Shown piece by piece: positions 1-64,000 of a stretch of 64,000 bases of DNA (the first letter of the stretch is position 1; every line of letters begins with the position of its first letter). Position numbers and translations under genes: made by a program. The stretch lies in IMG/VR virus record IMGVR_UViG_3300037258_000514, positions 62,001-126,000 of that record; one strand, given 5' to 3'. The notes beneath the pieces are model-generated. The model did no database searches. It was given only the letters and a program-made list of their open reading frames with translations, and was not told the origin of the DNA. Source of the stretch: a virus.

Positions 1-537
1 TTGTAATATAGGAAATGTTCCTCTTGGAATCTTCGAACAGGCAAGTGAGATTGAATTTGAGGATAACAAAAATAAATCATCGCCTACAGGTTTAAAAGCA
101 ATCCCGTACAACCCAACAGAGACAGCATGAGCTTGACACGCTGATGCTGCAAGATCGAGTGCATCGCTAAGGCTTTTGCTAGGGATCCAAGGATATGATT
201 GATGATCAAGTGCAGGGATTTGATGATCACTAAATACAATATTCCATCGCCCTGTAGCTGCTCCGCATTGCCAGTTAATTCTATTCTCTTTTTCAATAAA
301 AGTAATTTCACTGTCACTAGGAAGTGAACGGGCTACTGCCAGTACAGCAACAGTATCCAATAACGTTGGTTTTGTTATACCTGTGTCATCACAAAGAATG
401 GCTGCTGTACCAAACTCACTAGTACAACGAATTTGTTCTTTATCAATCTCAATACTTCGAAATAGAGAAGTGATACTACTTGAGAATGAGATTTTTGATA
501 GGATATTTGTTATAGCAAGAAGTGCAGAAACTTTCAT
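1..537 (-). CDS. Probable DNA sliding clamp, 3' end outside window
   Basis: Open for 179 codons from an ATG preceded by GAGGAAA and running off the window edge, so the C-terminus is missing. It begins MKVSALLAITNILS. The arrangement of alternating hydrophobic strands and the segment VGLYGIAFKPVGDDLFLLSS resembles the domain 1/2 boundary of beta-clamp (DnaN) proteins, which tether the replicative polymerase to DNA. No catalytic motif is expected in a clamp, so the call rests on overall pattern only. It is the last gene seen of the leftmost minus-strand block. Confidence 0.4.
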   Translation of the reverse strand, partial: MKVSALLAITNILSKISFSSSITSLFRSIEIDKEQIRCTSEFGTAAILCDDTGITKPTLLDTVAVLAVARSLPSDSEITFIEKENRINWQCGAATGRWNIVFSDHQIPALDHQSYPWIPSKSLSDALDLAASACQAHAVSVGLYGIAFKPVGDDLFLLSSNSISLACSKIPRGTFPILQ

Positions 538-555
538 CTTTTCCTCTTCTTTACT

Positions 556-990
556 TCAATTTTTTAGATTCGGTTCCTCGCAGAGTAGTTTAGTTCTTTC
601 CAGCATGATAATTTTACCGAGATGATTTTCGCCCGCTCCGTTAACTGTCCCCCAGTAAGTATCTCCCCACCAATTGCCTTCTTCAAGCTGTTCATTGTCT
701 GTATCAAGTAGCAGTTGCCGTAGCGGATTTACAGAAAATTTCTGTGCAACAAGTTCTTGCATAATCTTGTTGCGCATTTCATTCCAACCATCACGCAATT
801 GGACAATTCTACCAAGGTGTTTAGCTTCTGATGCTTTACAGTGAAAAAACTTGGATCGCTCTTCCTTATTTCTACATTTGGCGGCTTGAAAGGCATTTTC
901 AACGGATGGATATCTATCGCCTTCGTAGTAGATAAAACAACTCCAGAAGTTTGAAAGAAATCTGTATTGTCCAACAAAGTTGTTAATCAT
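556..990 (-). CDS. NADAR (YbiA/DUF1768) family protein
   Basis: 144 aa. It starts MINNFVGQYRFLSNFW, the classic N-terminal signature of the family, followed by YPSVENAFQAAK and a C-terminal NWWGDTYWGTVNGAGENHLGKIIM block (residues about 106-129), all typical of YbiA/NADAR folds. Characterised relatives cleave N-glycosidic bonds in riboflavin intermediates or remove ADP-ribose from guanine in DNA. In phages, family members have been linked to countering ADP-ribosylating DarTG defence. The exact substrate here is inference. The start overlaps the upstream gene by 4 nt. Confidence 0.85.
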   Translation of the reverse strand: MINNFVGQYRFLSNFWSCFIYYEGDRYPSVENAFQAAKCRNKEERSKFFHCKASEAKHLGRIVQLRDGWNEMRNKIMQELVAQKFSVNPLRQLLLDTDNEQLEEGNWWGDTYWGTVNGAGENHLGKIIMLERTKLLCEEPNLKN

Positions 991-1382
991 ATAATTACTT
1001 GTCCTCCATTTGTTGGGGGAGGTAGCGTCATTGATTCTTCAACAGGCGTAAGGCGCTGCTTCTCGATAAGCTCAGCAATACACTCTCTGCCTGTTATTGT
1101 TACTTTTGTATAGAAGTTTTCAATCAGCTTTAAGCTAAGTTCGTTGATTACAGTTTTTTGCTCCCGCCCTGATTGAAGTATTTTTAAAGCATGTTCGCAG
1201 ATTTGATTAGTACAATCAGTAAACTCGGAAGTTTTATCCCCGTCAGCATGGAAGTGGGCATGACGTTCTTGAACGAGTGCAGCGAAGGCTGTGCGTAATT
1301 GGGTTTCTTCTTGCCTTTCATACAGTAGGTAAGATACAATTGTTTGTAATCTTGCTAACTGTACTTCCATCGTTGGACCCAT
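987..1382 (-). CDS. Hypothetical protein, helical
   Basis: 131 aa, starting at an ATG 4 nt after AGAGGGA. Mostly alpha-helical by composition, with a proline-rich tail (TLPPPTNGG). No family recognised. The stop overlaps the NADAR start (ATGA), so the two are probably translationally coupled. Confidence 0.6.
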   Translation of the reverse strand: MGPTMEVQLARLQTIVSYLLYERQEETQLRTAFAALVQERHAHFHADGDKTSEFTDCTNQICEHALKILQSGREQKTVINELSLKLIENFYTKVTITGRECIAELIEKQRLTPVEESMTLPPPTNGGQVII

Positions 1383-1477
1383 AAAATCCCTCTCATTAAT
1401 TTTCGTTATACTTTGATATACCGAAGCATCTAACTACTCGTTTAACGCTAAGCAAATCACGTTAACTAGCAGGTGTT

Positions 1478-1786
1478 TTAGGATTCTTTCTGTTTTGGCG
1501 GACTAATTACAATGTCGAGTTCGCGCGTGCTCTGCTGAAATCCTACAGGACCTCTTTCACGAGATTCGACAATCCATGCTATCTTTTCCATCTGAGTAAG
1601 TGATGTTGCTGTACGATTAGAATAATCAGAACATTCCGCAACAGCAAATTTCATAATTGCATCTAGAATACCGCATTTAATAACATGCTCTAGATTTGCT
1701 CCTTTTACAACAGTTGCTTGTGAGCAAGTTTCGCAAAGTGACTTCTCAATTCGCGGTGTCCCATTTTTAACTTTAATTACAATCAT
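1478..1786 (-). CDS. Hypothetical protein with CxxC
   Basis: 102 aa. It contains one LCETCSQA motif near residue 18 that could be half of a metal site. No family recognised. The start lies inside an ATGA overlap with the upstream 54-aa zinc-ribbon gene. The 90 bases between its stop and the next gene (1387-1477) hold no obvious gene. Confidence 0.6.
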   Translation of the reverse strand: MIVIKVKNGTPRIEKSLCETCSQATVVKGANLEHVIKCGILDAIMKFAVAECSDYSNRTATSLTQMEKIAWIVESRERGPVGFQQSTRELDIVISPPKQKES

Positions 1787-1947
1787 AGCGTTTTTACTTT
1801 TCTTGTCGGTGTTTTACATCTCATGCAGTGCATATCTTCTTTCCTACACTTGCCCTGTGAGAGAAGATAAAATCTTGCCTTACAAGACCCGCAGTAAATC
1901 TCGAAGATTTTTTCGCCTTTACTGTGCTTAGAAAGAAATTTGCTCAT
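1783..1947 (-). CDS. Small zinc-ribbon protein
   Basis: 54 aa (MSKFLSKHSKGEKIFEIYCG...). Two cysteine pairs, YCGSC and CMRC about 30 residues apart, make a minimal Com-like zinc ribbon. The start overlaps the stop of the DpdA-like gene (ATGA) and the stop overlaps the next start (ATGA), which supports translation. Confidence 0.65.
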   Translation of the reverse strand: MSKFLSKHSKGEKIFEIYCGSCKARFYLLSQGKCRKEDMHCMRCKTPTRKVKTL

Positions 1948-3005
1948 ATTACTGCTAATTCGGCTTTAAGAATACACTCTTGGATTTTGTCCCAGTAGCG
2001 CTTTAGTTTCGGATGGGTTTCGCAAAAACCTATAGGATCGTAAAGAAAGGGTACAAGTCGCTCATCCCAAAATGCTTTCGGTGCACCTTCAACGTAGAAA
2101 TAACTTACAAGAACGTTTTTTATTCCGAGGGCAGCAATTAGCGGTAGATTAAAATAGTAAGCAGAAGGACTAAGAACAAAGTAAACCTTACATGGTCCAT
2201 CCCGTTCAGTTCCGCCATCAGGAGAACGTTTATTTACTACAAGTGAAACTGGTTTCTTAAATCGTGTTACTGTTCTCGTTTTCTCCTGCAATTTAAGCAA
2301 ATCGCTTGCTACAAGATAACTACGAATCATTGCAGTTTCACTTGGCGTAGCCGCAACATTCATTGCAATTGTTGGATCAAGTCCCAGCGATCGAAACTCC
2401 TCTTCCCAAGACTGACGTTTTGGACCTGTATCGGATGAAGCAATGTAACTTGTATCACGCATCTTTGATGAACGAAATTGAATAGATTTGCCTTGAAGCT
2501 TTATTCGAGCAGCACGTCCAGCTTGGATCATCCACGTTGCTGAGTCAGCAGAGTAGAAAGGATAATTTAGAAGACTGTAAGGACTTGTATCGCCGAATGC
2601 GTGAAAGTTAGCTATAGGTCGTCCTTTACTATCTGTGCAGTAATGCCAACAAATATCGTAGAAATATCTACCTTCAACAGGTGATACAAGTGACGTTGCA
2701 GACAGTCCCACATAAGGGACAGCATCTAACATCTTTTCTAGCCAACTTAGTTTTTCTCTAGCATGGAATACAGGCATAGTAACTACACCTGCATCTCTCA
2801 TTTTAAGAAAATTTGTCCAGCCTGCTGCTGCTGCTACATCCGGTCCCTCAGGATTGATAACGTCAAGATTAACGCTATGTGTGATATACTTCTCGTTTTT
2901 TAGCAAGAAAGCAATATAAGCGTCTAGATCCACAGCTTTACCTTGTGTCCATGCGCTATAAGCGCCGCTATCAACTACGAGTTCGATTGCGAGTTTTTCA
3001 GGCAT
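1944..3005 (-). CDS. dpdA: DpdA-like DNA deazaguanine transglycosylase (TGT superfamily)
   Basis: 353 aa. The N-terminal VVDSGAYSAWTQG (residues about 10-22) is the DSGA[YF] signature of archaeosine/queuine transglycosylase-like phage proteins. It is followed by NLDVI, MPVFHARE and YVGLSATSLVS, matching the TIM-barrel strand pattern. Characterised phage DpdA proteins swap guanine in DNA for preQ0 or related bases, protecting against restriction. QueC and FolE, which make preQ0, lie 4-5 kb away on the same strand, which supports this role. QueD and QueE were not found in the window. A tRNA-modifying TGT is the alternative. Confidence 0.7.
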   Translation of the reverse strand: MPEKLAIELVVDSGAYSAWTQGKAVDLDAYIAFLLKNEKYITHSVNLDVINPEGPDVAAAAGWTNFLKMRDAGVVTMPVFHAREKLSWLEKMLDAVPYVGLSATSLVSPVEGRYFYDICWHYCTDSKGRPIANFHAFGDTSPYSLLNYPFYSADSATWMIQAGRAARIKLQGKSIQFRSSKMRDTSYIASSDTGPKRQSWEEEFRSLGLDPTIAMNVAATPSETAMIRSYLVASDLLKLQEKTRTVTRFKKPVSLVVNKRSPDGGTERDGPCKVYFVLSPSAYYFNLPLIAALGIKNVLVSYFYVEGAPKAFWDERLVPFLYDPIGFCETHPKLKRYWDKIQECILKAELAVI

Positions 3006-3030
3006 GATGGGCAGAGTTTTTCCTTGCTTC

Positions 3031-3648
3031 CTACATCTCTACTAAACTGTCTTGGGCAACGCGCACAAGAAACGATCTGAACAACATTGCTGCAAGATTT
3101 GTTTGTGTAATGGGGCCAGTAAAATCAAGCCATGCAACATCGTAAAACGGACACAAAGAATTGTTAATGTATTTTTCAACAGATGTAGCAATGAATTTAT
3201 TGATTAAAGCAGTACTTACTGATCTGTTGTCGATGATTTTGATACCCTGCGCATCAGTAGGGATTCTGTCAAAAGCTCCTCTAAAAATTGCTTCATCCCT
3301 TTCGACGCAGTCAATAATAGTATCCGCTTTATCGGGAAGTTTCCCTTTAAACGATGAGCTATCGAGTAATCCTCTTTCCTGGAGAATAGTCTTTTCAAAG
3401 TACCATCCCATCCCCGGCATTGTTAACATACGAAGTTCTCCGGGCCATTTGCGCGATGTATATAAATTACTTAATCTCTTTCTACAAGATTCTTTTCTGG
3501 GTCGATGTTTACCAATCGTCTTTCTGGCATAGGCAATCCCAGGACCTTTACGTTTCTTCATAAAAACATCTGCAGCTATTTCTTCGATTGAAGCTGATGC
3601 TGGAGTATGATAAGTGTACCCGCGATTGGTTTTAATAATGAGTGTCAT
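3031..3648 (-). CDS. Hypothetical protein, possible Rossmann-like C-terminus
   Basis: 205 aa, basic N-terminal half (about residues 30-65). The C-terminal segment YDVAWLDFTGPITQTNL resembles a Rossmann or methyltransferase-like strand ending in acidic/glycine residues, but no SAM-binding GxGxG is visible. Function unknown. Confidence 0.5.
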   Translation of the reverse strand: MTLIIKTNRGYTYHTPASASIEEIAADVFMKKRKGPGIAYARKTIGKHRPRKESCRKRLSNLYTSRKWPGELRMLTMPGMGWYFEKTILQERGLLDSSSFKGKLPDKADTIIDCVERDEAIFRGAFDRIPTDAQGIKIIDNRSVSTALINKFIATSVEKYINNSLCPFYDVAWLDFTGPITQTNLAAMLFRSFLVRVAQDSLVEM

Positions 3649-3649
3649 G

Positions 3650-3826
3650 TCAGTTTAGTAAAAGAAGTGTAATTGTTACTAAGATAAAGATTGCAGTGAC
3701 ATCAAGGAAATAATTAGAACTTCGTTTTATTTCGCCTCGCTCTACAAGTACCAATCCAATAAGGAGAGAAAGACAGTATAACCCAAACGTGCAAGAAGTT
3801 GAATAGATTATACTGTCTGTTGTCAT
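3650..3826 (-). CDS. Small two-helix membrane protein
   Basis: 58 aa, MTTDSIIYSTSCTFG at the start. Two hydrophobic segments (about residues 12-27 and 41-57) separated by a charged turn (ERGEIKRSS) suggest a hairpin membrane protein. The start overlaps the upstream stop (ATGA). It lies in a run of four membrane or exported proteins (3650-5020). Confidence 0.6.
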   Translation of the reverse strand: MTTDSIIYSTSCTFGLYCLSLLIGLVLVERGEIKRSSNYFLDVTAIFILVTITLLLLN

Positions 3827-4119
3827 TTGTATGTTACTCCAAATACTGACACAATTGAAGCAATTGACCCTGAATGATCGACGATTGGCAGAATAACTTG
3901 CATTGCTTTTACGAACTTGTTATGCTGCTTGGGAGGGTTTGGAATTGTTACGTATTTTAACTTCTCCAGAATCTGCTTGTTCTGTTCAATAATTATCTGA
4001 TTTTGTGAGATGATAACAGCACTCATTTGCTGTTGAGTTAATTCCGGTTGTGCTGATTGTATCTGTTGTTGTCCGGGAAAGCTTAAACATAACAGCAATG
4101 CTACAGTAGCTAAAGTCAT
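3823..4119 (-). CDS. Hypothetical exported/membrane protein
   Basis: 98 aa. An N-terminal hydrophobic stretch (LATVALLLCLSFPG) looks like a signal peptide or anchor. A Gln-rich helical region follows (about 20-55) and a second hydrophobic stretch lies at the C-terminus (about 74-95). ATGA overlaps on both sides. Position in a membrane-protein cassette would fit a spanin or holin-accessory role, but nothing specific supports that. Confidence 0.5.
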   Translation of the reverse strand: MTLATVALLLCLSFPGQQQIQSAQPELTQQQMSAVIISQNQIIIEQNKQILEKLKYVTIPNPPKQHNKFVKAMQVILPIVDHSGSIASIVSVFGVTYK

Positions 4120-4643
4120 TTGTAATACTCGCCGGCTGCGTTTAGCTTAAAGGGACTCACAATTACTCGAGGTTCAACATACACAGGCTTGAGATCCGTT
4201 TTTGTTCCGCAGATTACCCATGTTCCTTCTGCTGTTGAAGGCATAAATAAAGCATTCGGTTCCGGCTGATCTTGCATTGATGAACTACTAAAGTTAGGAT
4301 GTAAGGGTCTGTGTGGATTTGTAAATTGAACTCCGTAGGGAAGACCGTAGCCAATAGAATCACATAGATGCCAAAGTCTACCATTTAGATCAGGAATATA
4401 TGTAAATGTTGCAATCTCCTGATCCCGGAGTTCGTAAAGTTTTCTTACAATCTTTCTCTCTGTAAAGTTTGTAATACCAGGCATACCAACTTGACGCTGC
4501 GCCTCGTTTGCTAAGGTTTCTTGCATATCATCTTGTTTTTTATCAGCATTAGTTCTTGTATCGCCGGAGCAATCGTCATCTGCCATAAATACAAGAGCGA
4601 TGAAGATTGTTGCCAATACAAGCGTAACTTTTCTAACGTTCAT
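4116..4643 (-). CDS. Hypothetical exported protein
   Basis: 175 aa. The N-terminal signal-like segment KVTLVLATIFIALVFMADDDC has a cysteine at about residue 25 that could be lipidated, although the site is not canonical. The mature part contains LYELRDQEIATFTY and GYGLPYGVQFTNPH. Similar GLPY/QFTNP-containing proteins of unknown function occur in phages and bacteria. Confidence 0.6.
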   Translation of the reverse strand: MNVRKVTLVLATIFIALVFMADDDCSGDTRTNADKKQDDMQETLANEAQRQVGMPGITNFTERKIVRKLYELRDQEIATFTYIPDLNGRLWHLCDSIGYGLPYGVQFTNPHRPLHPNFSSSSMQDQPEPNALFMPSTAEGTWVICGTKTDLKPVYVEPRVIVSPFKLNAAGEYYK

Positions 4644-5020
4644 AGTTGTGATCCTTTTAGGGACTGAACAAACATCTGAAGATCGGGAGGAAACTTTGAG
4701 TTATCGACAGTTGAAGCTTCGTCGATAATTAACTGTTTTAAAGCAGTTTTCTGTGGACCTTCTTCGGCAGTAGTGTATTGTGCTCTGAGTCGTGAAATGT
4801 ATGTAATCTTACCTTCTACGTAGCTTTGCGTGTTTTCAAAAACTTGACGCTTTGCATTCTCTTGCTTTGGCGCCCAGAACTTGTAAATAGCTAAGTCGCC
4901 TCCTGTCATCAGGAACCCGAGAACGTACATCAAAAACAAAAACGCAACTACAGCCAAGAAAATCTTTGGCATACTCCACCACGTGTTTCGTTGGACTTCA
5001 TTAAAGTTATCACGATACAT
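4640..5020 (-). CDS. Single-pass membrane protein
   Basis: 126 aa. Strong ribosome site (AAAGGAG, 8 nt). One transmembrane helix at about residues 18-40 (KIFLAVVAFLFLMYVLGFLM), then a helical domain with VFENTQSYVEGK, a segment seen in conserved hypothetical proteins of phages and proteobacteria. The stop overlaps the next start. Confidence 0.6.
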   Translation of the reverse strand: MYRDNFNEVQRNTWWSMPKIFLAVVAFLFLMYVLGFLMTGGDLAIYKFWAPKQENAKRQVFENTQSYVEGKITYISRLRAQYTTAEEGPQKTALKQLIIDEASTVDNSKFPPDLQMFVQSLKGSQL

Positions 5021-5055
5021 CGTTATGCTCCTTTTACTTGTTTCAGAATTTTTGG

Positions 5056-5499
5056 TTAGGCGTTTCCAGGACTTTTCTTTGCAGCGTCGCGAAGTTTTTG
5101 AACTATAGTTTTCTTCTTTACACTTTTTGTTACTGATACATCAAGGGGAGGCCAGCCTTCTGGATTACTAGGAACATACATCTCCTGAGCAATAATACAA
5201 CTTTCCTTATCTTGCTTTCCAATATATGTTACGTTCCTGTAGTAAACACGTCTAATGTCAGCTAACTTTCTGACTTGTTCGTAATCATCGTAGACATGAA
5301 AACCTGTCATATATTTTGTTCCATCAGATGCTGATATTTCTATTTCTTCTGCTTTAAGCCAAACATTAAAAGAAACCCCGCTCGATCCTGTTAGAGAGGA
5401 GCTTCTAAATTTTAAGTTGGTTTCACTACCATAAAACAGTTTCCATCCATCCATAACCAGAGTTGTCGGAGTCACTTTTCTTGCAGTTGCGAGACACAT
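5056..5499 (-). CDS. Conserved hypothetical protein
   Basis: 147 aa from the ATG at 5499, chosen because AAGGAG sits 5 nt upstream and overlaps the stop of the preceding gene. A longer in-frame start at 5562 has no such site. Begins MCLATARKVTPTTLVMDGWK. Contains HVYDDYEQVRK and IRRVYYRNVTYIG. Function unknown. Confidence 0.65.
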   Translation of the reverse strand: MCLATARKVTPTTLVMDGWKLFYGSETNLKFRSSSLTGSSGVSFNVWLKAEEIEISASDGTKYMTGFHVYDDYEQVRKLADIRRVYYRNVTYIGKQDKESCIIAQEMYVPSNPEGWPPLDVSVTKSVKKKTIVQKLRDAAKKSPGNA

Positions 5500-5509
5500 T
5501 ACTTTCTCC

Positions 5510-6121
5510 TTAGAAAGGCCACCTGTTAGCTTTGAGTAAGAAGTTTGCTTCATCTGTTTCAAGCATTAACTTCTGTGCAAGCATGTTGTCAGCTTCAGGA
5601 ACGGCAATAGTTGGGTGGATACAGTAGTAGCATTCTGTCTTTCCGTCTTTTGCTATTTTCTCAATATTTTTGCTCCAGCCTTTCTTAATACGATAATTTG
5701 CTGTGTCTGTATTAATCTCAATGTACCCAACCTTTAAATATTGTTCACGTTGAGCATCAGATAGACACATTAGAAGAAGTTCTTCCGCTTTTACTTCAGC
5801 AGCAGCAGCACGTTTTGTAGCAAGCGCGGCTTCCTGTACTTCACGTACAGCTTTTTCCTCAGGCGTCTCGTTTGCAGCGGCTGTAACAACGTATGCCCAC
5901 GATCCATTAATCGTATTTGGATTGTAATTGTAGTAAATGTTTGCAGCTGTTGTACTTGATCCGTAAATATCAGTATCTACACCCCAGTTTGAGATTGGAT
6001 TCATGTACATAGGAGTTACACTACTTGGATACGTAATCTGCGTTGTAGTAGCTGCATTTGAATATGCGTACGATTGATTTCCATATTGGTAGTACTGATC
6101 TCCGCAGGGCATAGAGGGCAT
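5510..6121 (-). CDS. Conserved hypothetical protein
   Basis: 203 aa, strong AGGAGG site. The N-terminal about 85 residues are Tyr/Asn/Thr-rich and low in complexity. After a helical Ala/Glu linker comes a conserved C-terminal domain with LLMCLSDAQREQYL, YRIKKGW and DNMLAQKLMLETDE. That C-terminal block recurs in hypothetical proteins of phages and bacteria. No known activity. Confidence 0.7.
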   Translation of the reverse strand: MPSMPCGDQYYQYGNQSYAYSNAATTTQITYPSSVTPMYMNPISNWGVDTDIYGSSTTAANIYYNYNPNTINGSWAYVVTAAANETPEEKAVREVQEAALATKRAAAAEVKAEELLLMCLSDAQREQYLKVGYIEINTDTANYRIKKGWSKNIEKIAKDGKTECYYCIHPTIAVPEADNMLAQKLMLETDEANFLLKANRWPF

Positions 6122-6122
6122 A

Positions 6123-6377
6123 CTAACCTCCTACCATTTGAGGTTGCATGATGATTCGCTCTGCTGAAGCATCAAACTTATCAATTACAGATCCGCGTTG
6201 ACCTTTGCCGTCTGTTTTATAGGCTAGATAACCCCTTGCTTTAAACTCAGCAAAGACTTTTGCTGCTTCTGTAACTTCAGTATCGTCGTTTGAATTCCAC
6301 ATAATTCGCTTGTCACCTTCTTCGTTCAGGCAGCAAAGCATTCCACCACTTTTACTTACTTCAAGTGTGCTCTCCAT
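6123..6377 (-). CDS. Conserved hypothetical protein
   Basis: 84 aa, GAGGAG site upstream. Contains GDKRIMWNS, KARGYLAYKTDGKGQRG and the C-terminal RIIMQPQMVGG, a pattern familiar from small conserved phage proteins. It overlaps the upstream gene by one base. Function unknown. Confidence 0.7.
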   Translation of the reverse strand: MESTLEVSKSGGMLCCLNEEGDKRIMWNSNDDTEVTEAAKVFAEFKARGYLAYKTDGKGQRGSVIDKFDASAERIIMQPQMVGG

Positions 6378-6595
6378 TACTTTATCTCCTCGCGAATGAT
6401 TTCTACTTCGAGTTTAAATACGTCAGCGTTTGCTTCAAATTCATTCGGAACAGGCGCGTCTGTCCTAACAAAAACTTTTTCACCTATGCTTGAAGTTGTT
6501 GATACACGATCCCAATACTCCTGTCCAGCAGTTGTAAAGAGTTCGCCCGGTTTAAGATCTTTACCTTTACACGTTGTAACTTTATACTTGAGCAT
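6377..6595 (-). CDS. Conserved hypothetical protein
   Basis: 72 aa, rich in beta strand (KPGELFTTAGQEYWDRV, GEKVFVRTDAPVP). Probably a small beta-barrel domain. It is coupled to its neighbours by overlaps of 1 and 14 nt. Function unknown. Confidence 0.6.
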   Translation of the reverse strand: MLKYKVTTCKGKDLKPGELFTTAGQEYWDRVSTTSSIGEKVFVRTDAPVPNEFEANADVFKLEVEIIREEIK

Positions 6596-6806
6596 CTAAA
6601 CCTTGTTTAAATCCTTGTTGGAAGGCATCGTTTAGTTGCTCTGCCAGTTCTTCTGCAGCGACTAATCCTTCTTCCCCTTCGTATAAAACACTTAATGCTA
6701 TTCCATTAAGCCCCACGATTGCCCAAGTTTGTCCTTCACTACACTTTGAACATGCAGGACGTTCTTCTTCAACATGATAAGGATCTTCCATTCTATCTCC
6801 CGACAA
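6582..6806 (-). CDS. Hypothetical protein with CxxC
   Basis: 74 aa, ACSKCSEG near residue 19, followed by a helical tail. It overlaps folE by 14 nt and the next gene by 14 nt. Function unknown. Confidence 0.5.
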   Translation of the reverse strand: MSGDRMEDPYHVEEERPACSKCSEGQTWAIVGLNGIALSVLYEGEEGLVAAEELAEQLNDAFQQGFKQGLDAQV

Positions 6807-7413
6807 GTCGTAAAAATTCGTCTCTAACTTCAGGCTTTGTTAACATCTCACCGCGCAGTGCAGATGTGGTAGCTTCCGTTTCTGATTGATTAACACCGCG
6901 ACTCATCATGCAAGAATGGCGCGCTTTTACCACTACGCCAATACCAATAGGGTGACAGTACTCTTGAATAAAATCGGCAATGTTATTCGTTAAGCGTTCT
7001 TGAACTTGAAGTTTTTTACTAAACATATTTACAACACGAACAAGTTTAGAAAGACCCAAGATTTTGCGTTCAGGAATGTAAGCAATACTTACATTTCCCG
7101 AGAACTCGGCAAGGTGATGTTCGCAATGACTAGTAAACCTAATCTTTTGTACCGCAATCATCTGGTTATAGTTCTCAGCACCGTCATCAAACTGTCCATT
7201 GATAATGGATTGCATTTGCTCAGCTACGTATGTTGTACTGTATCCAGCCCCCCATTCTTTGCGCCAAGCGTTTAAAACACGCTCAGGTGTTTTTATCAAC
7301 CCCGGACGATCAGGATCATCACCAATGTAGCGAATAAGCGTGCGAATTGCCGCGATAACTTCCTGATGACTAGGCGGAGGGGCCGGCCACGATTGGTTCT
7401 CCGGTTTTTTCAT
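6793..7413 (-). CDS. folE: GTP cyclohydrolase I
   Basis: 206 aa from the ATG at 7413. A TTG at 7425 is also in frame but lies only 1 nt after AAGGAG. FolE converts GTP to dihydroneopterin triphosphate, the first step of both folate and 7-deazaguanine (preQ0) synthesis. Visible signatures are RPGLIKTPERV, the zinc and active-site FTSHCEHHLAEFSG, IPERKILGLSKLVRVVN, RLTNNIADFI and HSCMMSRGVNQ. Length is normal. Proximity to queC and a DpdA-like gene points to DNA base modification rather than folate. Confidence 0.95.
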   Translation of the reverse strand: MKKPENQSWPAPPPSHQEVIAAIRTLIRYIGDDPDRPGLIKTPERVLNAWRKEWGAGYSTTYVAEQMQSIINGQFDDGAENYNQMIAVQKIRFTSHCEHHLAEFSGNVSIAYIPERKILGLSKLVRVVNMFSKKLQVQERLTNNIADFIQEYCHPIGIGVVVKARHSCMMSRGVNQSETEATTSALRGEMLTKPEVRDEFLRLVGR

Positions 7414-8026
7414 ACCAGAATCCAAGCTCCTTTACTACGGCAATAGTACGCCTGATATCACCAGCATTAACAGCAACAATATCTAGCTTTGTATCGGGAA
7501 AACCATTCTCAACCAAACTTTGATGAATTTGTTTTGTAGTCCAATCGGGGTGAAGAATAACAGCTTTCCTGATTGCATTGAGAATACCACTGTTCTTACT
7601 TCTTTTTTCTGCCGTACCTTTTAACTCGCCTATCTGTTCTACTTTTTTAACCGGCGGAAGTGCCGTGTCTGTTTTAGTTTTTGGTGTGTTTGCTTGGTTT
7701 GGTTTCGATGATTGAATTCTGCCTGACGCGCTCGAATTAACTGTAAGGCCAGCAGTAGCCACATCAGCAGCATCACTAGGTGCATTTCCATGTATACTCA
7801 CAAAGCCTTCAGGTAAAGGCAGTAGTTGTGATCCGTTAATTGAACGAACACATAGATTATACCAATCACTAGCGGCTGTAGAAAGAGCTTTCCATTGCTC
7901 AAGTGGGCACTTAGATATACACGTAGCCAGTGATAGAATATAAGCTTGATCTCCCTGAAATGGCGTTTGATCTGTACCACCATTTCCATTCTTAGTAGTA
8001 GCTAAAATTTCTTCGAATACTGTCAT
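7370..8026 (-). CDS. Hypothetical protein, possible C-terminal HTH
   Basis: 218 aa. Helical N-terminus, low-complexity Ser/Thr/Pro/Lys linker (about 90-145), then a compact C-terminal helical region (ILNAIRKAVILHPDWTTKQ, IHQSLVENGFP) that could be a winged helix. It sits between queC and folE and overlaps both. Function unknown. Confidence 0.55.
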   Translation of the reverse strand: MTVFEEILATTKNGNGGTDQTPFQGDQAYILSLATCISKCPLEQWKALSTAASDWYNLCVRSINGSQLLPLPEGFVSIHGNAPSDAADVATAGLTVNSSASGRIQSSKPNQANTPKTKTDTALPPVKKVEQIGELKGTAEKRSKNSGILNAIRKAVILHPDWTTKQIHQSLVENGFPDTKLDIVAVNAGDIRRTIAVVKELGFWYEKTGEPIVAGPSA

Positions 8027-8736
8027 TTTGTTACCGTTTCCCCTTTCTTATAAAGCTTTCTTGAATCGTAGGAAAGAGGATCAGCTGCGTTGTTTTGATT
8101 AAAGGCCCACAATCGTTCTTGACATGAGCCACACACACCACAAGCTATATCTCCTCCTTTGTAACAAGTCCATGTTTTTTCGTAAGGAACATTCATCTTC
8201 AAGCCACGTTTAAGAATTTCAGCCTTGTCGATGTTAATAAAAGGGGCAACCACAGCGTGAGGCAACTCTCCGTGAGTTCCAAATCTAAAAGCATCGGATA
8301 GCGCTTCAACGAACTCTATTCTACAATCTTCATAGATAAAGTGATCGCCTGCGTGCGCTCCATAGTAAACAAAGTCAGCTTGATCTGCAATTGCTGCTGC
8401 CCATGCAATTGAAAGCATCATTGCATTGCGATTAGGTACAACGGTTAATCGCATGTTTTCCTCTGCATAGAAACCTTCAGGCATTGCAACGTTATCTGTA
8501 TCTGTTAATGATGAACCCTTTAATAGGGGAGCAACACTCTTTAAATCAATTACATCATGTTGTCCTCCAACAAGGCGCGCAATCTCAGCAGCACAAATAA
8601 GTTCACGAACGTGTTTTTGTCCGTAGTTAAAACTTATAAAGTGTTGCGTAACTCCTTCCTTATAGTCAGAGGATTGGATTGCATAAGCAAGAGTCGCTGA
8701 GTCCATGCCACCGCTTAAAATTGTCACTGCGCGCAA
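8023..8736 (-). CDS. queC: 7-cyano-7-deazaguanine (preQ0) synthase
   Basis: 237 aa, starting at a TTG 8 nt after AAAGGAG. QueC is an ATP-dependent enzyme converting carboxydeazaguanine to preQ0. The PP-loop SGGMDSATLAY (residues 8-18), FNYGQKH, VVPNRNAMMLSIA and the zinc-binding WTCYKGGDIACGVCGSCQER (about 194-213) are all intact. In phages this enzyme usually feeds DpdA-type DNA modification. Confidence 0.95.
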   Translation of the reverse strand: MRAVTILSGGMDSATLAYAIQSSDYKEGVTQHFISFNYGQKHVRELICAAEIARLVGGQHDVIDLKSVAPLLKGSSLTDTDNVAMPEGFYAEENMRLTVVPNRNAMMLSIAWAAAIADQADFVYYGAHAGDHFIYEDCRIEFVEALSDAFRFGTHGELPHAVVAPFINIDKAEILKRGLKMNVPYEKTWTCYKGGDIACGVCGSCQERLWAFNQNNAADPLSYDSRKLYKKGETVTK

Positions 8737-8779
8737 TGTACACGCTCCTTTAGAGCTTTTCTTTCAGCCCATATTCTTA

Positions 8780-9367
8780 TCATATTTTCAGACCTCTTCT
8801 TTCGCCACTCGAATAAAATTTTATTTGTTCTACGGGGATCTTGCGAAGTTCTTCGACAAGAGAATCCAAACTAACTGGTTTGTAATTTGTGTTTTCAACT
8901 CCTACGTATTTTGATCTTCCAAAACCTTGATACTTGTTGTGGACATGTCCGAAAAGATGGATGCTCCCCTTGGTAGCATCGTACCATGTTCTCAGTTGAT
9001 AGTGCATCAGCACAACAAGATGTTTGTTGTAGATAATTTCACGATACATTGCTGTTGATGCGAAAGGAAGACTTGCGACTCTTTCTTTTAACCCTCCACC
9101 AGCTTTTACATCGTGATTACCAGGAATGAAATGAATCGTTCCGTTTAGTCTATCAAAAATACTTCTGATGTACTCCGGCGTAGCTTTATCTCCGCAGGAA
9201 AAATCGCCTAAGTGGTAAACTATATCTTCTTTCTTAACAGTTTCGTTCCAATTCTTTACAATTAGCTCATCAACTTCTTCAGAAGTTTTCAAAGCATAAC
9301 AATCTCGAAAACCTCTGTCGATCAATGTCTGATGAGCAAAATGCGTGTCGCTAGTTATGTATATCAT
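8780..9367 (-). CDS. Calcineurin-like metallophosphoesterase
   Basis: 195 aa. Metal-binding motifs in order: SDTHFAH (residues 6-12), YHLGDFSCG, PGNHDVK, LMHYQLRTW, FGHVHNKYQG. This small stand-alone form is common in phages and bacteria. The substrate is unknown; phosphodiesters or nucleotides are likely. Confidence 0.85.
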   Translation of the reverse strand: MIYITSDTHFAHQTLIDRGFRDCYALKTSEEVDELIVKNWNETVKKEDIVYHLGDFSCGDKATPEYIRSIFDRLNGTIHFIPGNHDVKAGGGLKERVASLPFASTAMYREIIYNKHLVVLMHYQLRTWYDATKGSIHLFGHVHNKYQGFGRSKYVGVENTNYKPVSLDSLVEELRKIPVEQIKFYSSGERRGLKI

Positions 9368-9534
9368 TCTAAATCTTTCTTCATAAACTCATCTAAAGTT
9401 GCATTCTCTTCATCTGATAATCCTGCACTTCTTGCGTGGCCCATCGCATTTCTATAGAAGGCTTTTATTAGAAGTTGTAACAGCTCTTCTATGTTTCTTA
9501 CGCGAATGAGAATCTCTGACTCTTGATCAAGCAT
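9364..9534 (-). CDS. Small hypothetical protein
   Basis: 56 aa from ATG 9534 (an in-frame GTG at 9549 lies inside a tRNA-like sequence). Helical, acidic C-terminus (LDEFMKKDLE). It overlaps the phosphoesterase start by 4 nt. No ribosome site seen. Confidence 0.45.
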   Translation of the reverse strand: MLDQESEILIRVRNIEELLQLLIKAFYRNAMGHARSAGLSDEENATLDEFMKKDLE

Positions 9535-9539
9535 AAGAT

Positions 9540-9586
9540 TGGTTGGCACGGTAGGAATCGAACCTACATCATCCCACTAGAAGTAT
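9540..9586 (-). pseudogene. tRNA 3'-half fragment with CCA
   Basis: A consensus T-arm (GTAGG-TTCGATT-CCTAC) is followed by CGTGCCA, A and an encoded CCA, but no matching 5' half exists. The best partner, TGGCAAG at 9598-9604, leaves no room for a D-arm. It directly follows the tRNA-Lys-like gene. An alternative reading joins both as a class II tRNA-Ser(GGA) with a defective acceptor stem. Confidence 0.5.
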
Positions 9587-9659
9587 TGGTGGGCGCGCTT
9601 GCCATCCAAGCAAGATCTCCTCCGGAAAGAGCAGAGGCCTCTGGTTGAGTTACGCGTCC
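9587..9659 (-). tRNA. tRNA-Lys(CTT)-like, atypical loops
   Basis: A 73-nt cloverleaf: acceptor GGACGCG/CGCGCCC (6 of 7 pairs), anticodon arm CTCTG-CTCTTTC-CGGAG, T-stem CTTGC/GCAAG, discriminator A and encoded CCA. It is odd because the D-loop is only AACCA, without GG, and the T-loop is TTGGATG instead of TTCRANN. A normal tRNA-Lys(CTT) exists at 21843, so this may be degenerate. Confidence 0.4.
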
Positions 9660-9714
9660 TCTATTTTGTGCACGTGTGTCATTATATTATACCGGTAATT
9701 TTATCTTACCAGTC

Positions 9715-10074
9715 TCATCGAATCGGCATAAGAGTCTTTGCAGGTGGAAGTGGAATAGAAATATGTTTCGGTCTCCACATGTGCAAACAAAATTGATGAA
9801 AGTTTATCCACTGAGACTTTGGAGGATGAAGTTGCATAACAGTTTCCTCTTCACTCCAAAACAATCCTTTAACGTAACACATCTCTTCCCAGTTAGGACA
9901 ACGATTCTGTAGTGAAACTGAAACGTGCTCCCAATCAATTTCATCATCACCATTACTAGCTATGATTCTAAGATCACGTCCACACGGTCCCGGAATAAGA
10001 AACATTCCAAAATCATCGCCACGATGCGAACTCATCGGACCGTTTATAATACGAAATTGCTCAGGAAATTTCAT
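9715..10074 (-). CDS. Conserved hypothetical protein (DUF7694-like)
   Basis: 119 aa. The block CPNWEEMCYVKGLFWSEEE (about 69-87) followed by VMQLHPPKSQWIN and CLHMWRP is characteristic of a small domain common in phage genomes. Function unknown. It overlaps the upstream acyltransferase-like gene by 4 nt. Confidence 0.75.
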   Translation of the reverse strand: MKFPEQFRIINGPMSSHRGDDFGMFLIPGPCGRDLRIIASNGDDEIDWEHVSVSLQNRCPNWEEMCYVKGLFWSEEETVMQLHPPKSQWINFHQFCLHMWRPKHISIPLPPAKTLMPIR

Positions 10075-11012
10075 TTTCTCACCAGAGAGTACATCGGAGT
10101 AGACATTAGAGGGGAGAATTTTAACTTGTTGATCTTTACTTTTCCTGTTCCTCCGCTGTCGTTAATATACTTAATACCTTTCCGCCACATCTCACCCATT
10201 AAGTAAGTAAAAGCAAAGTCTCCCATTCCTTTGTAATTGATATTCGCTTTACATGTTACATCTATGCCCCAAGCCGGATCTTTTGAAGATCTACATCCAA
10301 AACTACACGCTACGGGTTTGTCTTCGACGTAATGAATAAATCCCATTGTATTTGTATAGTCGAGTCGATCGTACTTTACATACTCTTCGATTAGTCGTAT
10401 ATCACGTCCAACAGTAACACGGAAATATTTCTTTCCCTGATTCTCTTTCCAGTCTTCAAAAACTTTAATTGCGTCTTCGTAATTAATTTTACGAAGAGGA
10501 ACGTTACAGGGACGCATGTCTTCTCTAACATGTTTAAGTGTATTTCTTAGACTAGAGAAGTTTCGCCCTTTTAGTTCAGACAATGCTTGCGCATCTTGAA
10601 TAATGTCATCACTAGTCTTTACCTTCTTCCAACCGCTCACGACGTTAAGAAAATTGTCTGCATACGTTATATCTACGTCGATGATTTCGACAGGAATAGA
10701 AGATATAGGATCAAGGACACGAAGCATCTCCCATATATCATCCAACTCACAGTGCGGCGTAAAAAGATTATATTGAGGCTTTGCTTCGAACTGCTGGACA
10801 ACAGGGATAATTTTGTCTTCCCTGAAGTCTTTGTTGAGATACAATTTCATGCGTCCTTTGTTTAGATAACTAAACGGAAAGATACGGGAATGATTATACA
10901 GGATATTGTCTTGTAATGAGAACAGATGATCGAAAATCTTTACAAAGTCGGGAGTATGTTCAACGCGAACATAATCTTTAAGCCCCGGTGGATGTGTTTT
11001 AAAAAGACTCAT
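10071..11012 (-). CDS. DUF2156/GNAT-like acyl- or aminoacyl-transferase
   Basis: 313 aa. The order of motifs, including SSLRNTLKHVRED, KVFEDWKENQGKKYF, GFIHYVEDKPVACSFG, NINYKGMGDFAFTYLMGEMW and INDSGGTGKVKINKLKFSP, matches the double-GNAT fold of DUF2156, the aminoacyl-transferring part of phosphatidylglycerol lysyltransferases and FemX-like enzymes. The acceptor in a phage is unknown: cell-envelope lipid, peptide or a modified DNA base are all possible. Confidence 0.6.
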   Translation of the reverse strand: MSLFKTHPPGLKDYVRVEHTPDFVKIFDHLFSLQDNILYNHSRIFPFSYLNKGRMKLYLNKDFREDKIIPVVQQFEAKPQYNLFTPHCELDDIWEMLRVLDPISSIPVEIIDVDITYADNFLNVVSGWKKVKTSDDIIQDAQALSELKGRNFSSLRNTLKHVREDMRPCNVPLRKINYEDAIKVFEDWKENQGKKYFRVTVGRDIRLIEEYVKYDRLDYTNTMGFIHYVEDKPVACSFGCRSSKDPAWGIDVTCKANINYKGMGDFAFTYLMGEMWRKGIKYINDSGGTGKVKINKLKFSPLMSTPMYSLVRK

Positions 11013-11254
11013 ATTAGTTTTCTGGGTAGTTTAAACTTGTACTCTTCACCTAAGCGTTCTGCAAGAATCTCGCACGCTTTATTTGCTACATCGCGCGCAC
11101 TCCACAAACCGTTTACAGGACATTTCATCTTACGTGCTTCTACTTCGATCCAGTTGCGGATATTAATACTAACAGCAGTCTTGTGTTCTTTCTTATACTG
11201 TCTTGCCATAAATTCAAATTCGTCAGCAAGCTGTTTGGCAAGTTCGTAACTCAT
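11009..11254 (-). CDS. Small hypothetical protein
   Basis: 81 aa, mostly helical and basic. ATGA overlap with both neighbours. No family recognised. Confidence 0.5.
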   Translation of the reverse strand: MSYELAKQLADEFEFMARQYKKEHKTAVSINIRNWIEVEARKMKCPVNGLWSARDVANKACEILAERLGEEYKFKLPRKLI

Positions 11255-11403
11255 AACATTTCTCTTAGTTTTTGTAAAATAGTTAGTGGTTCAGTACATT
11301 TTAATAAATGTACTTTATAAAAATCCACCGATCTTGTATCGTACATTACCGGGAACTCGTGCCAGAATTCAGTTCCTACTGGTCTAAGCTGATCTACGTT
11401 CAT
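11251..11403 (-). CDS. Small hypothetical protein
   Basis: 50 aa (MNVDQLRPVGTEFWHEFPVM...). It overlaps the next start by ATGA and the upstream gene by 4 nt, which supports translation. No family recognised. Confidence 0.5.
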   Translation of the reverse strand: MNVDQLRPVGTEFWHEFPVMYDTRSVDFYKVHLLKCTEPLTILQKLREML

Positions 11404-12008
11404 GATAGTAAGTCTGTAAGCTCCCTCTGTAAGCTAACTGATCTTTCGGGACTAATCCCTGCGTAAGCCAATACACGGTTCCAAAACTGCTTAGGAGAAT
11501 AACTCGACGCTTCTTTTCTTAGTGTTTCCATAATCTCGTTAGGAGCATTTAGAAAAATATCTATAACTTGCTTTAGTTCAGAAGAACCTTCGTTCAGAAG
11601 TACTGTAAGGTTGGCATCTGAAACAATCGGTTGATCTAACATTCTAGGATTTCTCGTCAGCTCCTCTGAAGCTGCATATTCGGAAATAGCGCGCTGTTCT
11701 CCGGGAGAAGTGAACAAGATTTTTCTGTTGTTAGAATCTTTTACAGATAACGTATGAATCCAACACTTAAAATACTGCTGAAATAAAAACATGAAGTGTG
11801 CAGGAGAGTTAATTGTTGCTCCGTAACGAATACGAATTTCAACATAACATAGGGCAGCTTCACTCATAGCGTCATCTAACCCACCAACAACGTTAGAGAC
11901 TCTCCACAAGTTTCTCACGCAGTACGACTCCGCCCACCTCGCCCAAGGACCCGGCCACGGTTCCAGGATCTCTAATCGTTTCACGTCGCTCAAGTGTAAC
12001 TCCTTCAC
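11400..12008 (-). CDS. Hypothetical protein, possibly sigma-like
   Basis: 202 aa, apparently from a GTG start. Helical throughout. The segment GGLDDAMSEAALCYVEIRIRYG, then a long helix FMFLFQQYFKCWIHTL, and a C-terminal helical region resemble the layout of divergent phage sigma-factor-like proteins. No region 2.4/4.2 motif can be assigned. It overlaps the LuxR-type gene by 116 nt in another frame, unusually long, so the start could be internal. Confidence 0.45.
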   Translation of the reverse strand: MKELHLSDVKRLEILEPWPGPWARWAESYCVRNLWRVSNVVGGLDDAMSEAALCYVEIRIRYGATINSPAHFMFLFQQYFKCWIHTLSVKDSNNRKILFTSPGEQRAISEYAASEELTRNPRMLDQPIVSDANLTVLLNEGSSELKQVIDIFLNAPNEIMETLRKEASSYSPKQFWNRVLAYAGISPERSVSLQRELTDLLS

Positions 12009-12249
12009 TCATTCTTTCTACTTCGTCGAACCATAGTGCTGTTAACTGTGCTCTGTTGTTAATACCAAGTTTTTTGTAAATTAAGTGGGCAATATTCCGA
12101 AGAGGTTGTCTACCAGACATACCAAGTATCGGATATAGTTCAATGTAAGGCGCTGTTGATGTTGCAAGTATTTCAGCTACTTCTCTTTCGCGAGCTGTTA
12201 ATACAAGCTTGTTAAGCAAAATTTCGTTATTGCAATGCGGACAATTCAT
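11893..12249 (-). CDS. LuxR/FixJ-type HTH protein
   Basis: 118 aa from ATG 12249 (GGGGA upstream). After an N-terminal CPHC zinc motif comes LTAREREVAEILATST...IAHLIYKKLGINNRAQLTALW, the GerE/LuxR four-helix DNA-binding domain (about residues 16-70). It has no receiver domain. A phage transcription regulator is likely. A second LuxR-type protein lies at 56863. Confidence 0.7.
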   Translation of the reverse strand: MNCPHCNNEILLNKLVLTAREREVAEILATSTAPYIELYPILGMSGRQPLRNIAHLIYKKLGINNRAQLTALWFDEVERMSEGVTLERRETIRDPGTVAGSLGEVGGVVLREKLVESL

Positions 12250-13120
12250 GATTCCCCAGTGTATTAAGAATTTTTCTAGTATCTGTTTCAGGTGTAGCAC
12301 AAAAATCTTTCTTATCTTCGTACATTGTAATCTGCTCGATATAAGTAGAAGGACAATAACTTTGTAATAGCTTTTTTTCGGCTCGTATTATAGAACGAGC
12401 AACTGTTGCATCAGGTCCAATATAAATAGAAGAATAATTAGCTTCACGAATGTATGCAAATAGTGCCGGTGAATAAGCTATCCTACATTTACCAATTACA
12501 TCGAACTGTGTTGTAACAGAAGCTGCTCTTATTCCATCAAGTCCTCCTTCAAGTATAATTAACGACGACGAACCCTGTTTATAAAGAAAAAATCCTCCTT
12601 CATTGGTCCAGGCTTTATAGCGCAGTTCCATGTGAGAACGCATCGCTCTTCCTGTCCAACCGATCGTTAACGGGATGATGAGTCGTCCAGCCCATTTCCC
12701 TTGCTTACTAACGCGCAGATCAAATTGCTTCGCGATTGCTGCTGGGTTGCTAAAGAGTCGCGATGACAAATACGTAAGTGCCTCTTCGCTATCTTCTGCA
12801 GGAGTAAAGTACTGCCACTCTGAGTAATCGCGTGTATCTTCTATGTATGCTTTTCCTGCATCTTCAAACGAAATATTGCCATACTCACTTGCCGGAATTT
12901 TTAGTACTCGTAGTAAGAAAGCTAAGATATTACCTGCATGGCGTGGATTGCGAAAGCAATAGTACTGTCCCGTTTCTTCGCGAATATTCATATGTTCTGA
13001 TTTATCGGAACTCCCACAATAAGGACATTGAATAACAATACTGCCTCTTGACACGTTTTTTCCCGAATCCCTAAAATCAATCTTATATTTTTTAAAGAGA
13101 GATCTTATGTCAAGAGCCAT
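12227..13120 (-). CDS. DNA primase-like protein (zinc finger + Toprim)
   Basis: 297 aa from ATG 13120 (AAGGA, 5 nt). N-terminal zinc site CPYCG...YYCFRNPRHAGN (residues about 30-62) is like CHC2 primase fingers. A Toprim-like core LIILEGGLDGIRA (about 188-200) and an IGPDAT strand follow. It probably synthesises primers or is a primase fragment; no helicase domain is present. It overlaps the GIY-YIG gene end by 11 nt. Confidence 0.7.
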   Translation of the reverse strand: MALDIRSLFKKYKIDFRDSGKNVSRGSIVIQCPYCGSSDKSEHMNIREETGQYYCFRNPRHAGNILAFLLRVLKIPASEYGNISFEDAGKAYIEDTRDYSEWQYFTPAEDSEEALTYLSSRLFSNPAAIAKQFDLRVSKQGKWAGRLIIPLTIGWTGRAMRSHMELRYKAWTNEGGFFLYKQGSSSLIILEGGLDGIRAASVTTQFDVIGKCRIAYSPALFAYIREANYSSIYIGPDATVARSIIRAEKKLLQSYCPSTYIEQITMYEDKKDFCATPETDTRKILNTLGNHELSALQ

Positions 13121-13775
13121 AAAATCCTTCACGCAACAAATTTCTAAATGTATTAGAACGTGATAAAGTTAATCTATACGCTGGAGTAGATCTGCGTAAG
13201 CAACCCTCCGACATTTTCTTCTTAACTTCTGTGCTCTTTGGTTTGTCATAATTTGGGGGCTTAATTCCTTTTGCACGCAGAGAAGCTGAGATTTTATGTC
13301 CCCATGTAATTTTTACATCTTTCATTCTAATAGCTATTGCAGCACGTTCTTCTGATGATTTGACTCGCCCTTTGTTTGCAATAGAAATTTTATGCTTTAC
13401 TTCTTCTGTGCGGGGAATACCTTTTCTCGGTCCTATGCAGCCTTTTTTCGACGCTGAAATCTTGTCTTTTGTTGCTTGTACGTGCTTTCCTCTAGCCCCA
13501 CCATCTTGAATATTATATCCAAATTTTTCATCTTGACTTTTAAGAGCAGCGATGAGAAGAATTTCTAGAAAATTTAACTGCTGTTGATTCTCAGCATGAA
13601 ATATTTCTTCAATAGAAAAATTACTAATACCATACTTACGCATAGCGGAGTATAGAGGGAAATTTGCGCTGTTTTTATCAGAAAGATGAGTTAACCACCT
13701 TTCGTTAATTGAAAGCGTAGATTGTCCAACATACACTTTACAATTAACTTTATTTATAATTTTATAAATTACCAT
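13110..13775 (-). CDS. GIY-YIG homing endonuclease with NUMOD3 repeats
   Basis: 221 aa. It begins MVIYKIINKVNCKVYVGQS, the GIY-YIG catalytic motif, with R and H at the expected spacing (NERWLTHL) and E70 in the LEILLI helix. NUMOD3-type DNA-binding repeats follow (KISASKKG, HKISIANKGR, HKISASLRAKG, KKKMSEG). It is free-standing, wedged between the primase-like gene and a small gene, both of which it overlaps. Confidence 0.9.
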   Translation of the reverse strand: MVIYKIINKVNCKVYVGQSTLSINERWLTHLSDKNSANFPLYSAMRKYGISNFSIEEIFHAENQQQLNFLEILLIAALKSQDEKFGYNIQDGGARGKHVQATKDKISASKKGCIGPRKGIPRTEEVKHKISIANKGRVKSSEERAAIAIRMKDVKITWGHKISASLRAKGIKPPNYDKPKSTEVKKKMSEGCLRRSTPAYRLTLSRSNTFRNLLREGFYGS

Positions 13776-13975
13776 GGCATCCTTCCAAACTGTGCGTAAA
13801 ATTGCTGTATAGACAATACTTCAACCTTTAAACATCTACCGCACACTCTAGCAGGCGTCGGAATCAATCTCACTTTTGCAGGTAAAAAATCTTTGTTCTT
13901 TCTAACAGCTGGACGCCATTGCTTATGAGGACATAAACTTTGAGATAGTAATGCAACAATTCGACTAAGCATCAA
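13769..13975 (-). CDS. Small hypothetical protein, basic, CxxC
   Basis: 68 aa, basic, CGRC near residue 45 and a lone CPH near residue 16. It overlaps the upstream gene (4 nt) and the GIY-YIG gene (7 nt). Could be a zinc protein. Confidence 0.45.
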   Translation of the reverse strand: MMLSRIVALLSQSLCPHKQWRPAVRKNKDFLPAKVRLIPTPARVCGRCLKVEVLSIQQFYAQFGRMPW

Positions 13976-14367
13976 ACGTCCCTTTCTACTAAACTATTCT
14001 GCGTAGGCTGAATCAGATATAGTAACATTTTACTTTCAGCATAACCAGGAAAAGACCTGTCAGTTGCTTCATGTATAAGACTAACGCTATCGACTACTGT
14101 CTTTAGCGTGACAGGTAATCCTAATACACCCTTAATGTAGGAATTAAGGCACCGAAGCAACTGACTGGTAAGAGCAAGACGCTCATTTTTAGTTAACTGC
14201 CGCTTTACACCGGATGATATAAAGCCCGCCGTATCATCTGCTGCATCATGAAGACGTTCTTTTCCGATTCTCTTCTCAAGACGCTCATCGTTTTGGCCTC
14301 TCAACATCGGAATCAATTCCCGAAGACATTCTAAGAAGATAGGCGAGTTGAGCGTGTCCGATTCCAT
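13972..14367 (-). CDS. Hypothetical protein
   Basis: 131 aa, helical. No family recognised. The ATG lies about 15 nt after the -10 box of the promoter at 14382-14411 with no ribosome site between, so the mRNA may be leaderless. Confidence 0.55.
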   Translation of the reverse strand: MESDTLNSPIFLECLRELIPMLRGQNDERLEKRIGKERLHDAADDTAGFISSGVKRQLTKNERLALTSQLLRCLNSYIKGVLGLPVTLKTVVDSVSLIHEATDRSFPGYAESKMLLYLIQPTQNSLVERDV

Positions 14368-14381
14368 AAATTAATAATGAT

Positions 14382-14411
14382 ATAATAATAAATTATCGCA
14401 TTATTTGTCAA
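14382..14411 (-). promoter_or_regulatory. Sigma70-type promoter
   Basis: TTGACA (14411-14406), 18-nt AT-rich spacer, TATTAT (14387-14382), reading leftwards into the gene at 14367. Upstream AAAGAAAAGC matches the motif before other promoters in the window (see findings). Confidence 0.7.
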
Positions 14412-14673
14412 GCTTTTCTTTGAGACGCTCTTTGATGTTATCAGTTTGATATGCACGGAATTGTTGAATTATCGGAGAGAGATCTGTTGAGTTGTAAAGA
14501 AGTGTTGCAGCTGATCTTCTGTATGTAGCTTTGCGACTATTCTTTAGTTTTTTCCATGTAGCTTCATCGTATCCTGCAAGTACTCGAGCTGCTGCTTCGA
14601 GAAGTAACTGCTCTTCGTCTACTGAAGTGATAACATGAGAACGCCCTAAAACATTAAACGTACGTGTAATCAT
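14401..14673 (-). CDS. Hypothetical protein
   Basis: 90 aa, helical, charged C-terminus (IKERLKEKLDK). Coupled to the HAD gene by an ATGA overlap. The downstream promoter overlaps its stop codon. Confidence 0.55.
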   Translation of the reverse strand: MITRTFNVLGRSHVITSVDEEQLLLEAAARVLAGYDEATWKKLKNSRKATYRRSAATLLYNSTDLSPIIQQFRAYQTDNIKERLKEKLDK

Positions 14674-15092
14674 TCATTTAACCTCCTTATAGCTTCATCT
14701 GCTTGTGCAGCTGTTAATCCTTCTACGAACTTCGTTTGAATTAGATAGGGCAGTAAATTACCCATATCCTTATCATCGTCAAGAATTATAAACTTTTCCA
14801 CATCAATATGTTCTTTAAGCCATTCTGTAATTTCCTGACCGCGAATCCACTGCCAGTTTACAATTGTCCTATCAACAACATCCGCATTTACTCCCCATAT
14901 CCCGAAGAGAGCGCGAAGTTCACTAACAGTTCGTCCTATACGCCAACAACTAGAAACTACAACTACTGCATGTGTTTGTTCGAGAATTTTATTAAGGTTT
15001 GCAACACATACAACATCAACGACTCCAAAACCAATTTTACAGGAAGCTCTATTGATTAGTACACCGTCTACATCAAGAAAGATTACTTTCAT
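14670..15092 (-). CDS. HAD-superfamily protein (RNA-repair SAK-type HAD)
   Basis: 140 aa from ATG 15092. Motif I VIFLDVDGVLI (residues 3-13), motif II VVVVSSCWR and motif III/IV ILDDDKDMG are present. The DVDGVL...SSCWR form is typical of the HAD domain found fused or next to RNA-repair enzymes. It probably acts as a phosphatase; the substrate is unknown. An in-frame GTG lies 12 nt upstream. Confidence 0.75.
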   Translation of the reverse strand: MKVIFLDVDGVLINRASCKIGFGVVDVVCVANLNKILEQTHAVVVVSSCWRIGRTVSELRALFGIWGVNADVVDRTIVNWQWIRGQEITEWLKEHIDVEKFIILDDDKDMGNLLPYLIQTKFVEGLTAAQADEAIRRLNE

Positions 15093-15107
15093 TTGGCATC
15101 TCACTTA

Positions 15108-15203
15108 TTAAACACAGTTCGCCTGGTAAAAGCGAAATACGCTGTTGTTAGAGTTTCTAAATCCCAATTCTGCTTCAATATTTGTTAAATCTTTAATTTT
15201 CAT
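15108..15203 (-). CDS. Micro-protein, 31 aa
   Basis: MKIKDLTNIEAELGFRNSNN at the start; AAGGA 5 nt upstream. ATGA overlap with the upstream gene (15200-15203). No family recognised; the ribosome site and overlap are the only support. Confidence 0.45.
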   Translation of the reverse strand: MKIKDLTNIEAELGFRNSNNSVFRFYQANCV

Positions 15204-15538
15204 AGCTTCCTTTGTTTTATTTCTGCGCCCCTCACCGTACCAAATCCAACATTAAACATAGCTTCATCACCGGATTTACAATCACAAGGTAGATCGTTGT
15301 TGCCTGTTTCAATTACACCTGTATCATTACACTTCGGACATGGTGTATAGATATGTTGCTGTTTGATATCCGCTTCAGCTTGCTGATAACCAGTCTTATA
15401 TCCTGTCCATCTTTCTTGAAGCCACGATTCAATATAGTGACCTTCAGGATTGGCTGGTCTACTACGCATCAATCTTACACGAGGCAATTCTTGTATAATT
15501 GCTTTCTCAAACTTCTGACGAATTATATCTAAGTTCAT
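15200..15538 (-). CDS. Hypothetical zinc-finger protein
   Basis: 112 aa. The middle YIESWLQERWTGYKTGYQQA resembles DNYLEERWEAWKEAQH in the gene at 19538, suggesting paralogues. The C-terminal CPKCNDTGVIETGN...LPCDC is a DnaJ-type zinc hairpin. Function unknown. Confidence 0.6.
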   Translation of the reverse strand: MNLDIIRQKFEKAIIQELPRVRLMRSRPANPEGHYIESWLQERWTGYKTGYQQAEADIKQQHIYTPCPKCNDTGVIETGNNDLPCDCKSGDEAMFNVGFGTVRGAEIKQRKL

Positions 15539-15580
15539 TTTTACTCCTTTCGCGGATTTTTAATCCAATAGTTTCACTTT

Positions 15581-16066
15581 CTAGTTTATAATCCTCTTTC
15601 TAGGTTTTACGGTAGCATCACGCGCCTGCCATCCTTCCCACGCAGCCTGAAGTTTCTCTTGGATATAACGAATCGGGAATTCAGGATCACGTCTCATCCA
15701 CAAACTATCTTTAGATACATTCCAATTCAAACAAGCCCATTCTTCAAAGAATAACTGTGAATTCCATTCTTTTGAAACAGGTTTTGGTGGAGGAGTAGGT
15801 TGTTCGCTCCTAGCCTTGATTTTTGGAGGTTGTGGATTAGGATTGTTCTTTTCTACTTCTTTTAAGTTGATAGCAGCACTAGCCCAAGCCTCTTCAGGAG
15901 AATTACCATTCCCGGCAGCTTCCCGAGAATGAGGAGAAAGCATAACAACATACTTTCTAATCAATCCTGGACGCCAATTGGTTTCTAATGTTTCCGGGTT
16001 GCAGTGTGCAAGTGGGTATTTGGATACAACGTAGTTTACATCATCTTGATTTTTAAGAGGATCCAT
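15581..16066 (-). CDS. Hypothetical protein, paralogue of 18140 gene
   Basis: 161 aa from ATG 16066 (AGAGGTG upstream); an in-frame ATG at 16093 is possible. NGNSPEEAWASAAINL matches KSASEAWIDAATRL of the gene at 18140. The proline-rich linker (about 80-102) is followed by a Trp-rich helical C-terminus. Function unknown. Confidence 0.6.
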   Translation of the reverse strand: MDPLKNQDDVNYVVSKYPLAHCNPETLETNWRPGLIRKYVVMLSPHSREAAGNGNSPEEAWASAAINLKEVEKNNPNPQPPKIKARSEQPTPPPKPVSKEWNSQLFFEEWACLNWNVSKDSLWMRRDPEFPIRYIQEKLQAAWEGWQARDATVKPRKRIIN

Positions 16067-16067
16067 T

Positions 16068-16229
16068 TTAAATAACACCTCTGAAGTAGTCAATAACTCC
16101 GGCTACAGGAAGTAAAGCAATGCTTATCCATACAATAATCTCTAATACACTCATAACATACTTACCATTTTCTATCTTTGAAACACAAAAGTTTCTGTTA
16201 GACTTAGATTGCATAACTTGCTTCTTCAT
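16068..16229 (-). CDS. Small membrane protein
   Basis: 53 aa from ATG 16229 directly behind the -10 box at 16237-16242; the C-terminal half (VLEIIVWISIALLPVAGVI) is one membrane helix. The reading frame stays open to 16469 but that part is promoter and structured RNA. A shorter start giving 28 aa is possible. Confidence 0.4.
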   Translation of the reverse strand: MKKQVMQSKSNRNFCVSKIENGKYVMSVLEIIVWISIALLPVAGVIDYFRGVI

Positions 16230-16236
16230 ATAATTT

Positions 16237-16265
16237 ACTATACCAGATTTTATAGCATTACTCAA
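16237..16265 (-). promoter_or_regulatory. Sigma70-type promoter
   Basis: TTGAGT (16265-16260), 17-nt spacer, TATAGT (16242-16237), reading leftwards. Its expected start site is at the ATG at 16229, so a leaderless transcript is likely. Confidence 0.55.
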
Positions 16266-16337
16266 TTTTTCGCTTGACTTTTTACCGGTTGTAATATAGA
16301 TTAATAATGCAGGAAGCATACGCTCTATCCATATCAG

Positions 16338-16455
16338 AGCCCGCTCGCATCTGGTTTGCTCAGCACATTCCAAAAAGCAGCGGGCTTTGGTATGTGTCAA
16401 AAAACCGCTTGACAAGTCTACAATAAATCCTTTAGTATAAACCCGGCTGAGCAAA
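16338..16455. ncRNA. Structured divergent intergenic region, pseudoknot-like
   Basis: Two perfect inverted repeats interleave: AGCCCGCT (16338-16345) with AGCGGGCT (16379-16386), and TTTGCTCAGC (16355-16364) with GCTGAGCAAA (16446-16455). Interleaving gives an H-type pseudoknot on either strand. The region lies between promoters facing left and right and has no convincing gene. Confidence 0.4.
16408..16437 (+). promoter_or_regulatory. Promoter for the plus-strand gene
   Basis: GCTTGACA with an 18-nt spacer and TAGTAT, reading rightwards, about 95 nt upstream of the ATG at 16533. A second plus-strand TTGACT/TAGATT pair lies near 16272. The AAAGC hairpin (AAGCATTTTTGCTT) at 16507-16520 sits between promoter and gene. 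Confidence 0.5.
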
Positions 16456-16532
16456 CTTAATCCTGTCAAAGTTAGCTCAACAGAACACTTAAAACTTTAG
16501 AAAGAAAAGCATTTTTGCTTCCTTAGCTCTGT

Positions 16533-17075
16533 ATGGAAAGGAAAAAAACGGGCGCAGAGTACAGAGAACTTTCATTACAATATGCTACTCACACAGTTAC
16601 ACCTCAACAACAATGCGTTAATAAATCTGCTAACGCATTGTTAAGAAAACCAAAGAAAAAGAAAAAGATAAAACAAAAAAGACCTACACAGTTAGGCGAT
16701 TATCGTTTAATGAATTTACAGATTCGTATTAAGCAATCTGAAAATCATTACATTGATAAACATGAATTTGCCAAAATGCTTTTCCGTAGAATGACAACGG
16801 AAGAAAAACTAATTTTACCTGAACTCACTGCTCTCGGGTTTGTTCCTCAACAAGTTGTCTTTGGTTTTATTCCTGATTTTTGGCTTCCGACAAAGAAAAT
16901 TATAGTTGAAATTGACGGAGGCTATCATACTGCACGAAAGCAACTTGTAGCCGATCGTGAGCGCGATGAAATATTTCGGCGTAACGAATATAAAGTATTA
17001 CGATTTACTAATGATGAAGTCTCTAACAATCTAAAGATGGTTGTAGAGCAAATTAAAAAGGTAGTTCTTGTATGA
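16533..17075 (+). CDS. Vsr/DUF559-type endonuclease-like protein
   Basis: 180 aa; the only convincing plus-strand gene. Lys-rich N-terminus (KPKKKKKIKQKR). The C-terminal PD-(D/E)xK core has FGFIPDFWLPTKKIIVEIDGG...H (about residues 110-132), then RDEIFRRNEYKVLRFTNDEV. This is the layout of very-short-patch-repair-like nucleases and many free-standing homing endonucleases. No ribosome site is evident. Strand and isolation suggest an inserted mobile gene. Confidence 0.75.
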   Translation: MERKKTGAEYRELSLQYATHTVTPQQQCVNKSANALLRKPKKKKKIKQKRPTQLGDYRLMNLQIRIKQSENHYIDKHEFAKMLFRRMTTEEKLILPELTALGFVPQQVVFGFIPDFWLPTKKIIVEIDGGYHTARKQLVADRERDEIFRRNEYKVLRFTNDEVSNNLKMVVEQIKKVVLV

Positions 17076-17392
17076 GAGTATTCCGAACCCCGGGTTTCCA
17101 GAAAGCTGGTTTAGTCCCACACTTCTCGTTATCACTTGATAATACCCGCAAATATTTTAACATGCCGGTAATACTTGGTTGTACTAGATTGAGCAACGGT
17201 GATGCGGTGTCCCGCTAACTGACTCAACTATCTTGTATTGAGATGGTGAATTACTAACAAGGAATACTTGCAAGGGCGAGCACTTTACCCGTACTGATCG
17301 CTTACAAACTGATCGGGATAACTACTGCTTTGAAATGAACGTTCACACAAACCCTACATGTTACGCTCTGCTACGCTCTACACAGAAGAAAT
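17076..17392. other. 317-bp gene-free stretch
   Basis: No open frame over about 35 codons with a ribosome site on either strand, and no T-arm or other recognisable RNA. It lies between the 3' end of the plus-strand gene and the minus-strand terminator. Confidence 0.5.
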
Positions 17393-17428
17393 ACAAAAAG
17401 AAAGTCGGTTGCGACTTCTGCAACCGAC
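17393..17428 (-). terminator. Rho-independent terminator
   Basis: On the minus strand GTCGGTTGC-AGAAGTC-GCAACCGAC, a perfect 9-bp stem, is followed at once by TTTCTTTTTG. It ends transcription coming from the block right of it, about 105 nt after the stop of the gene at 17534. The intervening 17429-17533 may form a further GTTGG/CCAAC hairpin. Confidence 0.75.
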
Positions 17429-17533
17429 GGAGCGAAGCGACATCGTAGTGGTTAATCGTAGTAGTTGGTTGTAAAGCAACACGCTGTACCCAACCCACAT
17501 CTCTATTCCGCAGCAAACACCTAGATAGTACTC

Positions 17534-18177
17534 TTATGCGAAAATTCTAAGCGAAGTTCCACACTCAGCACAAAACTTAGTGTTACTTTTATTTTGCCGC
17601 CCGCATGAAATGCATGTCTGTTTCGTTTCGACCGTTACAGGACGTGAGACGTGTTTGCCCTTTACCTGTCCCACTAAGTGGAATACAAGTACATGGCTTT
17701 GGGATTCGGTGGCGAAGTTTTCACCCCAGACGAATTGTTGATTGCTTTCGGCGCCCGGTACCGTTATTCCTACGTCTGAGACATCCTCAACACAACTCTT
17801 CATAAATTCGCCGGAGTTAAATGTGCACCCAGCGGATGATGAAGATACTGCATTTGTAAACGTAGTTGTGTGTACTGCTGTACTATCAAACTGATTGCCC
17901 TGATATTCCGGATGTGTGCGGTCCTGAAGAAGTTCTTGTACGTGTTGGATGTGATATCGTTCTTTGGTCGCTCTTCATCCATATAGGGCGCCACGGATCG
18001 GGATCAGTTCTTCTGCGTCTTCGATCAGGAATAGGAATATTAACCCCATCGTCTGATAGATGTTATACGTTGATATTGTTGTCCTCTGCGTTCCTTTGTT
18101 TTGTAAAAATCTGTGTTTATTCTTACTACCTGACCAATCTTAAATTTGGGAACTTCTTTTTTCTTTGTTTTCGTCAA
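17534..18177 (-). pseudogene. Frameshifted gene, zinc-ribbon C-terminus
   Basis: Three reading frames join into one plausible protein. It starts at TTG 18177 (GGAG 6 nt upstream) with MTKTKKKEVPKFKIGQVVRI, continues ...YQRITSIRRWG, then after +1 NIPIPDRRRRRTDPDPWRPIWM, then after another +1 ATKERYHIQHVQELLQDR...FDSTAVHTTTF. It ends with the CISCGRQN...CAECG zinc ribbon, stop at 17534. Both breaks equal one extra base (near 18051 in TGGGGTTAAT, and near 17980). Either a decayed gene, assembly indels, or recoding; the last 89 codons stay open from ATG 17803. Confidence 0.55.
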
Positions 18178-18583
18178 TTTTCGCTCCTGTTGAGTGGCAG
18201 TGCGGACCTGAAAACTTTAAGAAACACGTAGGACAAACATCATGTTTTAATAATTCGGCTTCAAGTGTTTCAACTCTAAGTTTAGACTTCGCTAGATCAG
18301 CACGCAGTTGACTAAGATGAAGTCTCGTGGCAGCATCTATCCACGCCTCACTAGCACTCTTACCTTCTCCATCAATTCCTGACCAGTAGCTAGCACGTAT
18401 TACCATGTAAACAAGTCGTTCGCCTTGTCCAGGCCAGAATGCTTTAACGGGACCGCCAGAACACGTCGCTGTCGGCCAGATAGATAAAACATATTTTTTT
18501 GCTGATAAGGCTTTCTCTGAAAGCGTTGTTGTATCTGGTTCGGGTGCATCATTGTTTTTAATTACTTTTGTCTTCCAAAACAT
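18140..18583 (-). CDS. Hypothetical protein, EAWxxAA family
   Basis: 147 aa. Contains KSASEAWIDAATRLHLSQL (about residues 76-94), shared with the gene at 15581, then a coiled coil and a C-terminal CPTCFLKFSGPHC zinc motif. It overlaps the frameshifted gene by 38 nt. Function unknown. Confidence 0.6.
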   Translation of the reverse strand: MFWKTKVIKNNDAPEPDTTTLSEKALSAKKYVLSIWPTATCSGGPVKAFWPGQGERLVYMVIRASYWSGIDGEGKSASEAWIDAATRLHLSQLRADLAKSKLRVETLEAELLKHDVCPTCFLKFSGPHCHSTGAKIDENKEKRSSQI

Positions 18584-18591
18584 CTGTGCTC

Positions 18592-18990
18592 CTATGCTAC
18601 TGAAATTCGAGGATCAATTACTGCGGGCCATGTATTGTTATCTGGAGGCTGAAGTTGTTTGTTAGGTTCTGTTAAGGGAACTGTTACATGTATCTCAGCT
18701 GTGCACGTACTCTCTTGCATATCTAGTGTTGAACTCAGACTATAGTAGTAAGTCTCCCCTGCTTTTACATCTTCATCCATGTACCAATGTTTTCCTGAAG
18801 CTGTATTTGCTAGAAAAGATTTTCTGCATGAATGATGTTCAACTGTGCTTCTATAGATAGTTGTATAACAGTGAGCGCAGAGATCTTGATGCCATTGTAT
18901 CAGTACGGCGTGTCTGTATTTAGATTGATACTGAGGAGTCGTGCCGCAACTGAATAGAGTGATAAGTAGGAGTGTAAGTGCATATTTCAT
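18592..18990 (-). CDS. Lipoprotein, Fn3-like
   Basis: 132 aa. Signal peptide MKYALTLLLITLFSC with a lipobox (LFSC, Cys 15). The mature part has VKAGETYYYSLSSTLDM, the turn-strand pattern typical of fibronectin-type-III-like domains, and several cysteines. Probably an envelope-exposed phage lipoprotein; superinfection exclusion is one possibility. Confidence 0.65.
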   Translation of the reverse strand: MKYALTLLLITLFSCGTTPQYQSKYRHAVLIQWHQDLCAHCYTTIYRSTVEHHSCRKSFLANTASGKHWYMDEDVKAGETYYYSLSSTLDMQESTCTAEIHVTVPLTEPNKQLQPPDNNTWPAVIDPRISVA

Positions 18991-18993
18991 AAG

Positions 18994-19069
18994 TGGTGTC
19001 CCCGCTGGGATTCAAACCCAGATTTCCGGTTTCGTAGACCAGCGCCTTGTTCAATTGGACTACGGGGAC
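18994..19069 (-). tRNA. tRNA-Arg(ACG)
   Basis: Acceptor GTCCCCG/CGGGGAC, anticodon arm CTGGT-CTACGAA-ACCGG, T-arm CTGGG-TTTGAAT-CCCAG, discriminator A, CCA encoded. A34 would need deamination to inosine to read CGC/CGA. Confidence 0.9.
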
Positions 19070-19071
19070 GT

Positions 19072-19254
19072 TTACTTTAATAAGTTTGGCATTGTCTCTT
19101 TGTAGTTATCAACTGTAACTAAATTACCATTCGATGCAACAAGTATTGGGAATCCCTTGTTAGTATCGCATTCAAAAGCTATACCGCATCCAGGACAATG
19201 TTTAATCCAAGGATAGGCGATGATCTGAAACGTTTTACAGTTTGAACACCGCAT
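19072..19254 (-). CDS. Small zinc-ribbon protein
   Basis: 60 aa, MRCSNCKTFQ...KHCPGCGIAFEC: two CxxC pairs about 16 residues apart form a zinc ribbon. It ends 3 nt before tRNA-Arg(ACG). Confidence 0.6.
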   Translation of the reverse strand: MRCSNCKTFQIIAYPWIKHCPGCGIAFECDTNKGFPILVASNGNLVTVDNYKETMPNLLK

Positions 19255-19282
19255 TCGTAGAGCTGTTACTTCAAAATGGGGT

Positions 19283-19474
19283 TCATTTATTATTTGTAAA
19301 TTTGCCGCGTGCGCCTACCTTCCAATCAATTGCCTGCTGGTGATCTAACGTTACGCAGTCTGCTACACTGTCGTAGACGGCGATTAATCCGCTTAGATCA
19401 GTCATGTTAAGCTCTTCTTTAACCTGGTCAAATGTAAGACGTTTTTCTGAGTCAAGAACAATGTATATTAGCAT
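19283..19474 (-). CDS. Small hypothetical protein
   Basis: 63 aa from ATG 19474, just behind the CCA of tRNA-Arg(CCT). No ribosome site visible. Contains SGLIAVYDSVADCVTLDH. Function unknown. Confidence 0.45.
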   Translation of the reverse strand: MLIYIVLDSEKRLTFDQVKEELNMTDLSGLIAVYDSVADCVTLDHQQAIDWKVGARGKFTNNK

Positions 19475-19480
19475 AAGTTT

Positions 19481-19556
19481 TGGTGCTAGCACTCGGATTC
19501 AAACCGAGATCTATTACTTAGGAGGTAATTGTCCTCTTCAATTGGACGATGCCAGC
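19481..19556 (-). tRNA. tRNA-Arg(CCT)
   Basis: Acceptor GCTGGCA/TGCTAGC, anticodon arm ATTAC-CTCCTAA-GTAAT, T-arm CTCGG-TTTGAAT-CCGAG, discriminator A, CCA encoded. The upstream CDS stops 19 nt inside it. Confidence 0.9.
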
Positions 19557-19855
19557 TTTTCTTTATTTGCAGCCTGAAAACTTTTTTCGCGTTCTTCTTT
19601 ACAATGAGCGCATCCCGCGCATTCGATGTCGGCAATATCAAACTGTAAAAGTCTTTGTGGTTTGCCTTTAAATGTTTTGCAAAACTCTTGTACTACGGCT
19701 TGTGTTGAGTAATGCTGAGCTTCTTTCCAAGCTTCCCAGCGCTCCTCAAGATAGTTGTCAAGATAGCTGCCATGTTCCGTGCGCTGAAGTCCCTGTAACG
19801 GATGGACCCATCCGTTAAGAACCGCACGCTCTTCAAACTGTTCTCTCTGCGTCAT
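19538..19855 (-). CDS. Hypothetical protein, paralogue of 15200 gene
   Basis: 105 aa from ATG 19855, which shares ATGA with the upstream stop. SYLDNYLEERWEAWKEAQH matches the gene at 15200. C-terminal cysteines CAGCAHC may bind zinc. The stop codon lies inside tRNA-Arg(CCT). Confidence 0.6.
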   Translation of the reverse strand: MTQREQFEERAVLNGWVHPLQGLQRTEHGSYLDNYLEERWEAWKEAQHYSTQAVVQEFCKTFKGKPQRLLQFDIADIECAGCAHCKEEREKSFQAANKEKLASSN

Positions 19856-20259
19856 TGTATTTTGTCTGCACAATCCACAAGATCGCATAGGATAGCTTTC
19901 ACAAAATCTTTGCCCATGCGTTCAGCATCAATTTCTACTTTGCCATCACTTCTTGTATGGAAAGTAATTTGTCCAAAACCGATTCCAGGTACGGACCAGT
20001 TAAGTTCAACCCACTGTCCACCATGGAATGTATGTTCCTTTCCTGCACTATCAATTCCGATTGTATCAGGACGATAGCCTACCGATCCAATTTTAACAAA
20101 TGAGGCGTGGACATTTCCTTTTTCTACTTCTTCGATCTTAACAGTTCCAATATTGTTTAGATCTGCTCCCTTTGGGAGTATAACAGATGCGGCTGTTGAT
20201 GCAAGTTTTTCTTTAATTTCTACTTCAGTTAAAGGAGCGGGTATGTGTTTTTTAATCAT
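19852..20259 (-). CDS. Hypothetical protein
   Basis: 135 aa, mixed alpha/beta, HGGQWVELNWSVPGIGFGQ in the middle. No family recognised. ATGA overlap with the next gene. Confidence 0.55.
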   Translation of the reverse strand: MIKKHIPAPLTEVEIKEKLASTAASVILPKGADLNNIGTVKIEEVEKGNVHASFVKIGSVGYRPDTIGIDSAGKEHTFHGGQWVELNWSVPGIGFGQITFHTRSDGKVEIDAERMGKDFVKAILCDLVDCADKIQ

Positions 20260-20284
20260 TGGATTTTATCTAAACTCGGTAAAA

Positions 20285-20359
20285 TGGAGGAGCTAGCCGG
20301 ATTCGAACCGACGTTCACGGCTTAGAAGGCCATGTCCTGTCCTATTGGATGATAGCCCC
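20285..20359 (-). tRNA. tRNA-Arg(TCT)
   Basis: Acceptor GGGGCTA/TAGCTCC, anticodon arm ATGGC-CTTCTAA-GCCGT, T-loop TTCGAAT, discriminator T, CCA encoded. Confidence 0.9.
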
Positions 20360-20383
20360 GATCTTATATAATTACCTGTAATT

Positions 20384-20458
20384 TGGTAGGGCCAGCGGGA
20401 GTTGAACCCGCATCCCGGGATTGAGAAACCCGTCGCCTAACCGTTAGCAGATGGCCCC
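20384..20458 (-). tRNA. tRNA-Glu(CTC)
   Basis: Acceptor GGGGCCA/TGGCCCT, anticodon arm CGGGT-TTCTCAA-TCCCG, T-loop TTCAACT, discriminator A, CCA encoded. The upstream gene (cREC-like) ends inside it. Confidence 0.88.
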
Positions 20459-20826
20459 ACATAGCGTTTGTAAGCAGCATCCATTACAAAAGTTATATTC
20501 ATTTTGCCTACGGGATTCATTGAGTGAACTAAGTAGTTTTTCGGAAGTTGTCCTTGTTCAATTAACCACTTAGCACAATCGTATCCCGTTTTCTCCTGAA
20601 AAATTTCGTAAGGAATTTTAACTTCATTTAGTTTTTTATCAATCTCTGCATATGCAACAACATCGCAATAGTGTTGGTAGTGTTCGGTTCCAAGATCGTG
20701 GTCGAAACTGATTACGTCCGGTACGCCGTGAAGCTCGATGTAGGCAATAAATTCTTCGTATGATCGAACCACGTCCCAAGTAAAATCAGGTGGAAGTCTA
20801 CTATCATCTAAAAATAGCTTTCTCAT
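20437..20826 (-). CDS. Cyclic-phosphate-processing receiver-like (cREC) protein
   Basis: 129 aa. MRKLFLDDSRLPP (residues 1-13), DVISFDHDLGTEHY (about 38-51), GYDCAKWLIE and NYLVHSMNPVGKMNI form the set of motifs of the predicted cyclic-phosphate-processing receiver family, associated by comparative genomics with RNA-end repair. No enzymology is established from sequence. The last codons overlap tRNA-Glu(CTC) by 22 nt. Confidence 0.75.
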   Translation of the reverse strand: MRKLFLDDSRLPPDFTWDVVRSYEEFIAYIELHGVPDVISFDHDLGTEHYQHYCDVVAYAEIDKKLNEVKIPYEIFQEKTGYDCAKWLIEQGQLPKNYLVHSMNPVGKMNITFVMDAAYKRYVGPSANG

Positions 20827-20978
20827 TTCAACATCCTCTCATATTGTTGCGTTTGTTTATCATATTGTTGCGTTATTTTACGCAGTTGATGAATATGAAT
20901 TATTTCGAACGTTATTCTTACGATCATTAAAATTGCAATTAAAATAAGAAAGCGAAAGTGGTGATTAGACCTTTTCAT
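20823..20978 (-). CDS. Small membrane protein
   Basis: 51 aa from ATG 20978 with GGGGAG 6 nt upstream. Hydrophobic helix FLILIAILMIVRITFEII, then a Gln-rich tail with a repeated QQYDKQT/QQYERM. The stop overlaps the next start (ATGA). Confidence 0.6.
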   Translation of the reverse strand: MKRSNHHFRFLILIAILMIVRITFEIIHIHQLRKITQQYDKQTQQYERMLK

Positions 20979-21147
20979 TCAACACTCCCCAACTCGATCC
21001 TACGGCATAAGTGGGGAAACCGCATTCTTTTAAGTTAGAGCTTACCCATGCCGCGATTTCTTCATTTGTCTTTCCGTGCATATGTGCTGCTGCTTTAATT
21101 GCAAATTCGAAACACAGATCAACGAGTTTTTGTTTTTCGTTTATCAT
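20965..21147 (-). CDS. Small hypothetical protein
   Basis: 60 aa from ATG 21147, 6 nt after the CCA of tRNA-Lys(TTT); the frame extends back through the tRNA but that part is tRNA. Contains HMHGKTNEEIAAWVSSNLKE. No ribosome site. Confidence 0.5.
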   Translation of the reverse strand: MINEKQKLVDLCFEFAIKAAAHMHGKTNEEIAAWVSSNLKECGFPTYAVGSSWGVLNEKV

Positions 21148-21152
21148 AAATT

Positions 21153-21230
21153 TGGTGGGGGCCGTGGGATTCGAACCCACTACCTTCCGCTTAAAAGGCG
21201 GTAGCTGCAATCCTTATGAGCTTCGCCCCC
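21153..21230 (-). tRNA. tRNA-Lys(TTT)
   Basis: Acceptor GGGGGC/GCCCCC, anticodon loop CTTTTAA on a CCGC/GCGG stem, T-arm GTGGG-TTCGAAT-CCCAC, discriminator A, CCA encoded. Confidence 0.9.
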
Positions 21231-21232
21231 AT

Positions 21233-21274
21233 CTAAGATGTGTTAAGTATTTCTACAGCTACAAAACGTTTCAT
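21233..21274 (-). CDS. Micro-ORF, 13 aa
   Basis: MKRFVAVEILNTS with a strong AAAGGAG 6 nt upstream, between the gene at 21287 and tRNA-Lys. Too short to judge; it could be a leader peptide or spacer translation signal. Confidence 0.35.
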   Translation of the reverse strand: MKRFVAVEILNTS

Positions 21275-21286
21275 TTATTCTCCTTT

Positions 21287-21826
21287 CTAAATATATACTG
21301 TCTTCATATATTGTTCAAATCGCATTGCACTCAATCTTATGGCGTAAGCATAAGCCTCGTCTTGCTCTTTTGTAATCGTAAGTTTTCCATTCTTATCACG
21401 CGGTAGATGTTGCATGTAAAACTTTATTCCACCTTCCATCGCATTCCTAACTCCTGGTTGGCGAACATAAACTTTATACTTCTTATCGCTCGGTTCAATT
21501 TCAACCACAGATTGATAGGAAGCATCAGGATCTGCACTTATACATCTGTTAATTAAAGCAAATAGATCGTCAGGATGTAACGAACCGCAAAAACTACACA
21601 CACGATTTCCATTTAATTTAAACTTATGCCATCTATCCAATCCTTTTGTGTGTTCCCAAGAACCGATTCCCTGCATTCTACGTCCGCACGTTATAGGCTC
21701 AGATAGCGTATCAACCAAGCTTAAGTACGTAGGTTCTTCTTCTATTATTCCACTACATCCAACAGTCTGACATTTTTCCCCGAGAACATCAGTTGAGCGT
21801 CCTATTAAGCATTTTTTGCAATACAT
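21287..21826 (-). CDS. Conserved hypothetical phage protein
   Basis: 179 aa. N-terminal CKKC, then RVCSFCGSLHPDDLFALI (about 75-92) and VYVRQPGVRNAMEGGIKFYMQHLP, a block recognised from many phages. Two zinc sites likely. Function unknown. Confidence 0.75.
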   Translation of the reverse strand: MYCKKCLIGRSTDVLGEKCQTVGCSGIIEEEPTYLSLVDTLSEPITCGRRMQGIGSWEHTKGLDRWHKFKLNGNRVCSFCGSLHPDDLFALINRCISADPDASYQSVVEIEPSDKKYKVYVRQPGVRNAMEGGIKFYMQHLPRDKNGKLTITKEQDEAYAYAIRLSAMRFEQYMKTVYI

Positions 21827-21842
21827 ATGGCTCCTAAGAAGT

Positions 21843-21920
21843 TGGTGGACCGCCCGGGAATTGAACCCGGAACCTTCCGCTTAAGAGGCGGTTGCTCTCA
21901 GCCTATTGAGCTAGCGGTCC
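21843..21920 (-). tRNA. tRNA-Lys(CTT)
   Basis: Acceptor GGACCGC/GCGGTCC perfect, anticodon CCGC-CTCTTAA-GCGG, T-arm CCGGG-TTCAATT-CCCGG, discriminator A, CCA encoded. Confidence 0.92.
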
Positions 21921-22071
21921 CCTTTTTAAAATTAACTAAAATTCTTGTTGTTTTTGCATTAAAAGTGTTTTTCTATTACAACGTGCTATCCTCCCTTCCA
22001 TTTCAGATCAACACTTAGTGATAGGGCTGTTGAAGCCAACTCTGGCATCACTGTCGTACGCTGTTGAAAAT

Positions 22072-22290
22072 CTAAGCCTTTTTAGGTTCAGGCTCTTCGA
22101 ATCTTTTTACTTCCGCTTTCGGATCCATTTTGTGAACTACAGGCTCCTTGAAAGCATAGACTTCGTGGAAGAATTTCTCCAAGAATTCTGCTGTTACTTC
22201 ACCTGCAGTTTCAAATTCAACAAGAATACGTTTCCTGTCGCCTACGATGTTTTCCGATTTGAGAATTTTAACATTACTTATACGTGCCAT
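22072..22290 (-). CDS. Small hypothetical protein
   Basis: 72 aa, MARISNVKILKSENIVG... with a charged C-terminus (FEEPEPKKA). AGGAG upstream. Function unknown. The 150 bp between its stop and tRNA-Lys(CTT) hold only ORFs of about 20 codons. Confidence 0.6.
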   Translation of the reverse strand: MARISNVKILKSENIVGDRKRILVEFETAGEVTAEFLEKFFHEVYAFKEPVVHKMDPKAEVKRFEEPEPKKA

Positions 22291-22298
22291 TTCTTCTC

Positions 22299-22511
22299 CT
22301 ATTGAGGTATATCTGAAAGTTGACCGATAGCGTTTTTAATTGTATTAAGTGCGTTCAAGTCATTACACGTTATACCAGAAATAGCTTTCATTGCTCGTTC
22401 CCTCATACTAACTGCGCCTCCAGTATAACCAGCCTGGAAGATTTGAAATTGTGTTGCGCTCTTGTTATCGTTTAATAGCTTGTTAAAAGCATCGTTCAGT
22501 TTATCAGCCAT
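22299..22511 (-). CDS. Small hypothetical protein
   Basis: 70 aa from ATG 22511 with AAAGGAG 4 nt upstream. Helical; contains FQAGYTGGAVSMRERAMKAI. Function unknown. Confidence 0.6.
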   Translation of the reverse strand: MADKLNDAFNKLLNDNKSATQFQIFQAGYTGGAVSMRERAMKAISGITCNDLNALNTIKNAIGQLSDIPQ

Positions 22512-22615
22512 TGTTCTCCTTTGTTTTTCATTCTCTTGTCCCTGTTCCCAACTTGTAGCAGCGCGCATTCCTTCTTGTACACCTAGGTACAAGCCTTCAT
22601 TTGTACTCCTGAAAT

Positions 22616-22690
22616 TGGTAGGCGTAGAGAGAATCGAACTCCCGTAGGACGGTAATCGGCCCGTCTGCTCTGCCCCTGAGCTATACGCCT
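22616..22690 (-). tRNA. tRNA, probably Ile(GAT), 8-nt anticodon loop
   Basis: Acceptor AGGCGTA/TACGCCT, normal D- and T-arms, discriminator A, CCA encoded. The anticodon arm GACGG-GCCGATTA-CCGTC has an 8-nt loop and only 4 nt of variable loop. Counting from the 3' side gives GAT at 34-36 with C33 and U37, counting from the 5' side gives CGA. Identity uncertain. Confidence 0.6.
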
Positions 22691-22698
22691 AAAAAAAC

Positions 22699-22833
22699 TT
22701 ACTTTGTGCAGAACTTCGCATGTTTGGTTCTTTGTTTTTTTGAACGAAATCTATTCCCGCAGAAGCCACAAAGTTGTTTCAGCATGTGACCAGTGCCTGA
22801 TGAGCCTTCACGTACTGCTGTTGGTTTTTTCAT
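22699..22833 (-). CDS. Small zinc-finger protein
   Basis: 44 aa from ATG 22833 with TAGGAG upstream. LCGFCGNRF...TKHAKFC gives a CxxC...HxxxC zinc finger. Ends 9 nt before the tRNA at 22616-22690. Confidence 0.6.
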   Translation of the reverse strand: MKKPTAVREGSSGTGHMLKQLCGFCGNRFRSKKQRTKHAKFCTK

Positions 22834-22848
22834 TTATTCTCCTAAAAT

Positions 22849-22924
22849 TGGTGCACCCGGAAGGACTCGAACCTCCGATAACTGTCTTGTAAGGGCAGCG
22901 TTTTAGCCGCTAAACTACGGGTGC
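22849..22924 (-). tRNA. tRNA-Val(TAC)
   Basis: Acceptor GCACCCG/CGGGTGC perfect, anticodon arm CTGCC-CTTACAA-GACAG (one C-A mismatch), T-loop TTCGAGT, discriminator A, CCA encoded. Confidence 0.82.
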
Positions 22925-22925
22925 A

Positions 22926-22999
22926 TCTAGGTGCTCACCGCACCTAGACTTTGAACTTAAACATCCCCCAAGGCTTTTATACCTTTATGTTTAAGCTAA
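22926..22999 (-). ncRNA. Two-hairpin structured spacer
   Basis: A perfect 9-bp hairpin TCTAGGTGC-GGTGA-GCACCTAGA (22926-22948) and a 9-bp stem CTTAAACAT/ATGTTTAAG (22956-22995) that encloses AAAGG/CCTT. No T-run follows, so a terminator is unlikely. Confidence 0.4.
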
Positions 23000-23001
23000 A
23001 A

Positions 23002-23096
23002 TGGTAGTGGACCGGGGAATCGAACCCGCGCCGTCGCTCTAATCTGGAGCTCTCCGGTGAGTATAAGGCACCGCCGCACATCCAGTGCTGTCCACC
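23002..23096 (-). tRNA. Aberrant tRNA-like gene, possible Ile(GAT)
   Basis: Acceptor GGTGGAC/GTCCACT pairs fully, T-loop TTCGATT, discriminator A and CCA are present. The 92-nt body is too long. The 3' half fits class I (arm GCTC-CAGATTA-GAGC, 5-nt variable loop), but about 24 extra nt forming GCAC-TGGAT-GTGC lie between acceptor and D-arm. It could instead be a class II fold with loop CCTTATACT. Probably inactive or unusual. Confidence 0.45.
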
Positions 23097-23097
23097 A

Positions 23098-23421
23098 TTA
23101 ACTTTCAAAACTTTTCAAATTTGCGTAAACTTCTGCGTCATGCAAACCTTCTGTTGTAAAAGGAAATCTTGCAATCGGACTAAAATCTTTTTCCAAGAAG
23201 TGCGGATCAAGTTTAATTCTGTCTTTAATACGCTCTTTCGTAGAACGATAAACTAAAATCTTCCTGCCATCGTAAGGAGTACAGCCTAAATATCTTGCCT
23301 GTACCACACATATACAGGATAAGCTCTTGATCTCTTTAATGTTGATTATAGAAAAGAGTTCAGGATTAGGATTCGGTGGATCAGTTTTGCCTGCACTACT
23401 ACCAAGTAAATTTATTCCCAT
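23098..23421 (-). CDS. Conserved hypothetical phage protein
   Basis: 107 aa from ATG 23421. ARYLGCTPYDGRKILVYRST and DPHFLEKDFSPIARFPFTTEG are blocks shared with hypothetical proteins of other phages. Function unknown. Ends 2 nt before the aberrant tRNA. Confidence 0.65.
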   Translation of the reverse strand: MGINLLGSSAGKTDPPNPNPELFSIINIKEIKSLSCICVVQARYLGCTPYDGRKILVYRSTKERIKDRIKLDPHFLEKDFSPIARFPFTTEGLHDAEVYANLKSFES

Positions 23422-23422
23422 T

Positions 23423-23794
23423 TTAGATATTCTCAAAAATTGGTATTCGCAAATCACATTTAGGATTCATCGAGTACTTTGTTCGGTACCAGTAAACGTA
23501 TGAATGCCATTTCGGATTGTAGTAAGCTTCTTTCTCTTCTTTGTTAAGTAACTTCATAAGAAGCTCAACGTTATCTACTATAATCTCGTCAGGTTGATCT
23601 TGCCAATCAGCCCACAATTTTTGTAATCCATCTTCTATCTCTAGAATTAGATCAGGATATTTTTCCACTAAGTGGAGTTCGACTCCACGTAAGTCTAAAC
23701 GATGTCGCGTTGTTCTGCGCGTATTGTAGTAGTTCTCTTGCTCAGGCGTTAGTTTTGCAATTCCGCACACGTGGCACCCCGGTGATCCGCACAT
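23423..23794 (-). CDS. Hypothetical protein
   Basis: 123 aa. N-terminal CGSPGCHVCG may bind metal; the C-terminus is Trp/Tyr-rich (PKWHSYVYWYRTKY). Function unknown. Confidence 0.6.
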   Translation of the reverse strand: MCGSPGCHVCGIAKLTPEQENYYNTRRTTRHRLDLRGVELHLVEKYPDLILEIEDGLQKLWADWQDQPDEIIVDNVELLMKLLNKEEKEAYYNPKWHSYVYWYRTKYSMNPKCDLRIPIFENI

Positions 23795-23801
23795 AAAGTT
23801 T

Positions 23802-23875
23802 TGGTGGCTCGTGACAGAATCGAACTGTCGTAGGTTGCTTATGAGACAACTGAACTACCACTGTTCTAACGAGCC
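23802..23875 (-). tRNA. tRNA-Met(CAT), elongator-type
   Basis: Acceptor GGCTCGT/ACGAGCC with a normal 1-72 pair, anticodon arm GTTGT-CTCATAA-GCAAC, T-arm GACAG-TTCGATT-CTGTC, CCA encoded. Could be tRNA-Ile2 if C34 is lysidinylated. Confidence 0.85.
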
Positions 23876-23884
23876 TCTAAATTT

Positions 23885-23962
23885 TGGCTGTGGGAGAGGG
23901 ATTCGAACCCCCGACCGTCACCTTAACAGGGTGCCGCTCTTACCGGACTGAGCTATCCCACA
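23885..23962 (-). tRNA. tRNA-Asn(GTT)
   Basis: Acceptor TGTGGGA/TCCCACA, anticodon loop CTGTTAA on CACC/GGTG, T-loop TTCGAAT, discriminator G, CCA encoded. The upstream endonuclease gene stops 10 nt inside it. Confidence 0.88.
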
Positions 23963-24579
23963 AAGTTTTTTGCTACTGCGATCCATTGTTGCGGATCGTT
24001 AAACATTTCTTTCCACTTAATACGCAAAACTTTCCAACCTTTGCTAATTAAGTAAGTATCTTTTCTCTGATCTCTTTCTTTAACTTCAATGTCTTCGTGT
24101 TGCTGGCCATCAATTTCAATTGCAAGCATTTTATTCTTCCAGGCGAAGTCAATTTTAAAAACTCCGGTCTGTAAGTTAAAATCATAATATTTATCTGTAA
24201 ATTCGTTTTCTATAACTTTCATGAAAAATTGTTCAGGATAAGATGGTTCGTTATTCCATTGACAAAATCCAATGTTATGTGCACGACCTTCGGCATGAGC
24301 CACTTTCATTTTTTCTGATAGTAGTTGTTTAGTTTCTTTTGTTTGAACTCTTCCTTGCCTGCCGCGTAATTTATTACTGCAACGTGCCGCGCTTAATGCT
24401 ACTCGAGGATCTTGTTTCGTTAATCCTTTATTCCAAGGAATGTTTCCTTTTGCTGATCCTGCTTTAAATGTTATTCCTGCCCCGTGCATTCTCCAGACGT
24501 GTGAAGCAAGTCCTCTTTCAGGTAATTCTTTTTCGCAATGATTGCATATTACTCGTGTTTTTGAAAGCGTATTATACAT
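23953..24579 (-). CDS. Vsr/DUF559-type homing endonuclease
   Basis: 208 aa from ATG 24579. N-terminal zinc finger (VICNHC...HVWRMHG), a KGNIPWNKGLTKQDPRV NUMOD-like linker, then the nuclease core VFKIDFAWKNKMLAIEIDGQQH (D and E plus QQH) and WKVLRIKWKEMF. Free-standing, its stop lying in tRNA-Asn. The start overlaps the structured element at 24586-24698. Confidence 0.85.
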   Translation of the reverse strand: MYNTLSKTRVICNHCEKELPERGLASHVWRMHGAGITFKAGSAKGNIPWNKGLTKQDPRVALSAARCSNKLRGRQGRVQTKETKQLLSEKMKVAHAEGRAHNIGFCQWNNEPSYPEQFFMKVIENEFTDKYYDFNLQTGVFKIDFAWKNKMLAIEIDGQQHEDIEVKERDQRKDTYLISKGWKVLRIKWKEMFNDPQQWIAVAKNFVG

Positions 24580-24585
24580 AAAAAC

Positions 24586-24698
24586 TTCTGCAACAGTTAT
24601 CCGCCTTTTACTAGCCACTAGTAGAACTATTGTATTGGAAGTCCGCGGTGCTCCCCTCATTCCTACTAGTGATAGCGAGCTATGAATCTGTTGCAGAA
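24586..24698 (-). ncRNA. Structured RNA closed by 11-bp inverted repeat
   Basis: TTCTGCAACAG (minus, right end) pairs perfectly with CTGTTGCAGAA; inside, CACTAGTAG pairs perfectly with CTACTAGTG; at the tip is one of the AGCACCNNGGA hairpins (24642-24652). It lies between the gene at 24704 and the endonuclease start. No gene. Class unknown. Confidence 0.5.
24642..24652 (-). repeat. AGCACCNNGGA hairpin loop, copy 1
   Basis: Loop AGCACCGCGGA closed by GGGG/CTTC at the tip of the 24586-24698 structure. Confidence 0.5.
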
Positions 24699-24703
24699 AG
24701 TTG

Positions 24704-24946
24704 TTATTCGACTAAGCTAAAGTCGACGTAAAAGCGTTTCTTAGCGTGTAATGCATCCACAAAAATCTTAAATGCATCCGGATTTGTAATCATCATTTGT
24801 ATTGAGCCTGAAGGTGTCCATTTCGACCAATCTGTGTTGTCACCTTCTTTATCATTTCCGGCAGTTAGTTTAACGTTGCCTGAACCTTCCGGAGATTCAT
24901 ATAACTCAACGCCTGTTACTCTAAACTTCGCTCTTACTTGTGCCAT
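24704..24946 (-). CDS. Conserved hypothetical phage protein
   Basis: 80 aa, MAQVRAKFRVTGVELYE, WTPSGSIQMMITNP and a C-terminal RFYVDFSLVE: a compact beta-rich domain seen in many phage genomes. Function unknown. Confidence 0.7.
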   Translation of the reverse strand: MAQVRAKFRVTGVELYESPEGSGNVKLTAGNDKEGDNTDWSKWTPSGSIQMMITNPDAFKIFVDALHAKKRFYVDFSLVE

Positions 24947-25013
24947 TTTATTTCTCGAAGCCGTATAGCTTTATCGGCTAAGAATTTTCTACGGTACTAC
25001 TCTCCGTAAGAAC

Positions 25014-25088
25014 TGGTTGCGGGGGTTGGATTTGCACCAACGTCTGCAGGTTATGAGCCTACCGTATGACCTACGCTACCACCCCGCG
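25014..25088 (-). tRNA. Initiator tRNA-fMet(CAT)
   Basis: Acceptor CGCGGGG/CCCCGCA leaves the 1-72 pair as C-A, the hallmark of bacterial initiators. Anticodon arm GTAGG-CTCATAA-CCTGC. The T-loop is TGCAAAT and the anticodon stem has AGG/CCT rather than the usual three G-C pairs. CCA encoded. The HNH gene overlaps it by 38 nt. Confidence 0.88.
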
Positions 25089-25557
25089 TCAAACTAATCT
25101 TGTTCCCGCGTTTCCATCCAAGTTCGTAAAACGAATTAAGTTCTGTTAGCCGAACTAACATTGTCTTCTTTTCGCTAACGTTGTAAATCCATCTTTTCCC
25201 GAAGTTTGGGTTTTGTTCTCCTAGTCTCCCATGTAACTGACGAGCTTTTTCTAATCCATGTTTTTCAACAGTTGCTTGCCATAAATTTTTTGTGACTGCT
25301 CCACAAGCAATTGCATCTTGCCTGTTCTCTGATGGTGTTCCCCAATACAAATGAAACGGATTATTGCATTTCTCATTGTGACAGGCATGACAAGCTTGTA
25401 TCCTATGACCTTTTGGAACAGTTGTATTAAGTATGTGTGCAAGCAATCCTCTGCATTGCTCGGAATTACATCCACGTTCAACGCAGAACTCATTTAGTTT
25501 GAGATGAGATTGTCGCTCACTTTTTGTAAGCAAAATATAGTCTTCAATCTTAATCAT
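25051..25557 (-). CDS. HNH homing endonuclease (family A)
   Basis: 168 aa. N-terminal MIKIEDYILLTKSERQSHLKL, zinc/HNH core CRGLLAHILNTTVPKGHRI and CHACHNEKCNNPFHLYWGTPSEN (about 55-80). One of six paralogues in the tRNA array (25051, 27872, 29111, 30758, 34827, 35873). Its last 12 codons and stop lie inside tRNA-fMet. Confidence 0.9.
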   Translation of the reverse strand: MIKIEDYILLTKSERQSHLKLNEFCVERGCNSEQCRGLLAHILNTTVPKGHRIQACHACHNEKCNNPFHLYWGTPSENRQDAIACGAVTKNLWQATVEKHGLEKARQLHGRLGEQNPNFGKRWIYNVSEKKTMLVRLTELNSFYELGWKRGNKISLTRGGSVGHTVGS

Positions 25558-26033
25558 GCTCCATCCCTGCGTGATACAACTAAACTTTTGTTTTTCTTTG
25601 CTTCGTTTTTCTTAAACTGTTCTCTTATTGCATTTGCAATATGAGGCAGCGCTGAAAGATCACGTCGACATTCTTCCAAAGAATAGCCAGCTTTCGCTGC
25701 TGCTGCGTCTGCTGTAAAACCTTGTATGTAACAAGTAACAAAATGATGCTCTTTCTTGTTCAACTTCTTCTCTTTTATTTTTCGTTGTTTACCTATTGCT
25801 AAGCAATCATCTACAAATTTGTTAAACTCTCCTTCACGAATTCCGTTGATAAGAGCATCGTATTTCTTGTTCGCTTCTTCATTCATCGCAGCTTGACTAT
25901 CTAAGAAAAGTCTCTGAAGATGAGGGGCCAAAGAAAGATGAAGATCTCTAACAGTTATTTTTAAATTTTGTATTTCAGTAAGTACTTGATCGAGCTTTAC
26001 TTTTTTTGGCTTTGCTTTTGTCTTTTTCTTCAT
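25554..26033 (-). CDS. Terminase small subunit-like HTH protein
   Basis: 159 aa from ATG 26033. After a Lys-rich start, the C-terminal LNKKEHHFVTCYIQGFTADAAAAKAGYS (about 101-128) followed by LSALPHIANAIREQ is the HTH pattern of phage terminase small subunits. No large subunit is seen nearby, so another DNA-binding role is possible. It overlaps the HNH start by 4 nt. Confidence 0.5.
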   Translation of the reverse strand: MKKKTKAKPKKVKLDQVLTEIQNLKITVRDLHLSLAPHLQRLFLDSQAAMNEEANKKYDALINGIREGEFNKFVDDCLAIGKQRKIKEKKLNKKEHHFVTCYIQGFTADAAAAKAGYSLEECRRDLSALPHIANAIREQFKKNEAKKNKSLVVSRRDGA

Positions 26034-26064
26034 ATGGTAAGCATTTATATATACCAATTACTTG

Positions 26065-26375
26065 TGCCACGTATTCTGTTGACAGGGACGTGGCCTAACC
26101 CCGCTACTTAGCGAACTAAGCAGCAGCAGCTTGCGACATCCATGCGCCCTGAGGGATCATGAAAGGAGCAATCTGAGCAGTTTTGTCTGCATTTACAATT
26201 AGCTTCTCGTTACGGTGAGCAGCTATTTCCGGCGTCGCAAACAATCTACCTTACCTCCGTCGAATCTAATTCATCCCCGTAATTAGCGTCGAGAATGTTT
26301 AGTTGGTGGAGATGGCGGGGTACTGCCCCCCGCGTCCGTCGGTATAGCACATTGTTTGATATACGGCGCACTGTC
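26065..26375 (-). ncRNA. ssrA: Circularly permuted (two-piece) tmRNA
   Basis: On the minus strand the acceptor piece (about 26375-26304, ending CATCTCC-A-CCA) precedes the coding piece (26278-26065, starting GGGGATGAATTAGATTCGACGG, a canonical tmRNA 5' end), separated by 25 nt. GGGGATG and CATCTCC pair over 7 bp with the alanine-identity G3-U70. CAAACAAT/ATTGTTTG plus CTA/TAG and TACC/GGTA form helix H2 between pieces. The T-arm GCGGGG-GGCAGTA-CCCCGC has a non-TTC loop. The tag frame runs from about GCA (ADKTAQIAP...) to ...WMSQAAAA and TAG. A GCCACGT/ACGTGGC hairpin closes the 3' side. Confidence 0.92.
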
Positions 26376-26981
26376 TTAAAACTTTAATTTCCTACCTAAT
26401 TGCCAACCCTGTGTAAGATATAGTGCGGTTTCTTCTTTTGCAACAGCTTTTGACTTTTTCTCTTTTGTATTAAAGATCCAGTTTGTTCCAAATCTGTTAT
26501 TTTTGCTTCCCTGTTTTAACATACTCATTAATTCACACGAGCTTTGTTTATGTTTACTCCCCGTCCATTTTCTCTGACCGCGCAAGCTTGCACTCAATGC
26601 AAGTTGTCTGCGAACGTCTGTATTACTATCTAACCAGATACGTAATTTTACGTAAGCTCTTTTCCCTCCAAGAAGTCTATTAAATTTGTTTTGTTTCTCT
26701 ACCCACTCCCATCCGCCCATACCTCCGTTGTTAAGATTATAACATAACGGATTTTCTTTTTCTGCTTCAACAAGTCGAGCCTCGAGCGCAAACATATCTT
26801 CTGCATTGTCGAAATCTGCAAGCACTTCTTTACTAAAATTTACTATGCCATGCTTCTTTATTGCGTACCAGAAAAGTACTCCTGATCCTAAGTAACTATC
26901 ATCAGGCTTTTCTGTTTTATGCGCTCCGATGTAAAACTTGTTATTCACTTTACATGTCGTTTTATAAACTGTATAGTGCAT
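26376..26981 (-). CDS. GIY-YIG homing endonuclease
   Basis: 201 aa. MHYTVYKTTCKVNNKFYIGAHKTEKPDDSYLGSG is the GIY-YIG module (residues 4-35), with the catalytic E in a VLADFDNAEDMFALEARLV helix, then basic NUMOD-like C-terminus (KHKQSSCELMSML...). Its stop abuts the acceptor piece of the tmRNA. Confidence 0.9.
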   Translation of the reverse strand: MHYTVYKTTCKVNNKFYIGAHKTEKPDDSYLGSGVLFWYAIKKHGIVNFSKEVLADFDNAEDMFALEARLVEAEKENPLCYNLNNGGMGGWEWVEKQNKFNRLLGGKRAYVKLRIWLDSNTDVRRQLALSASLRGQRKWTGSKHKQSSCELMSMLKQGSKNNRFGTNWIFNTKEKKSKAVAKEETALYLTQGWQLGRKLKF

Positions 26982-27003
26982 AGCAACAAACTTGTTTTAA
27001 ATA

Positions 27004-27069
27004 CAGGTAGTCCCACGAACAAGTACTTCGCAAGATTTTAATCCGTTAGTACTCTCGCCTTACTACCTG
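27004..27069 (-). ncRNA. Possible Y-RNA-like element, degenerate
   Basis: CAGGTAGT/ACTACCTG stem (8 bp) encloses AAGGCGAGA, a GTACT/AGTAC stem and TTGTTCGTGGG, echoing the UGGCGUA and UUGUUCC internal loop of the elements near the Ro gene. The YUACUUC box is missing. Weak candidate. Confidence 0.35.
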
Positions 27070-27075
27070 CATTAG

Positions 27076-27097
27076 GGCGACCAATAAACCAGCCGCC
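27076..27097 (-). ncRNA. GC-rich hairpin
   Basis: GGCGGCTGG-TTTA-TTGGTCGCC: a 9-bp stem with wobble pairs in the 27070-27146 spacer, next to CCTA...TAGG. Part of an uncharacterised structured spacer; no T-run. Confidence 0.4.
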
Positions 27098-27146
27098 TCC
27101 ACCATCCAGTCGGACCCTAATATACGCTAGGCCACTCCCCGAAACT

Positions 27147-27347
27147 TTAATCTCCTGTTACTTCCTCTTCTTTTTTTTCGGGCTCTTTAAACTCTGGAGT
27201 AAACTGTGTTTCGTTGTGTTTTAGGTCTGCAATAATTGCAGGCGTTGCATCTGAGTGTTTTACGGGAAGCATTTTACCACACCGTATGCAAGGCGATCCG
27301 GGTTGTTGATCCGGGGCATCATGAGAGCAAGTATCAAGATCAGCCAT
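27147..27347 (-). CDS. Small zinc-binding protein
   Basis: 66 aa from ATG 27347 (AGGAG, 8 nt). DTCSHDAPDQQPGSPCIRCGKMLP gives C-H-CxxC; acidic Glu/Lys C-terminus. Function unknown. Confidence 0.6.
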   Translation of the reverse strand: MADLDTCSHDAPDQQPGSPCIRCGKMLPVKHSDATPAIIADLKHNETQFTPEFKEPEKKEEEVTGD

Positions 27348-27357
27348 AGTAATTCTC

Positions 27358-27531
27358 CTAGTTAAAACTACCACCAGTCCAGTTTTTAATGTAAAAAAGA
27401 ATTGACCTAAAAACTTTTGAAAGAAGAAAGTAATAAAGTAAATACATTACTACGCCATCGTAGAAATAAGCTGAGAGCAGTGCTGCTGTTATATCTGATG
27501 TTGTTCGTTCTAAGAACGTTAATTTTTCCAT
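27358..27531 (-). CDS. Small membrane protein
   Basis: 57 aa from ATG 27531, 12 nt after the CCA of tRNA-Phe. Hydrophobic segment VVMYLLYYFLLSKVFRSILF. No ribosome site. Confidence 0.45.
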   Translation of the reverse strand: MEKLTFLERTTSDITAALLSAYFYDGVVMYLLYYFLLSKVFRSILFYIKNWTGGSFN

Positions 27532-27543
27532 AGTAGTAAAAAA

Positions 27544-27619
27544 TGGTGGACACTCCCGGAATCGAACCGGATTTTCTAGCTCTTCAGGCAAGCACATTGA
27601 CCTTCAATGTTAAGTGTCC
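27544..27619 (-). tRNA. tRNA-Phe(GAA)
   Basis: Acceptor GGACACT/AGTGTCC, D-arm ACAT/ATGT with GG, anticodon arm CTTGC-CTGAAGA-GCTAG (one T-T mismatch), T-loop TTCGATT, discriminator A, CCA encoded. Confidence 0.85.
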
Positions 27620-27621
27620 AT

Positions 27622-27858
27622 TTAACTCGCTATAACTTCTTTGACTACATGTCCTATGTGAGCAATACCTTTCGGTACACCACATTCGTTGCACATCCCG
27701 TATTTCTCGGGAAGCGGCTTGTTTGGATTGCAACAGTCGTGTCCACAGCGTTTACAAAATGGACGTTGAAGTCCGTTGTATGTTCGACACTTACAACATC
27801 CCCATCCCGGTAATAGATCTCTTACGTCGAGTAGTAACTGACATTGTTCTGTGTTCAT
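27622..27858 (-). CDS. Zinc-ribbon protein
   Basis: 78 aa from ATG 27858. GCCKCRTYNGLQRPFCKRCG is a RanBP2/zinc-ribbon type four-cysteine site, with a second CNEC pair. Function unknown. Confidence 0.6.
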   Translation of the reverse strand: MNTEQCQLLLDVRDLLPGWGCCKCRTYNGLQRPFCKRCGHDCCNPNKPLPEKYGMCNECGVPKGIAHIGHVVKEVIAS

Positions 27859-27864
27859 AAAATT

Positions 27865-27943
27865 TGGTGCCCTAGGTGGGATTCGAACCCACAAAATCTT
27901 CTGGGTCTAAGCCAGACGCCTTTTCCGATTTGACCACTAGGGC
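27865..27943 (-). tRNA. tRNA-Leu(TAG)
   Basis: Acceptor GCCCTAG/CTAGGGC, anticodon arm TCTGG-CTTAGAC-CCAGA, T-arm GTGGG-TTCGAAT-CCCAC, discriminator A, CCA encoded. The variable arm is short for a leucine tRNA. The HNH frame passes through nearly all of it. Confidence 0.85.
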
Positions 27944-28399
27944 CTCTTTACTATAAACTCCTTGTTTATGTAGGAGTTTAATAGAATCTGATATTTTTAG
28001 ACACTGTTCTTCAGGTTTTGGCTTTCCTTTATTACCACAACCATTCGTGTTTCCTCTGTGAGCTTGTCTTATTCGTGAAGCTTCTTCGCCATACTTTGCA
28101 ACTGTGTACTGCCAAACTGTTTTGTTATTTCGTCCGCTAGATATAGCATCCATTCTGTTTTCTCTAGGCGTACCCCAGTACACGTGAAATGGATTGCTAC
28201 ATTCTCCATTATGGCAAGCGTGACAAAGTTGAATTTTGTTTCCTCTTGGAATTGATGTATCCAAAATATAAGCTAGTAAGCCTTTTGAATAAACAGAAAC
28301 CCATCCCTCACCGCCACGATAAACACAAGGTTCATTAAGTTTTAAATGACGTTGTCTCTCGGCTTGGGATAGTAGAATATATTCTTCTATTCTAATCAT
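27872..28399 (-). CDS. HNH homing endonuclease (family A)
   Basis: 175 aa from ATG 28399. MIRIEEYILLSQAERQRHLK, then CHACHNGECSNPFHVYWGTPREN. The C-terminal about 22 residues are encoded by tRNA-Leu(TAG), with the stop 7 nt from its 3' end, so that part is probably incidental. Confidence 0.88.
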   Translation of the reverse strand: MIRIEEYILLSQAERQRHLKLNEPCVYRGGEGWVSVYSKGLLAYILDTSIPRGNKIQLCHACHNGECSNPFHVYWGTPRENRMDAISSGRNNKTVWQYTVAKYGEEASRIRQAHRGNTNGCGNKGKPKPEEQCLKISDSIKLLHKQGVYSKEALVVKSEKASGLDPEDFVGSNPT

Positions 28400-28442
28400 G
28401 CAGGCATTATAAATTAATTTAACGTGTCTACCAAGCATAAAT

Positions 28443-28520
28443 TGGTGCGCAGAGGGAGATTTGAACTCCCAAACAACTGATTCTCAACCAGTTAGGTATG
28501 CCTGTTCCCTTCATCTGCGC
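28443..28520 (-). tRNA. tRNA-Leu(GAG)
   Basis: Acceptor GCGCAGA/TCTGCGC, anticodon arm ACTGG-TTGAGAA-TCAGT, T-arm GGGAG-TTCAAAT-CTCCC, discriminator A, CCA encoded. Variable loop only about 5 nt. Confidence 0.82.
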
Positions 28521-28618
28521 AAATTTGTTCGGTAAGGTGATTCATGCGCAACAAACCCTCTCTCAAAAGAAGAAAAGCGTGTGCAGGATCTCCCTGTACA
28601 ACACAGCCTTACCGAATA

Positions 28619-28705
28619 TGGTGCATTGGGTTGGACTCGAACCAACGTAGCCACTATGGGCAACTGGGTTACAGCCAGTCTGTTTTGCCGCTCACACACC
28701 AATGC
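28619..28705 (-). tRNA. tRNA-Tyr(GTA)
   Basis: Class II: acceptor GCATTGG/CCAATGC, anticodon arm CTGG-CTGTAAC-CCAG, variable arm GCC/GGC, T-loop TTCGAGT, discriminator A, CCA encoded. Confidence 0.92.
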
Positions 28706-28709
28706 GAAA

Positions 28710-28925
28710 CTACTTAAAAAGTTCTTCGTAAGCTTGTATCATCGTAGTATACTTATTCAGAGGATGTTCATCTGTCCACTCAACTTCACAAACTTCCGTT
28801 TTCATTACTTTCGGCATAATACAACGGTTTGGGTAGTGAGTGTTTTCTATTACGCTTTCTATTTCTTCTGGCGAAAGCTTATCATGATTAACAATGAGTA
28901 TTTCTACTTTGTATACTGTAGTCAT
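28710..28925 (-). CDS. Conserved hypothetical phage protein
   Basis: 71 aa; YKVEILIVNHDKLSPEEIESVIENTHYPN is a familiar small-phage-protein block. Function unknown. Sits between tRNA-Ser(CGA) and tRNA-Tyr. Confidence 0.65.
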   Translation of the reverse strand: MTTVYKVEILIVNHDKLSPEEIESVIENTHYPNRCIMPKVMKTEVCEVEWTDEHPLNKYTTMIQAYEELFK

Positions 28926-28929
28926 AATC

Positions 28930-29021
28930 TGGAAGAGGGTAACGGAATTGAACCGTCTGTCTGCAATAGCAGCGCAGGTCCTGGGTTCGAGCCAAGTTGC
29001 CCACCATGAGCACTACCCTCT
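28930..29021 (-). tRNA. tRNA-Ser(CGA)
   Basis: Class II: acceptor AGAGGGT/ACCCTCT, anticodon arm CTTGG-CTCGAAC-CCAGG, variable arm with CTGC/GCAG, T-loop TTCAATT, discriminator T, CCA encoded. Its first base is also the last base of the preceding tRNA's CCA. Confidence 0.88.
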
Positions 29022-29109
29022 GGCGGTGAGAGCGAGAGTCGAACTCGCGCGTCCCTTGCGGGTACTCCTGCTTTCCAGACAGGTGCTTTTACCATTCAGC
29101 CATCTCACC
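29021..29109 (-). tRNA. tRNA-Ser(GGA)
   Basis: Class II: acceptor GGTGAGA/TCTCACC, anticodon arm CCTGT-CTGGAAA-GCAGG, variable arm CCCGCAAGGG, T-loop TTCGACT, discriminator G, CCA encoded. It shares base 29021 with tRNA-Ser(CGA). Confidence 0.92.
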
Positions 29110-29110
29110 T

Positions 29111-29659
29111 CTAAACTTGAGTATTTCTATCGCGTTTGTATTTTCCTTGCGCGTGTAATTCTTTAACAGCTGATGAGATCAACGCGTTCGTGCAACTAGC
29201 CCTTCCGCGCTGCCAATCAGGATAGTTGTTAATTTCTTCTTTTAAAATAAGTTTTTCACTTATTCCATTTGTAATCCAAATCTTTCCAAAAATAACTTGA
29301 CTTGCTTTTTGAATGTTTATCAAAGCATTTTGTCTTGCTAACGTTCGTGCTTTTTCTTCTCCATGTTTCGCTATTGATTTTTCCCAAATATTATGCTGGC
29401 TCCCGGCTTGTTTTGCGTCGTAAAAATTTTCGGTAGGCGTGCCCCAGTATAAGTGAAAAGGATTACTACATTTGTCATTATTACAAGCATGGCAAAGATA
29501 AATTGTATGTTTACTGGGAACTGTTGTATCAAGAATGTATGCGAGTAATCCTTTACACTCCGTTGAGTTACATCCTCTTTCTTCACACAGACTAGAAAGT
29601 TCAAGATGTGCCTGACGATCTACTTTTGTCTTTAAGATATACTCTTCTATTTTAATCAT
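29111..29659 (-). CDS. HNH homing endonuclease (family A)
   Basis: 182 aa. MIKIEEYILKTKVDRQAHLEL; core LCHACNNDKCSNPFHLYWGT. Stops 2 nt before tRNA-Ser(GGA), without overlapping it, unlike most paralogues. Confidence 0.9.
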   Translation of the reverse strand: MIKIEEYILKTKVDRQAHLELSSLCEERGCNSTECKGLLAYILDTTVPSKHTIYLCHACNNDKCSNPFHLYWGTPTENFYDAKQAGSQHNIWEKSIAKHGEEKARTLARQNALINIQKASQVIFGKIWITNGISEKLILKEEINNYPDWQRGRASCTNALISSAVKELHAQGKYKRDRNTQV

Positions 29660-29666
29660 AAGAAAT

Positions 29667-29761
29667 TGGAGGAGGGCCGGAGAGTTGAACTCCGTTATGC
29701 CAGGTGCTCTGACATTCGCCAGTTTTCAAAACTGGTGGCTGGACCGTGCGCCACGCCCTCC
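29667..29761 (-). tRNA. tRNA-Ser(TGA)
   Basis: Class II: acceptor GGAGGGC/GCCCTCC, anticodon arm CCAGT-TTTGAAA-ACTGG, long variable arm, T-loop TTCAACT, discriminator T, CCA encoded. Confidence 0.92.
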
Positions 29762-29931
29762 TAATATCGTGTACTAAACGTTAACTTTTTAATTTGTGCG
29801 CGTCTCATAATGTAGTTCTTTAAGAATGCAGCCTGACGAATTTTTCCTTCTTCAACGGCACGAATAGAAAAGTTGATCATTAGCTCAAAGAAACGTTCTT
29901 GCTGCTTGCGTAGTTCATTCAAACTAGGCAT
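29761..29931 (-). CDS. Small hypothetical protein
   Basis: 56 aa (MPSLNELRKQQERFFELMIN...), helical and basic. ATG 29931 lies 8 nt after the CCA of tRNA-Ser(GCT); its stop overlaps the first base of tRNA-Ser(TGA). No ribosome site. Confidence 0.5.
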   Translation of the reverse strand: MPSLNELRKQQERFFELMINFSIRAVEEGKIRQAAFLKNYIMRRAQIKKLTFSTRY

Positions 29932-29938
29932 AAGATTA

Positions 29939-30029
29939 TGGCGGAGGGTACAGGATTTGAACCTGTGGAACGTTTATAGTTCACTTCTTTAGCAAAGAAG
30001 CGCGATAAGCCGGACTCTGCCAACCCTCC
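29939..30029 (-). tRNA. tRNA-Ser(GCT)
   Basis: Class II: acceptor GGAGGGT/ACCCTCC, anticodon arm CTTCT-TTGCTAA-AGAAG, variable arm GAAC/GTTC, T-loop TTCAAAT, discriminator G, CCA encoded. Confidence 0.92.
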
Positions 30030-30037
30030 GAAAACTA

Positions 30038-30067
30038 TAACGCACAGGCTGGACTGTGCCCGCCTGT
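30038..30067 (-). other. Strong GC hairpin upstream of tRNA-Ser(GCT)
   Basis: CGCACAGGC/GCCTGTGCG, 9 bp perfect with a 12-nt loop, followed by TTATAGTTTTC. Either a weak terminator or a processing hairpin before the tRNA. Confidence 0.4.
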
Positions 30068-30106
30068 GCGCTTCTTCCTTTTAGTTTACATTTTGCATTT
30101 CCTCTG

Positions 30107-30136
30107 TTTATCTTTAACATTTCTAAACAGTGTCAA
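30107..30136 (-). promoter_or_regulatory. Possible promoter
   Basis: TTGACA (30136-30131), 18-nt spacer and GATAAA, reading leftwards toward tRNA-Ser(GCT). The -10 is weak. Confidence 0.35.
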
Positions 30137-30219
30137 TAGTTTCATCTATATCATATATGATAAGATTTTTGTTGTTATACTCCCTGCATCTGCAAATGCA
30201 ATGGTACTGGAATATAACT

Positions 30220-30238
30220 CTCATCCTAGGTGCTTGAG
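30220..30238 (-). repeat. AGCACCNNGGA hairpin, copy 2
   Basis: CTCA-AGCACCTAGGA-TGAG on the minus strand: 4-bp stem, 11-nt loop. Confidence 0.5.
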
Positions 30239-30276
30239 TCGGAATACTGAATAAAAACAGGTCCTATCTTATCGTT

Positions 30277-30298
30277 CGCCGTCCTAGGTGCTCCGGCG
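30277..30298 (-). repeat. AGCACCNNGGA hairpin, copy 3
   Basis: CGCCG-GAGCACCTAGGA-CGGCG: 5-bp stem of different sequence from copy 2, same loop. Confidence 0.5.
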
Positions 30299-30398
30299 CG
30301 TACTGCAATCTTGATTGTATTTTTAAGTTTTATCTGTTATTCTGTAGATGTTTTTTCAAGTTTTCATTATTTTGGTCCCCCTACCTCATTTATACCAA

Positions 30399-30672
30399 TT
30401 ACCTGTTTACCTTCCAAATGTTTCTAGCTACTTCTGCTTTGTGCCAAGCTTTAAATGTCGGTGTTTCGATTAGCTTTAAGAAAGCCTCTTTGCGATTAAA
30501 GATGTTGGTCACGACCATCGCGGTGCTCGGCTCGTGCTCCAGAAGCTAGATGAATCAATCTAACTCCATTTTGTTTAGCGTTCCTGCGTTGTCCGCCCTT
30601 ACCACCTGTGCAGAACGTTTGAATTTCAAAATCGTTCTTTGTTACACTAAACAACAACACTTTATTTTCCAT
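30399..30672 (-). CDS. Release-factor-like (GGQ domain) protein with putative +1 frameshift
   Basis: ATG 30672 with AAGGAG 6 nt upstream. Frame 0 encodes 58 aa (MENKVLLFSVTKNDFEIQTF, then TGGKGGQRRNAKQNGVRLIH) containing GGQ, and ends ...GRDQHL at UAA (30498-30496). The +1 frame continues NRKEAFLKLIETPTF...WHKAEVARN for 32 aa to the stop at 30399. Skipping one base after CUU (CUU-U-AAU) gives DQHLNRKEAF, the exact spacing of the class I release-factor signature Q-H-x-N-R. CUU before a stop is the E. coli RF2 recoding site. GGQ proteins hydrolyse peptidyl-tRNA; without codon-recognition domains this resembles ArfB/PrfH-like rescue factors. A simple 1-nt insertion is the alternative. Confidence 0.75.
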
Positions 30673-30689
30673 GTTGTTCTCCTTGAAAC

Positions 30690-30767
30690 TGGTAGGCGCG
30701 GAGGGATTCGAACCCCCAATTGATGCTGCTTTTGAGGCAACCGCTTTGCCAAGTTAGCTACGTGCGG
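30690..30767 (-). tRNA. tRNA-Leu(CAA), acceptor stem damaged
   Basis: Anticodon arm GTTGC-CTCAAAA-GCAGC, T-arm GGGGG-TTCGAAT-CCCTC, discriminator A and CCA are good, but 5' CCGCACG pairs with only 4 of 7 bases of CGCGCCT. The upstream HNH gene ends (VRT-stop) exactly across this 5' strand, so endonuclease insertion may have replaced it. Confidence 0.65.
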
Positions 30768-31345
30768 ACAAAAAGTTTAGTAGTTCTTCCTTTTTCCCAT
30801 CCTTCTGATATGAAAAGAAGTATTTTGTTTTGTTTAATTTTAATCTCTTTTCCTTCTTTTCGTATCCAGCAAGTTCCAAACTGCGAGTTCCTCTCTGCAA
30901 TTTTCCTTGCATCAGTTAATGCTTCTTTAGCACGTACTTTGTTTTGCTCTTCTTTGTTATTTAATCTTTGTTGATTAATACTAGAAATGTTTTTTCTACC
31001 ACTAGAAGCTTGTATTTCCTTTGCTTTTTCTAAACCGTGTTTTTCGACCATCTTTTGCCATAAAGATTTATAATTACTACTGCAAATGTAATCAGCAGTA
31101 TTTTCTTTTCTTGTTCCCCAATACAAATGAAAAGGATTACTACACTTTCCATTGTTACATGCATGACATGCTTCTACGTTAATCTTATACGGAAGAGAAG
31201 TGTTTAGTATATAAGATAACGTTCCTCGCATTGCATATGAAACTAATGCAGAATTCCCTCCACGTTCTACGCATTGTTCATCTAATCTTAAATGCTTTTT
31301 CCGTTGTTCTAACGGAAGCAAGATATAGTCCTCAATTCGAATCAT
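30758..31345 (-). CDS. HNH homing endonuclease (family A)
   Basis: 195 aa from ATG 31345. MIRIEDYILLPLEQRKKHLRL; core CHACNNGKCSNPFHLYWGT. The stop TAG is at tRNA-Leu(CAA) positions 8-9. Confidence 0.9.
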   Translation of the reverse strand: MIRIEDYILLPLEQRKKHLRLDEQCVERGGNSALVSYAMRGTLSYILNTSLPYKINVEACHACNNGKCSNPFHLYWGTRKENTADYICSSNYKSLWQKMVEKHGLEKAKEIQASSGRKNISSINQQRLNNKEEQNKVRAKEALTDARKIAERNSQFGTCWIRKEGKEIKIKQNKILLFISEGWEKGRTTKLFVRT

Positions 31346-31393
31346 ATGGCAAATTATAATTTGTAGTTGATTCAAAAATCAAGCAATGAAAAT

Positions 31394-31479
31394 TGGTAGG
31401 CCCTATCGGAGTTGAACCGATACTCCCGAAGGAAACGAGGCTTAAACTCGTTGCGTCTGCCGGATTCCGCCAAAGGCCC
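31394..31479 (-). tRNA. tRNA-Leu(TAA)
   Basis: Class II: acceptor GGGCCTT/AGGGCCT (with wobbles), anticodon arm ACGAG-TTTAAGC-CTCGT, variable arm TCC/GGA, T-loop TTCAACT, discriminator A, CCA encoded. Confidence 0.88.
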
Positions 31480-31490
31480 GTAAAAGAATT

Positions 31491-31676
31491 CAGAGAAGAA
31501 GGCTGTCATTAGTGACAGTAAAGAAGATTATCATCAATCTGTTTCTCTACTTAACCTAAGCGCGAAGCGCATCTATCACCTTGATCGGCCTCTCCACGAT
31601 CCTTCGGACTCAGCAATAGAGAACTTGCTACACCTAAATGCAATCCGCGGTGCTTTGCTAGTGTACATCTTCTCTG
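31491..31676 (-). ncRNA. Structured gene-free spacer closed by CAGAGAAG repeat
   Basis: CAGAGAAG/CTTCTCTG (8 bp) closes the whole spacer between two tRNAs. Inside are the GCAA-AGCACCGCGGA-TTGC hairpin (31640-31658), GCGCTTCGCGC and CTGTCA/TGACAG. A 30-codon frame from ATG 31668 is too weak to call. Confidence 0.4.
31640..31658 (-). repeat. AGCACCNNGGA hairpin, copy 4
   Basis: GCAA-AGCACCGCGGA-TTGC, 4-bp stem, loop centre GC instead of TA. Confidence 0.5.
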
Positions 31677-31688
31677 ATACTTAAAAAT

Positions 31689-31763
31689 TGGTGGAGGGTA
31701 GGAGAGTCGAACTCCTGATACTTGGTTGCAGGCCAAGTGTGTTCCCGCTAGCACTAACCCCCC
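31689..31763 (-). tRNA. tRNA-Ala(TGC)
   Basis: Acceptor GGGGGGT/ACCCTCC gives the alanine determinant G3-U70; anticodon arm CTTGG-CCTGCAA-CCAAG (C33 instead of U33), T-loop TTCGACT, discriminator A, CCA encoded. Confidence 0.85.
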
Positions 31764-31848
31764 AGATACCGCTCGCGTCCGAAACGTTTTGCCTAGGAGA
31801 GTTCCAAACAACAGGCGGTATTCATCCACGGAGCGACCGTGAAACTTA

Positions 31849-32610
31849 CTAATTAATTTTATGGGGCGGCAGATGGGAGTCAGACCCACTAAAAGATGCT
31901 CCACAGGCATCTGCCGCATCGTTTGGCTTCTGCCGCCGTAGCTTGATTTCTCTTCTTTCTAATAATCCGTTAAGAGATCCAAAGTTTGGTGTTAAAGAAT
32001 GACAACTCGGACAAAGTATTTTTACATTACTTCGTCTATTATTTGTTCTATCACCATCTACATGGTGAAACTCTGTTGGGATATTTCCCGTAGTAGGATG
32101 AATTCGCATCCAGCCACATTCTTCACAACTATTTCCGCGAAGTTCTATTAAAGCTCTCTGAGCGAAGTATTCAGTTAGATTATTTTCTCCTGCAAACCAT
32201 CTTTCCTTATCTAACTGCCATTTATGCGCTATCCTACATTTTCCGCTGCAATACTCATTTAAGCCTGTTTTACCACAGAACGTACAAAGCCTTCTTGGAA
32301 TTTTTATTCTTCCGATGTTATTAACTATCCCGGCGCAAGTTTTACTACAATATAATAATCCGTTTGGGCCAACAAAGTTAAAACATTCTGCGCGTTGGCA
32401 CTTTACTCTTTGTTTATTCTTTGTTCTAAGTAAAGCATTTTCTTTGTTAACTTGAACCGCTTTCTCTCGCCCTTTGTTCCAGCGTTCTTTTGCTTCTAAC
32501 GAAAGAACTTCGTGATAGGGTTTGCCTCCGACTTGTATACAGTAAGTTTTGTGCCTATTTAATCCACGAATGTCTTTGCATTCCTTACCACATATACAAT
32601 GAACAATCAT
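31849..32610 (-). CDS. HNH homing endonuclease (second type)
   Basis: 253 aa, MIVHCICGKECKDIRGLNRHK: N-terminal zinc finger, several cysteine pairs (CSKTCAG, CTFCGKTG, CSGKC), then HNH core CEECGWMRIHPTTGNIPTEFHHVDGDRTNN and NVKILCPSCHSL (about 157-205). Different from the six family-A enzymes. The end of the frame runs through the tRNA-His-like sequence (31862-31917), and a tRNA 5' half lies just before its start. Confidence 0.9.
   Translation of the reverse strand: MIVHCICGKECKDIRGLNRHKTYCIQVGGKPYHEVLSLEAKERWNKGREKAVQVNKENALLRTKNKQRVKCQRAECFNFVGPNGLLYCSKTCAGIVNNIGRIKIPRRLCTFCGKTGLNEYCSGKCRIAHKWQLDKERWFAGENNLTEYFAQRALIELRGNSCEECGWMRIHPTTGNIPTEFHHVDGDRTNNRRSNVKILCPSCHSLTPNFGSLNGLLERREIKLRRQKPNDAADACGASFSGSDSHLPPHKIN
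31862..31917 (-). tRNA. tRNA-His(GTG)-like lacking a D-arm
   Basis: 56 nt: acceptor GCGGCAG/CTGCCGC pairs 7/7, anticodon arm GATGC-CTGTGGA-GCATC, T-stem GTGGG/CCCAT with loop TCTGACT, C73 and CCA as in histidine tRNAs. No D-arm is present and the extra G-1 is not obvious. Entirely within the HNH frame. Probably a relic. Confidence 0.5.
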
Positions 32611-32653
32611 ACACTGTTATACCAAGCGCCTAAACCATTCGGCCAACGTCACC
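32611..32653 (-). pseudogene. tRNA 5'-half remnant
   Basis: GGTGACG-TT-GGCCGAATGGTTTAGGC looks like acceptor 5' strand plus D-arm of a class II tRNA; no matching CGTCACC 3' half exists nearby. It abuts the ATG of the HNH gene, suggesting truncation by the insertion. Confidence 0.5.
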
Positions 32654-32665
32654 ATAAAACTTAAA

Positions 32666-32863
32666 CTAATCTTCTCCGCGAATTTTTACGAGAGTCCTTT
32701 TTCTTAATTCAGGTAATGAATCTATCTTCTGAGCAAGGGCAAGAAGTTGGGATTCAATTCTACATGCTTCCCTATAAACTTCTTTCTCTTCAGGATTGTC
32801 TTGATTTGCTGCAAAAACTATCTTTGCAACTTCACGCGATATTGCCTCTGCTAAATTAATCAT
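32666..32863 (-). CDS. Small helical hypothetical protein
   Basis: 65 aa, MINLAEAISREVAKIVFAAN..., helical and charged. Starts 4 nt after tRNA-Thr(TGT). Function unknown. Confidence 0.5.
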   Translation of the reverse strand: MINLAEAISREVAKIVFAANQDNPEEKEVYREACRIESQLLALAQKIDSLPELRKRTLVKIRGED

Positions 32864-32867
32864 AACT

Positions 32868-32943
32868 TGGAGCCACCGGTGGGACTCGAACCCACGATTG
32901 ACAGTTTACAAAACTGTTGCTGTCGCCACTGAGCCACGGTGAC
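32868..32943 (-). tRNA. tRNA-Thr(TGT)
   Basis: Acceptor GTCACCG/CGGTGGC, anticodon arm ACAGT-TTTGTAA-ACTGT, T-arm GTGGG-TTCGAGT-CCCAC, discriminator T, CCA encoded. Confidence 0.9.
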
Positions 32944-32950
32944 TTAAAAT

Positions 32951-33024
32951 TGGAGCCGCCATCGGGAATCGAACCCGAGTAGATTGCTTACCAAGCAATT
33001 GAACTGCCACTGTTCTATAGCGAC
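32951..33024 (-). tRNA. tRNA-Thr(GGT)
   Basis: Acceptor GTCGCTA/TGGCGGC, anticodon arm ATTGC-TTGGTAA-GCAAT, T-loop TTCGATT, discriminator T, CCA encoded. D-arm near-identical to tRNA-Thr(CGT), so a tandem duplication is likely. Confidence 0.9.
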
Positions 33025-33064
33025 TTACTTACCACATTACCTTCTCAGCCGTCCTTTAGGAAAA

Positions 33065-33138
33065 TGGAGCCGGCAACAGGAATCGAACCTGTGTAGGTAG
33101 TTTACGAAACTACTGAACTGCCACTGTTCTATACCGAC
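33065..33138 (-). tRNA. tRNA-Thr(CGT)
   Basis: Acceptor GTCGGTA/TGCCGGC, anticodon arm GTAGT-TTCGTAA-ACTAC, T-arm ACAGG-TTCGATT-CCTGT, discriminator T, CCA encoded. Confidence 0.9.
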
Positions 33139-33140
33139 GT

Positions 33141-33335
33141 TTATGTATTACTAGGTCTTACTATCCTGGCGTTGATTCTATCCCTACTAAATCTTTCCAG
33201 GATATCCCAAAATACAGCATCAGGAACTTTCCTGTATTCTGATGTAACCATACCAAGGAAGAAGACCATTTCCGCTTCAGTCCACTCAACCAAACTAGCT
33301 GTTAGTATATGGCAGTCGTAAGTTGTTCTTGGCAT
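33141..33335 (-). CDS. Small hypothetical protein
   Basis: 64 aa with EWTEAEMVFFLGMVTSEYRKV. No ribosome site seen. Position between tRNA-Thr(CGT) and a gene-free stretch. Function unknown. Confidence 0.45.
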   Translation of the reverse strand: MPRTTYDCHILTASLVEWTEAEMVFFLGMVTSEYRKVPDAVFWDILERFSRDRINARIVRPSNT

Positions 33336-33509
33336 AAACTTAATCGCGTCCTACTACTGTCATCGCTCGGCTACGTAGTAAGTAAAGAGGACAAAGCGAT
33401 AAAAGACCCTCACCGCGAAATCTTTACAAGGTTTCTACTCCGTTACAGGTAGCCTACCTCCACGACAGTTGCTATGAGCAAGGTTGAGTTCTCTGTAACT
33501 TAGGCTCAA

Positions 33510-33540
33510 CGGGCGGCTCGGATTTGAACCGAGAAGTGTA
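33510..33540 (-). pseudogene. tRNA T-arm/acceptor remnant
   Basis: CTCGG-TTCAAAT-CCGAG followed by CCGCCCG, then TTGA instead of NCCA; no 5' half. Directly follows tRNA-Cys. The 33340-33509 stretch left of it holds no gene. Confidence 0.5.
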
Positions 33541-33543
33541 ATT

Positions 33544-33620
33544 TGGAGCACGGAACCGGAATCGAACCGGTGTATTGGCAGCTTTGCAGGCTGTCGCCTT
33601 ACCGTCTTGGCTATCCGTGC
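33544..33620 (-). tRNA. tRNA-Cys(GCA)
   Basis: Acceptor GCACGGA/TCCGTGC, anticodon CAGC-CTGCAAA-GCTG, T-arm ACCGG-TTCGATT-CCGGT, discriminator T, CCA encoded. Confidence 0.92.
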
Positions 33621-33742
33621 AAATTGTGCGGCAGAAGTAAACTAAATTACTTCTTCAACACTTTTACCAGTAGTTAATCCGACTGCGGGCGCTTAATAAT
33701 AACCCAATCATTGAGCCGCAAACTTCCGGGGTCTATCCTACT

Positions 33743-33761
33743 GCTGTCCTAGGTTCTCAGC
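33743..33761 (-). repeat. AGMACCNNGGA hairpin, copy 5
   Basis: GCTG-AGAACCTAGGA-CAGC, the one copy with AA for CA in the loop; flanked by an outer CGGGGTCT/AGACCCCG stem (33725-33780). The 33621-33795 spacer has no gene. Confidence 0.5.
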
Positions 33762-33795
33762 GATTCGGTAAGACCCCGTTTTTGTGTAATATCTA

Positions 33796-33895
33796 TTGTC
33801 GGGAACAAGCGCTAACAGTTAGCGGTATCGAAACCGCAATTGGCTTACGAGGCCAATTTTTATCCAAGAAGTAGCTGTTAACTACGCCACGACAA
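33796..33895 (-). ncRNA. Y-RNA-like element b
   Basis: Outer stem TTGTCG/CGACAA, then TGGCGTA, stem GTTAACAG/CTGTTAGC, CTACTTC, and on return GCTTGTTCC. The apical part holds an anticodon-like hairpin TTGGC-CTCGTAA-GCCAA and a T-arm-like GCGG-TTTCGATA-CCGC. Same consensus as the elements around the Ro gene; it lies alone in the tRNA array. Confidence 0.65.
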
Positions 33896-33901
33896 AGAAA
33901 A

Positions 33902-33976
33902 TGGAGCGGGTAAAGGAACTCGAATCCTTGTGTCTTGGGTGGAAACCAAGCATACTAGCCGCTGTATGATACCCGC
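33902..33976 (-). tRNA. tRNA-Gly(TCC)
   Basis: Acceptor GCGGGTA/TACCCGC, anticodon arm CTTGG-TTTCCAC-CCAAG, T-loop TTCGAGT, discriminator T, CCA encoded. Confidence 0.9.
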
Positions 33977-34033
33977 TTAAAATTTTATTTTCCTTCCCAT
34001 CAACCATCCTATTAACCAACCCCGCCTTAAAAC

Positions 34034-34228
34034 TTATCGCAAGAAGCTTGTAGGACTCATTGCTGCATACTTTAGCAAGAATGAAAGCAATCCTACCCAA
34101 AACATGTGCAAGCCAATTACATTGCATTTCATGTTAAGATCTGATGGTGGAGGTGTTGTTGGTCTGGCTGTGATTAAAAACATTACCAAACCAAGTAAAC
34201 ACACTAAAAGTGAAAGATAAATTTGCAT
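34034..34228 (-). CDS. Small two-pass membrane protein
   Basis: 64 aa from ATG 34228 (AAAGGAG, 7 nt). Helices YLSLLVCLLGLVMFLI and MFWVGLLSFLLKYA. Function unknown. Confidence 0.6.
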   Translation of the reverse strand: MQIYLSLLVCLLGLVMFLITARPTTPPPSDLNMKCNVIGLHMFWVGLLSFLLKYAAMSPTSFLR

Positions 34229-34241
34229 TGTTGATCTCCTT

Positions 34242-34394
34242 TTATATTCGTCCAAGCAAGAATAAGATCAGAACAATAATAAAAATTGTTCCTAATAGTC
34301 CTGATGGAGCGTAACCCCAGTTTTGACTGTGAGGCCATGATGGGAAAGCGCCAACGAGCAGTAAGATTAAAACGATTAGCAAGATTAAGCCCAT
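34242..34394 (-). CDS. DUF3309 family small membrane protein
   Basis: 50 aa from ATG 34394 with GAGGTGA upstream. MGLILLIVLILLLVGAFPSW then WGYAPSGLLGTIFIIVLILFLLGRI matches DUF3309 almost end to end. The family is common in Proteobacteria and has no assigned function. Suggests transfer from such a host. Confidence 0.85.
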   Translation of the reverse strand: MGLILLIVLILLLVGAFPSWPHSQNWGYAPSGLLGTIFIIVLILFLLGRI

Positions 34395-34507
34395 AGTTGT
34401 CACCTCGCTTGATCGTAATATAAACCTAAGCCAGAAATCTGTTCAGTTTTATACACTTCGTACTCTTTGATGCTGTTTGGGAGAAAAACGTTTGATACAA
34501 AATTAAA

Positions 34508-34582
34508 TGGCAGGGGATCCGAGACTCGAACTCGGGTAAACGGTTTTGGAGACCGACGTAATGGCCGCTATACGAATCCCCT
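34508..34582 (-). tRNA. tRNA-Trp(CCA)
   Basis: Acceptor AGGGGAT/ATCCCCT, anticodon CGGT-CTCCAAA-ACCG, T-loop TTCGAGT, discriminator G, CCA encoded. Confidence 0.92.
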
Positions 34583-34588
34583 AAATTT

Positions 34589-34718
34589 ATTCTGAGAGGC
34601 GCCAAAGCCTTGTCCGTTGTAGAATGCTCGTAACGACTAGGGGTTGCGCAGTCCCGTTCCGATAGTTTATACTGACACATTCTTGGTCAACCACTCGCCA
34701 CCTACCACCTCTCAGAAT
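34589..34718 (-). ncRNA. Structured RNA closed by 11-bp inverted repeat
   Basis: ATTCTGAGAGG pairs perfectly with CCTCTCAGAAT at the two ends of a gene-free spacer between tRNA-Asp and tRNA-Trp. Inside are AGAATG/CATTCT and TGGT/ACCA stems and GGG/CCC. Class unknown. Confidence 0.5.
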
Positions 34719-34720
34719 AT

Positions 34721-34797
34721 TGGCGGGCCGTACGGGATTCGAACCCGTGAATGTACGGTAGACAGCCGTATAGCTTAGACCGCTTGCCTAACGACCC
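34721..34797 (-). tRNA. tRNA-Asp(GTC)
   Basis: Acceptor GGGTCGT/ACGGCCC, anticodon arm TACGG-CTGTCTA-CCGTA, T-arm ACGGG-TTCGAAT-CCCGT, discriminator G, CCA encoded. Confidence 0.92.
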
Positions 34798-34826
34798 CAA
34801 TATTACTCTATTCAGTTGTCAAAGAA

Positions 34827-35486
34827 TTACAACACCGCCGCCTGAACGGCTTGATGAGAATGCGTCTCTTTCTCATCGTTGAACTTTCGGCACTTACTAC
34901 ACCAAATTAGTTTATACCCAAATTTATAAAGACGATTTCCTACTGCAACGGCACTAACGCCCAACTTTTCTCCTACATATGTGTAGGAAGAATTCTTAAC
35001 CATTGTTACAAGCTCGTTAATCTCAGGCCATTCAATCTTCGTTCTTAACCGTAAACGAGCATGAATCTTATTATAAACGCCTTCAGTATGAAGCCTTTTA
35101 GTACGTAACGAAGCCTCTTGACGCGCTTTAACACTAGTAATTCTACACTTTCTCAACTGCATTGCTTTTTCTTCGCCATATTTAGCTATTGTATATAACC
35201 AAATATTTTTCTTTCCATTTGCTATAGCATCTGCAGTATTTTCTGCTGCAGTACCCCAATACAGATGATAAGGATTACTGCACTTCTCATTGTGACAGGC
35301 ATGACAGCAATGAATTTTTACTTCAAAAGGGATTGTAGTATCAACTATATATGCTAGTAGACCTCTACATTCACCTGAACTGCCTTCCTTTGGATTTCCT
35401 CCTCTTTCTACGCAAGGTGAGTCAAGTTTTAAATGAGATTGCCTTTCTTTCTTTGGACGTAGAATATATTCTTCTATATTAATCAT
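34827..35486 (-). CDS. HNH homing endonuclease (family A)
   Basis: 219 aa, MINIEEYILRPKKERQSHLKL; core CCHACHNEKCSNPYHLYWGT. Longer C-terminus with a helix-turn-helix-like region (ELVTMVKNSSYTYVGEKLGVS) and a final CSKC pair, probably extra DNA binding. Does not overlap a tRNA. Confidence 0.9.
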   Translation of the reverse strand: MINIEEYILRPKKERQSHLKLDSPCVERGGNPKEGSSGECRGLLAYIVDTTIPFEVKIHCCHACHNEKCSNPYHLYWGTAAENTADAIANGKKNIWLYTIAKYGEEKAMQLRKCRITSVKARQEASLRTKRLHTEGVYNKIHARLRLRTKIEWPEINELVTMVKNSSYTYVGEKLGVSAVAVGNRLYKFGYKLIWCSKCRKFNDEKETHSHQAVQAAVL

Positions 35487-35520
35487 AAATACTTCAAGCC
35501 CCTGAGGGCGTCACAAACTT

Positions 35521-35597
35521 TGGCTGGCCACCCAGGATTCGAACCTGGAATCTTCGCGTTCAGAGCGCGCTGCGTTCGCCGGTTGCGCCAGTGGCCA
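35521..35597 (-). tRNA. tRNA-Gln(CTG)
   Basis: Acceptor TGGCCAC/GTGGCCA with the weak U1-A72 typical of Gln, anticodon CGCG-CTCTGAA-CGCG, T-loop TTCGAAT, discriminator G, CCA encoded. Confidence 0.92.
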
Positions 35598-35602
35598 ATT
35601 TA

Positions 35603-35782
35603 CTAAACAAAATCTACTACGTTGTTATTTATACCGCCCTGCGGCGGTGCTGGATTCGTCTGTTCAACATTTGTATTCACAGGATTATCAACTCCCGGTA
35701 CAGGAAGTCCGTAAGGATTAATGTACGAAGTTCCTGTGTTTTGGTAGTACCATCCGAAGTTATTAAATCCCGGTGATGACAT
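35603..35782 (-). CDS. Small Asn/Pro/Gly-rich protein
   Basis: 59 aa from ATG 35782 (AGGAG, 7 nt). MSSPGFNNFGWYYQNTGTSY..., with VPGVDNPVNTN and APPQGGINNN. Composition like a phage structural tail or linker peptide. Function unknown. Confidence 0.55.
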   Translation of the reverse strand: MSSPGFNNFGWYYQNTGTSYINPYGLPVPGVDNPVNTNVEQTNPAPPQGGINNNVVDFV

Positions 35783-35811
35783 TAACGTCTCCTAAATGGC
35801 AGTTCTAATTT

Positions 35812-35887
35812 TGGTAGCCCGAGCAGGACTCGAACCTGCGCTATTCTGCTCCAAAGGCAGACGTCTTGGCCGCTAAACGATCGGGCT
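35812..35887 (-). tRNA. tRNA-Gln(TTG)
   Basis: Acceptor AGCCCGA/TCGGGCT, anticodon arm TCTGC-CTTTGGA-GCAGA, T-loop TTCGAGT, discriminator A, CCA encoded. If the loop is read one base later it is Pro(TGG); position favours TTG. The HNH stop overlaps by 15 nt. Confidence 0.75.
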
Positions 35888-36505
35888 ATTAACTTTCTCT
35901 AACTTCTTTCCGGCATACATTCGTTGAATTTTTCCCAACTTCCAACCCTGTATTGTTGCTAGTGCTATAAGATTCTTTTCGATTCTAATATTCTTGTCTT
36001 CTTTGTTCATCCAAACTGTATCCGTAGCTTGGTTTCTACTTCCAACGCAAAGCTTACGTCCATTTGAAATCTTTGCTTTTAGTTCAGATGAAACTATGAA
36101 ACTAGGATGAAAACCTTCACGTCCTTCTTTCCAACCAAGAGTAACAAAAAGTTCTTTGTCATAAAGACAAATTAATCGTGTTAAGCCGTTGTAAGACATC
36201 CAAACTTTATCGGCTGTATTGCGTTTATCTCCGAAATTATTTGTGTATCCGTTTTCTACAGCATCAACACGATTATCTGTCGGTGTTCCCCAGTATAGAT
36301 GAACTTTGTTACTACATTTTTCATTGTGACACGCGTGACATAAGTAAATTTTATATCCCTTTGGGATAGAAGTGTTTAAGTAGTCAGCTAACATGCCTTT
36401 AAACTCAACTGAAAATCCCCCGCGTTCAATGCAGGGATCGTGCAATTTTAAATGAGAGCGTCTTTGCTCTCTTGACAACAAAATGTACTCTTCTATTTTT
36501 ATCAT
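35873..36505 (-). CDS. HNH homing endonuclease (family A)
   Basis: 210 aa from ATG 36505 (ATGA overlap with the upstream stop). MIKIEEYILLSREQRRSHLKL; core CHACHNEKCSNKVHLYWGT. Extra repeats of a VWMSYNG/VWMNKED type in the C-terminal half. The last codons lie in tRNA-Gln(TTG). Confidence 0.9.
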   Translation of the reverse strand: MIKIEEYILLSREQRRSHLKLHDPCIERGGFSVEFKGMLADYLNTSIPKGYKIYLCHACHNEKCSNKVHLYWGTPTDNRVDAVENGYTNNFGDKRNTADKVWMSYNGLTRLICLYDKELFVTLGWKEGREGFHPSFIVSSELKAKISNGRKLCVGSRNQATDTVWMNKEDKNIRIEKNLIALATIQGWKLGKIQRMYAGKKLEKVNSPIV

Positions 36506-36690
36506 ACTTCCAATGCTATAGCTTGTCCGCAGCGCATACATAAAACAAAACTTGAATCTACATCAAATCCAGCATTTTGTCTTGCCACACGCGCCTCATT
36601 CCTAAGAATGATATGATCATCACCGCTTCTTGTGCAAACTCGCTCTGTTGTTATCTCTGCTTTGTGTCCAAGTACATTAATTGTCGGCAT
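36502..36690 (-). CDS. Small hypothetical protein, CxxC
   Basis: 62 aa, MPTINVLGHKAEITTERVCT, C-terminal LCMRCGQA. Starts 4 nt after the CCA of tRNA-Glu(TTC). Function unknown. Confidence 0.5.
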   Translation of the reverse strand: MPTINVLGHKAEITTERVCTRSGDDHIILRNEARVARQNAGFDVDSSFVLCMRCGQAIALEV

Positions 36691-36694
36691 AAAC

Positions 36695-36769
36695 TGGTGG
36701 GGCTAACGGGAATCGAACCCGTATTTAAGCTGTGAAAGAGCTTTTACCTGACCGTTAGTAGATAGCCCC
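36695..36769 (-). tRNA. tRNA-Glu(TTC)
   Basis: Acceptor GGGGCTA/TAGCCCC, anticodon arm AAGCT-CTTTCAC-AGCTT, T-arm ACGGG-TTCGATT-CCCGT, discriminator A, CCA encoded. First tRNA after the promoter at 36973. Confidence 0.92.
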
Positions 36770-36808
36770 TAAAAATCTTTACAACTTGAAATTGTGTTTT
36801 GAGTAGTT

Positions 36809-36943
36809 CTACAGCTCTTTTGTTTTTTGGCTTGTAAGCCACGCCGTCTGTGTATGAGCGTTATTCCCGTCAATCACCTGACAGCTCGGAGACGATGGGG
36901 TTGGTCTAAAACCGCGTTCACGTAAATATCGCGATATGACCAT
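36809..36943 (-). CDS. Small basic protein at head of tRNA operon
   Basis: 44 aa, MVISRYLRERGFRPTPSSPS, from ATG 36943 with GGGAG 6 nt upstream and a promoter about 30 nt further up. First gene of the transcript leading into the tRNA array. Function unknown. Confidence 0.5.
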   Translation of the reverse strand: MVISRYLRERGFRPTPSSPSCQVIDGNNAHTQTAWLTSQKTKEL

Positions 36944-36970
36944 AACGGTCTCCCTTTGATTAGCTATTAA

Positions 36971-37000
36971 AGCCTATAATAATAGGCTAATTAATGTCAA
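36971..37000 (-). promoter_or_regulatory. Promoter with overlapping palindromic operator
   Basis: TTGACA (37000-36995), 16-nt spacer, TATAGG (36978-36973). The perfect inverted repeat AGCCTA-N6-TAGGCT (36971-36988) covers the spacer end and -10, a likely repressor site. Upstream AAAGAAATGC is shared with the promoter at 63899-63927. Drives 36809 and the tRNA array. Confidence 0.65.
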
Positions 37001-37040
37001 GCATTTCTTTTAAAAAATTTTATGTGTAGGCTTCAAACGT

Positions 37041-37063
37041 ATCCGGTCCTAGGTGCTCCGAAT
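37041..37063 (-). repeat. AGCACCNNGGA hairpin, copy 6
   Basis: ATTCGG-AGCACCTAGGA-CCGGAT: 6-bp stem with one G-T pair, in the 37001-37182 spacer, which otherwise holds no gene. Confidence 0.5.
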
Positions 37064-37182
37064 AGTTTCCTTCTGATGAGAACTTCTTCGTATTACTTTA
37101 TTGGTAACACGGGCCACAGCTAACTCCCGTCTCATCCTCCCGTGGACAGACATCCCGTCTCTCGATGCCACTACACATAACT

Positions 37183-37845
37183 TTATGTCCACATTAACTT
37201 CATCTTGCCAACAGTCTCAGAAAAGGCTCCTGCCTTCTGTGTTAAGTCTAACTGCATTTGTACGATTACTTGATTATAATCGGTCCAGTTGGATTTAACT
37301 GCTGGTACATTCTGTAAACTAACAGGTACAAGATAAAGATCAGCATCTATTGCTACTGCCGTTGTAGAACTAATCTTCTTAACAAAATCAAATGTATGAA
37401 AAATTTGGATTTTGTGGGCGATATTCGGCATTAGCTTGCTTGCGATAGAAGCGAAGTTTACCCAACTTCCATCAGCTTTAGCAATCTGTAGAGTTAACGC
37501 AGCGGCGTTAATCTGAAAGCTTCGATTATACTTATATGCAGAACCGTCAGTTTCTTTTGCGCCTGTGAGAATTAAATCACTCTCTTCAGCCTGCGCGTCC
37601 GTTAAACTCGACGCACTTAATTCCATTTCGAAGCTGTGGCAAACTGCATGACTACCAGTAGGAATTGGCCGAGCCAGATACCACTCTGCTCCAGCATATT
37701 TCCCGGGCGTAACGCTACCAGATACGCTGAACACTGCGTAATCTAGTACAGGTTCCATTGCATATTCTTGCGGTACTCCATCACTTACGGAACCGCCAGC
37801 TTGTGCTTTCCATGCAGGGTAAAGAGGAACCCAATCTATTATCAT
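37183..37845 (-). CDS. Hypothetical beta-rich protein, possibly virion-associated
   Basis: 220 aa from ATG 37845 (GGAGGGG, 6 nt). MIIDWVPLYPAWKAQAGGSV; alternating strands through the whole length (YNRSFQINAAALTLQI, FHTFDFVKKISSTTAVAIDA) suggest a beta-sandwich such as a capsid decoration or concanavalin-like domain. The upstream leader is a strongly structured RNA. Function unknown. Confidence 0.55.
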   Translation of the reverse strand: MIIDWVPLYPAWKAQAGGSVSDGVPQEYAMEPVLDYAVFSVSGSVTPGKYAGAEWYLARPIPTGSHAVCHSFEMELSASSLTDAQAEESDLILTGAKETDGSAYKYNRSFQINAAALTLQIAKADGSWVNFASIASKLMPNIAHKIQIFHTFDFVKKISSTTAVAIDADLYLVPVSLQNVPAVKSNWTDYNQVIVQMQLDLTQKAGAFSETVGKMKLMWT

Positions 37846-37870
37846 ATATTCCCCTCCATAAAAATACTCA

Positions 37871-37986
37871 GGTGTGAGTCGATCAATTTCTTGATCGGCT
37901 TGGGCGGGTATTGTGGGAGAATGCAACCGTTCCTCCCACAATTTTTATGGCTTCCCAGCTAGCCTTGCATTTAGCTATCTCACACC
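37871..37986 (-). ncRNA. Multibranched structured leader RNA
   Basis: GGTGTGAG/CTCACACC closes a junction holding three hairpins: TAGC/GCTA, the 10-bp ATTGTGGGAG/CTCCCACAAT, and CGATCAA-GAAA-TTGATCG with a GNRA tetraloop. It ends 25 nt before the start codon of the 37183 gene. Could be a riboswitch-like leader, a transcript-end structure or a free RNA. Confidence 0.5.
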
Positions 37987-37994
37987 CGAACTTG

Positions 37995-39332
37995 TTATTG
38001 AATCTTCTCTAGTTCACGAATGAAATTGATGCAAGCTTCACTCCATCCGTCAATGTGTGTCCACTCTCTGTAACCAAGGCCGTTCTTGTTAGAAGCAACG
38101 TTAATTACATACCCTTTACCTTTGGGTGAAGCAATCCCATCGTGGGCTTGTTCATCAGTGAACACAATGATACGATCATAGCCTTCTCTTGAATTAATGT
38201 GCTGTAAAGCTCGTTCAAGATAAGTTGAACCGTGGGGCAAGCTGTTTACGATCGCATCACGTAGAGCAAATCCTCTACGAGCAGGTACTAGCACGCATTG
38301 AGAGCTGAATGTGTAGACAACACAATCAGAACAAATTTCACGCGCTAGCATTGCCACTCCACAGGCAGCATCCATTCTAGTGATCTCAGACTTTCCTGAG
38401 ATTTGCGCTTCCATTGAACCGGATACGTCTATTAATAGAATAGTCTTACCTGTAAGCTTTTCCTGCTCCTTGAGACACTTCATCATACCTGCTTCAAGTT
38501 CTTGCTCAAGTTTCGGAGCATAACGAGCAGCGGCGATGAAGCGGAACGGAAGTACGCGTTCGGTCTTGATGTTTAGCAACGCCTTACGAATATTGGAAAT
38601 GTCGACTCCTGCTTCTTGCATGTTACGCAAGTTGCGAAGGAGAGCCAAAGCGCCCAGCTGATTTTCTGCGAGCTTTGATTCCCATACTGCTTTCTTCTGT
38701 TCCTCTGTCTTCTTTTCCTCTCCTGCCGACAAGGCTACTTCCCAAGTCGAAGCAGGCGGGAGAGTTCCATTAACTAACTGTTTCCAAACTGCTTCTTGCT
38801 CTTCGTCTTTCGGCTTTGCGTGCGACAGGAACAAAACATCACGAAGCTTTACTGCATTGTCTTGGTTGTACTTCGCCAAGTCATAGGCAGAAAACTTATT
38901 GAAAGCCTTTGCAAGACCTTTTTTCACTTGAGCAGAAAGTGTTTTCTTTCCCGGTTGATCTGCCCAGTAGAGTGCAAGGAACTCTGCAAGTTCATCAGCA
39001 CGTTGAATTACACGTGCAAGTGTGTCAGCAACGAGACTACCATCAACATCTTTTCTCTTTGCCAACGAACGGACAAGGAAAAGAGGCATGTGACGAAGCT
39101 TCTGTTGTTCGCGACATTCGATTGCCAACTGTGCAACTTTGTTGGAATCAACATGCTTTGCCGCTTCGAGAACTTGCTCAGAGATCGTCTTACCATCAAC
39201 ATAAAACTGATCTTCAAATAACATCGTTGCAAGAGTTAAACGACGAAGCTGAAGTTCAGGCGAAATCTGAACCGCCTTTGCTCCTTCGTGTGTAAAAATT
39301 GGGTTGGATAGTACGGCTGTGTTTGTACGCAT
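37995..39332 (-). CDS. rsr: Ro60/Rsr (TROVE + vWA) RNA-binding protein
   Basis: 445 aa. N-terminal MRTNTAVLSNPIFTHEGAKA, HEAT-like TROVE helices (LRRLTLATMLFEDQFYVDG, VAQLAIECREQQKLRHMPLFL, ...FSAYDLAKYNQDNAVKLRDV), then a vWA domain with an intact MIDAS-type motif (LLIDVSGSMEA, about 301-311; IIVFTDEQAHDG). Ro proteins form a ring that binds misfolded RNA ends inside and Y RNAs outside, and in bacteria work with exonucleases in RNA decay and stress survival. Y-RNA-like elements lie immediately upstream and in the next spacers. Rare in phages. Confidence 0.92.
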   Translation of the reverse strand: MRTNTAVLSNPIFTHEGAKAVQISPELQLRRLTLATMLFEDQFYVDGKTISEQVLEAAKHVDSNKVAQLAIECREQQKLRHMPLFLVRSLAKRKDVDGSLVADTLARVIQRADELAEFLALYWADQPGKKTLSAQVKKGLAKAFNKFSAYDLAKYNQDNAVKLRDVLFLSHAKPKDEEQEAVWKQLVNGTLPPASTWEVALSAGEEKKTEEQKKAVWESKLAENQLGALALLRNLRNMQEAGVDISNIRKALLNIKTERVLPFRFIAAARYAPKLEQELEAGMMKCLKEQEKLTGKTILLIDVSGSMEAQISGKSEITRMDAACGVAMLAREICSDCVVYTFSSQCVLVPARRGFALRDAIVNSLPHGSTYLERALQHINSREGYDRIIVFTDEQAHDGIASPKGKGYVINVASNKNGLGYREWTHIDGWSEACINFIRELEKIQ

Positions 39333-39372
39333 TTGTTGCCTCCGCCAGAGTCTAGTTGACTCGGAAATTTAA

Positions 39373-39474
39373 TCTACCGGGAACACTCGAGCAACGTAGC
39401 GTTTTAAAGTCCGCAACGACCCACATGGTATGAGGTTATTAGCCTCGAAGTAATGCTACTCTACGCCACGGCAG
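39373..39474 (-). ncRNA. Y-RNA-like element c
   Basis: Directly upstream of the Ro gene. Outer stem CTGCCG/CGGTAG, TGGCGTAG, stem GTAGC/GCTAC, ATTACTTC, hairpin GAGG-CTAATAA-CCTC with an anticodon-like loop, then return arm ...GAGTGTTCC. Fits the six-copy consensus. Confidence 0.65.
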
Positions 39475-39478
39475 TTAG

Positions 39479-39814
39479 TTACTCGTAAATACCTAAAACC
39501 TCTTCTTCACGCATCATTAATAGCTTTTCGCCATCGACTTCAATATCTACACCTGAATACGGTCCGAAAAGAACTGTCTCACCGACCTGAATATCAAGTG
39601 GAAACAATTCTCCATGTTCGTTCTTCTTTCCTCGTCCTACAGCTAATACTGTTCCCTTTAGTGGCTTATCTTGAGCTGCATCAGGAATAAACAACCCACT
39701 ATCTGTCTTTGTTTTGGCTTCATGTCGTCGAACGGTAAGACGATCGTGTAGCGGTTTAAACTTTTTTACTGCAAAAGCTGCTTTCTTTTCTTCCTGCATT
39801 GCTGTACTAGGCAT
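39479..39814 (-). CDS. groES: GroES-like co-chaperonin (Cpn10)
   Basis: 111 aa. KFKPLHDRLTVRRHE, SGLFIPDAAQDKPLKGTVLAVGRGKK, VGETVLFGPYSGVDIEVDGEKLLMMREEEVLGIYE give the whole Cpn10 fold with the mobile-loop region. About 15 extra residues at the N-terminus. It would cap a host or phage GroEL for capsid folding; no groEL in the window. Lies between Y-RNA-like elements c and d. Confidence 0.95.
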   Translation of the reverse strand: MPSTAMQEEKKAAFAVKKFKPLHDRLTVRRHEAKTKTDSGLFIPDAAQDKPLKGTVLAVGRGKKNEHGELFPLDIQVGETVLFGPYSGVDIEVDGEKLLMMREEEVLGIYE

Positions 39815-39841
39815 TCTATCCCTCTCAGGAGTTTTAAAAAA

Positions 39842-39993
39842 TTAGCTTCGGGAACAAGCGATTCAAGTGTTTTTAGCGTGCTACCATTACACCACCGGCC
39901 AAGTCTATTCGTTATTGGTTGGCCAGCAAGGACTCGAACCTTGACCTCTTCCTCTCAAGGGAAGTAACTCAAATCATAACGCCACGAAGCTAA
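39842..39993 (-). ncRNA. Y-RNA-like element d carrying a circularly permuted tRNA
   Basis: Outer stem TTAGCTTCG/CGAAGCTAA, TGGCGTTAT, stem GATTTGAGT/ACTTGAATC, TTACTTC, return GCTTGTTCC. Inside, in this order: anticodon arm CTTCC-CTTGAGA-GGAAG, T-arm CAAGG-TTCGAGT-CCTTG, acceptor 3' CTGGCCA, A, CCA, a 14-nt spacer ATAACGAATAGACT, acceptor 5' TGGCCGG (7/7 pairs) and D-arm GTGT-AATGGTA-GCAC. That is a complete tRNA with its halves swapped. U1-A72 and the D-arm resemble tRNA-Gln, although the anticodon by position is TGA. Confidence 0.75.
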
Positions 39994-39998
39994 ATTCT

Positions 39999-40095
39999 AT
40001 CCGCGGGGAATATGCGACTTAGGATAGCCCATACCAATAGGGCAGTTCCCCGATTACACGGTGAAGAAGTAACCCAAATCTATCGCCACGCAGAC
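39999..40095 (-). ncRNA. Y-RNA-like element e
   Basis: Outer stem GTCTGCG/CGCGGAT, TGGCGATA, stem GATTTGGG/CCTAAGTC, TTACTTC, return GCATATTCCC. Apical part has a TTC-CCG/CGG-GAA hairpin and GCCC/GGGC hairpin. Confidence 0.65.
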
Positions 40096-40109
40096 TTAAA
40101 CTTTAAATC

Positions 40110-40315
40110 GTTCCAGGGAATAGTCGAATCTGGTCGATGTTACCTTTAGGGCTTACTTCATTCGGGTTTCAGTTATTTACTCCCCTACGTGTTTTAGCCT
40201 TATATCTCACATCTAACGGATTTGAAAAGGACGCTTAGCCTTTGTTCAGAAACGCTGTTTTGTTTCTGCTACAGCTGCTAGGTATGAAGTAGCCAGCTTC
40301 TGTCGCCACTGAAAC
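40110..40315 (-). ncRNA. Y-RNA-like element f (large apical domain)
   Basis: Outer stem GTTTCAG/CTGGAAC, TGGCGACA, stem GAAGCTGG/CCAGATTC (one mismatch), CTACTTC, return GACTATTCCC. The apical domain is about 150 nt with a CAGAAAC/GTTTCTG hairpin and a TTCAAAT sequence like a T-loop. Confidence 0.6.
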
Positions 40316-40319
40316 AAAC

Positions 40320-41138
40320 TTAATCCAAAAACATTGAAACAGTTCCAAAAATTGCGCCTTCTTTGTTTAGCAAAACCTTGTGCCAACCATTAAGGAAGAT
40401 CGTTTTGTGATCTGCGTGCTTTACGCTTCCTCTTGCGTATACAGTTGCATTACGCTTCATCTGGTTAAAACCGCGCTGCTGATGCGGTTCAAGTCTTTCG
40501 TATTCAGCAGGCGAAATAACTGCCTCACCGCGAACGTAAACTGTGTCACCACCAAATCTGTAAAGCTGTTCGCACATGTGCGGTTTGCTTCCACGCCCGC
40601 GACTGATCGGTTCGTTTTTCAAGATTGGATTCTTCCAATCACTTTTAGCAAGAACAAAATTTGGATCAGGAATGAAAAACCATTCACCCTGGCGAAGCCT
40701 CGCAGCATTGCGACGACGATCACGATGACGTGCGCTTAATCCTTGTTCTGCTTCACGTACATCTGTTGGTTTCATTGACTGCTTAGCATCACGAACAGTT
40801 GTTGCATTTCCATCAATTCCGGAAATGAACCAATGCCGTTCATCATGTCCAAGCAACATTCGCGTTACGGATTCACCAAGTTTTTGTCCTACACGATTGA
40901 ACGTAGGAGTTGCTGCCATCAAAACCATGTGACGTTCTTTTGGAACAAGATTTAAGACGTTGAATCTTACATCTGCTCCCTTTTCAACAGCCAACTCAAA
41001 ATGTTCACCTTTCCTATCGTTTACAATGTTGATAAGAAAAGGTGTTGTCCTTCTGTTCCATGGATTGGTACGTAACTCAGACAGCTTGAGTCGCGCTCCC
41101 ATCTTCTCAAATGACCGTTCTAGTGTTTGTAGTTCCAT
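40320..41138 (-). CDS. Conserved hypothetical protein in Ro/Y-RNA region
   Basis: 272 aa. Contains SARHRDRRRNAARLRQGEWFF (about 134-154), ILKNEPISRGRGSKPHM and FGGDTVYVRGEAVI, a block I associate with conserved bacterial proteins of unknown function. Flanked on both sides by Y-RNA-like elements. Rich in basic residues, so RNA binding is plausible but unproven. Confidence 0.65.
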   Translation of the reverse strand: MELQTLERSFEKMGARLKLSELRTNPWNRRTTPFLINIVNDRKGEHFELAVEKGADVRFNVLNLVPKERHMVLMAATPTFNRVGQKLGESVTRMLLGHDERHWFISGIDGNATTVRDAKQSMKPTDVREAEQGLSARHRDRRRNAARLRQGEWFFIPDPNFVLAKSDWKNPILKNEPISRGRGSKPHMCEQLYRFGGDTVYVRGEAVISPAEYERLEPHQQRGFNQMKRNATVYARGSVKHADHKTIFLNGWHKVLLNKEGAIFGTVSMFLD

Positions 41139-41152
41139 TTTTGTATAATCTC

Positions 41153-41219
41153 CCGGGGAACAAACGACTAAAGGTATATTTTCTCCAATTGAGAAGTAAC
41201 CCTTAGTCTACGCCACCGG
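41153..41219 (-). ncRNA. Y-RNA-like element a (minimal)
   Basis: The shortest copy, 67 nt: outer CCGG/CCGG, TGGCGTA, stem GACTAAGG/CCTTTAGTC (bulged T), TTACTTC extending into the TTCTC-AATTG-GAGAA hairpin, return GTTTGTTCC. Shows the core without a tRNA-like insert. Confidence 0.65.
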
Positions 41220-41268
41220 TAAATTATCGAGCAGTCTGGTCTCGTTGTGCCTATAAATATACCAAAAC

Positions 41269-41472
41269 TTAGCTCTTACCAGTTTGCGCATATCGTTGGT
41301 TAGTGATAAGTACGTTGAGTGGTGGTGCAGTATTACTGAAGGGATTGTGTCCTCCTGTGTGATCTTTATCACGCAGGCAAGGACGCTTCGAGAAATCCCA
41401 GCACTTATACATAACGCCACACGTTTCTCTAACTGTAAGTTCTTCGTTCTGTGCGTTAATAACGGCTAGCAT
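41269..41472 (-). CDS. Small hypothetical protein
   Basis: 67 aa from ATG 41472 (AAGGAGG, 7 nt), behind a promoter and operator. MLAVINAQNEELTVRETCG, CWDFSKRPCLRDKDHTGGHN. Cys/His content suggests metal binding. Function unknown. Confidence 0.6.
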   Translation of the reverse strand: MLAVINAQNEELTVRETCGVMYKCWDFSKRPCLRDKDHTGGHNPFSNTAPPLNVLITNQRYAQTGKS

Positions 41473-41491
41473 TTTACGTCCTCCTTTTAAA

Positions 41492-41540
41492 TTACCAGTG
41501 ACACTACTGGTAACGTAATATATTACCGAAGGCATGTCAA
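41492..41540 (-). promoter_or_regulatory. Promoter plus palindromic operator
   Basis: TTGACA (41540-41535), 17-nt spacer, TACGTT (41517-41512). The inverted repeat TTACCAGT-N6-ACTGGTAA (41492-41513) lies at the expected start site and a GTAATATATTAC palindrome lies in the spacer. Heads the transcript through the Ro/groES region. Confidence 0.6.
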
Positions 41541-41567
41541 GCAAATTCTTATTATTTTATTAAATTA

Positions 41568-41813
41568 CTATAAATTTATGCCCACTATACTTAAATCATT
41601 GTAGATATTATGATCTTTTAGCAGGGCATAGAATTCACTAATCTTACCTGTTGAGAGTAATTCAGCGCCGGTAATTGCGATTTTCCATTGCTTAGTCGTC
41701 AGCAAAACATTTAGCATTCCTTTTTCGACTTTCGCTACACACCAGGTGAAGCTATAAGTGTCTTTGTCAAATCTGCTAAACACAAGAAACTTACCGTTAC
41801 GCCTTGCTAGCAT
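41568..41813 (-). CDS. Hypothetical protein
   Basis: 81 aa from ATG 41813 (GAGG, 6 nt). MLARRNGKFLVFSRFDKDTY; beta-rich. Overlaps the upstream gene by 17 nt. Last gene before the promoter at 41540. Confidence 0.55.
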   Translation of the reverse strand: MLARRNGKFLVFSRFDKDTYSFTWCVAKVEKGMLNVLLTTKQWKIAITGAELLSTGKISEFYALLKDHNIYNDLSIVGINL

Positions 41814-42333
41814 TAACAACCTCGTTAATTTCAAAGAAAACAAACTCAGCTTGATCCATTAGTGTGAGAGAAAGAAAACGTGAACGTCCTTGATCTTCGT
41901 ATCCATATAACTCGTCCCATTTATCTCGGCGAGCTTTCCATTCACGATCAGAAATGTACTCCGGACGATCAGAAGAATTTTGGTAGTGATAATCTTCGAT
42001 TCGACTATCTTTTCCAACAAAATCAAGCGCGCGTTTAACTTTTTGACCTACTATTGTTACTAATCCATCGCCTTCAAACACTTGAACGTAAATGCGTCCT
42101 TTACTAAATCTAAACGTAATCGAACCATTAAAATCGAATTTACTTCTGAGCATTGTCTTCGACTGTATAAGGTATTTTTCTTTAAGTTCTTTTATGCCGC
42201 CGTCTAGACGCGAAGCGGCTTGCCTCATGCGGTAGTAAACATTTTGTGTGCCTTGTTTATGCCAGTTCTGGATTAGATGTTTGAGTTTAACGCCTCTCCT
42301 TACGCGATAAGCATTATAGATTTTTGTACTCAT
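41797..42333 (-). CDS. Conserved phage hypothetical protein
   Basis: 178 aa, MSTKIYNAYRVRRGVKLKHL; later FVGKDSRIEDYHYQNSSDRP. The MSTKIYNA[YF] start is common among uncharacterised phage proteins. Coupled to both neighbours. Confidence 0.65.
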   Translation of the reverse strand: MSTKIYNAYRVRRGVKLKHLIQNWHKQGTQNVYYRMRQAASRLDGGIKELKEKYLIQSKTMLRSKFDFNGSITFRFSKGRIYVQVFEGDGLVTIVGQKVKRALDFVGKDSRIEDYHYQNSSDRPEYISDREWKARRDKWDELYGYEDQGRSRFLSLTLMDQAEFVFFEINEVVNASKA

Positions 42334-42620
42334 TTTACCTCTCTCTTTCTTCGTTCTTCATATCTTGTTCCCCCACATTCTTTACAAATACCCTCTCCTG
42401 CAGTAATTCCTCTACAACAATGTTTGCAATCCAGCCGTATAAGCGAATACAAATTCCTAGTGTGCCATTCAGAATAAGCGGCTATAAGTATAGCCAATTT
42501 GTTTGCTGTATCATCTGCACCTTTCCTCTTTGGATTTTCACGGTAAGTAGCTTGTAGATATCCCTTTGCTTCGGCAAGGGCATAAAACAATTTGTTAGGA
42601 AGATCAAGATTATCAATCAT
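42330..42620 (-). CDS. Zinc-finger protein
   Basis: 96 aa. CKHCCRGITAGEGICKECGG (about 65-84) is a DnaJ-type zinc hairpin. ATGA overlaps on both sides. Function unknown. Confidence 0.6.
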   Translation of the reverse strand: MIDNLDLPNKLFYALAEAKGYLQATYRENPKRKGADDTANKLAILIAAYSEWHTRNLYSLIRLDCKHCCRGITAGEGICKECGGTRYEERRKREVK

Positions 42621-43009
42621 CTTATCGTTACTGTCCTTAAATTGCCATCCACGATCTTAAACTTGTTGTTTTCAAAAACAAGCAAAATTTCCTGTTCTGC
42701 TGCTTTATCGGGAAATTTATGAACATTGGCGATAACTTTTGCTACTTCTTCTTTGGCCTTGGCGTCGTCTTGTGTAGCTTCATACCAAAAGGACGAAGCT
42801 GGATGCCACCATAATACTTTATGTGTTTGCCAACATGGATTCGCAAACTCTTCTTTTTGTAATCCACGTAGTTCAAACTCGGTTCTTTTTTCGCTTTCAA
42901 GTATTAGATCAGCAAGTAAAGCAAGGCGAATAGCTTTTCCGTCGTTTCTCTTAACGAAACATAGCCAGTGCGTTTTAGAAATTTCACTTAATGTTTTTGT
43001 CTGACGCAT
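42617..43009 (-). CDS. Hypothetical protein
   Basis: 130 aa, Trp-rich middle (THKVLWWHPASSFWYEATQ). Function unknown. Confidence 0.55.
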   Translation of the reverse strand: MRQTKTLSEISKTHWLCFVKRNDGKAIRLALLADLILESEKRTEFELRGLQKEEFANPCWQTHKVLWWHPASSFWYEATQDDAKAKEEVAKVIANVHKFPDKAAEQEILLVFENNKFKIVDGNLRTVTIR

Positions 43010-43011
43010 TC

Positions 43012-43290
43012 CTATTTACTCCATCTACAATGCGAAGTGTATTCTGTTCTTTTATTCCTATCTTGTAACCTAAAGCTATTCCAAACATCATAGCTGTTTG
43101 ATATTTCCGCAATCTCTCTATCTTTTCTATTCTTATGTTGGACATTGCTATCCATGAAGATGCGTTTCATACACTTCGCCATTGGAGATGAGTTCAGCAC
43201 GTAATTCCGTACCATTAAAATTAAGTCACCGTCGTCTAGAGAAAACTCATCTGATAGGACAAAACCATCAAGCTCTTCATTTGTAAGCAT
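43012..43290 (-). CDS. Hypothetical protein
   Basis: 92 aa, acidic N-terminus and basic C-terminus. One base separates it from the upstream gene. Function unknown. Confidence 0.5.
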   Translation of the reverse strand: MLTNEELDGFVLSDEFSLDDGDLILMVRNYVLNSSPMAKCMKRIFMDSNVQHKNRKDREIAEISNSYDVWNSFRLQDRNKRTEYTSHCRWSK

Positions 43291-43291
43291 C

Positions 43292-43900
43292 TCAGTTTTT
43301 CCTTACTCTAAAGTTCGCATCTACAACAGAGAACTGAGCTTTCTTTTCAGTTACAGAAGCTAAGCCGAGTTTACCAAGTGCATATTGATATTGAGCCTCT
43401 GCTTCTGGTGTTCCTGTACCGAGATTTGCGAAGTGAAACTTCGCCTCTTTCTTACCTTTGTTGTCGCGCATATCCCCTTCAAACGTACAGGCGATAAGAT
43501 CTCCTTTGTTAAAAGTAACCTCCAATCCATCAGTTCCATAAACAGAAGCAGGCATGTTAATCTCTAACTTAGCAGGAAGGGCTACATCATTAACAAAGTC
43601 TTTAAACTTTGTCATTAAGACTTTCTGCCCCATCCTAGCCGTAATAATCCAATTTCCTGTTGCATGATCTGGCGTCAATGTTGCTCCCTCCCTTATTTTC
43701 ATCTTATCGAGAAATACCGCGCCCTTGCCTGCTGACGTGAATCCTTCTGTTTCATCTATGATTTGTTTAAGTCGTGGTAGTATTTTATCCAATTCTGCTC
43801 TTTCCTTCTTAACCGATTTAAGTTGACGCTTAATACTCCTAAGCTGTTGTTTTTTAGCTTGAAGATGAAATTGAATAGCACGACGTTCACTTCTTTTCAT
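43292..43900 (-). CDS. Hypothetical coiled-coil protein
   Basis: 202 aa from ATG 43900 (GGAG, 9 nt). Basic coiled coil (about 1-50, QLRSIKRQLKSVKKERAELD) followed by a beta-rich domain (WIITARMGQKVLMTKF, GDLIACTFEGDMRDNKGKKE). Function unknown. Confidence 0.55.
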   Translation of the reverse strand: MKRSERRAIQFHLQAKKQQLRSIKRQLKSVKKERAELDKILPRLKQIIDETEGFTSAGKGAVFLDKMKIREGATLTPDHATGNWIITARMGQKVLMTKFKDFVNDVALPAKLEINMPASVYGTDGLEVTFNKGDLIACTFEGDMRDNKGKKEAKFHFANLGTGTPEAEAQYQYALGKLGLASVTEKKAQFSVVDANFRVRKN

Positions 43901-44159
43901 TTCTATTAACTCCATCTACACGAGTTAGTTCAATTCTATCCGGAAGATATTTACTCCCTTCAAGTAAATCGGCCAGGTTGTCAGCAGATATTGGTAGCTT
44001 TAATTTCTTCTCAAGAACGGAACAATCAGGTGTTACAACAATACTAACCTTTGTGCAGTTTTTTGTTTTGATTATAAGAGGATTTAGATTCTTCATCTCC
44101 CTTACGTTTGCTGCATCAATAACAATAAATAGCGTATCAGCTACAGGGAAAGTAAGCAT
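43887..44159 (-). CDS. Hypothetical protein
   Basis: 90 aa from ATG 44159, overlapping the upstream TGA (TGATG). MLTFPVADTLFIVIDAANVR. Function unknown. Confidence 0.55.
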   Translation of the reverse strand: MLTFPVADTLFIVIDAANVREMKNLNPLIIKTKNCTKVSIVVTPDCSVLEKKLKLPISADNLADLLEGSKYLPDRIELTRVDGVNRNEKK

Positions 44160-44449
44160 CAGGAAGTCCTCTGAACACCATCCACAACATTGTAGAATGA
44201 AAGCGCATCCACAGGAACATTGTTGAGATGGCAAAGTACTATCAAAGCGGGAAAGATAAGAGGAGTGAATAAATCTAAAACACATTCGCCTTCTTCTTTT
44301 GTTAACATGCAAGCCTGGAAACGTTTTAACTCAACGAGTGGCCCCCCTAAGGGCGAGTTCATATTTACTGTGCCTTTTGGAGTAAGTTTAATCTTCAGTG
44401 CAAACCCTCCCGCACTAAATATAGCTTTTCTTTCCTCGAAGTAGTGCAT
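44159..44449 (-). CDS. Hypothetical protein
   Basis: 96 aa from ATG 44449 (MHYFEERKAIFSAGGFALKI). No ribosome site; 10 nt after the upstream stop. Function unknown. Confidence 0.5.
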   Translation of the reverse strand: MHYFEERKAIFSAGGFALKIKLTPKGTVNMNSPLGGPLVELKRFQACMLTKEEGECVLDLFTPLIFPALIVLCHLNNVPVDALSFYNVVDGVQRTS

Positions 44450-44459
44450 TTGAATTGCA

Positions 44460-44693
44460 CTATCGGATAGCCCAAGCCCATCGTTCACACCCTACCCACG
44501 GAATTATGCCGTACTCGGATGAGTTAGAAGCTTCAGGTGCTTTAAACTCTATCCATGTGTATCTGTTCTTTGGGCGAACATCGGGAAAATCATCCCAGTT
44601 CCAGTTTTCTCTGCTACACTTAACAAAGAAGAGCTCACTTGCGTACGTACCATCAATTTTTTCGTCTACGTGTTTTAGCAAAATACTACCCAT
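44460..44693 (-). CDS. Hypothetical protein
   Basis: 77 aa, Trp-rich (RENWNWDDFPDV, GCERWAWAIR). Function unknown. Confidence 0.5.
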   Translation of the reverse strand: MGSILLKHVDEKIDGTYASELFFVKCSRENWNWDDFPDVRPKNRYTWIEFKAPEASNSSEYGIIPWVGCERWAWAIR

Positions 44694-44720
44694 AGGGTCA
44701 TCGTATAGAATAGATACATT

Positions 44721-45686
44721 TTACCTTCCTGCTACAAAGAGTTTTACTCCAGGGTCTTTTAAGGGTTTTCCCTCTGGTCCTTTGATGTACGATTCAACAA
44801 AGACAGGTCTGTGTCCTCCAGTTGAAGGTAAGTATTGATTTCGCCAATGTCCCCGAACAGACCACTGCCACTGCCAATCAGGCGCAGTTCCGGAGGAATC
44901 TTTCTTGCGCGCTTCCTCCAGCCTACGAAGTGTAATTACGCGAATGAAAGGCGTAACAGGCATTTTCTTAAATGCGTTTCTCCTTAGAACTTGCCTATGC
45001 GTGTTGTGTGTAACATTAGCTGCAAGACGTTGAGCCATTAAGTAAAATGCAGAGTAAATCCAACGTATTTCATGCTTTGTTTCAGACTCACGTCCTTGCT
45101 TGTATTGTCCTCCAACTTCAATAGATATACCTTCGAACTCTTTAATTCTATCAATTAACTTCTCCCCAGGTTGGAGCATAAAGTATGACCACGGGGAGAA
45201 TTTTAGCGTGGAGTGGATATGACTAAGATCAAGGAAGCAAAGGAACTGTGTGGCACCATTCTCCGCGATCTTACCCGGAACATTTCCTACCATTCCTTTT
45301 GCAGTTTGCTCACCCGCAGTGACAGGTCGCCACCCAATAGCTGAGATTTTTGGTTTAAAGTTCAATCCTGAATGGGCGTTTTCAATCTCAACTTGCTCAA
45401 CATGAGGAACTTCAAACGGATCTTCGATCCACAGAAACCCTTGCTTTGATTGCATCCATTCAGGATCAAAGGCAAGATCATCAGGAACAGTCTCCCTTGC
45501 ATGTTCAACAAGGGAACAGAATTTACTGTTCATAAAGAATGTATCACCGGATTCAAGCACATTAATATATAGTGGAATCGCGGCAGTTGAACCTCCTGCA
45601 GAGGCCCCTTTGTATAATCCACCCTCACGCGCCCATCTAAGCCAACTTGCTCTTGTTTCCAGAGCTTTGATGTAGTTTGTTTCCAT
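44721..45686 (-). CDS. Conserved hypothetical protein
   Basis: 321 aa. The C-terminal WQWSVRGHWRNQYLPSTGGH then YIKGPEGKPLKDPGVKLFVAGR (about 275-320) is a conserved block in phage and plasmid proteins of unknown function. N-terminus helical, middle mixed alpha/beta. Overlaps the upstream gene by 50 nt. Confidence 0.65.
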   Translation of the reverse strand: METNYIKALETRASWLRWAREGGLYKGASAGGSTAAIPLYINVLESGDTFFMNSKFCSLVEHARETVPDDLAFDPEWMQSKQGFLWIEDPFEVPHVEQVEIENAHSGLNFKPKISAIGWRPVTAGEQTAKGMVGNVPGKIAENGATQFLCFLDLSHIHSTLKFSPWSYFMLQPGEKLIDRIKEFEGISIEVGGQYKQGRESETKHEIRWIYSAFYLMAQRLAANVTHNTHRQVLRRNAFKKMPVTPFIRVITLRRLEEARKKDSSGTAPDWQWQWSVRGHWRNQYLPSTGGHRPVFVESYIKGPEGKPLKDPGVKLFVAGR

Positions 45687-45909
45687 GTGATTTACCTCCT
45701 TTTTGTAATGCTTTCACAATACGATTAAGCGCTGATTTTCTAAGTTCGAGTGGTATTGGAATTTCAGAAAATGCGTTCCTTATAGCATAACGTAAACGAC
45801 GCTGTTTATTTATTTCTTCTTTCATTTTCTTCGAAAGTTTAAGTTGTCTAAGCTTTCGTTTCATCTTTGATTTCCACTGCTTAACACGTTTACTTTCCTT
45901 CTTCATCAA
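45637..45909 (-). CDS. Small highly basic protein
   Basis: 90 aa, about one third Lys/Arg (RVKQWKSKMKRKLRQLKLSK). Nucleic-acid binding likely by charge alone. Confidence 0.5.
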   Translation of the reverse strand: MMKKESKRVKQWKSKMKRKLRQLKLSKKMKEEINKQRRLRYAIRNAFSEIPIPLELRKSALNRIVKALQKGGKSHGNKLHQSSGNKSKLA

Positions 45910-46117
45910 AATTCCCTATCTGAAGTATATCACAAAGATCATTATCAGAAAACGGTCCCCGCCATTCTGTGCAAGGTCTCCAATGAATAAAATACGTTGC
46001 CTGCCAGATTAATTTCTGATCTGAGTTTAGATTCGGATTTCCAACAAATCTACCTTCATCCTGAAGTTCAACAGCTCTACTCACAGGGACTGATATTGTC
46101 TCCGCTTGTCTGAACAC
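45890..46117 (-). CDS. Hypothetical protein
   Basis: 75 aa from a GTG at 46117 just after GGAGGG. WQATYFIHWRPCTEWRGP in the middle. Function unknown; start uncertain. Confidence 0.45.
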   Translation of the reverse strand: MFRQAETISVPVSRAVELQDEGRFVGNPNLNSDQKLIWQATYFIHWRPCTEWRGPFSDNDLCDILQIGNFDEEGK

Positions 46118-46289
46118 TTTCCCTCCGCCTGAATTCGTTGTTAACTATCTTTAATCTTTCTCTGTCGAAATGATTAAGATCTGCACGTTGAGAAAGAATT
46201 TCAAGTACTCCACGAAGTAGTTCAACTTCTGAAAACTTCGATAAGTCCTCAGGGATAAGCTCTGATAGTTTAATTATGGGTACTGGCAT
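46077..46289 (-). CDS. Small hypothetical protein
   Basis: 70 aa from ATG 46289 (GGAGGA, 3-4 nt). MPVPIIKLSELIPEDLSKFS. Function unknown. Confidence 0.55.
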   Translation of the reverse strand: MPVPIIKLSELIPEDLSKFSEVELLRGVLEILSQRADLNHFDRERLKIVNNEFRRRESVQTSGDNISPCE

Positions 46290-46337
46290 GCTTCCTCCAT
46301 TGCTATCTATCAAGCAAACGCTAAGCATTCGCGTAGA

Positions 46338-46589
46338 CTAAGCATTGAAATCGAACTTTTCAATGCTATATCCAATTCCGGGTAATGCTTTGATTTGATA
46401 CCCAATTAGATTGTCTTCGCAATAGTCAATAATATACTGAAGGGTCGACGCATTGCCTGAATGGTGCGCCTTACCTGTTAGCATAAAATTCTCAACTATA
46501 CGACGTACTTGCGCGTTAGTTAAGTTTCTATGCTTTCTAGGGAGAAGTTGCGGCGCTTTCTTTCTTCCATCGAGTTTAGTTTTGTCCAT
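46338..46589 (-). CDS. Small hypothetical protein
   Basis: 83 aa from ATG 46589 (AAGGG, 7 nt). Basic N-terminus, NAQVRRIVENFMLTGKAHH. Function unknown. Confidence 0.55.
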   Translation of the reverse strand: MDKTKLDGRKKAPQLLPRKHRNLTNAQVRRIVENFMLTGKAHHSGNASTLQYIIDYCEDNLIGYQIKALPGIGYSIEKFDFNA

Positions 46590-46800
46590 CGTTAGACCCT
46601 TGTACTTCTTTAACGACATTGCGAATTTGCTCGTTTAAAGCAGCAAGTTGCGCTGAAATTTCAAACATACATTGCATCTGATAAGTTTGAACCTTTGCCA
46701 TTGCAGCTTGAATTTGAAGGACATTTGCGGGGCCATCACAAGCCTTTACATCATTAAATGCTTTACTAGCTTCATTTCTAATCTGTTCTGCTGTTATCAC
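46576..46800 (-). CDS. Small helical protein
   Basis: 74 aa, MITAEQIRNEASKAFNDVKAC, all helical; ATGA overlap with the PRPP-synthetase-like gene. Function unknown. Confidence 0.55.
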   Translation of the reverse strand: MITAEQIRNEASKAFNDVKACDGPANVLQIQAAMAKVQTYQMQCMFEISAQLAALNEQIRNVVKEVQGSNDGQN

Positions 46801-47675
46801 AATTTTCTCCTGCTTGTTTTTTTGAGTGATGTTAACTTATCTTCGACTAACTTCTCAGTCGGGAACACGCAAAGGTTAGGTCTCTTTGGAGAATACGTAA
46901 ATGAATCTGTACAATACACTTTGGTAAAGTCTTCGAGAAGCAGATCAACTCCTTTCGAGAATATACCATGTGTAACGTACAGGTAAAGTTCAGGATGATC
47001 TTTCTGTTGTTCTCGAATCTTCTGAGCAATCCCCTTAAATGTTCCTCCACCATCACAGATATCGTCTACAATTAATACACGTTTTGTGTTGATGATTGGA
47101 ACAGTAAATTCTAATAAAGCTCCCGTTGTTACATCACGTTTTTTCTGACAATGCAGAACAGGGATGCCAAGTTTTTGAGCAAACAGAAGATTATAGCGAT
47201 CAACCGATCCTTCATCCGGGAGCAGGATAGTTACATCGTCTAGCTGCGCAACCACCGATGCAATTATTGGTTCTACTCCAATATTAACGAAGTTGGCAAT
47301 ACAACTTTTTGCTGCGTGAGAGTGAACATCCAAAGCCAATACGCGATCACAACCCGTCATGTTTATCATATCCCCGAACACTTTGAGTCCAAAGCAATCA
47401 GCAGGTGTAAACCTTCTATCAGCTCTTGCATACGGCAAGTATGGGAAAACAAGGGAAACCGGAATTCTCCGGCCTCCAATTACTTCTCGAACGCAATCAA
47501 CAAGCATCGCCGTTTTAATGAATGATGAACGCGAAATGATTTCTACTTCATCACTGCGATCAATTAGTTTCGCTTGCTCACTGTTCATTCTAACCTGTAC
47601 TTCACCTGCTGGATATGTAAATAGACTATACAGAATACTATTGTCTTCTGGAATGCGGATTTTGTGTATTTTCAT
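46797..47675 (-). CDS. PRPP-synthetase-like enzyme (Prs, or Adps of NARP1)
   Basis: 292 aa. FPYLPYARADRRFTPADCFGLK, LALDVHSHAAKS, and the phosphoribosyl loop RVLIVDDICDGGGTFKGIA (about 198-216) define a ribose-phosphate pyrophosphokinase fold. It ends 4 nt inside the next gene, a NAMPT homologue. In phage NARP2 such enzymes make PRPP for NAMPT; in NARP1 a Prs-fold enzyme (Adps) instead pyrophosphorylates ADP-ribose. Sequence alone does not separate them here. Confidence 0.85.
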   Translation of the reverse strand: MKIHKIRIPEDNSILYSLFTYPAGEVQVRMNSEQAKLIDRSDEVEIISRSSFIKTAMLVDCVREVIGGRRIPVSLVFPYLPYARADRRFTPADCFGLKVFGDMINMTGCDRVLALDVHSHAAKSCIANFVNIGVEPIIASVVAQLDDVTILLPDEGSVDRYNLLFAQKLGIPVLHCQKKRDVTTGALLEFTVPIINTKRVLIVDDICDGGGTFKGIAQKIREQQKDHPELYLYVTHGIFSKGVDLLLEDFTKVYCTDSFTYSPKRPNLCVFPTEKLVEDKLTSLKKTSRRKL

Positions 47676-49165
47676 GCTCTTACTCTCGCCCTAATTTCAT
47701 CAAACGTCTGCTCAACCAAAAGATTACCATTACTGAACACCTTTCTAAAAGCGCACGCGTCAAGTGCTGCTGGGTTAGCTCCTTGCTCAACGTAATAACC
47801 GGGGTTAGCATCATCGGGTCTCGTTCTATATACAGCAGGAATTCCTTTGTGTGATTTCTTAAAATCGTGATCTGTGATTGGGTTTTTGAAAATAGCTTGT
47901 ACGCCTTTCTCTGTTCGTACTGCTGTTGCTTTCATTGCCCAGTTGTAAGTGTCTCTGGTGACGTATTCGTAAGTATACGAACCGATACCAAATACCAAGT
48001 TGTACGGCGATAGTTTTAAGTCGTTTACTGTTCGATCAAGGATCGCAGAAGCACGTTCAACAGAAATTCCGTCTCCGTAGATTACACCAGCCTTGTTGAT
48101 GAGAGGAAGTCCTTTTCTGTTTGAATCTGTGCCGAGTACCATTGCAAGCAATTGAAGTGCTCCATAGTGGGCAGGATGATGCGCCAAATACAACGGGTAG
48201 TCTGTATTTGGAATGTCAATATCCTTATCACCACAAACAATCTTAACAGGATCGCCTGAATCCGGACGGATAACAAGTTTGCCATCTCTTGCCAAGATCT
48301 CTGGTTTTAATCTTTTAACATAATCAGTGATTACTCTCCAGAGATCCCAAGTGTCAGATACAATCGACACAATTCCTGTTGGATATACATCCATGATTAG
48401 GCGACGAAATGTTTCGAATTCTTCATCCTTACCACCAGCGCACATTACTGAGTGTTCAGTTGCAGGAACAGAGCCTCCGCAGCTAAGATTTGCACCATAA
48501 AATTCTTTCGCTGCTAAGATTGCAGGAATGGTATCCGTCCCATTAAAACTTAACAGGTGACCCATACCTGATAGGATTGCATCTTCATAACCCGACATAC
48601 CTCTATAGCTAAAGTCATGTCCCATCCAGTCAACAAAACCAAGATCAGTTTCGCCAGCCTTAGTAGCATACTCAACAAATAACTTTCTGAAACGCTGTGC
48701 CGTTGTTGCAGAAGTTGAAGGCTTCCACAACACGTTAGACATACACGTTTCAAGGAAGTTAGGCAACCAGAAACAGTTCTGATCCGTGTTTGTAATAACA
48801 AGTGCAGGACAACCAAGCGGGACTCTTGCTCCTTCAGGTAAAGCGTAGATATCAATTGGCAAGTATCCTAAATCGTGCAGATATTCAATGTGATCTACTT
48901 TTGGATTGGCTATGCCAAGTGTTGCTTTGATTAACTCTCTGTATTCAGAAAGTACCTCAGCTTTAGGTCGTTTAAAAAATCCTTCGTTCCAACCTTTCTG
49001 TAACCTGTTCTTGATAAAGTATTGCAGGCCAAAGAACACCGTATATTTCTGGTCAAGAATACGGCTTGAACGTGGCGTCCAGTTAGACCAGATTTGCTTT
49101 GTGCCTTCAGGATATTGACTAACGTGTCCTACTTTGTAAAAATCAATTTCAAACAGTGGATTCAT
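47672..49165 (-). CDS. Nicotinamide phosphoribosyltransferase-like (NAMPT, or Namat of NARP1)
   Basis: 497 aa, full NAMPT length. DFYKVGHVSQYPEGTKQIWSN at the N-terminus, GLQYFIKNRLQ, FVDWMGHDFSYRGMSG, GTDTIPAI, PATEHSVMCAGGKDE, VSIVSDTWDLW, LVIRPDSGDP and VIYGDGISVERA are the family's substrate-binding motifs in order. Together with the coupled Prs-like gene it would rebuild NAD from nicotinamide during infection. Confidence 0.93.
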   Translation of the reverse strand: MNPLFEIDFYKVGHVSQYPEGTKQIWSNWTPRSSRILDQKYTVFFGLQYFIKNRLQKGWNEGFFKRPKAEVLSEYRELIKATLGIANPKVDHIEYLHDLGYLPIDIYALPEGARVPLGCPALVITNTDQNCFWLPNFLETCMSNVLWKPSTSATTAQRFRKLFVEYATKAGETDLGFVDWMGHDFSYRGMSGYEDAILSGMGHLLSFNGTDTIPAILAAKEFYGANLSCGGSVPATEHSVMCAGGKDEEFETFRRLIMDVYPTGIVSIVSDTWDLWRVITDYVKRLKPEILARDGKLVIRPDSGDPVKIVCGDKDIDIPNTDYPLYLAHHPAHYGALQLLAMVLGTDSNRKGLPLINKAGVIYGDGISVERASAILDRTVNDLKLSPYNLVFGIGSYTYEYVTRDTYNWAMKATAVRTEKGVQAIFKNPITDHDFKKSHKGIPAVYRTRPDDANPGYYVEQGANPAALDACAFRKVFSNGNLLVEQTFDEIRARVRA

Positions 49166-49174
49166 ATTTTCCTT

Positions 49175-49459
49175 TTACCACGAATTGTAAAAACGAATTA
49201 GCTTGATATCTTTCGGAAGTTTCGAAAGGTTTACTTCGTAGCCTTTACCGTTATCGTTATGCCATTCTTCTAAAGCGCCTACTTTTGCGAGATAGGCTGA
49301 GTTGAGGATGACGCCTCCCTCTTCAGGAGGTTCGTACTCGAAAAATTTCAATACATCAGTCGGTTTCTCAACTCCTGCTGCAGTACATGCATCCCATACT
49401 GCCTTCATCTTCTTCCATTTCTCGTCTGCAGGACGAAAAGCTACAACTGTAGTAGACAT
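49175..49459 (-). CDS. Conserved hypothetical phage protein
   Basis: 94 aa from ATG 49459 (an ATG 6 nt upstream is equally possible). MSTTVVAFRPADEKWKKMKAVWD... is a common small phage protein. Function unknown. Confidence 0.65.
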   Translation of the reverse strand: MSTTVVAFRPADEKWKKMKAVWDACTAAGVEKPTDVLKFFEYEPPEEGGVILNSAYLAKVGALEEWHNDNGKGYEVNLSKLPKDIKLIRFYNSW

Positions 49460-49527
49460 ACCCATCTTGTTTTTAAAACCCTCCAAACTACCCTCTCGAT
49501 AATTTGAGAGGGCAGGCGTGCAAGGTT

Positions 49528-49797
49528 TTATGCCATTCGACGCAGCTTGGCCCAACGAGCTTTCTGAGCCATACTGATGCGTTTACGTCCAGCAGCAGAG
49601 AGCACACGTTTAATTTTCTTAAACGGAATAACACGTCCTGCTGGTGGATGTACTGTTACATGCATGTTAACACTGTTTTTGGTAGCTTCGTCAAAATCAA
49701 GTTCAACTCGGACTTTTGAATTTTTCTTGCTACCATGTTCAAACGACTCGAAGAACGAAGCGATTTCGTTCATGTAGCCTTCCACGATGATTTTCAT
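49528..49797 (-). CDS. Small basic protein
   Basis: 89 aa. Acidic/neutral N-terminus, C-terminal AAGRKRISMAQKARWAKLRR basic helix of a type found in DNA-binding tails. ATGA overlap with rIIB. Confidence 0.55.
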   Translation of the reverse strand: MKIIVEGYMNEIASFFESFEHGSKKNSKVRVELDFDEATKNSVNMHVTVHPPAGRVIPFKKIKRVLSAAGRKRISMAQKARWAKLRRMA

Positions 49798-50927
49798 TCT
49801 TTGCTACTAACAGGCGTTGGAAACGATACAGTTTTACAACGTGCTCCTGTTAATGTTCCTACTGCTGCGATGTAGCTATCCATCGTAGTAGCATCAATGT
49901 CGTGTTTCTTTTCAAGAAGAGCAACTACCTTGTAAGTCTTCTTAAGTTGTTTTGCTACTTGACCGATCGTTAATCCGGCAGCTTTTCGCATAGATTCAAG
50001 CGCGCGGTTGTCTGTTACTTCAGGTCCAACACTCACAAGTTCGTAGCGTTGAACGAGAGTTTTCAAACGAGCATAAGAAGATTTGATAAGTGTTTTTGTG
50101 CTCATCTTCTTCTTACGGATATCACGCTTTACTGTCGGATGAGCAAGGAGCATCTTAATCATGTCCTTGCGATCCTTCTTAACCTCGACCACAAGTTTTT
50201 TCTCAAGTTCAGAATAACCTTCATGCTTGAAGATATGCGTGTCTTTGTCGCCTAGTTCCATCAGTACTTCGTATCGAAGTACTCTAATCTTTCCTGATTG
50301 CGCTGAAAGTACATCACGCGGATTTGCTTTTACAGCCATCGTTTTCTCTCCATAAACTCCATACTGTTTTGAACAGATATGGAATCCAGAAGAGCACTGT
50401 GTATACCAATGGGGATCACCCTCTTTACGAGGCATCATGATGATCTGTCCTGGGCTGTTGTCAACTGTCTGCGAATGCGTATCCATGTTGTTACGTTTTA
50501 CTGACTTGTATGCAAGAAAGTGTCCATCATCTGTGATTGGTAAGTCGTTGTTAACAAGCCAATCATAGAATTCTTTAATTGCATGTGGTTCAGGATTCTG
50601 ATACAAGTTATTCATGAAGCGAATAAGATGACTTACGTTCTTTCGCCCCTCAATCATATCCAAAATTCGTTTACTAAGCGAATTGTGAATCTCTTTGTCT
50701 TTGTAAAAGACTGCGTCTTTCTTCACAGTCACAAGTCCATGAGATTCGACTGAGATATTTTCTGCAAGCGTAACTAAGCCCGGAATTTTTTTCCATTCCT
50801 TAGCTTTGATTGCAGCTTTCATCTTCTTAAAAGTTGGATGAGACTCTTGCAATGCGAAAGGCTTACCTCCAACAATTACTTGGATAAAGTTATCTTTCAA
50901 AACAAAGGGAATAGTTTTAGTTGGCAT
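49794..50927 (-). CDS. rIIB: rIIB-like protein
   Basis: 377 aa. GHFLAYKSVKRNNMDTHSQT and NSPGQIIMMPRKEGD, SSGFHICSKQYGVYG and VKANPRDVLSAQSGKIRVLRYEV are the T4 rIIB family motifs (about residues 135-240). The C-terminal region has an HTH-like AAGLTIGQVAKQLKKTYKVVA. In T4, RIIA/RIIB counter Rex-type exclusion. Overlaps rIIA by 11 nt. Confidence 0.85.
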   Translation of the reverse strand: MPTKTIPFVLKDNFIQVIVGGKPFALQESHPTFKKMKAAIKAKEWKKIPGLVTLAENISVESHGLVTVKKDAVFYKDKEIHNSLSKRILDMIEGRKNVSHLIRFMNNLYQNPEPHAIKEFYDWLVNNDLPITDDGHFLAYKSVKRNNMDTHSQTVDNSPGQIIMMPRKEGDPHWYTQCSSGFHICSKQYGVYGEKTMAVKANPRDVLSAQSGKIRVLRYEVLMELGDKDTHIFKHEGYSELEKKLVVEVKKDRKDMIKMLLAHPTVKRDIRKKKMSTKTLIKSSYARLKTLVQRYELVSVGPEVTDNRALESMRKAAGLTIGQVAKQLKKTYKVVALLEKKHDIDATTMDSYIAAVGTLTGARCKTVSFPTPVSSKE

Positions 50928-53283
50928 AGATATTCTTCTTCTCCTCAGGAGTTACTGTTGTTTCTTCTGCGTTGTTGTTCGCAATAGCAAAGGCTAACGT
51001 TACAATTTCTTCGTTAGCTTTGCGATCAGCATCTTCATCTTTCAGACGAATGTATTCAATTACAGGTTCTGCAGCGAAAGAGTACAAGTACGATTCCTCT
51101 ATTATTTGTAGTAATGGATATTGTTTTAATATTTTCCTCCACTCCTCCTTAAAGTTAAACGCGTGTTTAATCTCAAATTTCTTTAAACGTGTTGCATTTG
51201 CGATTACGATTGCAAGCCCTTTAGGCGCTTTTCCAACTGTAATGACCAGTGAACAAAACGCTTGCATGGGACTATCTTTTGGTAGCATTTGATTGCTGCC
51301 TATCGTTTTAAGAATTGGTAAGAGCTTAGTTTTGAATGGATAGACATCAAAACTGAGTGATAGTTCGATCTCACGAGTGATAACAGAAGTAGTTTTGTCC
51401 AAAACCAGATTAATTACGTTAATCCAATTCGGATCTTTTACAAGTTGGCTGCTCTCATTAAAACCGTAAATCTTTGTCGTGTCATCAATCCCGAACAGTT
51501 TTGATGTCTTTGCTGCTTCGATAAACGTATTAAAATCTTCTGCGAACTCAAAACTTCCATCACTCGGTTTTAAACTTTTTAGAGGAATGTAATAGTTCTT
51601 TCCCTCTATTGGTTTAGTAGCTATGTCGATCGGTTCCCAAGCATTTAACCATCCTGCGCGTTCGTATCCATCGTTAAATTTCGCGATGTCATTTTGTTTG
51701 TTGAAGTATAAAATATCTCTATTTACTGTCTCGCCTTGAGGGATTACAGGATCCATTAGCGGTTTGTATTTCGCTTTAAGCGCGCTTAGCAAAACATACG
51801 GTGGATTACCTAATCCCGCAATTATTGTTTTAGCATCTCTTAGCACGCGCTCGATAGGCACATCTTTTCGTGTACGTACGATATGATAAATAGTTTCAAT
51901 TTTACCACCGTACGCAGATCTTTCGAGATATTGCGTGTTGTCCGCTGCGTTTTGAAGTAAGTAGTGTATGTAACGTTCACCGCCGCGCAACGTATCATCA
52001 ATAACAAACAATACGTCGCTTCCAACTTCGATTTGTCTATCGTAATAAGTTTTCTTGCGATAGTTTAAATCTAAATCTTTCTGCGCACTAACTCTACCTT
52101 CGGATGCTAACTCAAAAACTTTTTCCTTCTTAGCATCTGATCTACTTCTACTGCTTTTTGTAAAAACATTTATTTTAACTTCGGAATAATCCAACTCATT
52201 TACTGAGACTTTTCCGTGAGTTAAAGTAAAGTTTGGATATTGACCATCGAACACCCCGCTGTCAATTGCACTTTCATACAATGCAGCTATATTAGGCGTA
52301 TTCGTCATTGTGAATAAAAGAATCATGGCCTTCCAACTACAATCACACGCCGCAATTTGCTTCTTAGCGTTATCTATTAGCTCAGCGTTGATCTTGTCAT
52401 AAGCTTTCAAGATATTTGCGATCGTTCTATCATCATTGCTTAGTGTTTCTCGCGAAGCTGCAACAGACAACTCACCAATTGGAAAGAAGATATCAATAGG
52501 CAAATTGTGAATTGTTGCTTGCATGAGAGACATTTTGCTAGAGTCAATACTTCCAACTTTGTACTTAACCATGCCTTGAATTGCACGAATACCTGTAACT
52601 CCGAGATATGAGTTACTTCTTAATCCCCAGGATTCATTTTTCTGTAAATATTCCGTTTTTTTGATATGGATCTCACGGTTAATTGTTGGAGTAGGATTAA
52701 AAAACTCTAATACACTTTCAGTGTTGTTTTGAAATTCTCTAATATCACCCTGCTTAACAGGAAATGAAACCTCCAGTCCGTTTTGTGCATCAGGAGTATC
52801 TTCTTCAGTTTGAAGAAGTATTTCAGGCGTACCCTGCGATCCTAAGAATGCAGAGTAAACGCGAGTCTTCCCCTCAAAGCGACTAATAACTGTAAACCCT
52901 TCTGTGTAGCAGAAAGGACTCTTACTACCTAATCCTAGTGCTCCAACAAAAGCGTTTGAATTAGATTTGTTAGTTCCGAAGTAAGTTGTATATAGATCAA
53001 GAATGTCTTGATGCGATAAACCTACTCCGAAATCCTTTACTGAGAAGAAAGGTTCAAACGTTGTGGGTAAGTGCAGTTCAAAAGGAACTTCCTTCCTTTC
53101 TGCTGCAACATGGGCGTCGTAAGCATTACAACTCAGCTCACGAATAATTGCTTGAATCTTGTTGTTATATAGTCCTGATGAAAGAATCGAGAACGCTTCT
53201 TTCGAAGCGGCGATTTGAAATGCTTTCGGTTGTTCGATTGCATCTCCAAGTTCAACAGAACTACTTGTTGTTTGCATTTTCAT
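50917..53283 (-). CDS. rIIA: rIIA-like GHKL ATPase
   Basis: 788 aa. GHKL ATP-binding motifs: AIIRELSCNAYDAHV (N-box, about 44-58), VKDFGVGLSHQDI (G1, about 82-94), GALGLGSKSPFCYT (G2 lid, about 113-126). The rest is a long alpha/beta region as in T4 rIIA. Together with rIIB it probably protects infection from host abortive systems or remodels the membrane/replisome; mechanism unresolved. Confidence 0.88.
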   Translation of the reverse strand: MKMQTTSSSVELGDAIEQPKAFQIAASKEAFSILSSGLYNNKIQAIIRELSCNAYDAHVAAERKEVPFELHLPTTFEPFFSVKDFGVGLSHQDILDLYTTYFGTNKSNSNAFVGALGLGSKSPFCYTEGFTVISRFEGKTRVYSAFLGSQGTPEILLQTEEDTPDAQNGLEVSFPVKQGDIREFQNNTESVLEFFNPTPTINREIHIKKTEYLQKNESWGLRSNSYLGVTGIRAIQGMVKYKVGSIDSSKMSLMQATIHNLPIDIFFPIGELSVAASRETLSNDDRTIANILKAYDKINAELIDNAKKQIAACDCSWKAMILLFTMTNTPNIAALYESAIDSGVFDGQYPNFTLTHGKVSVNELDYSEVKINVFTKSSRSRSDAKKEKVFELASEGRVSAQKDLDLNYRKKTYYDRQIEVGSDVLFVIDDTLRGGERYIHYLLQNAADNTQYLERSAYGGKIETIYHIVRTRKDVPIERVLRDAKTIIAGLGNPPYVLLSALKAKYKPLMDPVIPQGETVNRDILYFNKQNDIAKFNDGYERAGWLNAWEPIDIATKPIEGKNYYIPLKSLKPSDGSFEFAEDFNTFIEAAKTSKLFGIDDTTKIYGFNESSQLVKDPNWINVINLVLDKTTSVITREIELSLSFDVYPFKTKLLPILKTIGSNQMLPKDSPMQAFCSLVITVGKAPKGLAIVIANATRLKKFEIKHAFNFKEEWRKILKQYPLLQIIEESYLYSFAAEPVIEYIRLKDEDADRKANEEIVTLAFAIANNNAEETTVTPEEKKNIYAN

Positions 53284-53536
53284 TCTTTTTCTCCTCTTCT
53301 ATTTCTATAACAGAAACTTTTGTTTCTGCATCAACAACACTTTTCATTAAATCGTGCAGTTGGTGTTTTTGAGCAGTAAGCAATTCTTTGTTAAGCTGCC
53401 ATGCATCTACTCTATCAGCAACGCTGACAGCTAGTGTTCCTTGTTTCGCTAGATTAACTAATCCACGAAGCAATACTTTGTATTGCTTGTCTGACAATGT
53501 TACTGTGTAGGTTAATTTACTCGTTACATTTGGCAT
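53261..53536 (-). CDS. Hypothetical coiled-coil protein
   Basis: 91 aa from ATG 53536. MPNVTSKLTYTVTLSDKQYK, acidic/Asn-rich tail. Overlaps rIIA by 23 nt. Function unknown. Confidence 0.5.
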   Translation of the reverse strand: MPNVTSKLTYTVTLSDKQYKVLLRGLVNLAKQGTLAVSVADRVDAWQLNKELLTAQKHQLHDLMKSVVDAETKVSVIEIEEEKKNENANNK

Positions 53537-53780
53537 AGTTGTTATTCCGTAGTAAGGCACGTATTTTTAACACGCCCTCTTTTACTTCTACAGCATTCTT
53601 TGTTGAAAGTTCTTCTAACTTCTTTACTATGAAGTTATACGCACCATGTGTGCTTAGTGCTTCTGCAATCAACTTCATAAACTCTTCTTGACATGCTCCA
53701 TCATAAATGATAGGAATGTGTTGATACTTACCTTCACGAAAGTAAAGCCCTTTTCCCCGTGCTTCAATTGTATGTTTCAT
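53517..53780 (-). CDS. Hypothetical protein
   Basis: 87 aa, MKHTIEARGKGLYFREGKYQ. ATGA overlap with the upstream gene. Function unknown. Confidence 0.5.
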   Translation of the reverse strand: MKHTIEARGKGLYFREGKYQHIPIIYDGACQEEFMKLIAEALSTHGAYNFIVKKLEELSTKNAVEVKEGVLKIRALLRNNNYAKCNE

Positions 53781-53983
53781 ATCTCATTTACTGTTATTGA
53801 AGCTCCCTCTGCATGTCCAGCAGCCTTTAATATCTTATCTGCTAAACCTGTTGCAAGAAATGTTTCGTACCAGTAGTTAGGATAATGCCCGTTGTGAGCT
53901 TCCTTAACTTTGGCACAGTTAGCGTTCCATTCTCGTGGAGTCTTGCTTGACGACATGAGTGCTACTACATCTTCTTTTGTCAT
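53777..53983 (-). CDS. Conserved small phage protein
   Basis: 68 aa: MTKEDVVALMSSSKTPREWN, NCAKVKEAHNGHYPNYWYE. The motif (EW-x-NC-x-x-V...YP-x-x-W) is frequent in phages. Function unknown. Confidence 0.65.
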   Translation of the reverse strand: MTKEDVVALMSSSKTPREWNANCAKVKEAHNGHYPNYWYETFLATGLADKILKAAGHAEGASITVNEI

Positions 53984-54193
53984 TTAATAAATTCCCGAAT
54001 GTCCTGATGCACGTGCTCGTTGCTTTCTAACCACTCCATAACAATGGTCACACAAGGGAACAAGTCTACTCGAACCTAATGGATAGTGATGTTTCCTTGT
54101 TTTCTTTGGTTTGTGGCAGCGCGCACAGTTTGGTTTACTTGCTATAGTGGGTTTGGTTTGCGTGTTATCTAGTTGCTGCTTTTGAAGGTTCAT
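53984..54193 (-). CDS. Small zinc-ribbon protein
   Basis: 69 aa, CARCHKPKKTRKHHYPLGSS...LCDHCYG: HNH-like zinc fold without a clear catalytic core. Function unknown. Confidence 0.6.
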   Translation of the reverse strand: MNLQKQQLDNTQTKPTIASKPNCARCHKPKKTRKHHYPLGSSRLVPLCDHCYGVVRKQRARASGHSGIY

Positions 54194-54208
54194 CTACTGT
54201 CTCCTTTC

Positions 54209-54394
54209 TTATAACTCCTTCCAGTTTATTGTGTTAACTGCGCTGTGCATTTTAGCTTTCATTGCTTCAGCAACTCTTGTACACTCTGCTTTAGCGAAGA
54301 TTGTAAATTGATCTGCCATCTGCTCGTTAATAACCCAACCACGACTATTTAGTTCTTTAACAAACTCTAAAGCGCGATCATGTACTGTCTTCAT
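54209..54394 (-). CDS. Small hypothetical protein
   Basis: 61 aa, MKTVHDRALEFVKELNSRGW; helical; ribosome site AAGGAG region upstream. Function unknown. Confidence 0.55.
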   Translation of the reverse strand: MKTVHDRALEFVKELNSRGWVINEQMADQFTIFAKAECTRVAEAMKAKMHSAVNTINWKEL

Positions 54395-54411
54395 TTTCTC
54401 TCCTTTCTATC

Positions 54412-55254
54412 CTAAAGCTTGATTCCTTCTAACATTGAAAGTTCTTTTTCTGTTACTACTACAAAAGTAGAGTTGTTTTCCTCCGCCCATTTTATAGCAG
54501 CGGCAAACTTCGCAACATTTTCTGTTGTTTCTAAAAGATTAAAAGGTTTAATCTCAACTAGTTTCCTATCTCCGTTAGTGTAAGTAACTAAGAAATCTAC
54601 AATGTAAATTCTAACTTCATTGTTAAGTATGTATTGAAGTCGAATTTTATCCTTTTCAAATAAAAGAACGTCTTTTCTTTTATCTAAAAATCTTGTAAAC
54701 GTTCTTTCCCAATTACTCTGACAGAAAATATTACCGCCTTTTACTGTTATTTCTACTGATGATTTTGCTTTGAAACGATGTTTTTGCGGGTTTGTTTTTC
54801 CTTGACTTATGTTTTCAAGACAAGAATTACTAAGCTGCTTCCTTAAACTCTCAGGCCATGGATGCATAATCTTTCCCGGTTTTTTGGCTATAGCAGCCCT
54901 TATGCTAGCCGAAAGAAGATTTTTTATTGCAGAAGCTTTTTCTTTACCATATTGTTCCTCAAAACTTCTGCCTTTCTTGTTATTTGGAGGATGCCATGCT
55001 CCAGAAGCAATTAAATTCTTCTTTGATTTACTCATATTCTTCTTATTTTCTTCTGTTGGCTTCCAACCTTTGTTTCCATGTCCTCCTCTATTTTTATCGC
55101 CAATTTTAATTCTAGCTTCGATAGAGACTTTATGGCCAAGAAGTCCTTCGCTTATATGAGTACGATGAGCTTCAGAACACTTCTTTCCTTTTCGAGAAAG
55201 GCTCATTCTCTCTTTCCAAAGAGCGTAAGCTTCGGGATTTTTCGGGGCAGGCAT
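54412..55254 (-). CDS. NUMOD3 + TnsA-like homing endonuclease
   Basis: 280 aa. N-terminal NUMOD3 repeats (MSLSRKGKKCSEAHRTHISEG, GDKNRGGHGNKGWKPTEENK), then a TnsA-like PD-(D/E)xK nuclease: FCQSNWERTFTRFLDK, YIVDFLVTYTNGDRKLVEIKP (about 222-242). Related C-terminal domain in the 63221 gene. Free-standing between a small gene and the SNF2 helicase. Confidence 0.8.
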   Translation of the reverse strand: MPAPKNPEAYALWKERMSLSRKGKKCSEAHRTHISEGLLGHKVSIEARIKIGDKNRGGHGNKGWKPTEENKKNMSKSKKNLIASGAWHPPNNKKGRSFEEQYGKEKASAIKNLLSASIRAAIAKKPGKIMHPWPESLRKQLSNSCLENISQGKTNPQKHRFKAKSSVEITVKGGNIFCQSNWERTFTRFLDKRKDVLLFEKDKIRLQYILNNEVRIYIVDFLVTYTNGDRKLVEIKPFNLLETTENVAKFAAAIKWAEENNSTFVVVTEKELSMLEGIKL

Positions 55255-55258
55255 TTTT

Positions 55259-56902
55259 CTAACCTAAAGCCTGATCTATCATATCTTGCTTTTCGATGAT
55301 TCGTTTCGCCATGTTCGCGTCTAAACTTTGATCGAACACAATATGAAGAACGTTAACAACGTCCTTCTGTCCAATTCTGTGTAATCTATCCTCAGCTTGT
55401 GTAACCATTGCAGGTCTCCAGTCAAGTTCACAAAGAATAACGTGACTTGCAGCAGTTAACGTCCAACCAACACCCATTGTACCAATGGAACCAATAATCA
55501 TTTTACACTTAGGATCTTTCTGAAAGCGATCTACAGCCTGTTGTCTTTGTTGAATGCTATATCCTTGGTGCATAACGCTGGCAACGTTTTGAAAGTGTTG
55601 ATAAATTCCGTTAACAACGTCTCCATGATGGGCAAACACAACAATCTTGTCAACTTGTTCAAGTGTGTTGGTTAAGTAATCAACGATAAAAGGAATTTTT
55701 GCTACAGCAGTATCATGTCTGAGTTTACTAATCTCCTCAAACATTATCTGATGAAGTCCTTTTAAATCTTTCGCTGCTTCATCGTAACTTTCTTTATCAC
55801 CTTCTGATTGAGCAATCTCAGCTTTCGCGATTGCTTCAAGCACTGCCGATTCGTTATTGGCGTAAAAATTTATTTCCTTCTGAACTTTACCTCTTACTTC
55901 AGGAGGAGCGGGAATGGCGATGATCTGTCTACGCTTTGGAGGAAGTTCTGTTAAAACGTCTTTCTTTAAGCGGCGAATCATTATACTAGCACGAAGGCGT
56001 TCTTGAAGAACGTCTAAGTTAGTGGCACCATCAAACGTTCTATAACCACTATCTCCATCCGCTCCACAGAATTTTTTCGCATACAACCAAAAATTTCTTC
56101 CAAGTCCCTCAGCATCTGCAACGCGGAGCATAGGCCATAGTTCAACAGGGCGATTTAGAATCGGCGTACCTGTTAACCAGAGTTTCTTTTTAGCCTCAAG
56201 TACACGACAGTTTTTAATATCACGTGTGTCTTCATGACCAAGAACCGCCATTGTTCGTTTAGCATCGGGATTCTTCATTAAGTGCGACTCATCGTATATG
56301 TGTAAGTCCCATTCTCTATCGAGAATTTTCGATTTTAACTTCGAGATGATTTCATAATTCGCTAACACGATATTCGAGTTAGGTAAGATCGTAGATGAAG
56401 CAAAGTCGCCTGATAAATTTCTTGTCATCCACTTCATGAATTCTCTGCCCCAGTTAAGCAACAGACTTGCAGGGCATACAAGTAGGATGTTTTTAATTTG
56501 AGGTAAAGCATTACATACACCAATCGCCTGAATTGTTTTTCCTAAGCCCATTTCATCAGCGATTAATGTATTTATTCTTGGTAGTGCATATTCGATTCCT
56601 GCTTTTTGGAAAGGAAGATAAGCAAAAGGTTTTCCAGTATCAGGATCAATTCCGTCAGGTACAGGAATTGTTAAATCTGAAGATAGTGCTTTTGATAAAG
56701 CTATCTGCTGATCGTGAAAATTTAATTGAGCTTTTGCCGATGTATCTGCAATATCTTCAAAGAGTTTTGCTACATGGGTCATGCCCGTCCACCAGACCTT
56801 ACTTCTAAAGTCAAAGTGAAAGCCTACATCTTTAAACTGACCCTTAAATGCAGGATAACCAGTTATTTCATACCTAGCGCCCGTCCATGTAAGTTTAGGC
56901 AT
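55259..56902 (-). CDS. SNF2-family DNA helicase/translocase
   Basis: 547 aa. N-terminal HARP-like strand region, then motif I ADEMGLGKTIQAIG (about 115-128), Ia LLVCPASLLLNW, II YDESHLMKNP (DESH box), III LWLTGTPILNRP, and helicase-C motifs V/VI IGSIGTMGVGWTLTAASHVI and QAEDRLHRIGQKD. Closest in layout to SMARCAL1/HepA-type annealing helicases used in phage replication or recombination. Confidence 0.92.
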   Translation of the reverse strand: MPKLTWTGARYEITGYPAFKGQFKDVGFHFDFRSKVWWTGMTHVAKLFEDIADTSAKAQLNFHDQQIALSKALSSDLTIPVPDGIDPDTGKPFAYLPFQKAGIEYALPRINTLIADEMGLGKTIQAIGVCNALPQIKNILLVCPASLLLNWGREFMKWMTRNLSGDFASSTILPNSNIVLANYEIISKLKSKILDREWDLHIYDESHLMKNPDAKRTMAVLGHEDTRDIKNCRVLEAKKKLWLTGTPILNRPVELWPMLRVADAEGLGRNFWLYAKKFCGADGDSGYRTFDGATNLDVLQERLRASIMIRRLKKDVLTELPPKRRQIIAIPAPPEVRGKVQKEINFYANNESAVLEAIAKAEIAQSEGDKESYDEAAKDLKGLHQIMFEEISKLRHDTAVAKIPFIVDYLTNTLEQVDKIVVFAHHGDVVNGIYQHFQNVASVMHQGYSIQQRQQAVDRFQKDPKCKMIIGSIGTMGVGWTLTAASHVILCELDWRPAMVTQAEDRLHRIGQKDVVNVLHIVFDQSLDANMAKRIIEKQDMIDQALG

Positions 56903-57156
56903 TCTCCGCTTTCTAGAGCAGGTTGATTATGTTTTTGCCAGTATAATTTTGCAAGACCAGCAATACCACCACATCGTAGTTTCTTCATGATGTGTGCCCT
57001 ATGCGTATCTACAGTTTTTTGCGACAAGCCGAGCTTTGTAGCGATTTCTCCATTATTCAAACAATCACGGCAAAGTAATTCTACTATTTCTTCCTCTCTC
57101 TGCGTTAGTCTCTTCGGCGGATTTTGAAGTTCAATGGCAGTTCTGTTGAAGTGCAC
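56863..57156 (-). CDS. LuxR/FixJ-type HTH regulator
   Basis: 97 aa from GTG 57156 (AAAGGAG, 8 nt; the longer frame start lacks one). KRLTQREEEIVELLCRDCLNN, GEIATKLGLSQKTVDTHRAHIMKKLRCGG is a complete GerE domain (about 15-65). No receiver. Overlaps the helicase by 40 nt. Probable transcription regulator, second of the window. Confidence 0.85.
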   Translation of the reverse strand: MHFNRTAIELQNPPKRLTQREEEIVELLCRDCLNNGEIATKLGLSQKTVDTHRAHIMKKLRCGGIAGLAKLYWQKHNQPALESGECLNLHGRALGMK

Positions 57157-57511
57157 GGATTCGTCTCCTTTTTCTTTGCTCCTGCAAAGTAATAACTTGT
57201 TGTTCAGGTATAATGCCTTTCTCAACAAGTTCAAATTCTACGATTTCAAGCTGAGGAACTTCTGTTACGTTGTCAGGAAGTTTACTATAGAATTGTATGT
57301 CATAAACAGGTGTAAGCAGACGATCTGCATTCCAATTAGATCGTCTTTCAATTTCACGTTTGATTCTGCGCTCCATATTTTTCTTTAATACTGTAGCAGA
57401 CGCTTTGTGCGTATTAAGTGCGGGCGTATCATTTCCCATTAACACTTTATTTCTACTAGAGCGGGGTATAAACTTTCCTGAAGCAGTATATCTTACAACG
57501 AAGCATTTCAT
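57131..57511 (-). CDS. Hypothetical basic protein
   Basis: 126 aa, MKCFVVRYTASGKFIPRSSR, basic C-terminus (QEQRKRRRIRALQ). Function unknown. Confidence 0.5.
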   Translation of the reverse strand: MKCFVVRYTASGKFIPRSSRNKVLMGNDTPALNTHKASATVLKKNMERRIKREIERRSNWNADRLLTPVYDIQFYSKLPDNVTEVPQLEIVEFELVEKGIIPEQQVITLQEQRKRRRIRALQQNCH

Positions 57512-57513
57512 AG

Positions 57514-57708
57514 TTAGTGTCGCCCATACTTAAGGTTAAGTTTTTCGTCAACTTCTTCTACAAATTCCTTTACCATTTCTGCAAGTAATTGCATTCGCTC
57601 GCCTCTATCTGCGCGTTTTGCTTCGCCTCTAATACGCTTATCTAAACTTGACCAGATGTCTACCATAAATCCAACCGCATTAAGATTGGGACGATTTTCT
57701 TTACTCAT
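57514..57708 (-). CDS. Small hypothetical protein
   Basis: 64 aa, helical. Stop/start overlap (TAATG) with the upstream gene. Function unknown. Confidence 0.55.
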   Translation of the reverse strand: MSKENRPNLNAVGFMVDIWSSLDKRIRGEAKRADRGERMQLLAEMVKEFVEEVDEKLNLKYGRH

Positions 57709-57980
57709 TAGTTTATGCCTCCTGTTAAGAATAGGATTCCTTTTTCAAACAGTGAATCTTCGCAAACACATACAAAATGTTCGTGAATGTACTGTGTATC
57801 ATCACCTTTTTCGGCACAGATAGCACAGGCTATCGTACCCATAGTTGTAGCAGTAGCGCATTCAATTAGACTAACGTCTTCAAGTTTTTTTACGTGATCG
57901 CACATAATATACCCCGGTCCAACTTTATCATGGCCTGCACAGTAGATGTTAGGGTATGAAAGTGTTTTTTGTTCAGACAT
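57708..57980 (-). CDS. Hypothetical Cys-rich protein
   Basis: 90 aa. Scattered C/H (IYCAGHDK, IMCDHVK, IACAICAEK, HFVCVC) may bind zinc. Function unknown. Confidence 0.55.
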   Translation of the reverse strand: MSEQKTLSYPNIYCAGHDKVGPGYIMCDHVKKLEDVSLIECATATTMGTIACAICAEKGDDTQYIHEHFVCVCEDSLFEKGILFLTGGIN

Positions 57981-58003
57981 TTTACTGCTTCCTTTCTCTG
58001 CTA

Positions 58004-58354
58004 TTACCTTTCTTGAAGTTTTATGTCGTCAGGGATAAACCCTTCTCTCAACCACTGATCGACGATAATGCTTCCCTTTTTGTTGTCTTTTGTTACTATA
58101 CGAAAGCTTTTGTTTACAGCTTTTAACTGCTCTGCTAAAGACTTTGCCATTGCTGGAGTGCAAGGGGCACTGTAAAGAATGAATCCACATTTACAAGCTA
58201 GCCCGGTATCTTTATCTATCTGATAATTTTCACATAAAACTGTATGAAGATCAGATCGTTTTTTGATTACTTCGCTCACGATGTTTACACAACAGTTACA
58301 CTTTCGGCAATGAATTCCTTTGCAACAAGAAGCGCACTCCCAATCACTAGTCAT
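58004..58354 (-). CDS. Zinc-binding hypothetical protein
   Basis: 116 aa. N-terminal CASCCKGIHCRKCNCC cluster and CKCG. Overlaps the next start by 8 nt. Function unknown. Confidence 0.6.
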   Translation of the reverse strand: MTSDWECASCCKGIHCRKCNCCVNIVSEVIKKRSDLHTVLCENYQIDKDTGLACKCGFILYSAPCTPAMAKSLAEQLKAVNKSFRIVTKDNKKGSIIVDQWLREGFIPDDIKLQER

Positions 58355-58625
58355 CTAACCTTATTTCACGCTCTTCGTTAACGTTTAGTTTTGGTCTAAG
58401 TTTTGCTTGGTGCACTCTCTCTTCTACTTCTGCGCGTTCTTTAGCAAGTTGCGCTTTAACCTGCTTCTCAATTTTTTCTTTCTTTTGTTTTTCTAATCGT
58501 AGATTACTTTCTCGCGCCCAGCGCGCCGTCGCTGTTCTACAATCTGAGCAGTAGCCCTCTTTGGATAGAAAGACAAGTGATTTAACTGTCTTCGCGCAAG
58601 AACCGCATCTAAGTGCTACTTTCAC
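58347..58625 (-). CDS. Zinc/coiled-coil protein with shared C-terminal tail
   Basis: 92 aa. N-terminal CGSCAKTV...YCSDC zinc pair, charged coiled coil, ending EEREIRLDD. The tail is one of five similar C-termini in this block (see findings). Confidence 0.6.
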   Translation of the reverse strand: MKVALRCGSCAKTVKSLVFLSKEGYCSDCRTATARWARESNLRLEKQKKEKIEKQVKAQLAKERAEVEERVHQAKLRPKLNVNEEREIRLDD

Positions 58626-58716
58626 TAGTCCTCCAATCTGACTTCGCGTACGTCTAATATTTCTTTCTTCTTCTTTGGTTTTTCGTTCAGAAATTCTTTT
58701 CCTGTAAGCTTAGTCA
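58624..58716 (-). CDS. 30-aa protein with shared C-terminal tail
   Basis: MTKLTGKEFLNEKPKKKKEI then LDVREVRLED. Overlaps both neighbours. The conserved tail makes up a quarter of it, which supports translation. Confidence 0.6.
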
Positions 58717-58991
58717 TCAAAACGCACCTCACGCTCTGGTTTCTGCTCTTTCGAAACGTTTAGTTGCTCAAGTGTGCGGACTCTTGCCCTTAATCGTTCA
58801 ATATCTTTTTCTGTCTTTTTTACTTGCCATTGGGCTGTATCAAGTGCTCGTGCTAGTTTAACTACATTTGCTAGCAGGTTGTCATATTTTGATTTTACAT
58901 TCCTGTGTACTTTGTTATTACTATACGCCTGCAAGATTATTATTACTGTTAATCCCGCTAGCCAACCTCCGTAAGCAATATTGAAAGTCAT
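58710..58991 (-). CDS. Membrane-anchored coiled-coil protein with shared tail
   Basis: 93 aa. N-terminal helix (WLAGLTVIIILQAY), then coiled coil (KTEKDIERLRARVRTLEQLN), ending EREVRFDD. Spanin-like layout, but the tail links it to its neighbours. Confidence 0.6.
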   Translation of the reverse strand: MTFNIAYGGWLAGLTVIIILQAYSNNKVHRNVKSKYDNLLANVVKLARALDTAQWQVKKTEKDIERLRARVRTLEQLNVSKEQKPEREVRFDD

Positions 58992-59272
58992 TAATCTTCC
59001 AATCTTACAACACGCATTTCCTCGTCGGCAAGTTGCTTCTCATGCTTATCAACAGCGAACGAATATCCTTGTCCTGTTAATTGCAGTTGTTTTTGCAAGA
59101 TATGCTGACAGGCTTTCCTCTTTTCAAATTCTAACTTTTGGAATTTCCATGCAGGGCAAGTGCATCCAAACACTCCATCTTCGCGTTGACTTACTTTATA
59201 TTTCTTCCCTGAAGTACCAATTACATCCCAGTGTTTTACCCAACCATTCGTGTCTTGAGTCTTATTTTTCAA
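58991..59272 (-). CDS. SWIM zinc-finger protein with shared tail
   Basis: 93 aa. YKVSQREDGVFGCTCPAWKF...KACQHIL is a SWIM finger (CxC...CxH), a DNA/protein-binding module. Ends EEMRVVRLED. Confidence 0.75.
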   Translation of the reverse strand: MKNKTQDTNGWVKHWDVIGTSGKKYKVSQREDGVFGCTCPAWKFQKLEFEKRKACQHILQKQLQLTGQGYSFAVDKHEKQLADEEMRVVRLED

Positions 59273-59348
59273 TTCATCACCTTGAAGAACAAATCCTGCA
59301 TTAAGACAGCGTTTTTTCGTACCGAGCGAGTTAAAGTGCGCGCTCCCT

Positions 59349-59462
59349 CTATATATCTGTAGATGTTATAGTCTTGAAACCCTTTTTCCTGGCATCTTCG
59401 CTTGCTTCTTCAGAAGGACGCGTTGCTTGGTAAGGCGCATCTGATTGCTTAGTAAGCATCAT
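59349..59462 (-). CDS. Possible 37-aa protein
   Basis: MMLTKQSDAPYQATRPSEEA..., no ribosome site. The only frame of note in the 59273-59544 gap. Weak. Confidence 0.3.
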   Translation of the reverse strand: MMLTKQSDAPYQATRPSEEASEDARKKGFKTITSTDI

Positions 59463-59479
59463 AATTTGATTAGAAGTAG

Positions 59480-59541
59480 ACAATTTAAGTCTTCTGTTCC
59501 GCTCACTTCGGTGAACGGAACGCAGGACTTAACCTGCGTTT
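59480..59541 (-). other. Tandem hairpins after the 59545 gene
   Basis: CGCAGG-TTAAGT-CCTGCG followed by TTCCG-TCAC-CGAA-GTGA-CGGAA (mismatched). No T-run, so a processing or mRNA-end structure rather than a classic terminator. Confidence 0.4.
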
Positions 59542-59544
59542 ACC

Positions 59545-60492
59545 TTAGTCTTCGAATCTTACAGCGCGCATCGGAGCGTCAACCAAAGCCTTGTCCAATT
59601 CAGCTTTGATTTGTTCAAAGCCTGCTTGTACGCCTGCTCTCATTGACTCGTTAGTCCTTAACATATCAGGAGTAACGTCGTTGATAAGAGCCTTTGCTTG
59701 ATCAGCAAGTTTGTCTAAGTTCTCATTGCCTGTTAGATTTCTAACTTTGAGAACTTTCAGGAAGTCAGTCAGATTATCGAGCATCGAATCTCTGAAAACT
59801 TTCTTCTTTCCTTCTTCTGCTGGAGACAACCTTTCAACAAGATGTCCAACAAGTTCGTTCATTCCCGAGTAGAGGACTTGCTCTGCTACGTTACCCGCCT
59901 CTACCCATTTCTGAACCATCTTGTCAGCTTCTCTTGCAGCTACTTCTGCGCTGATCTCTTTTAGTTTCGCATCAACTGAGAACTGAACATATTGCCAACT
60001 AAAGTAAAAGCTAGCTCTATATGCTTCCTTTGTAAGGTAGTCATTGGGATCAAAAAGATCGCCTAGGGAGGCTTTTGCTTCTTCAAGATCGTGTTCGTAA
60101 GCATTAAAACAATTCTCAATCAATGGTAAACGTCCGGCTTGGTGTTGTGTAAGTTCGTTTTCTGTTTCGTTAAACAGGTCGATGGGCAACATATACATCG
60201 CTCTCTTTAACGGGAAGGGAATACAACGTCGAGAAAGGAACTCATCAATCTTAGCATCAAAGTTAAACAACTTCTTCAGTGCTTGTGAATTGAAGAGATC
60301 CTTTGAAACGTGAATGCGTTTCTTGTTCGCGTTCACTTGTATCTCAGAAGAGCTAACTGTCTTCGATAGGCTAGGCCACCTACGGCTAACCGTAAGGATA
60401 ACAGCTGAATCCATAATGTTGTTCTTGGGCTTAACTGTTGGGTTAACTTCGTTGTGTTGCGTTGAGGGCATTTCAATTACTTCTGCTGTCAT
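59545..60492 (-). CDS. DUF3150-like conserved protein with shared tail
   Basis: 315 aa, helical. IPFPLKRAMYMLPIDLFNET and a long DKMVQKWVEAGNVAEQVLYS region resemble DUF3150-type proteins found in phages and plasmids. Ends DAPMRAVRFED, the shared C-terminal tail. Function unknown. Confidence 0.6.
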   Translation of the reverse strand: MTAEVIEMPSTQHNEVNPTVKPKNNIMDSAVILTVSRRWPSLSKTVSSSEIQVNANKKRIHVSKDLFNSQALKKLFNFDAKIDEFLSRRCIPFPLKRAMYMLPIDLFNETENELTQHQAGRLPLIENCFNAYEHDLEEAKASLGDLFDPNDYLTKEAYRASFYFSWQYVQFSVDAKLKEISAEVAAREADKMVQKWVEAGNVAEQVLYSGMNELVGHLVERLSPAEEGKKKVFRDSMLDNLTDFLKVLKVRNLTGNENLDKLADQAKALINDVTPDMLRTNESMRAGVQAGFEQIKAELDKALVDAPMRAVRFED

Positions 60493-60683
60493 TGTTGATT
60501 ACCTTCCTTTTCACAATTTAGTGATGAGTAATCCGCTGAACCTGTAAGAAACTCTATAAAATCGTACACGAGTTCAGGACCAGATTGAGGCTGGCTTTCA
60601 GCTTTTGATATTTCAAGTAAATAAGCGGCCATATTTTTCGAGCAGAAATGCTCAAGTATAAATTGTTGTTGTATTTGTTTCAT
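60489..60683 (-). CDS. Small hypothetical protein
   Basis: 64 aa, MKQIQQQFILEHFCSKNMAA; ATGA overlap with the next gene. Function unknown. Confidence 0.5.
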   Translation of the reverse strand: MKQIQQQFILEHFCSKNMAAYLLEISKAESQPQSGPELVYDFIEFLTGSADYSSLNCEKEGNQQ

Positions 60684-60749
60684 TCTTCCCCTTTTAGATT
60701 AAGTAAGGACTACTCCCTACGGCGGAAGCCGTATTCTTTTTGTACAAGA

Positions 60750-61016
60750 CTAACAAGTACAGCTCTTACTTTGTTTTCCTTCTCTTATTCCAAGTAAATA
60801 AGCTAAAGCGAGCATTCGATCTAATTCTAGAAGCTGATGCTCCTGATACGGATCCACATGAAGCGCAAGCGTTGTAATAAAATCAGTTGCTGCTACACTA
60901 TTTACTTCATTTGCCATTCCGCCTTCAATGAGAAGCGCTACTATTTCTGTTCTATTTACATGTAGACGCTTTTCGCATTCTGCTGCTAATTTAGCAGCCC
61001 AGGTTAATTCAAACAT
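60750..61016 (-). CDS. Hypothetical protein
   Basis: 88 aa, helical; ends KSCTC. Overlaps the upstream gene by 8 nt. Function unknown. Confidence 0.5.
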   Translation of the reverse strand: MFELTWAAKLAAECEKRLHVNRTEIVALLIEGGMANEVNSVAATDFITTLALHVDPYQEHQLLELDRMLALAYLLGIREGKQSKSCTC

Positions 61017-61413
61017 ATTTCACCACGATGTATCGTTTGTTCTTCTTTTCTGTTTTCACTTCTGCTCCAGCCTCTCTAGCCCAAGCAACAGGGTCACCTG
61101 GATACTCAGGACAAAGTTCTGCGCATTGGTCGTAAGTAACGATATTCTTGTTAGCTTTAGCCAATGAAAAGAAAGCAAAGGCTATTACATCACCCTTGCT
61201 TCCTGGTTTTAGTTTGCTTTGACTTTTCTTATTTTCTTCTTTAGCTGCTGTTGTTACAGTTTTGTTATACGCTCTAGCTAACGCGTGTCCTGTAACCTCA
61301 TCAAGCCACTTATCTAAGCCAATTTCACGAATCCGTAGACGATCTTCTTTGTTCAATCCACTGTAGTCAATGTAACAACGTCCACCAGTTTGTAATGGTA
61401 AGGGGTTTGACAT
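61009..61413 (-). CDS. Hypothetical protein
   Basis: 134 aa. ALARAYNKTVTTAAKEENK and a C-terminal wHTH-like AKANKNIVTYDQCAELCPEYP. Function unknown. Confidence 0.5.
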   Translation of the reverse strand: MSNPLPLQTGGRCYIDYSGLNKEDRLRIREIGLDKWLDEVTGHALARAYNKTVTTAAKEENKKSQSKLKPGSKGDVIAFAFFSLAKANKNIVTYDQCAELCPEYPGDPVAWAREAGAEVKTEKKNKRYIVVKYV

Positions 61414-61414
61414 C

Positions 61415-62101
61415 TTATCCCTCTACGGTAATCAAGCGTTCAGGATTAAAATCTACAGCACGCATTTCAGCATGTTGCTGAAGTTTGTTCCTTTCTTCAG
61501 CAAGTTGTTGTTTAGCCTCGGCAAGATGTTTTTCTTTCTCTGCCTTTAAACGGTCCTCGTTTTGCTTCTCGTAAATAGCCTTATTTGCTGCGTATTCGGC
61601 TTCCCACTCCGCAGATTGTTTCGCTCGTTTATCCGCCTTTCTTTGTAGACGCGCAGCAGTTAATACTTCCTGATGAGCCTGCCTTTGCTTCCAAACTTCA
61701 GGGTCGTCTGAAGTTGTAAACGCTGTGTAATACGAATCAAAAGGAATGTGTATATGAAACCACTTTCCATCGGATGTTATTTTATAATCTCCCTGATTAA
61801 ATCCGGCAGTTTTTAGTGTTGTAATTGCAGTTGCAGCACGTTGAATATTAATATTCACGCCACCTGATTCGTAATTCATCAGCCAGATTACGTCTCTGTA
61901 TTGATATTTATGTCCACTCATGTCTGCATTGGCATTGCCGAACGGTTTGCCGATTGCTTCAAGCAGGATTCTTATTGCTTTTCCTGCTTCATCGAACGTT
62001 AATGTTCGGCAGCTCCCAGAGCGCAATGCTTCTTCCCACGACCTAATTTCTAGTTCAGGATCAAGCTCTTGCAGTTGTGTTATGTAATCTTTTACTTTCA
62101 T
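61415..62101 (-). CDS. Hypothetical coiled-coil protein
   Basis: 228 aa. Globular first half (KIRILLE... QYRDVIWLMNYESGG), then a long charged coiled coil (about 145-215), with MRAVDFNPERLITVEG at the end. MRAV echoes the shared tail of the block to its left, but the ending differs. Confidence 0.55.
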   Translation of the reverse strand: MKVKDYITQLQELDPELEIRSWEEALRSGSCRTLTFDEAGKAIRILLEAIGKPFGNANADMSGHKYQYRDVIWLMNYESGGVNINIQRAATAITTLKTAGFNQGDYKITSDGKWFHIHIPFDSYYTAFTTSDDPEVWKQRQAHQEVLTAARLQRKADKRAKQSAEWEAEYAANKAIYEKQNEDRLKAEKEKHLAEAKQQLAEERNKLQQHAEMRAVDFNPERLITVEG

Positions 62102-62156
62102 TGACCATCCTTTCTTGTTTAGCGCATGTTGAAATAGATTGTTTTTGCAAGTGACA

Positions 62157-62402
62157 TTACTTCCTCTCTCCTAACAGGTCTTGAACTTTGTCACACGGAA
62201 CTGTTGCTATACTCGTTACATACGACCATCCGTAAGTATAGGAGTTAATAGCGGCAAAACAAATACCAGTTCTTTGATCTTTGAAGTAGCTAATCGTTTG
62301 GCTTGGTTCTATCTTGTCAGGTTTATCGTTGGATTGACACGAAGTTAGAAATAGTGCAGCAGTAAGAACCAGTGTTTTAAGCAGGCGACTCTGTGTTTTC
62401 AT
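62157..62402 (-). CDS. Small lipoprotein
   Basis: 81 aa from ATG 62402. Signal peptide with lipobox LTSC (Cys about 22), then DQRTGICFAAINSYTYGWSY and VPCDKV. Similar small lipoproteins occur in phages and phage-like bacterial loci. Envelope location likely. Confidence 0.7.
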   Translation of the reverse strand: MKTQSRLLKTLVLTAALFLTSCQSNDKPDKIEPSQTISYFKDQRTGICFAAINSYTYGWSYVTSIATVPCDKVQDLLGERK

Positions 62403-62658
62403 ACTCTCCTTTAGAGAAAAGAACCCTCTCAATATATGAAACCTCTTCAGCTAAAGCATCAGCACGAAGCTTATGCTTTCCTAGCTTCGTACCATCTATC
62501 ATTGTTGCTTGCCACATGCCGTCTTCTGTTGGTTCGACATTACTAACACGACAAACGCTGGCTTGCCCCTCACGGAGCAAGTCAGCTAATCTGTCGTCGT
62601 ATATGAAGGCTATACGGCCTTCTTTACTGATTGAGAGTTTGAGTTTCTGGTCTGGCAT
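62377..62658 (-). CDS. Conserved hypothetical phage protein
   Basis: 93 aa from ATG 62658. GRIAFIYDDRLADLLREGQ and SNVEPTEDGMWQATM are conserved in small phage proteins. Function unknown. Confidence 0.65.
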   Translation of the reverse strand: MPDQKLKLSISKEGRIAFIYDDRLADLLREGQASVCRVSNVEPTEDGMWQATMIDGTKLGKHKLRADALAEEVSYIERVLFSKGEYENTESPA

Positions 62659-62806
62659 ACATCTCCATTGTTGGTTCGTCGCTTGATACTTTGCCGAGTG
62701 CTTCTTCAAGATTGCGCGTTAACTCTTTGCAACTACTTCCTGAAACACCATTAACAAAGATGGAAACTTTACCATCTTTTGGAATTAACACTTTGATTGT
62801 TTGCAT
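62624..62806 (-). CDS. DUF2997 family protein
   Basis: 60 aa. IKVLIPKDGKVSIFVNGVSG, SSCKELTRNLEEALG is the DUF2997 pattern. Adjacent to a DUF1257 gene, a pairing common in cyanobacteria and phages; function unknown. Confidence 0.75.
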   Translation of the reverse strand: MQTIKVLIPKDGKVSIFVNGVSGSSCKELTRNLEEALGKVSSDEPTMEMYARPETQTLNQ

Positions 62807-62808
62807 AG

Positions 62809-63249
62809 TTAGTTCTTTACCGCCTCAAGCTCAATCGTTCCATCCTTGAGCGTAGTTGTTCGGATTTCGAATCCAAACGGAATGTTCTTCTTCGCAACTT
62901 CCAACTGATAGTTTTGGATCAGGTTAGAAGCATTGGAACCTACCTTTGCTTCCAAACCATATCCTCCACCGAAGAAGTCGTAAAGTAGAGTGTAGCCAGA
63001 CTTTGCAGTGCGGCTCTTTACAACACCAACTTCGTAAGCGTTTTTGTTTCCAGGCACACGAAGAGCATGATCACACTTACCAAGATCCTTCTCGCTAAAG
63101 CCGGCAGGGACCGGATAATCTCCTACGCTATGTCCCCACCACTTATATGAATGTTGATCACGAACAAATTCTAATCCAATATTCTTAGCTGCTTTTTCAA
63201 GACAACCTAAATCCTTAATTTCACAATCTATCGTTACAACGTGTGACAT
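62809..63249 (-). CDS. DUF1257 (Ycf35-like) protein
   Basis: 146 aa. MSHVVTIDCEIKDLGCLEKA, YKWWGHSVGDYP, HALRVPGNKNAYEVGVV and YDFFGGGYGLEAKVG are the hallmarks of DUF1257. Two nt from the DUF2997 gene. Function unknown. Confidence 0.85.
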   Translation of the reverse strand: MSHVVTIDCEIKDLGCLEKAAKNIGLEFVRDQHSYKWWGHSVGDYPVPAGFSEKDLGKCDHALRVPGNKNAYEVGVVKSRTAKSGYTLLYDFFGGGYGLEAKVGSNASNLIQNYQLEVAKKNIPFGFEIRTTTLKDGTIELEAVKN

Positions 63250-63889
63250 TTGTTATATCCTCCATTAGTTTATTTATACCGTTGTTCTTGAACTTACCTG
63301 TTAAATCTGTGACTATAATAAATTCGGCGTTATTTTCTGCGCACCATCCCTCTGCTGCCGCAAATTTTCTTGGATTATCATAACAATCCAAGAAACACTT
63401 TGGTTTTACCTCAACAAGAAATTTCTTTGTCCTTATGCTGTAAAGCATAAAATCAGGTACGTATTTCTTCTTGTATCCTGATTCAGATATGTAGGCTATT
63501 CTAATTGGTTCATATTCAAATCTTTCTACAAAAGGATTTTCTTCCAAGAATCTAATGTAGTAACGCTCAAAGCTGCTTCTACAATAGAAATTTCCTCCTT
63601 TTTCAGTTTGAATATAGCCTCCACAAAACTTACCGCGCTTTGATATAAGATTCTCTTTTCCTATAGATCTAAGAATCTTCTTTACGGAATGTAAATTAAT
63701 TCCTGATATACTCCGTAGTTCAGAAGCGTTAAGTAATGAATGCTGTTCGAGTAATGATACAACTACTCGACGCTTTCCCGCAAAATCCAGTTGTTCTTTG
63801 TGCTTCACGTATTTTTGTATTTGCTCATCTGGCGAAGTGCGCCATCGAATTTTCATTTCTTCCTGACGATCTTTTAAAGATTGAATCAT
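63221..63889 (-). CDS. TnsA-like endonuclease with N-terminal HTH
   Basis: 222 aa. HTH-like RRVVVSLLEQHSLLNASELR, then FYCRSSFERYYIRFLEENP, YVPDFMLYSIRTKKFLVEVKP (PD...ExK) and FIIVTDLT. Its nuclease domain matches the 54412 gene but without NUMOD3. The ATG is about 10 nt after a -10 box, so the transcript may be leaderless. Confidence 0.75.
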   Translation of the reverse strand: MIQSLKDRQEEMKIRWRTSPDEQIQKYVKHKEQLDFAGKRRVVVSLLEQHSLLNASELRSISGINLHSVKKILRSIGKENLISKRGKFCGGYIQTEKGGNFYCRSSFERYYIRFLEENPFVERFEYEPIRIAYISESGYKKKYVPDFMLYSIRTKKFLVEVKPKCFLDCYDNPRKFAAAEGWCAENNAEFIIVTDLTGKFKNNGINKLMEDITNVTRCNDRL

Positions 63890-63898
63890 TAAGTAATA

Positions 63899-63927
63899 AT
63901 GGTATCAAAAATCGTAAAAATCGTCAA
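63899..63927 (-). promoter_or_regulatory. Promoter
   Basis: TTGACG (63927-63922), 17-nt spacer, TACCAT (63904-63899), with upstream AAAGAAATGC identical to the promoter at 36973-37000. Confidence 0.55.
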
Positions 63928-63940
63928 GCATTTCTTTAAG

Positions 63941-64000
63941 TTACAGTTTTTTCTTCGCCCCTTTCTTCTTTGTTTTCTTGGTAATATCCTTCACATACAC
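63941..64000 (-). CDS. C-terminal end of a Lys-rich protein (partial)
   Basis: The last 19 codons of a gene that starts outside the window: VYVKDITKKTKKKGAKKKL then TAA. Basic tail only; no function assignable. Confidence 0.4.
   Translation of the reverse strand: MYVKDITKKTKKKGAKKKL

What the first reader, a model, noticed from the sequence alone, without database searches (positions are those of the whole stretch)
26065..26375. Phage-encoded permuted two-piece tmRNA
The tmRNA 3' (acceptor) domain lies upstream of the 5' (coding) domain. Both the acceptor helix with G3-U70 and helix H2 form only if the pieces are put together. The tag is unusually long (about 24 codons from a GCA to TAG) and ends AAAA. 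Permuted ssrA genes are known from Alphaproteobacteria, cyanobacteria and a few Betaproteobacteria, so this also hints at the host lineage. The tag could redirect stalled host or phage proteins differently from the host tag.
Basis: partly seen in the sequence, partly recalled or inferred. Interest (0 to 1): 0.88.

Follow-up and report, generated by a model that had tools for sequence, protein, structure and literature searches.

The report
Phage-encoded permuted tmRNA, new tag
A bacterial virus carries its own copy of the RNA that frees stalled ribosomes, in the rearranged two-piece form typical of Alphaproteobacteria and with an unusual 24-residue tag; viruses with such genes are already known, so this is a new and very divergent member rather than a new kind.

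Summary
On the minus strand, window 26065-26420 matches Rfam alpha_tmRNA (77.8 bits, cut-off 50, E 2.1e-19) and 26116-26368 matches tmRNA_permuted (76.4 bits, E 7.1e-13). The acceptor piece precedes the coding piece. The G3-U70 acceptor stem with encoded CCA, the helix joining the pieces, a resume codon, a 24-codon tag (ADKTAQIAPFMIPQGAWMSQAAAA, stop TAG) and two pseudoknots can all be placed. Of 35 Rfam base pairs, 31 are standard and 15 of those changed on both sides, which argues against decay. ARAGORN misses it.

The kind is known. Phage Melnitz carries an alpha-related two-piece tmRNA, and its authors list 53 two-piece forms among 133 unique phage tmRNA structures. I found 83 viral DNA stretches with permuted tmRNA.

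This one is unusual in degree. It has the longest end branch of 150 tmRNAs and at most 60% identity to any. Its tag starts AD, against AN in 101 of 107 chromosomal and 63 of 71 viral tags. The tag length is not unique: 11 of 107 chromosomal tags have 24 or more residues.

Best reading: a functional ribosome-rescue RNA using host SmpB. Host and activity are unshown.

The parts
26065..26420 (-). whole permuted ssrA (tmRNA) gene, alpha type, including unpaired leader
   Evidence: Rfam RF01849 77.8 bits over model 1-355
26304..26368 (-). acceptor piece: 5' strand of the inter-piece helix, T arm (26333-26315, loop GGCAGTA), 3' strand of acceptor stem, A discriminator, encoded CCA
   Evidence: RF04321 and RF01849 alignments; coordinates and the sequence
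26279..26303 (-). 25-nt intervening segment, expected to be removed in processing (inferred from the family)
   Evidence: sequence between CCA and GGGG
26065..26278 (-). coding piece: GGGGATGAATTAGATTCGACGG, 3' strand of inter-piece helix (26245-26238), pseudoknot 1, tag, hairpin, 3' pseudoknot
26200..26231 (-). pseudoknot 1 just upstream of the tag: CGG 26231-26229 with CCG 26215-26213; TAGCTGCTC 26225-26217 with GAGAAGCTA 26208-26200 (8 pairs, one G-A mismatch)
   Evidence: stem list (TAGCT/AGCTA listed); the full 8-pair reading and the 3-pair stem are by eye on that sequence
26116..26190 (-). tag reading frame: resume GCA 26190-26188 to TAG 26118-26116; ADKTAQIAPFMIPQGAWMSQAAAA
26103..26124 (-). 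9-pair hairpin with UUCG loop that holds the stop codon (H5-like)
   Evidence: RNA fold -10.9 kcal/mol
26066..26102 (-). 3' pseudoknot: GGGG 26102-26099 with CCCT 26087-26084; GCCACGT 26094-26088 with ACGTGGC 26072-26066; loop with AACAGAA
   Evidence: AACAGAA in 105 of 106 chromosomal and 61 of 71 viral relatives
26376..26981 (-). GIY-YIG-type homing endonuclease gene directly upstream, ending about 8 nt before the acceptor piece
   Evidence: phrog_314 E 3.6e-38
25554..26057 (-). ORF directly downstream, weak terminase small subunit-like match
   Evidence: PF03592 28.2 bits, cut-off 26.1

Best explanation
This is a phage-encoded, alpha-type, circularly permuted tmRNA gene that makes a working ribosome-rescue RNA. 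It is transcribed on the minus strand, probably together with the phage's tRNA array. Host tRNA-processing enzymes would remove the 25-nt spacer, leaving an acceptor piece and a coding piece held together by the acceptor stem and the inter-piece helix. Host alanyl-tRNA synthetase would charge it through G3-U70, and host SmpB would bring it to ribosomes stalled on broken mRNAs during infection. The ribosome would resume at GCA and add a 24-residue tag ending AAAA, which marks the product for ClpXP-like proteolysis. The benefit to the phage would be to keep ribosomes available while host mRNA is destroyed. Shown here: the sequence, the structure and the conserved pairs. Inferred from the family: transcription, charging, two-piece maturation, SmpB use and proteolysis.
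For: Two Rfam models above cut-off. 31 of 35 model pairs are standard and 15 changed on both sides. Inter-piece helix of 8 perfect pairs and both pseudoknots. The AACAGAA pseudoknot motif is present, as in 105 of 106 chromosomal relatives. The tag frame is open, starts with Ala, ends AAAA and sits in the usual place, +68 after TTCGAC. The gene lies inside a block of 30 ARAGORN tRNAs in a 176-kb virus record with a DNA polymerase and a terminase. No SmpB in the record, so host SmpB would be needed.
Against: No expression, processing or charging data exist here. No close relative was found, so selection on the tag itself cannot be tested. One model pair is broken and three fall in gaps. The pairs were counted on an alignment fitted to the model. 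The host, and hence its SmpB and proteases, is unknown. No promoter-like site stands close before the gene on its strand in the scan of 24600-28000.
Confidence: 0.8

Rival explanations
1. A decoy: the RNA binds SmpB or enters stalled ribosomes but mainly blocks host trans-translation, as proposed for the tag-less tmRNA-like RNA of mycobacteriophage DS6A.
For: Phage tmRNA-like RNAs that inhibit tmRNA are reported (passages of PMC4131195, and PMC11915505). No SmpB is encoded in the record.
Against: DS6A lacks the coding part, whereas here the tag frame, stop codon, both pseudoknots and G3-U70 are intact.
Confidence: 0.08
2. A decaying remnant of host ssrA picked up by chance, for example by imprecise excision after integration in ssrA.
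For: It scores lower (77.8 bits) than every full-length primary match over the cut-off in the sampled chromosomes (143 to 313 bits) and has a very long branch. Integration into ssrA is common in mobile elements (recalled; also said in PMC9004378).
Against: 15 pairs changed on both sides keep pairing; the gene is complete, not a fragment; no tyrosine integrase or serine recombinase was found in the record.
Confidence: 0.07
3. A cargo spread by the neighbouring homing endonucleases, with no benefit to the phage.
For: A GIY-YIG endonuclease gene ends about 8 nt upstream, and an HNH-type ORF lies at 25051-25557.
Against: 3 relatives of the endonuclease came from viral contigs, but I did not test whether they sit beside a tmRNA, so this is undecided; maintained pairing suggests function.
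Confidence: 0.05

Closest known systems
Two-piece tmRNA of OM43 phage Melnitz and related marine phages (PMC9004378; abstract passages and section 8 read, other passages seen)
   Same: Complete permuted ssrA in a tailed phage, related to alphaproteobacterial ssrA.
   Different: Here Rfam shows no glutamine riboswitch in the window, the gene lies in a large tRNA array next to homing endonucleases, and its sequence lies far from every viral relative sampled. The Melnitz sequence itself was not compared.
alpha_tmRNA (Rfam RF01849), chromosomal ssrA of Alphaproteobacteria
   Same: Gene order, GGCNGTA T loop, G3-U70, inter-piece helix, pseudoknot before the tag, 3' pseudoknot with AACAGAA.
   Different: Phage-borne; low score; tag ADKT... 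instead of AN(D/N).
Alphaproteobacterial phages reported to carry a tmRNA: Sinorhizobium phage AP-J-162 (PMC11242549, passages seen) and Bradyrhizobium elkanii phages (PMC12656738, passages seen)
   Same: tmRNA gene in virulent phages of Alphaproteobacteria; AP-J-162 also has dozens of tRNAs.
   Different: I could not compare their sequences: form and tag are not given in the passages seen, and blastn of this gene found no match in 50,697 phage records.

Membership tests
alpha_tmRNA (RF01849) | Covariance model score above the curated cut-off over the whole model | tested here: met
   77.8 bits against 50, model 1-355
alpha_tmRNA (RF01849) | Permuted order: acceptor piece before coding piece | tested here: met
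   CCA ends at 26304, GGGG starts at 26278 on the minus strand
alpha_tmRNA (RF01849) | Acceptor stem with G3-U70 and CCA | tested here: met
   All 7 acceptor pairs standard, U-G at the third pair
alpha_tmRNA (RF01849) | Helix joining the two pieces | tested here: met
   26358-26351 with 26245-26238, 8 pairs
alpha_tmRNA (RF01849) | Ala resume codon, tag frame with hydrophobic end, stop | tested here: met
alpha_tmRNA (RF01849) | 3' pseudoknot with AACAGAA loop | tested here: met
   7 and 6 stacked pairs; 142 of 5000 shuffles reach as many pairs
alpha_tmRNA (RF01849) | Processing into two RNAs, charging with alanine, trans-translation with SmpB | not testable with these tools
   needs RNA and biochemistry
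tmRNA-like decoy (DS6A type) | tRNA-like domain without tag reading frame | tested here: not met
   24-codon tag present

The most novel reading that the evidence does not exclude
The phage uses a re-written tag: it keeps the C-terminal AA-type degradation end but drops the AN(D/N) start found in almost all alphaproteobacterial tags, and it is twice the usual length. That would free tagging during infection from the host's adaptor control (SspB-like) and steer tagged proteins to another fate or protease. A few other viral permuted tmRNAs also have long, non-standard tags (L058/L072 28 aa, L061 26 aa, L007 25 aa), so tag re-writing could be a recurring phage trait.
Probability: 0.15. Interest if true: 0.65.

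Novelty: new member of a known kind. Interest (0 to 1): 0.4.

Why it matters
It adds a strongly diverged phage ssrA that standard tRNA/tmRNA finding (ARAGORN) misses, so counts of phage permuted tmRNAs made with that program are probably too low: it missed 16 of 83 viral stretches here. It also offers a natural tag without the conserved AN start, useful for asking which tag residues a phage needs and whether phages re-programme trans-translation.

Tried and rejected
Host lineage from the tmRNA: a tree of 150 sequences placed the window without support and with a very long branch; given up. Close relatives: blastn of the gene in phages found none; megablast of 24.9 kb found none; a scan for the tag peptide found 0; the terminase found 0; the downstream ORF found 0 confirmed of 7 candidates; the upstream endonuclease found 3 relatives, which I did not examine further. 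Relatives by the Ro60 protein: 7 loci, of which 0 of 7 records hold a permuted tmRNA, though all may be fragments. A first genome scan with a strict T-loop pattern found 0; a looser one found 2. Phage-encoded SmpB, SspB or ClpP: none. blastn of one viral and one chromosomal alpha-type tmRNA in phages: no match, so blastn is too insensitive to count phage tmRNAs in that collection. Tag length as the main novelty was rejected. My first tag parser failed on 44 of 109 chromosomal rows and was replaced. The second parser gives a bonus to resume codons 60-72 nt after TCGAC, so the agreement in spacing is not independent.

Full report
Observation. On the minus strand, Rfam's alpha_tmRNA model matches window 26065-26420 over its whole length (77.8 bits, cut-off 50, E 2.1e-19) and tmRNA_permuted matches 26116-26368 (76.4 bits, cut-off 47, E 7.1e-13). 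A permissive re-search of 25900-26500 gave the same two and only one further weak, unrelated match. ARAGORN does not report the gene (with the tmRNA-only setting).

Anatomy. The acceptor piece comes first: the 5' strand of the inter-piece helix (26358-26351), a T arm with the loop GGCAGTA, the acceptor strand CATCTCC, A, and an encoded CCA ending at 26304. After 25 nt the coding piece starts at 26278 with GGGGATGAATTAGATTCGACGG. The third acceptor pair is G-U. The inter-piece helix has 8 perfect pairs with 26245-26238. A pseudoknot can be drawn at 26231-26200, directly before the tag (five of its pairs are in the list; the rest I read by eye). The tag starts at GCA 26190, reads ADKTAQIAPFMIPQGAWMSQAAAA and ends at TAG 26118-26116. 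The stop lies in a 9-pair hairpin with a UUCG loop. A second pseudoknot follows, with stems 26094-26088/26072-26066 and 26102-26099/26087-26084 and the loop motif AACAGAA.

Is it maintained? Against the Rfam consensus, 31 of 35 model pairs are standard pairs, 1 is broken and 3 fall in gaps. Of the 31, 15 are unchanged, 1 changed on one side and 15 changed on both sides. The alignment was fitted to the model, which leans towards pairing, but the 8-pair helix and the 3' pseudoknot were also found without the model. For the 3' pseudoknot, 142 of 5000 shuffles of the flanks reached as many pairs, so that element alone is only modest evidence; its strength is the AACAGAA motif shared with relatives.

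Comparison set. A pattern for permuted tmRNA gave 83 viral stretches. RF01849 was run on 142 genomes of the class of a Rickettsiales MAG: 133 had a match and 131 were over the cut-off. Of the 137 matches listed I took 109 primary copies (30 loci and 79 stretches) and one second copy. 27 were not taken: 20 in the middle of the ranking, the reference genome's own copy, one partial match and five weak or second matches. The choice over-represents low-scoring, divergent genes. Both sets hold near-copies (34 different tags in the 71 parsed viral rows, 89 in the 107 parsed chromosomal rows).

Tags. 107 of 109 chromosomal and 71 of 83 viral rows were parsed; 2 and 12 were dropped. Chromosomal median 12, 16 of 107 with 20 or more residues, 11 of 107 with 24 or more, maximum 40. 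Viral median 13, 7 of 71 with 20 or more, 4 of 71 with 24 or more. The window's 24 is in the tail but not beyond it. Its start is odder: AN starts 101 of 107 and 63 of 71; AD starts 0 of 107 and 0 of 71. AAAA ends 4 of 107 and 0 of 71. The viral pattern asked for GGGGNTGAA, so more divergent viral forms were not sampled.

The AACAGAA motif after the stop is present in 105 of 106 chromosomal and 61 of 71 viral rows with enough sequence. It marks the gene as alpha-type together with the Rfam best match.

Kinship. In a tree of 150 different cores the window has the longest end branch (0.97) and at most 60% identity to any row; no well-supported group holds it. 8 parsed rows without a usable core were left out before the tree, and identical cores were entered once. 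No close relative was found in phage or viral collections by blastn, tag pattern, terminase or the downstream neighbour. The host therefore stays open. Alpha type is suggestive, but Melnitz has an alpha-related gene and a gammaproteobacterial host.

Surroundings. The record is a 175,952-base virus record with DNA polymerase and terminase large subunit, RIIA and NAMPT-like genes. The gene lies between a GIY-YIG homing endonuclease gene and a terminase small subunit-like ORF, inside a block of 30 ARAGORN tRNAs. SmpB, SspB, ClpP, tyrosine integrase and serine recombinase were not found in the record; the record may be incomplete.

Literature. PMC9004378 (passages of the abstract and other sections, section 8 in full) describes the two-piece tmRNA of phage Melnitz and reports 402 phages with 133 unique tmRNA structures, 53 called two-piece by ARAGORN, 50 of them marine or aquatic. 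It proposes maintenance of the hijacked machinery or degradation of host proteins. PMC11915505 (passages) lists 79 bacteriophage tmRNA sequences and 11,946 permuted sequences overall. PMC4131195 (passages) lists ten phages with ssrA, including DS6A with the tRNA-like domain only. PMC12656738 and PMC11242549 (passages) report tmRNAs in alphaproteobacterial phages. So the kind is in print. I found no paper on a phage tag of this type, but only the searches were made.

Verdict. A real, intact, alpha-type permuted tmRNA gene of a tailed phage: new member of a known kind, unusual for its divergence and tag. Roles of SspB and ClpXP in reading ssrA tags are recalled, not taken from a call.

Noticed in passing
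window 37995-39332 (-): Ro60/TROVE-type RNA-binding protein gene (PF05731, PF25045, phrog_850) in a phage with a large tRNA array; 7 viral relatives at 44-56% identity, several also next to tRNA clusters.
   Followed up: partly
window 33343-33419 (-): Match to CyVA-1 RNA (RF02965, 53.1 bits, cut-off 41.4) inside the tRNA array. One paper in the library names it (listing only).
   Followed up: no
window 22616-22690 (-): tRNA-like gene with an apparent 8-nt anticodon loop (GCCGATTA), called by ARAGORN with the four-base anticodon cgat; not listed over Rfam's tRNA cut-off. It could be tRNA-Ile(GAU) with an extra base or a frameshifting type.
   Followed up: partly
window 18994-36769 (-): 30 ARAGORN tRNAs plus two found by Rfam only (25021-25085, 30693-30767), interleaved with small ORFs including endonuclease genes.
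   Followed up: no
L152:10010-10350 (-): Second permuted tmRNA (72.8 bits) in an alphaproteobacterial genome, next to two tRNAs, tag ANDNSPVAMAA; possibly on a mobile element.
   Followed up: no
L100:3328-3744 (+): Alpha-type tmRNA of a bacterial MAG with a 33-residue tag (ANTKKVAGKTVRMGASMSRVASSFRMPSRMATA).
   Followed up: no
L058, L072, L061, L007, L017, L019, L021: Viral permuted tmRNAs with long tags of 22-28 residues, including ATASTKGSFKFSGKGVKLASAAREAVMA.
   Followed up: partly
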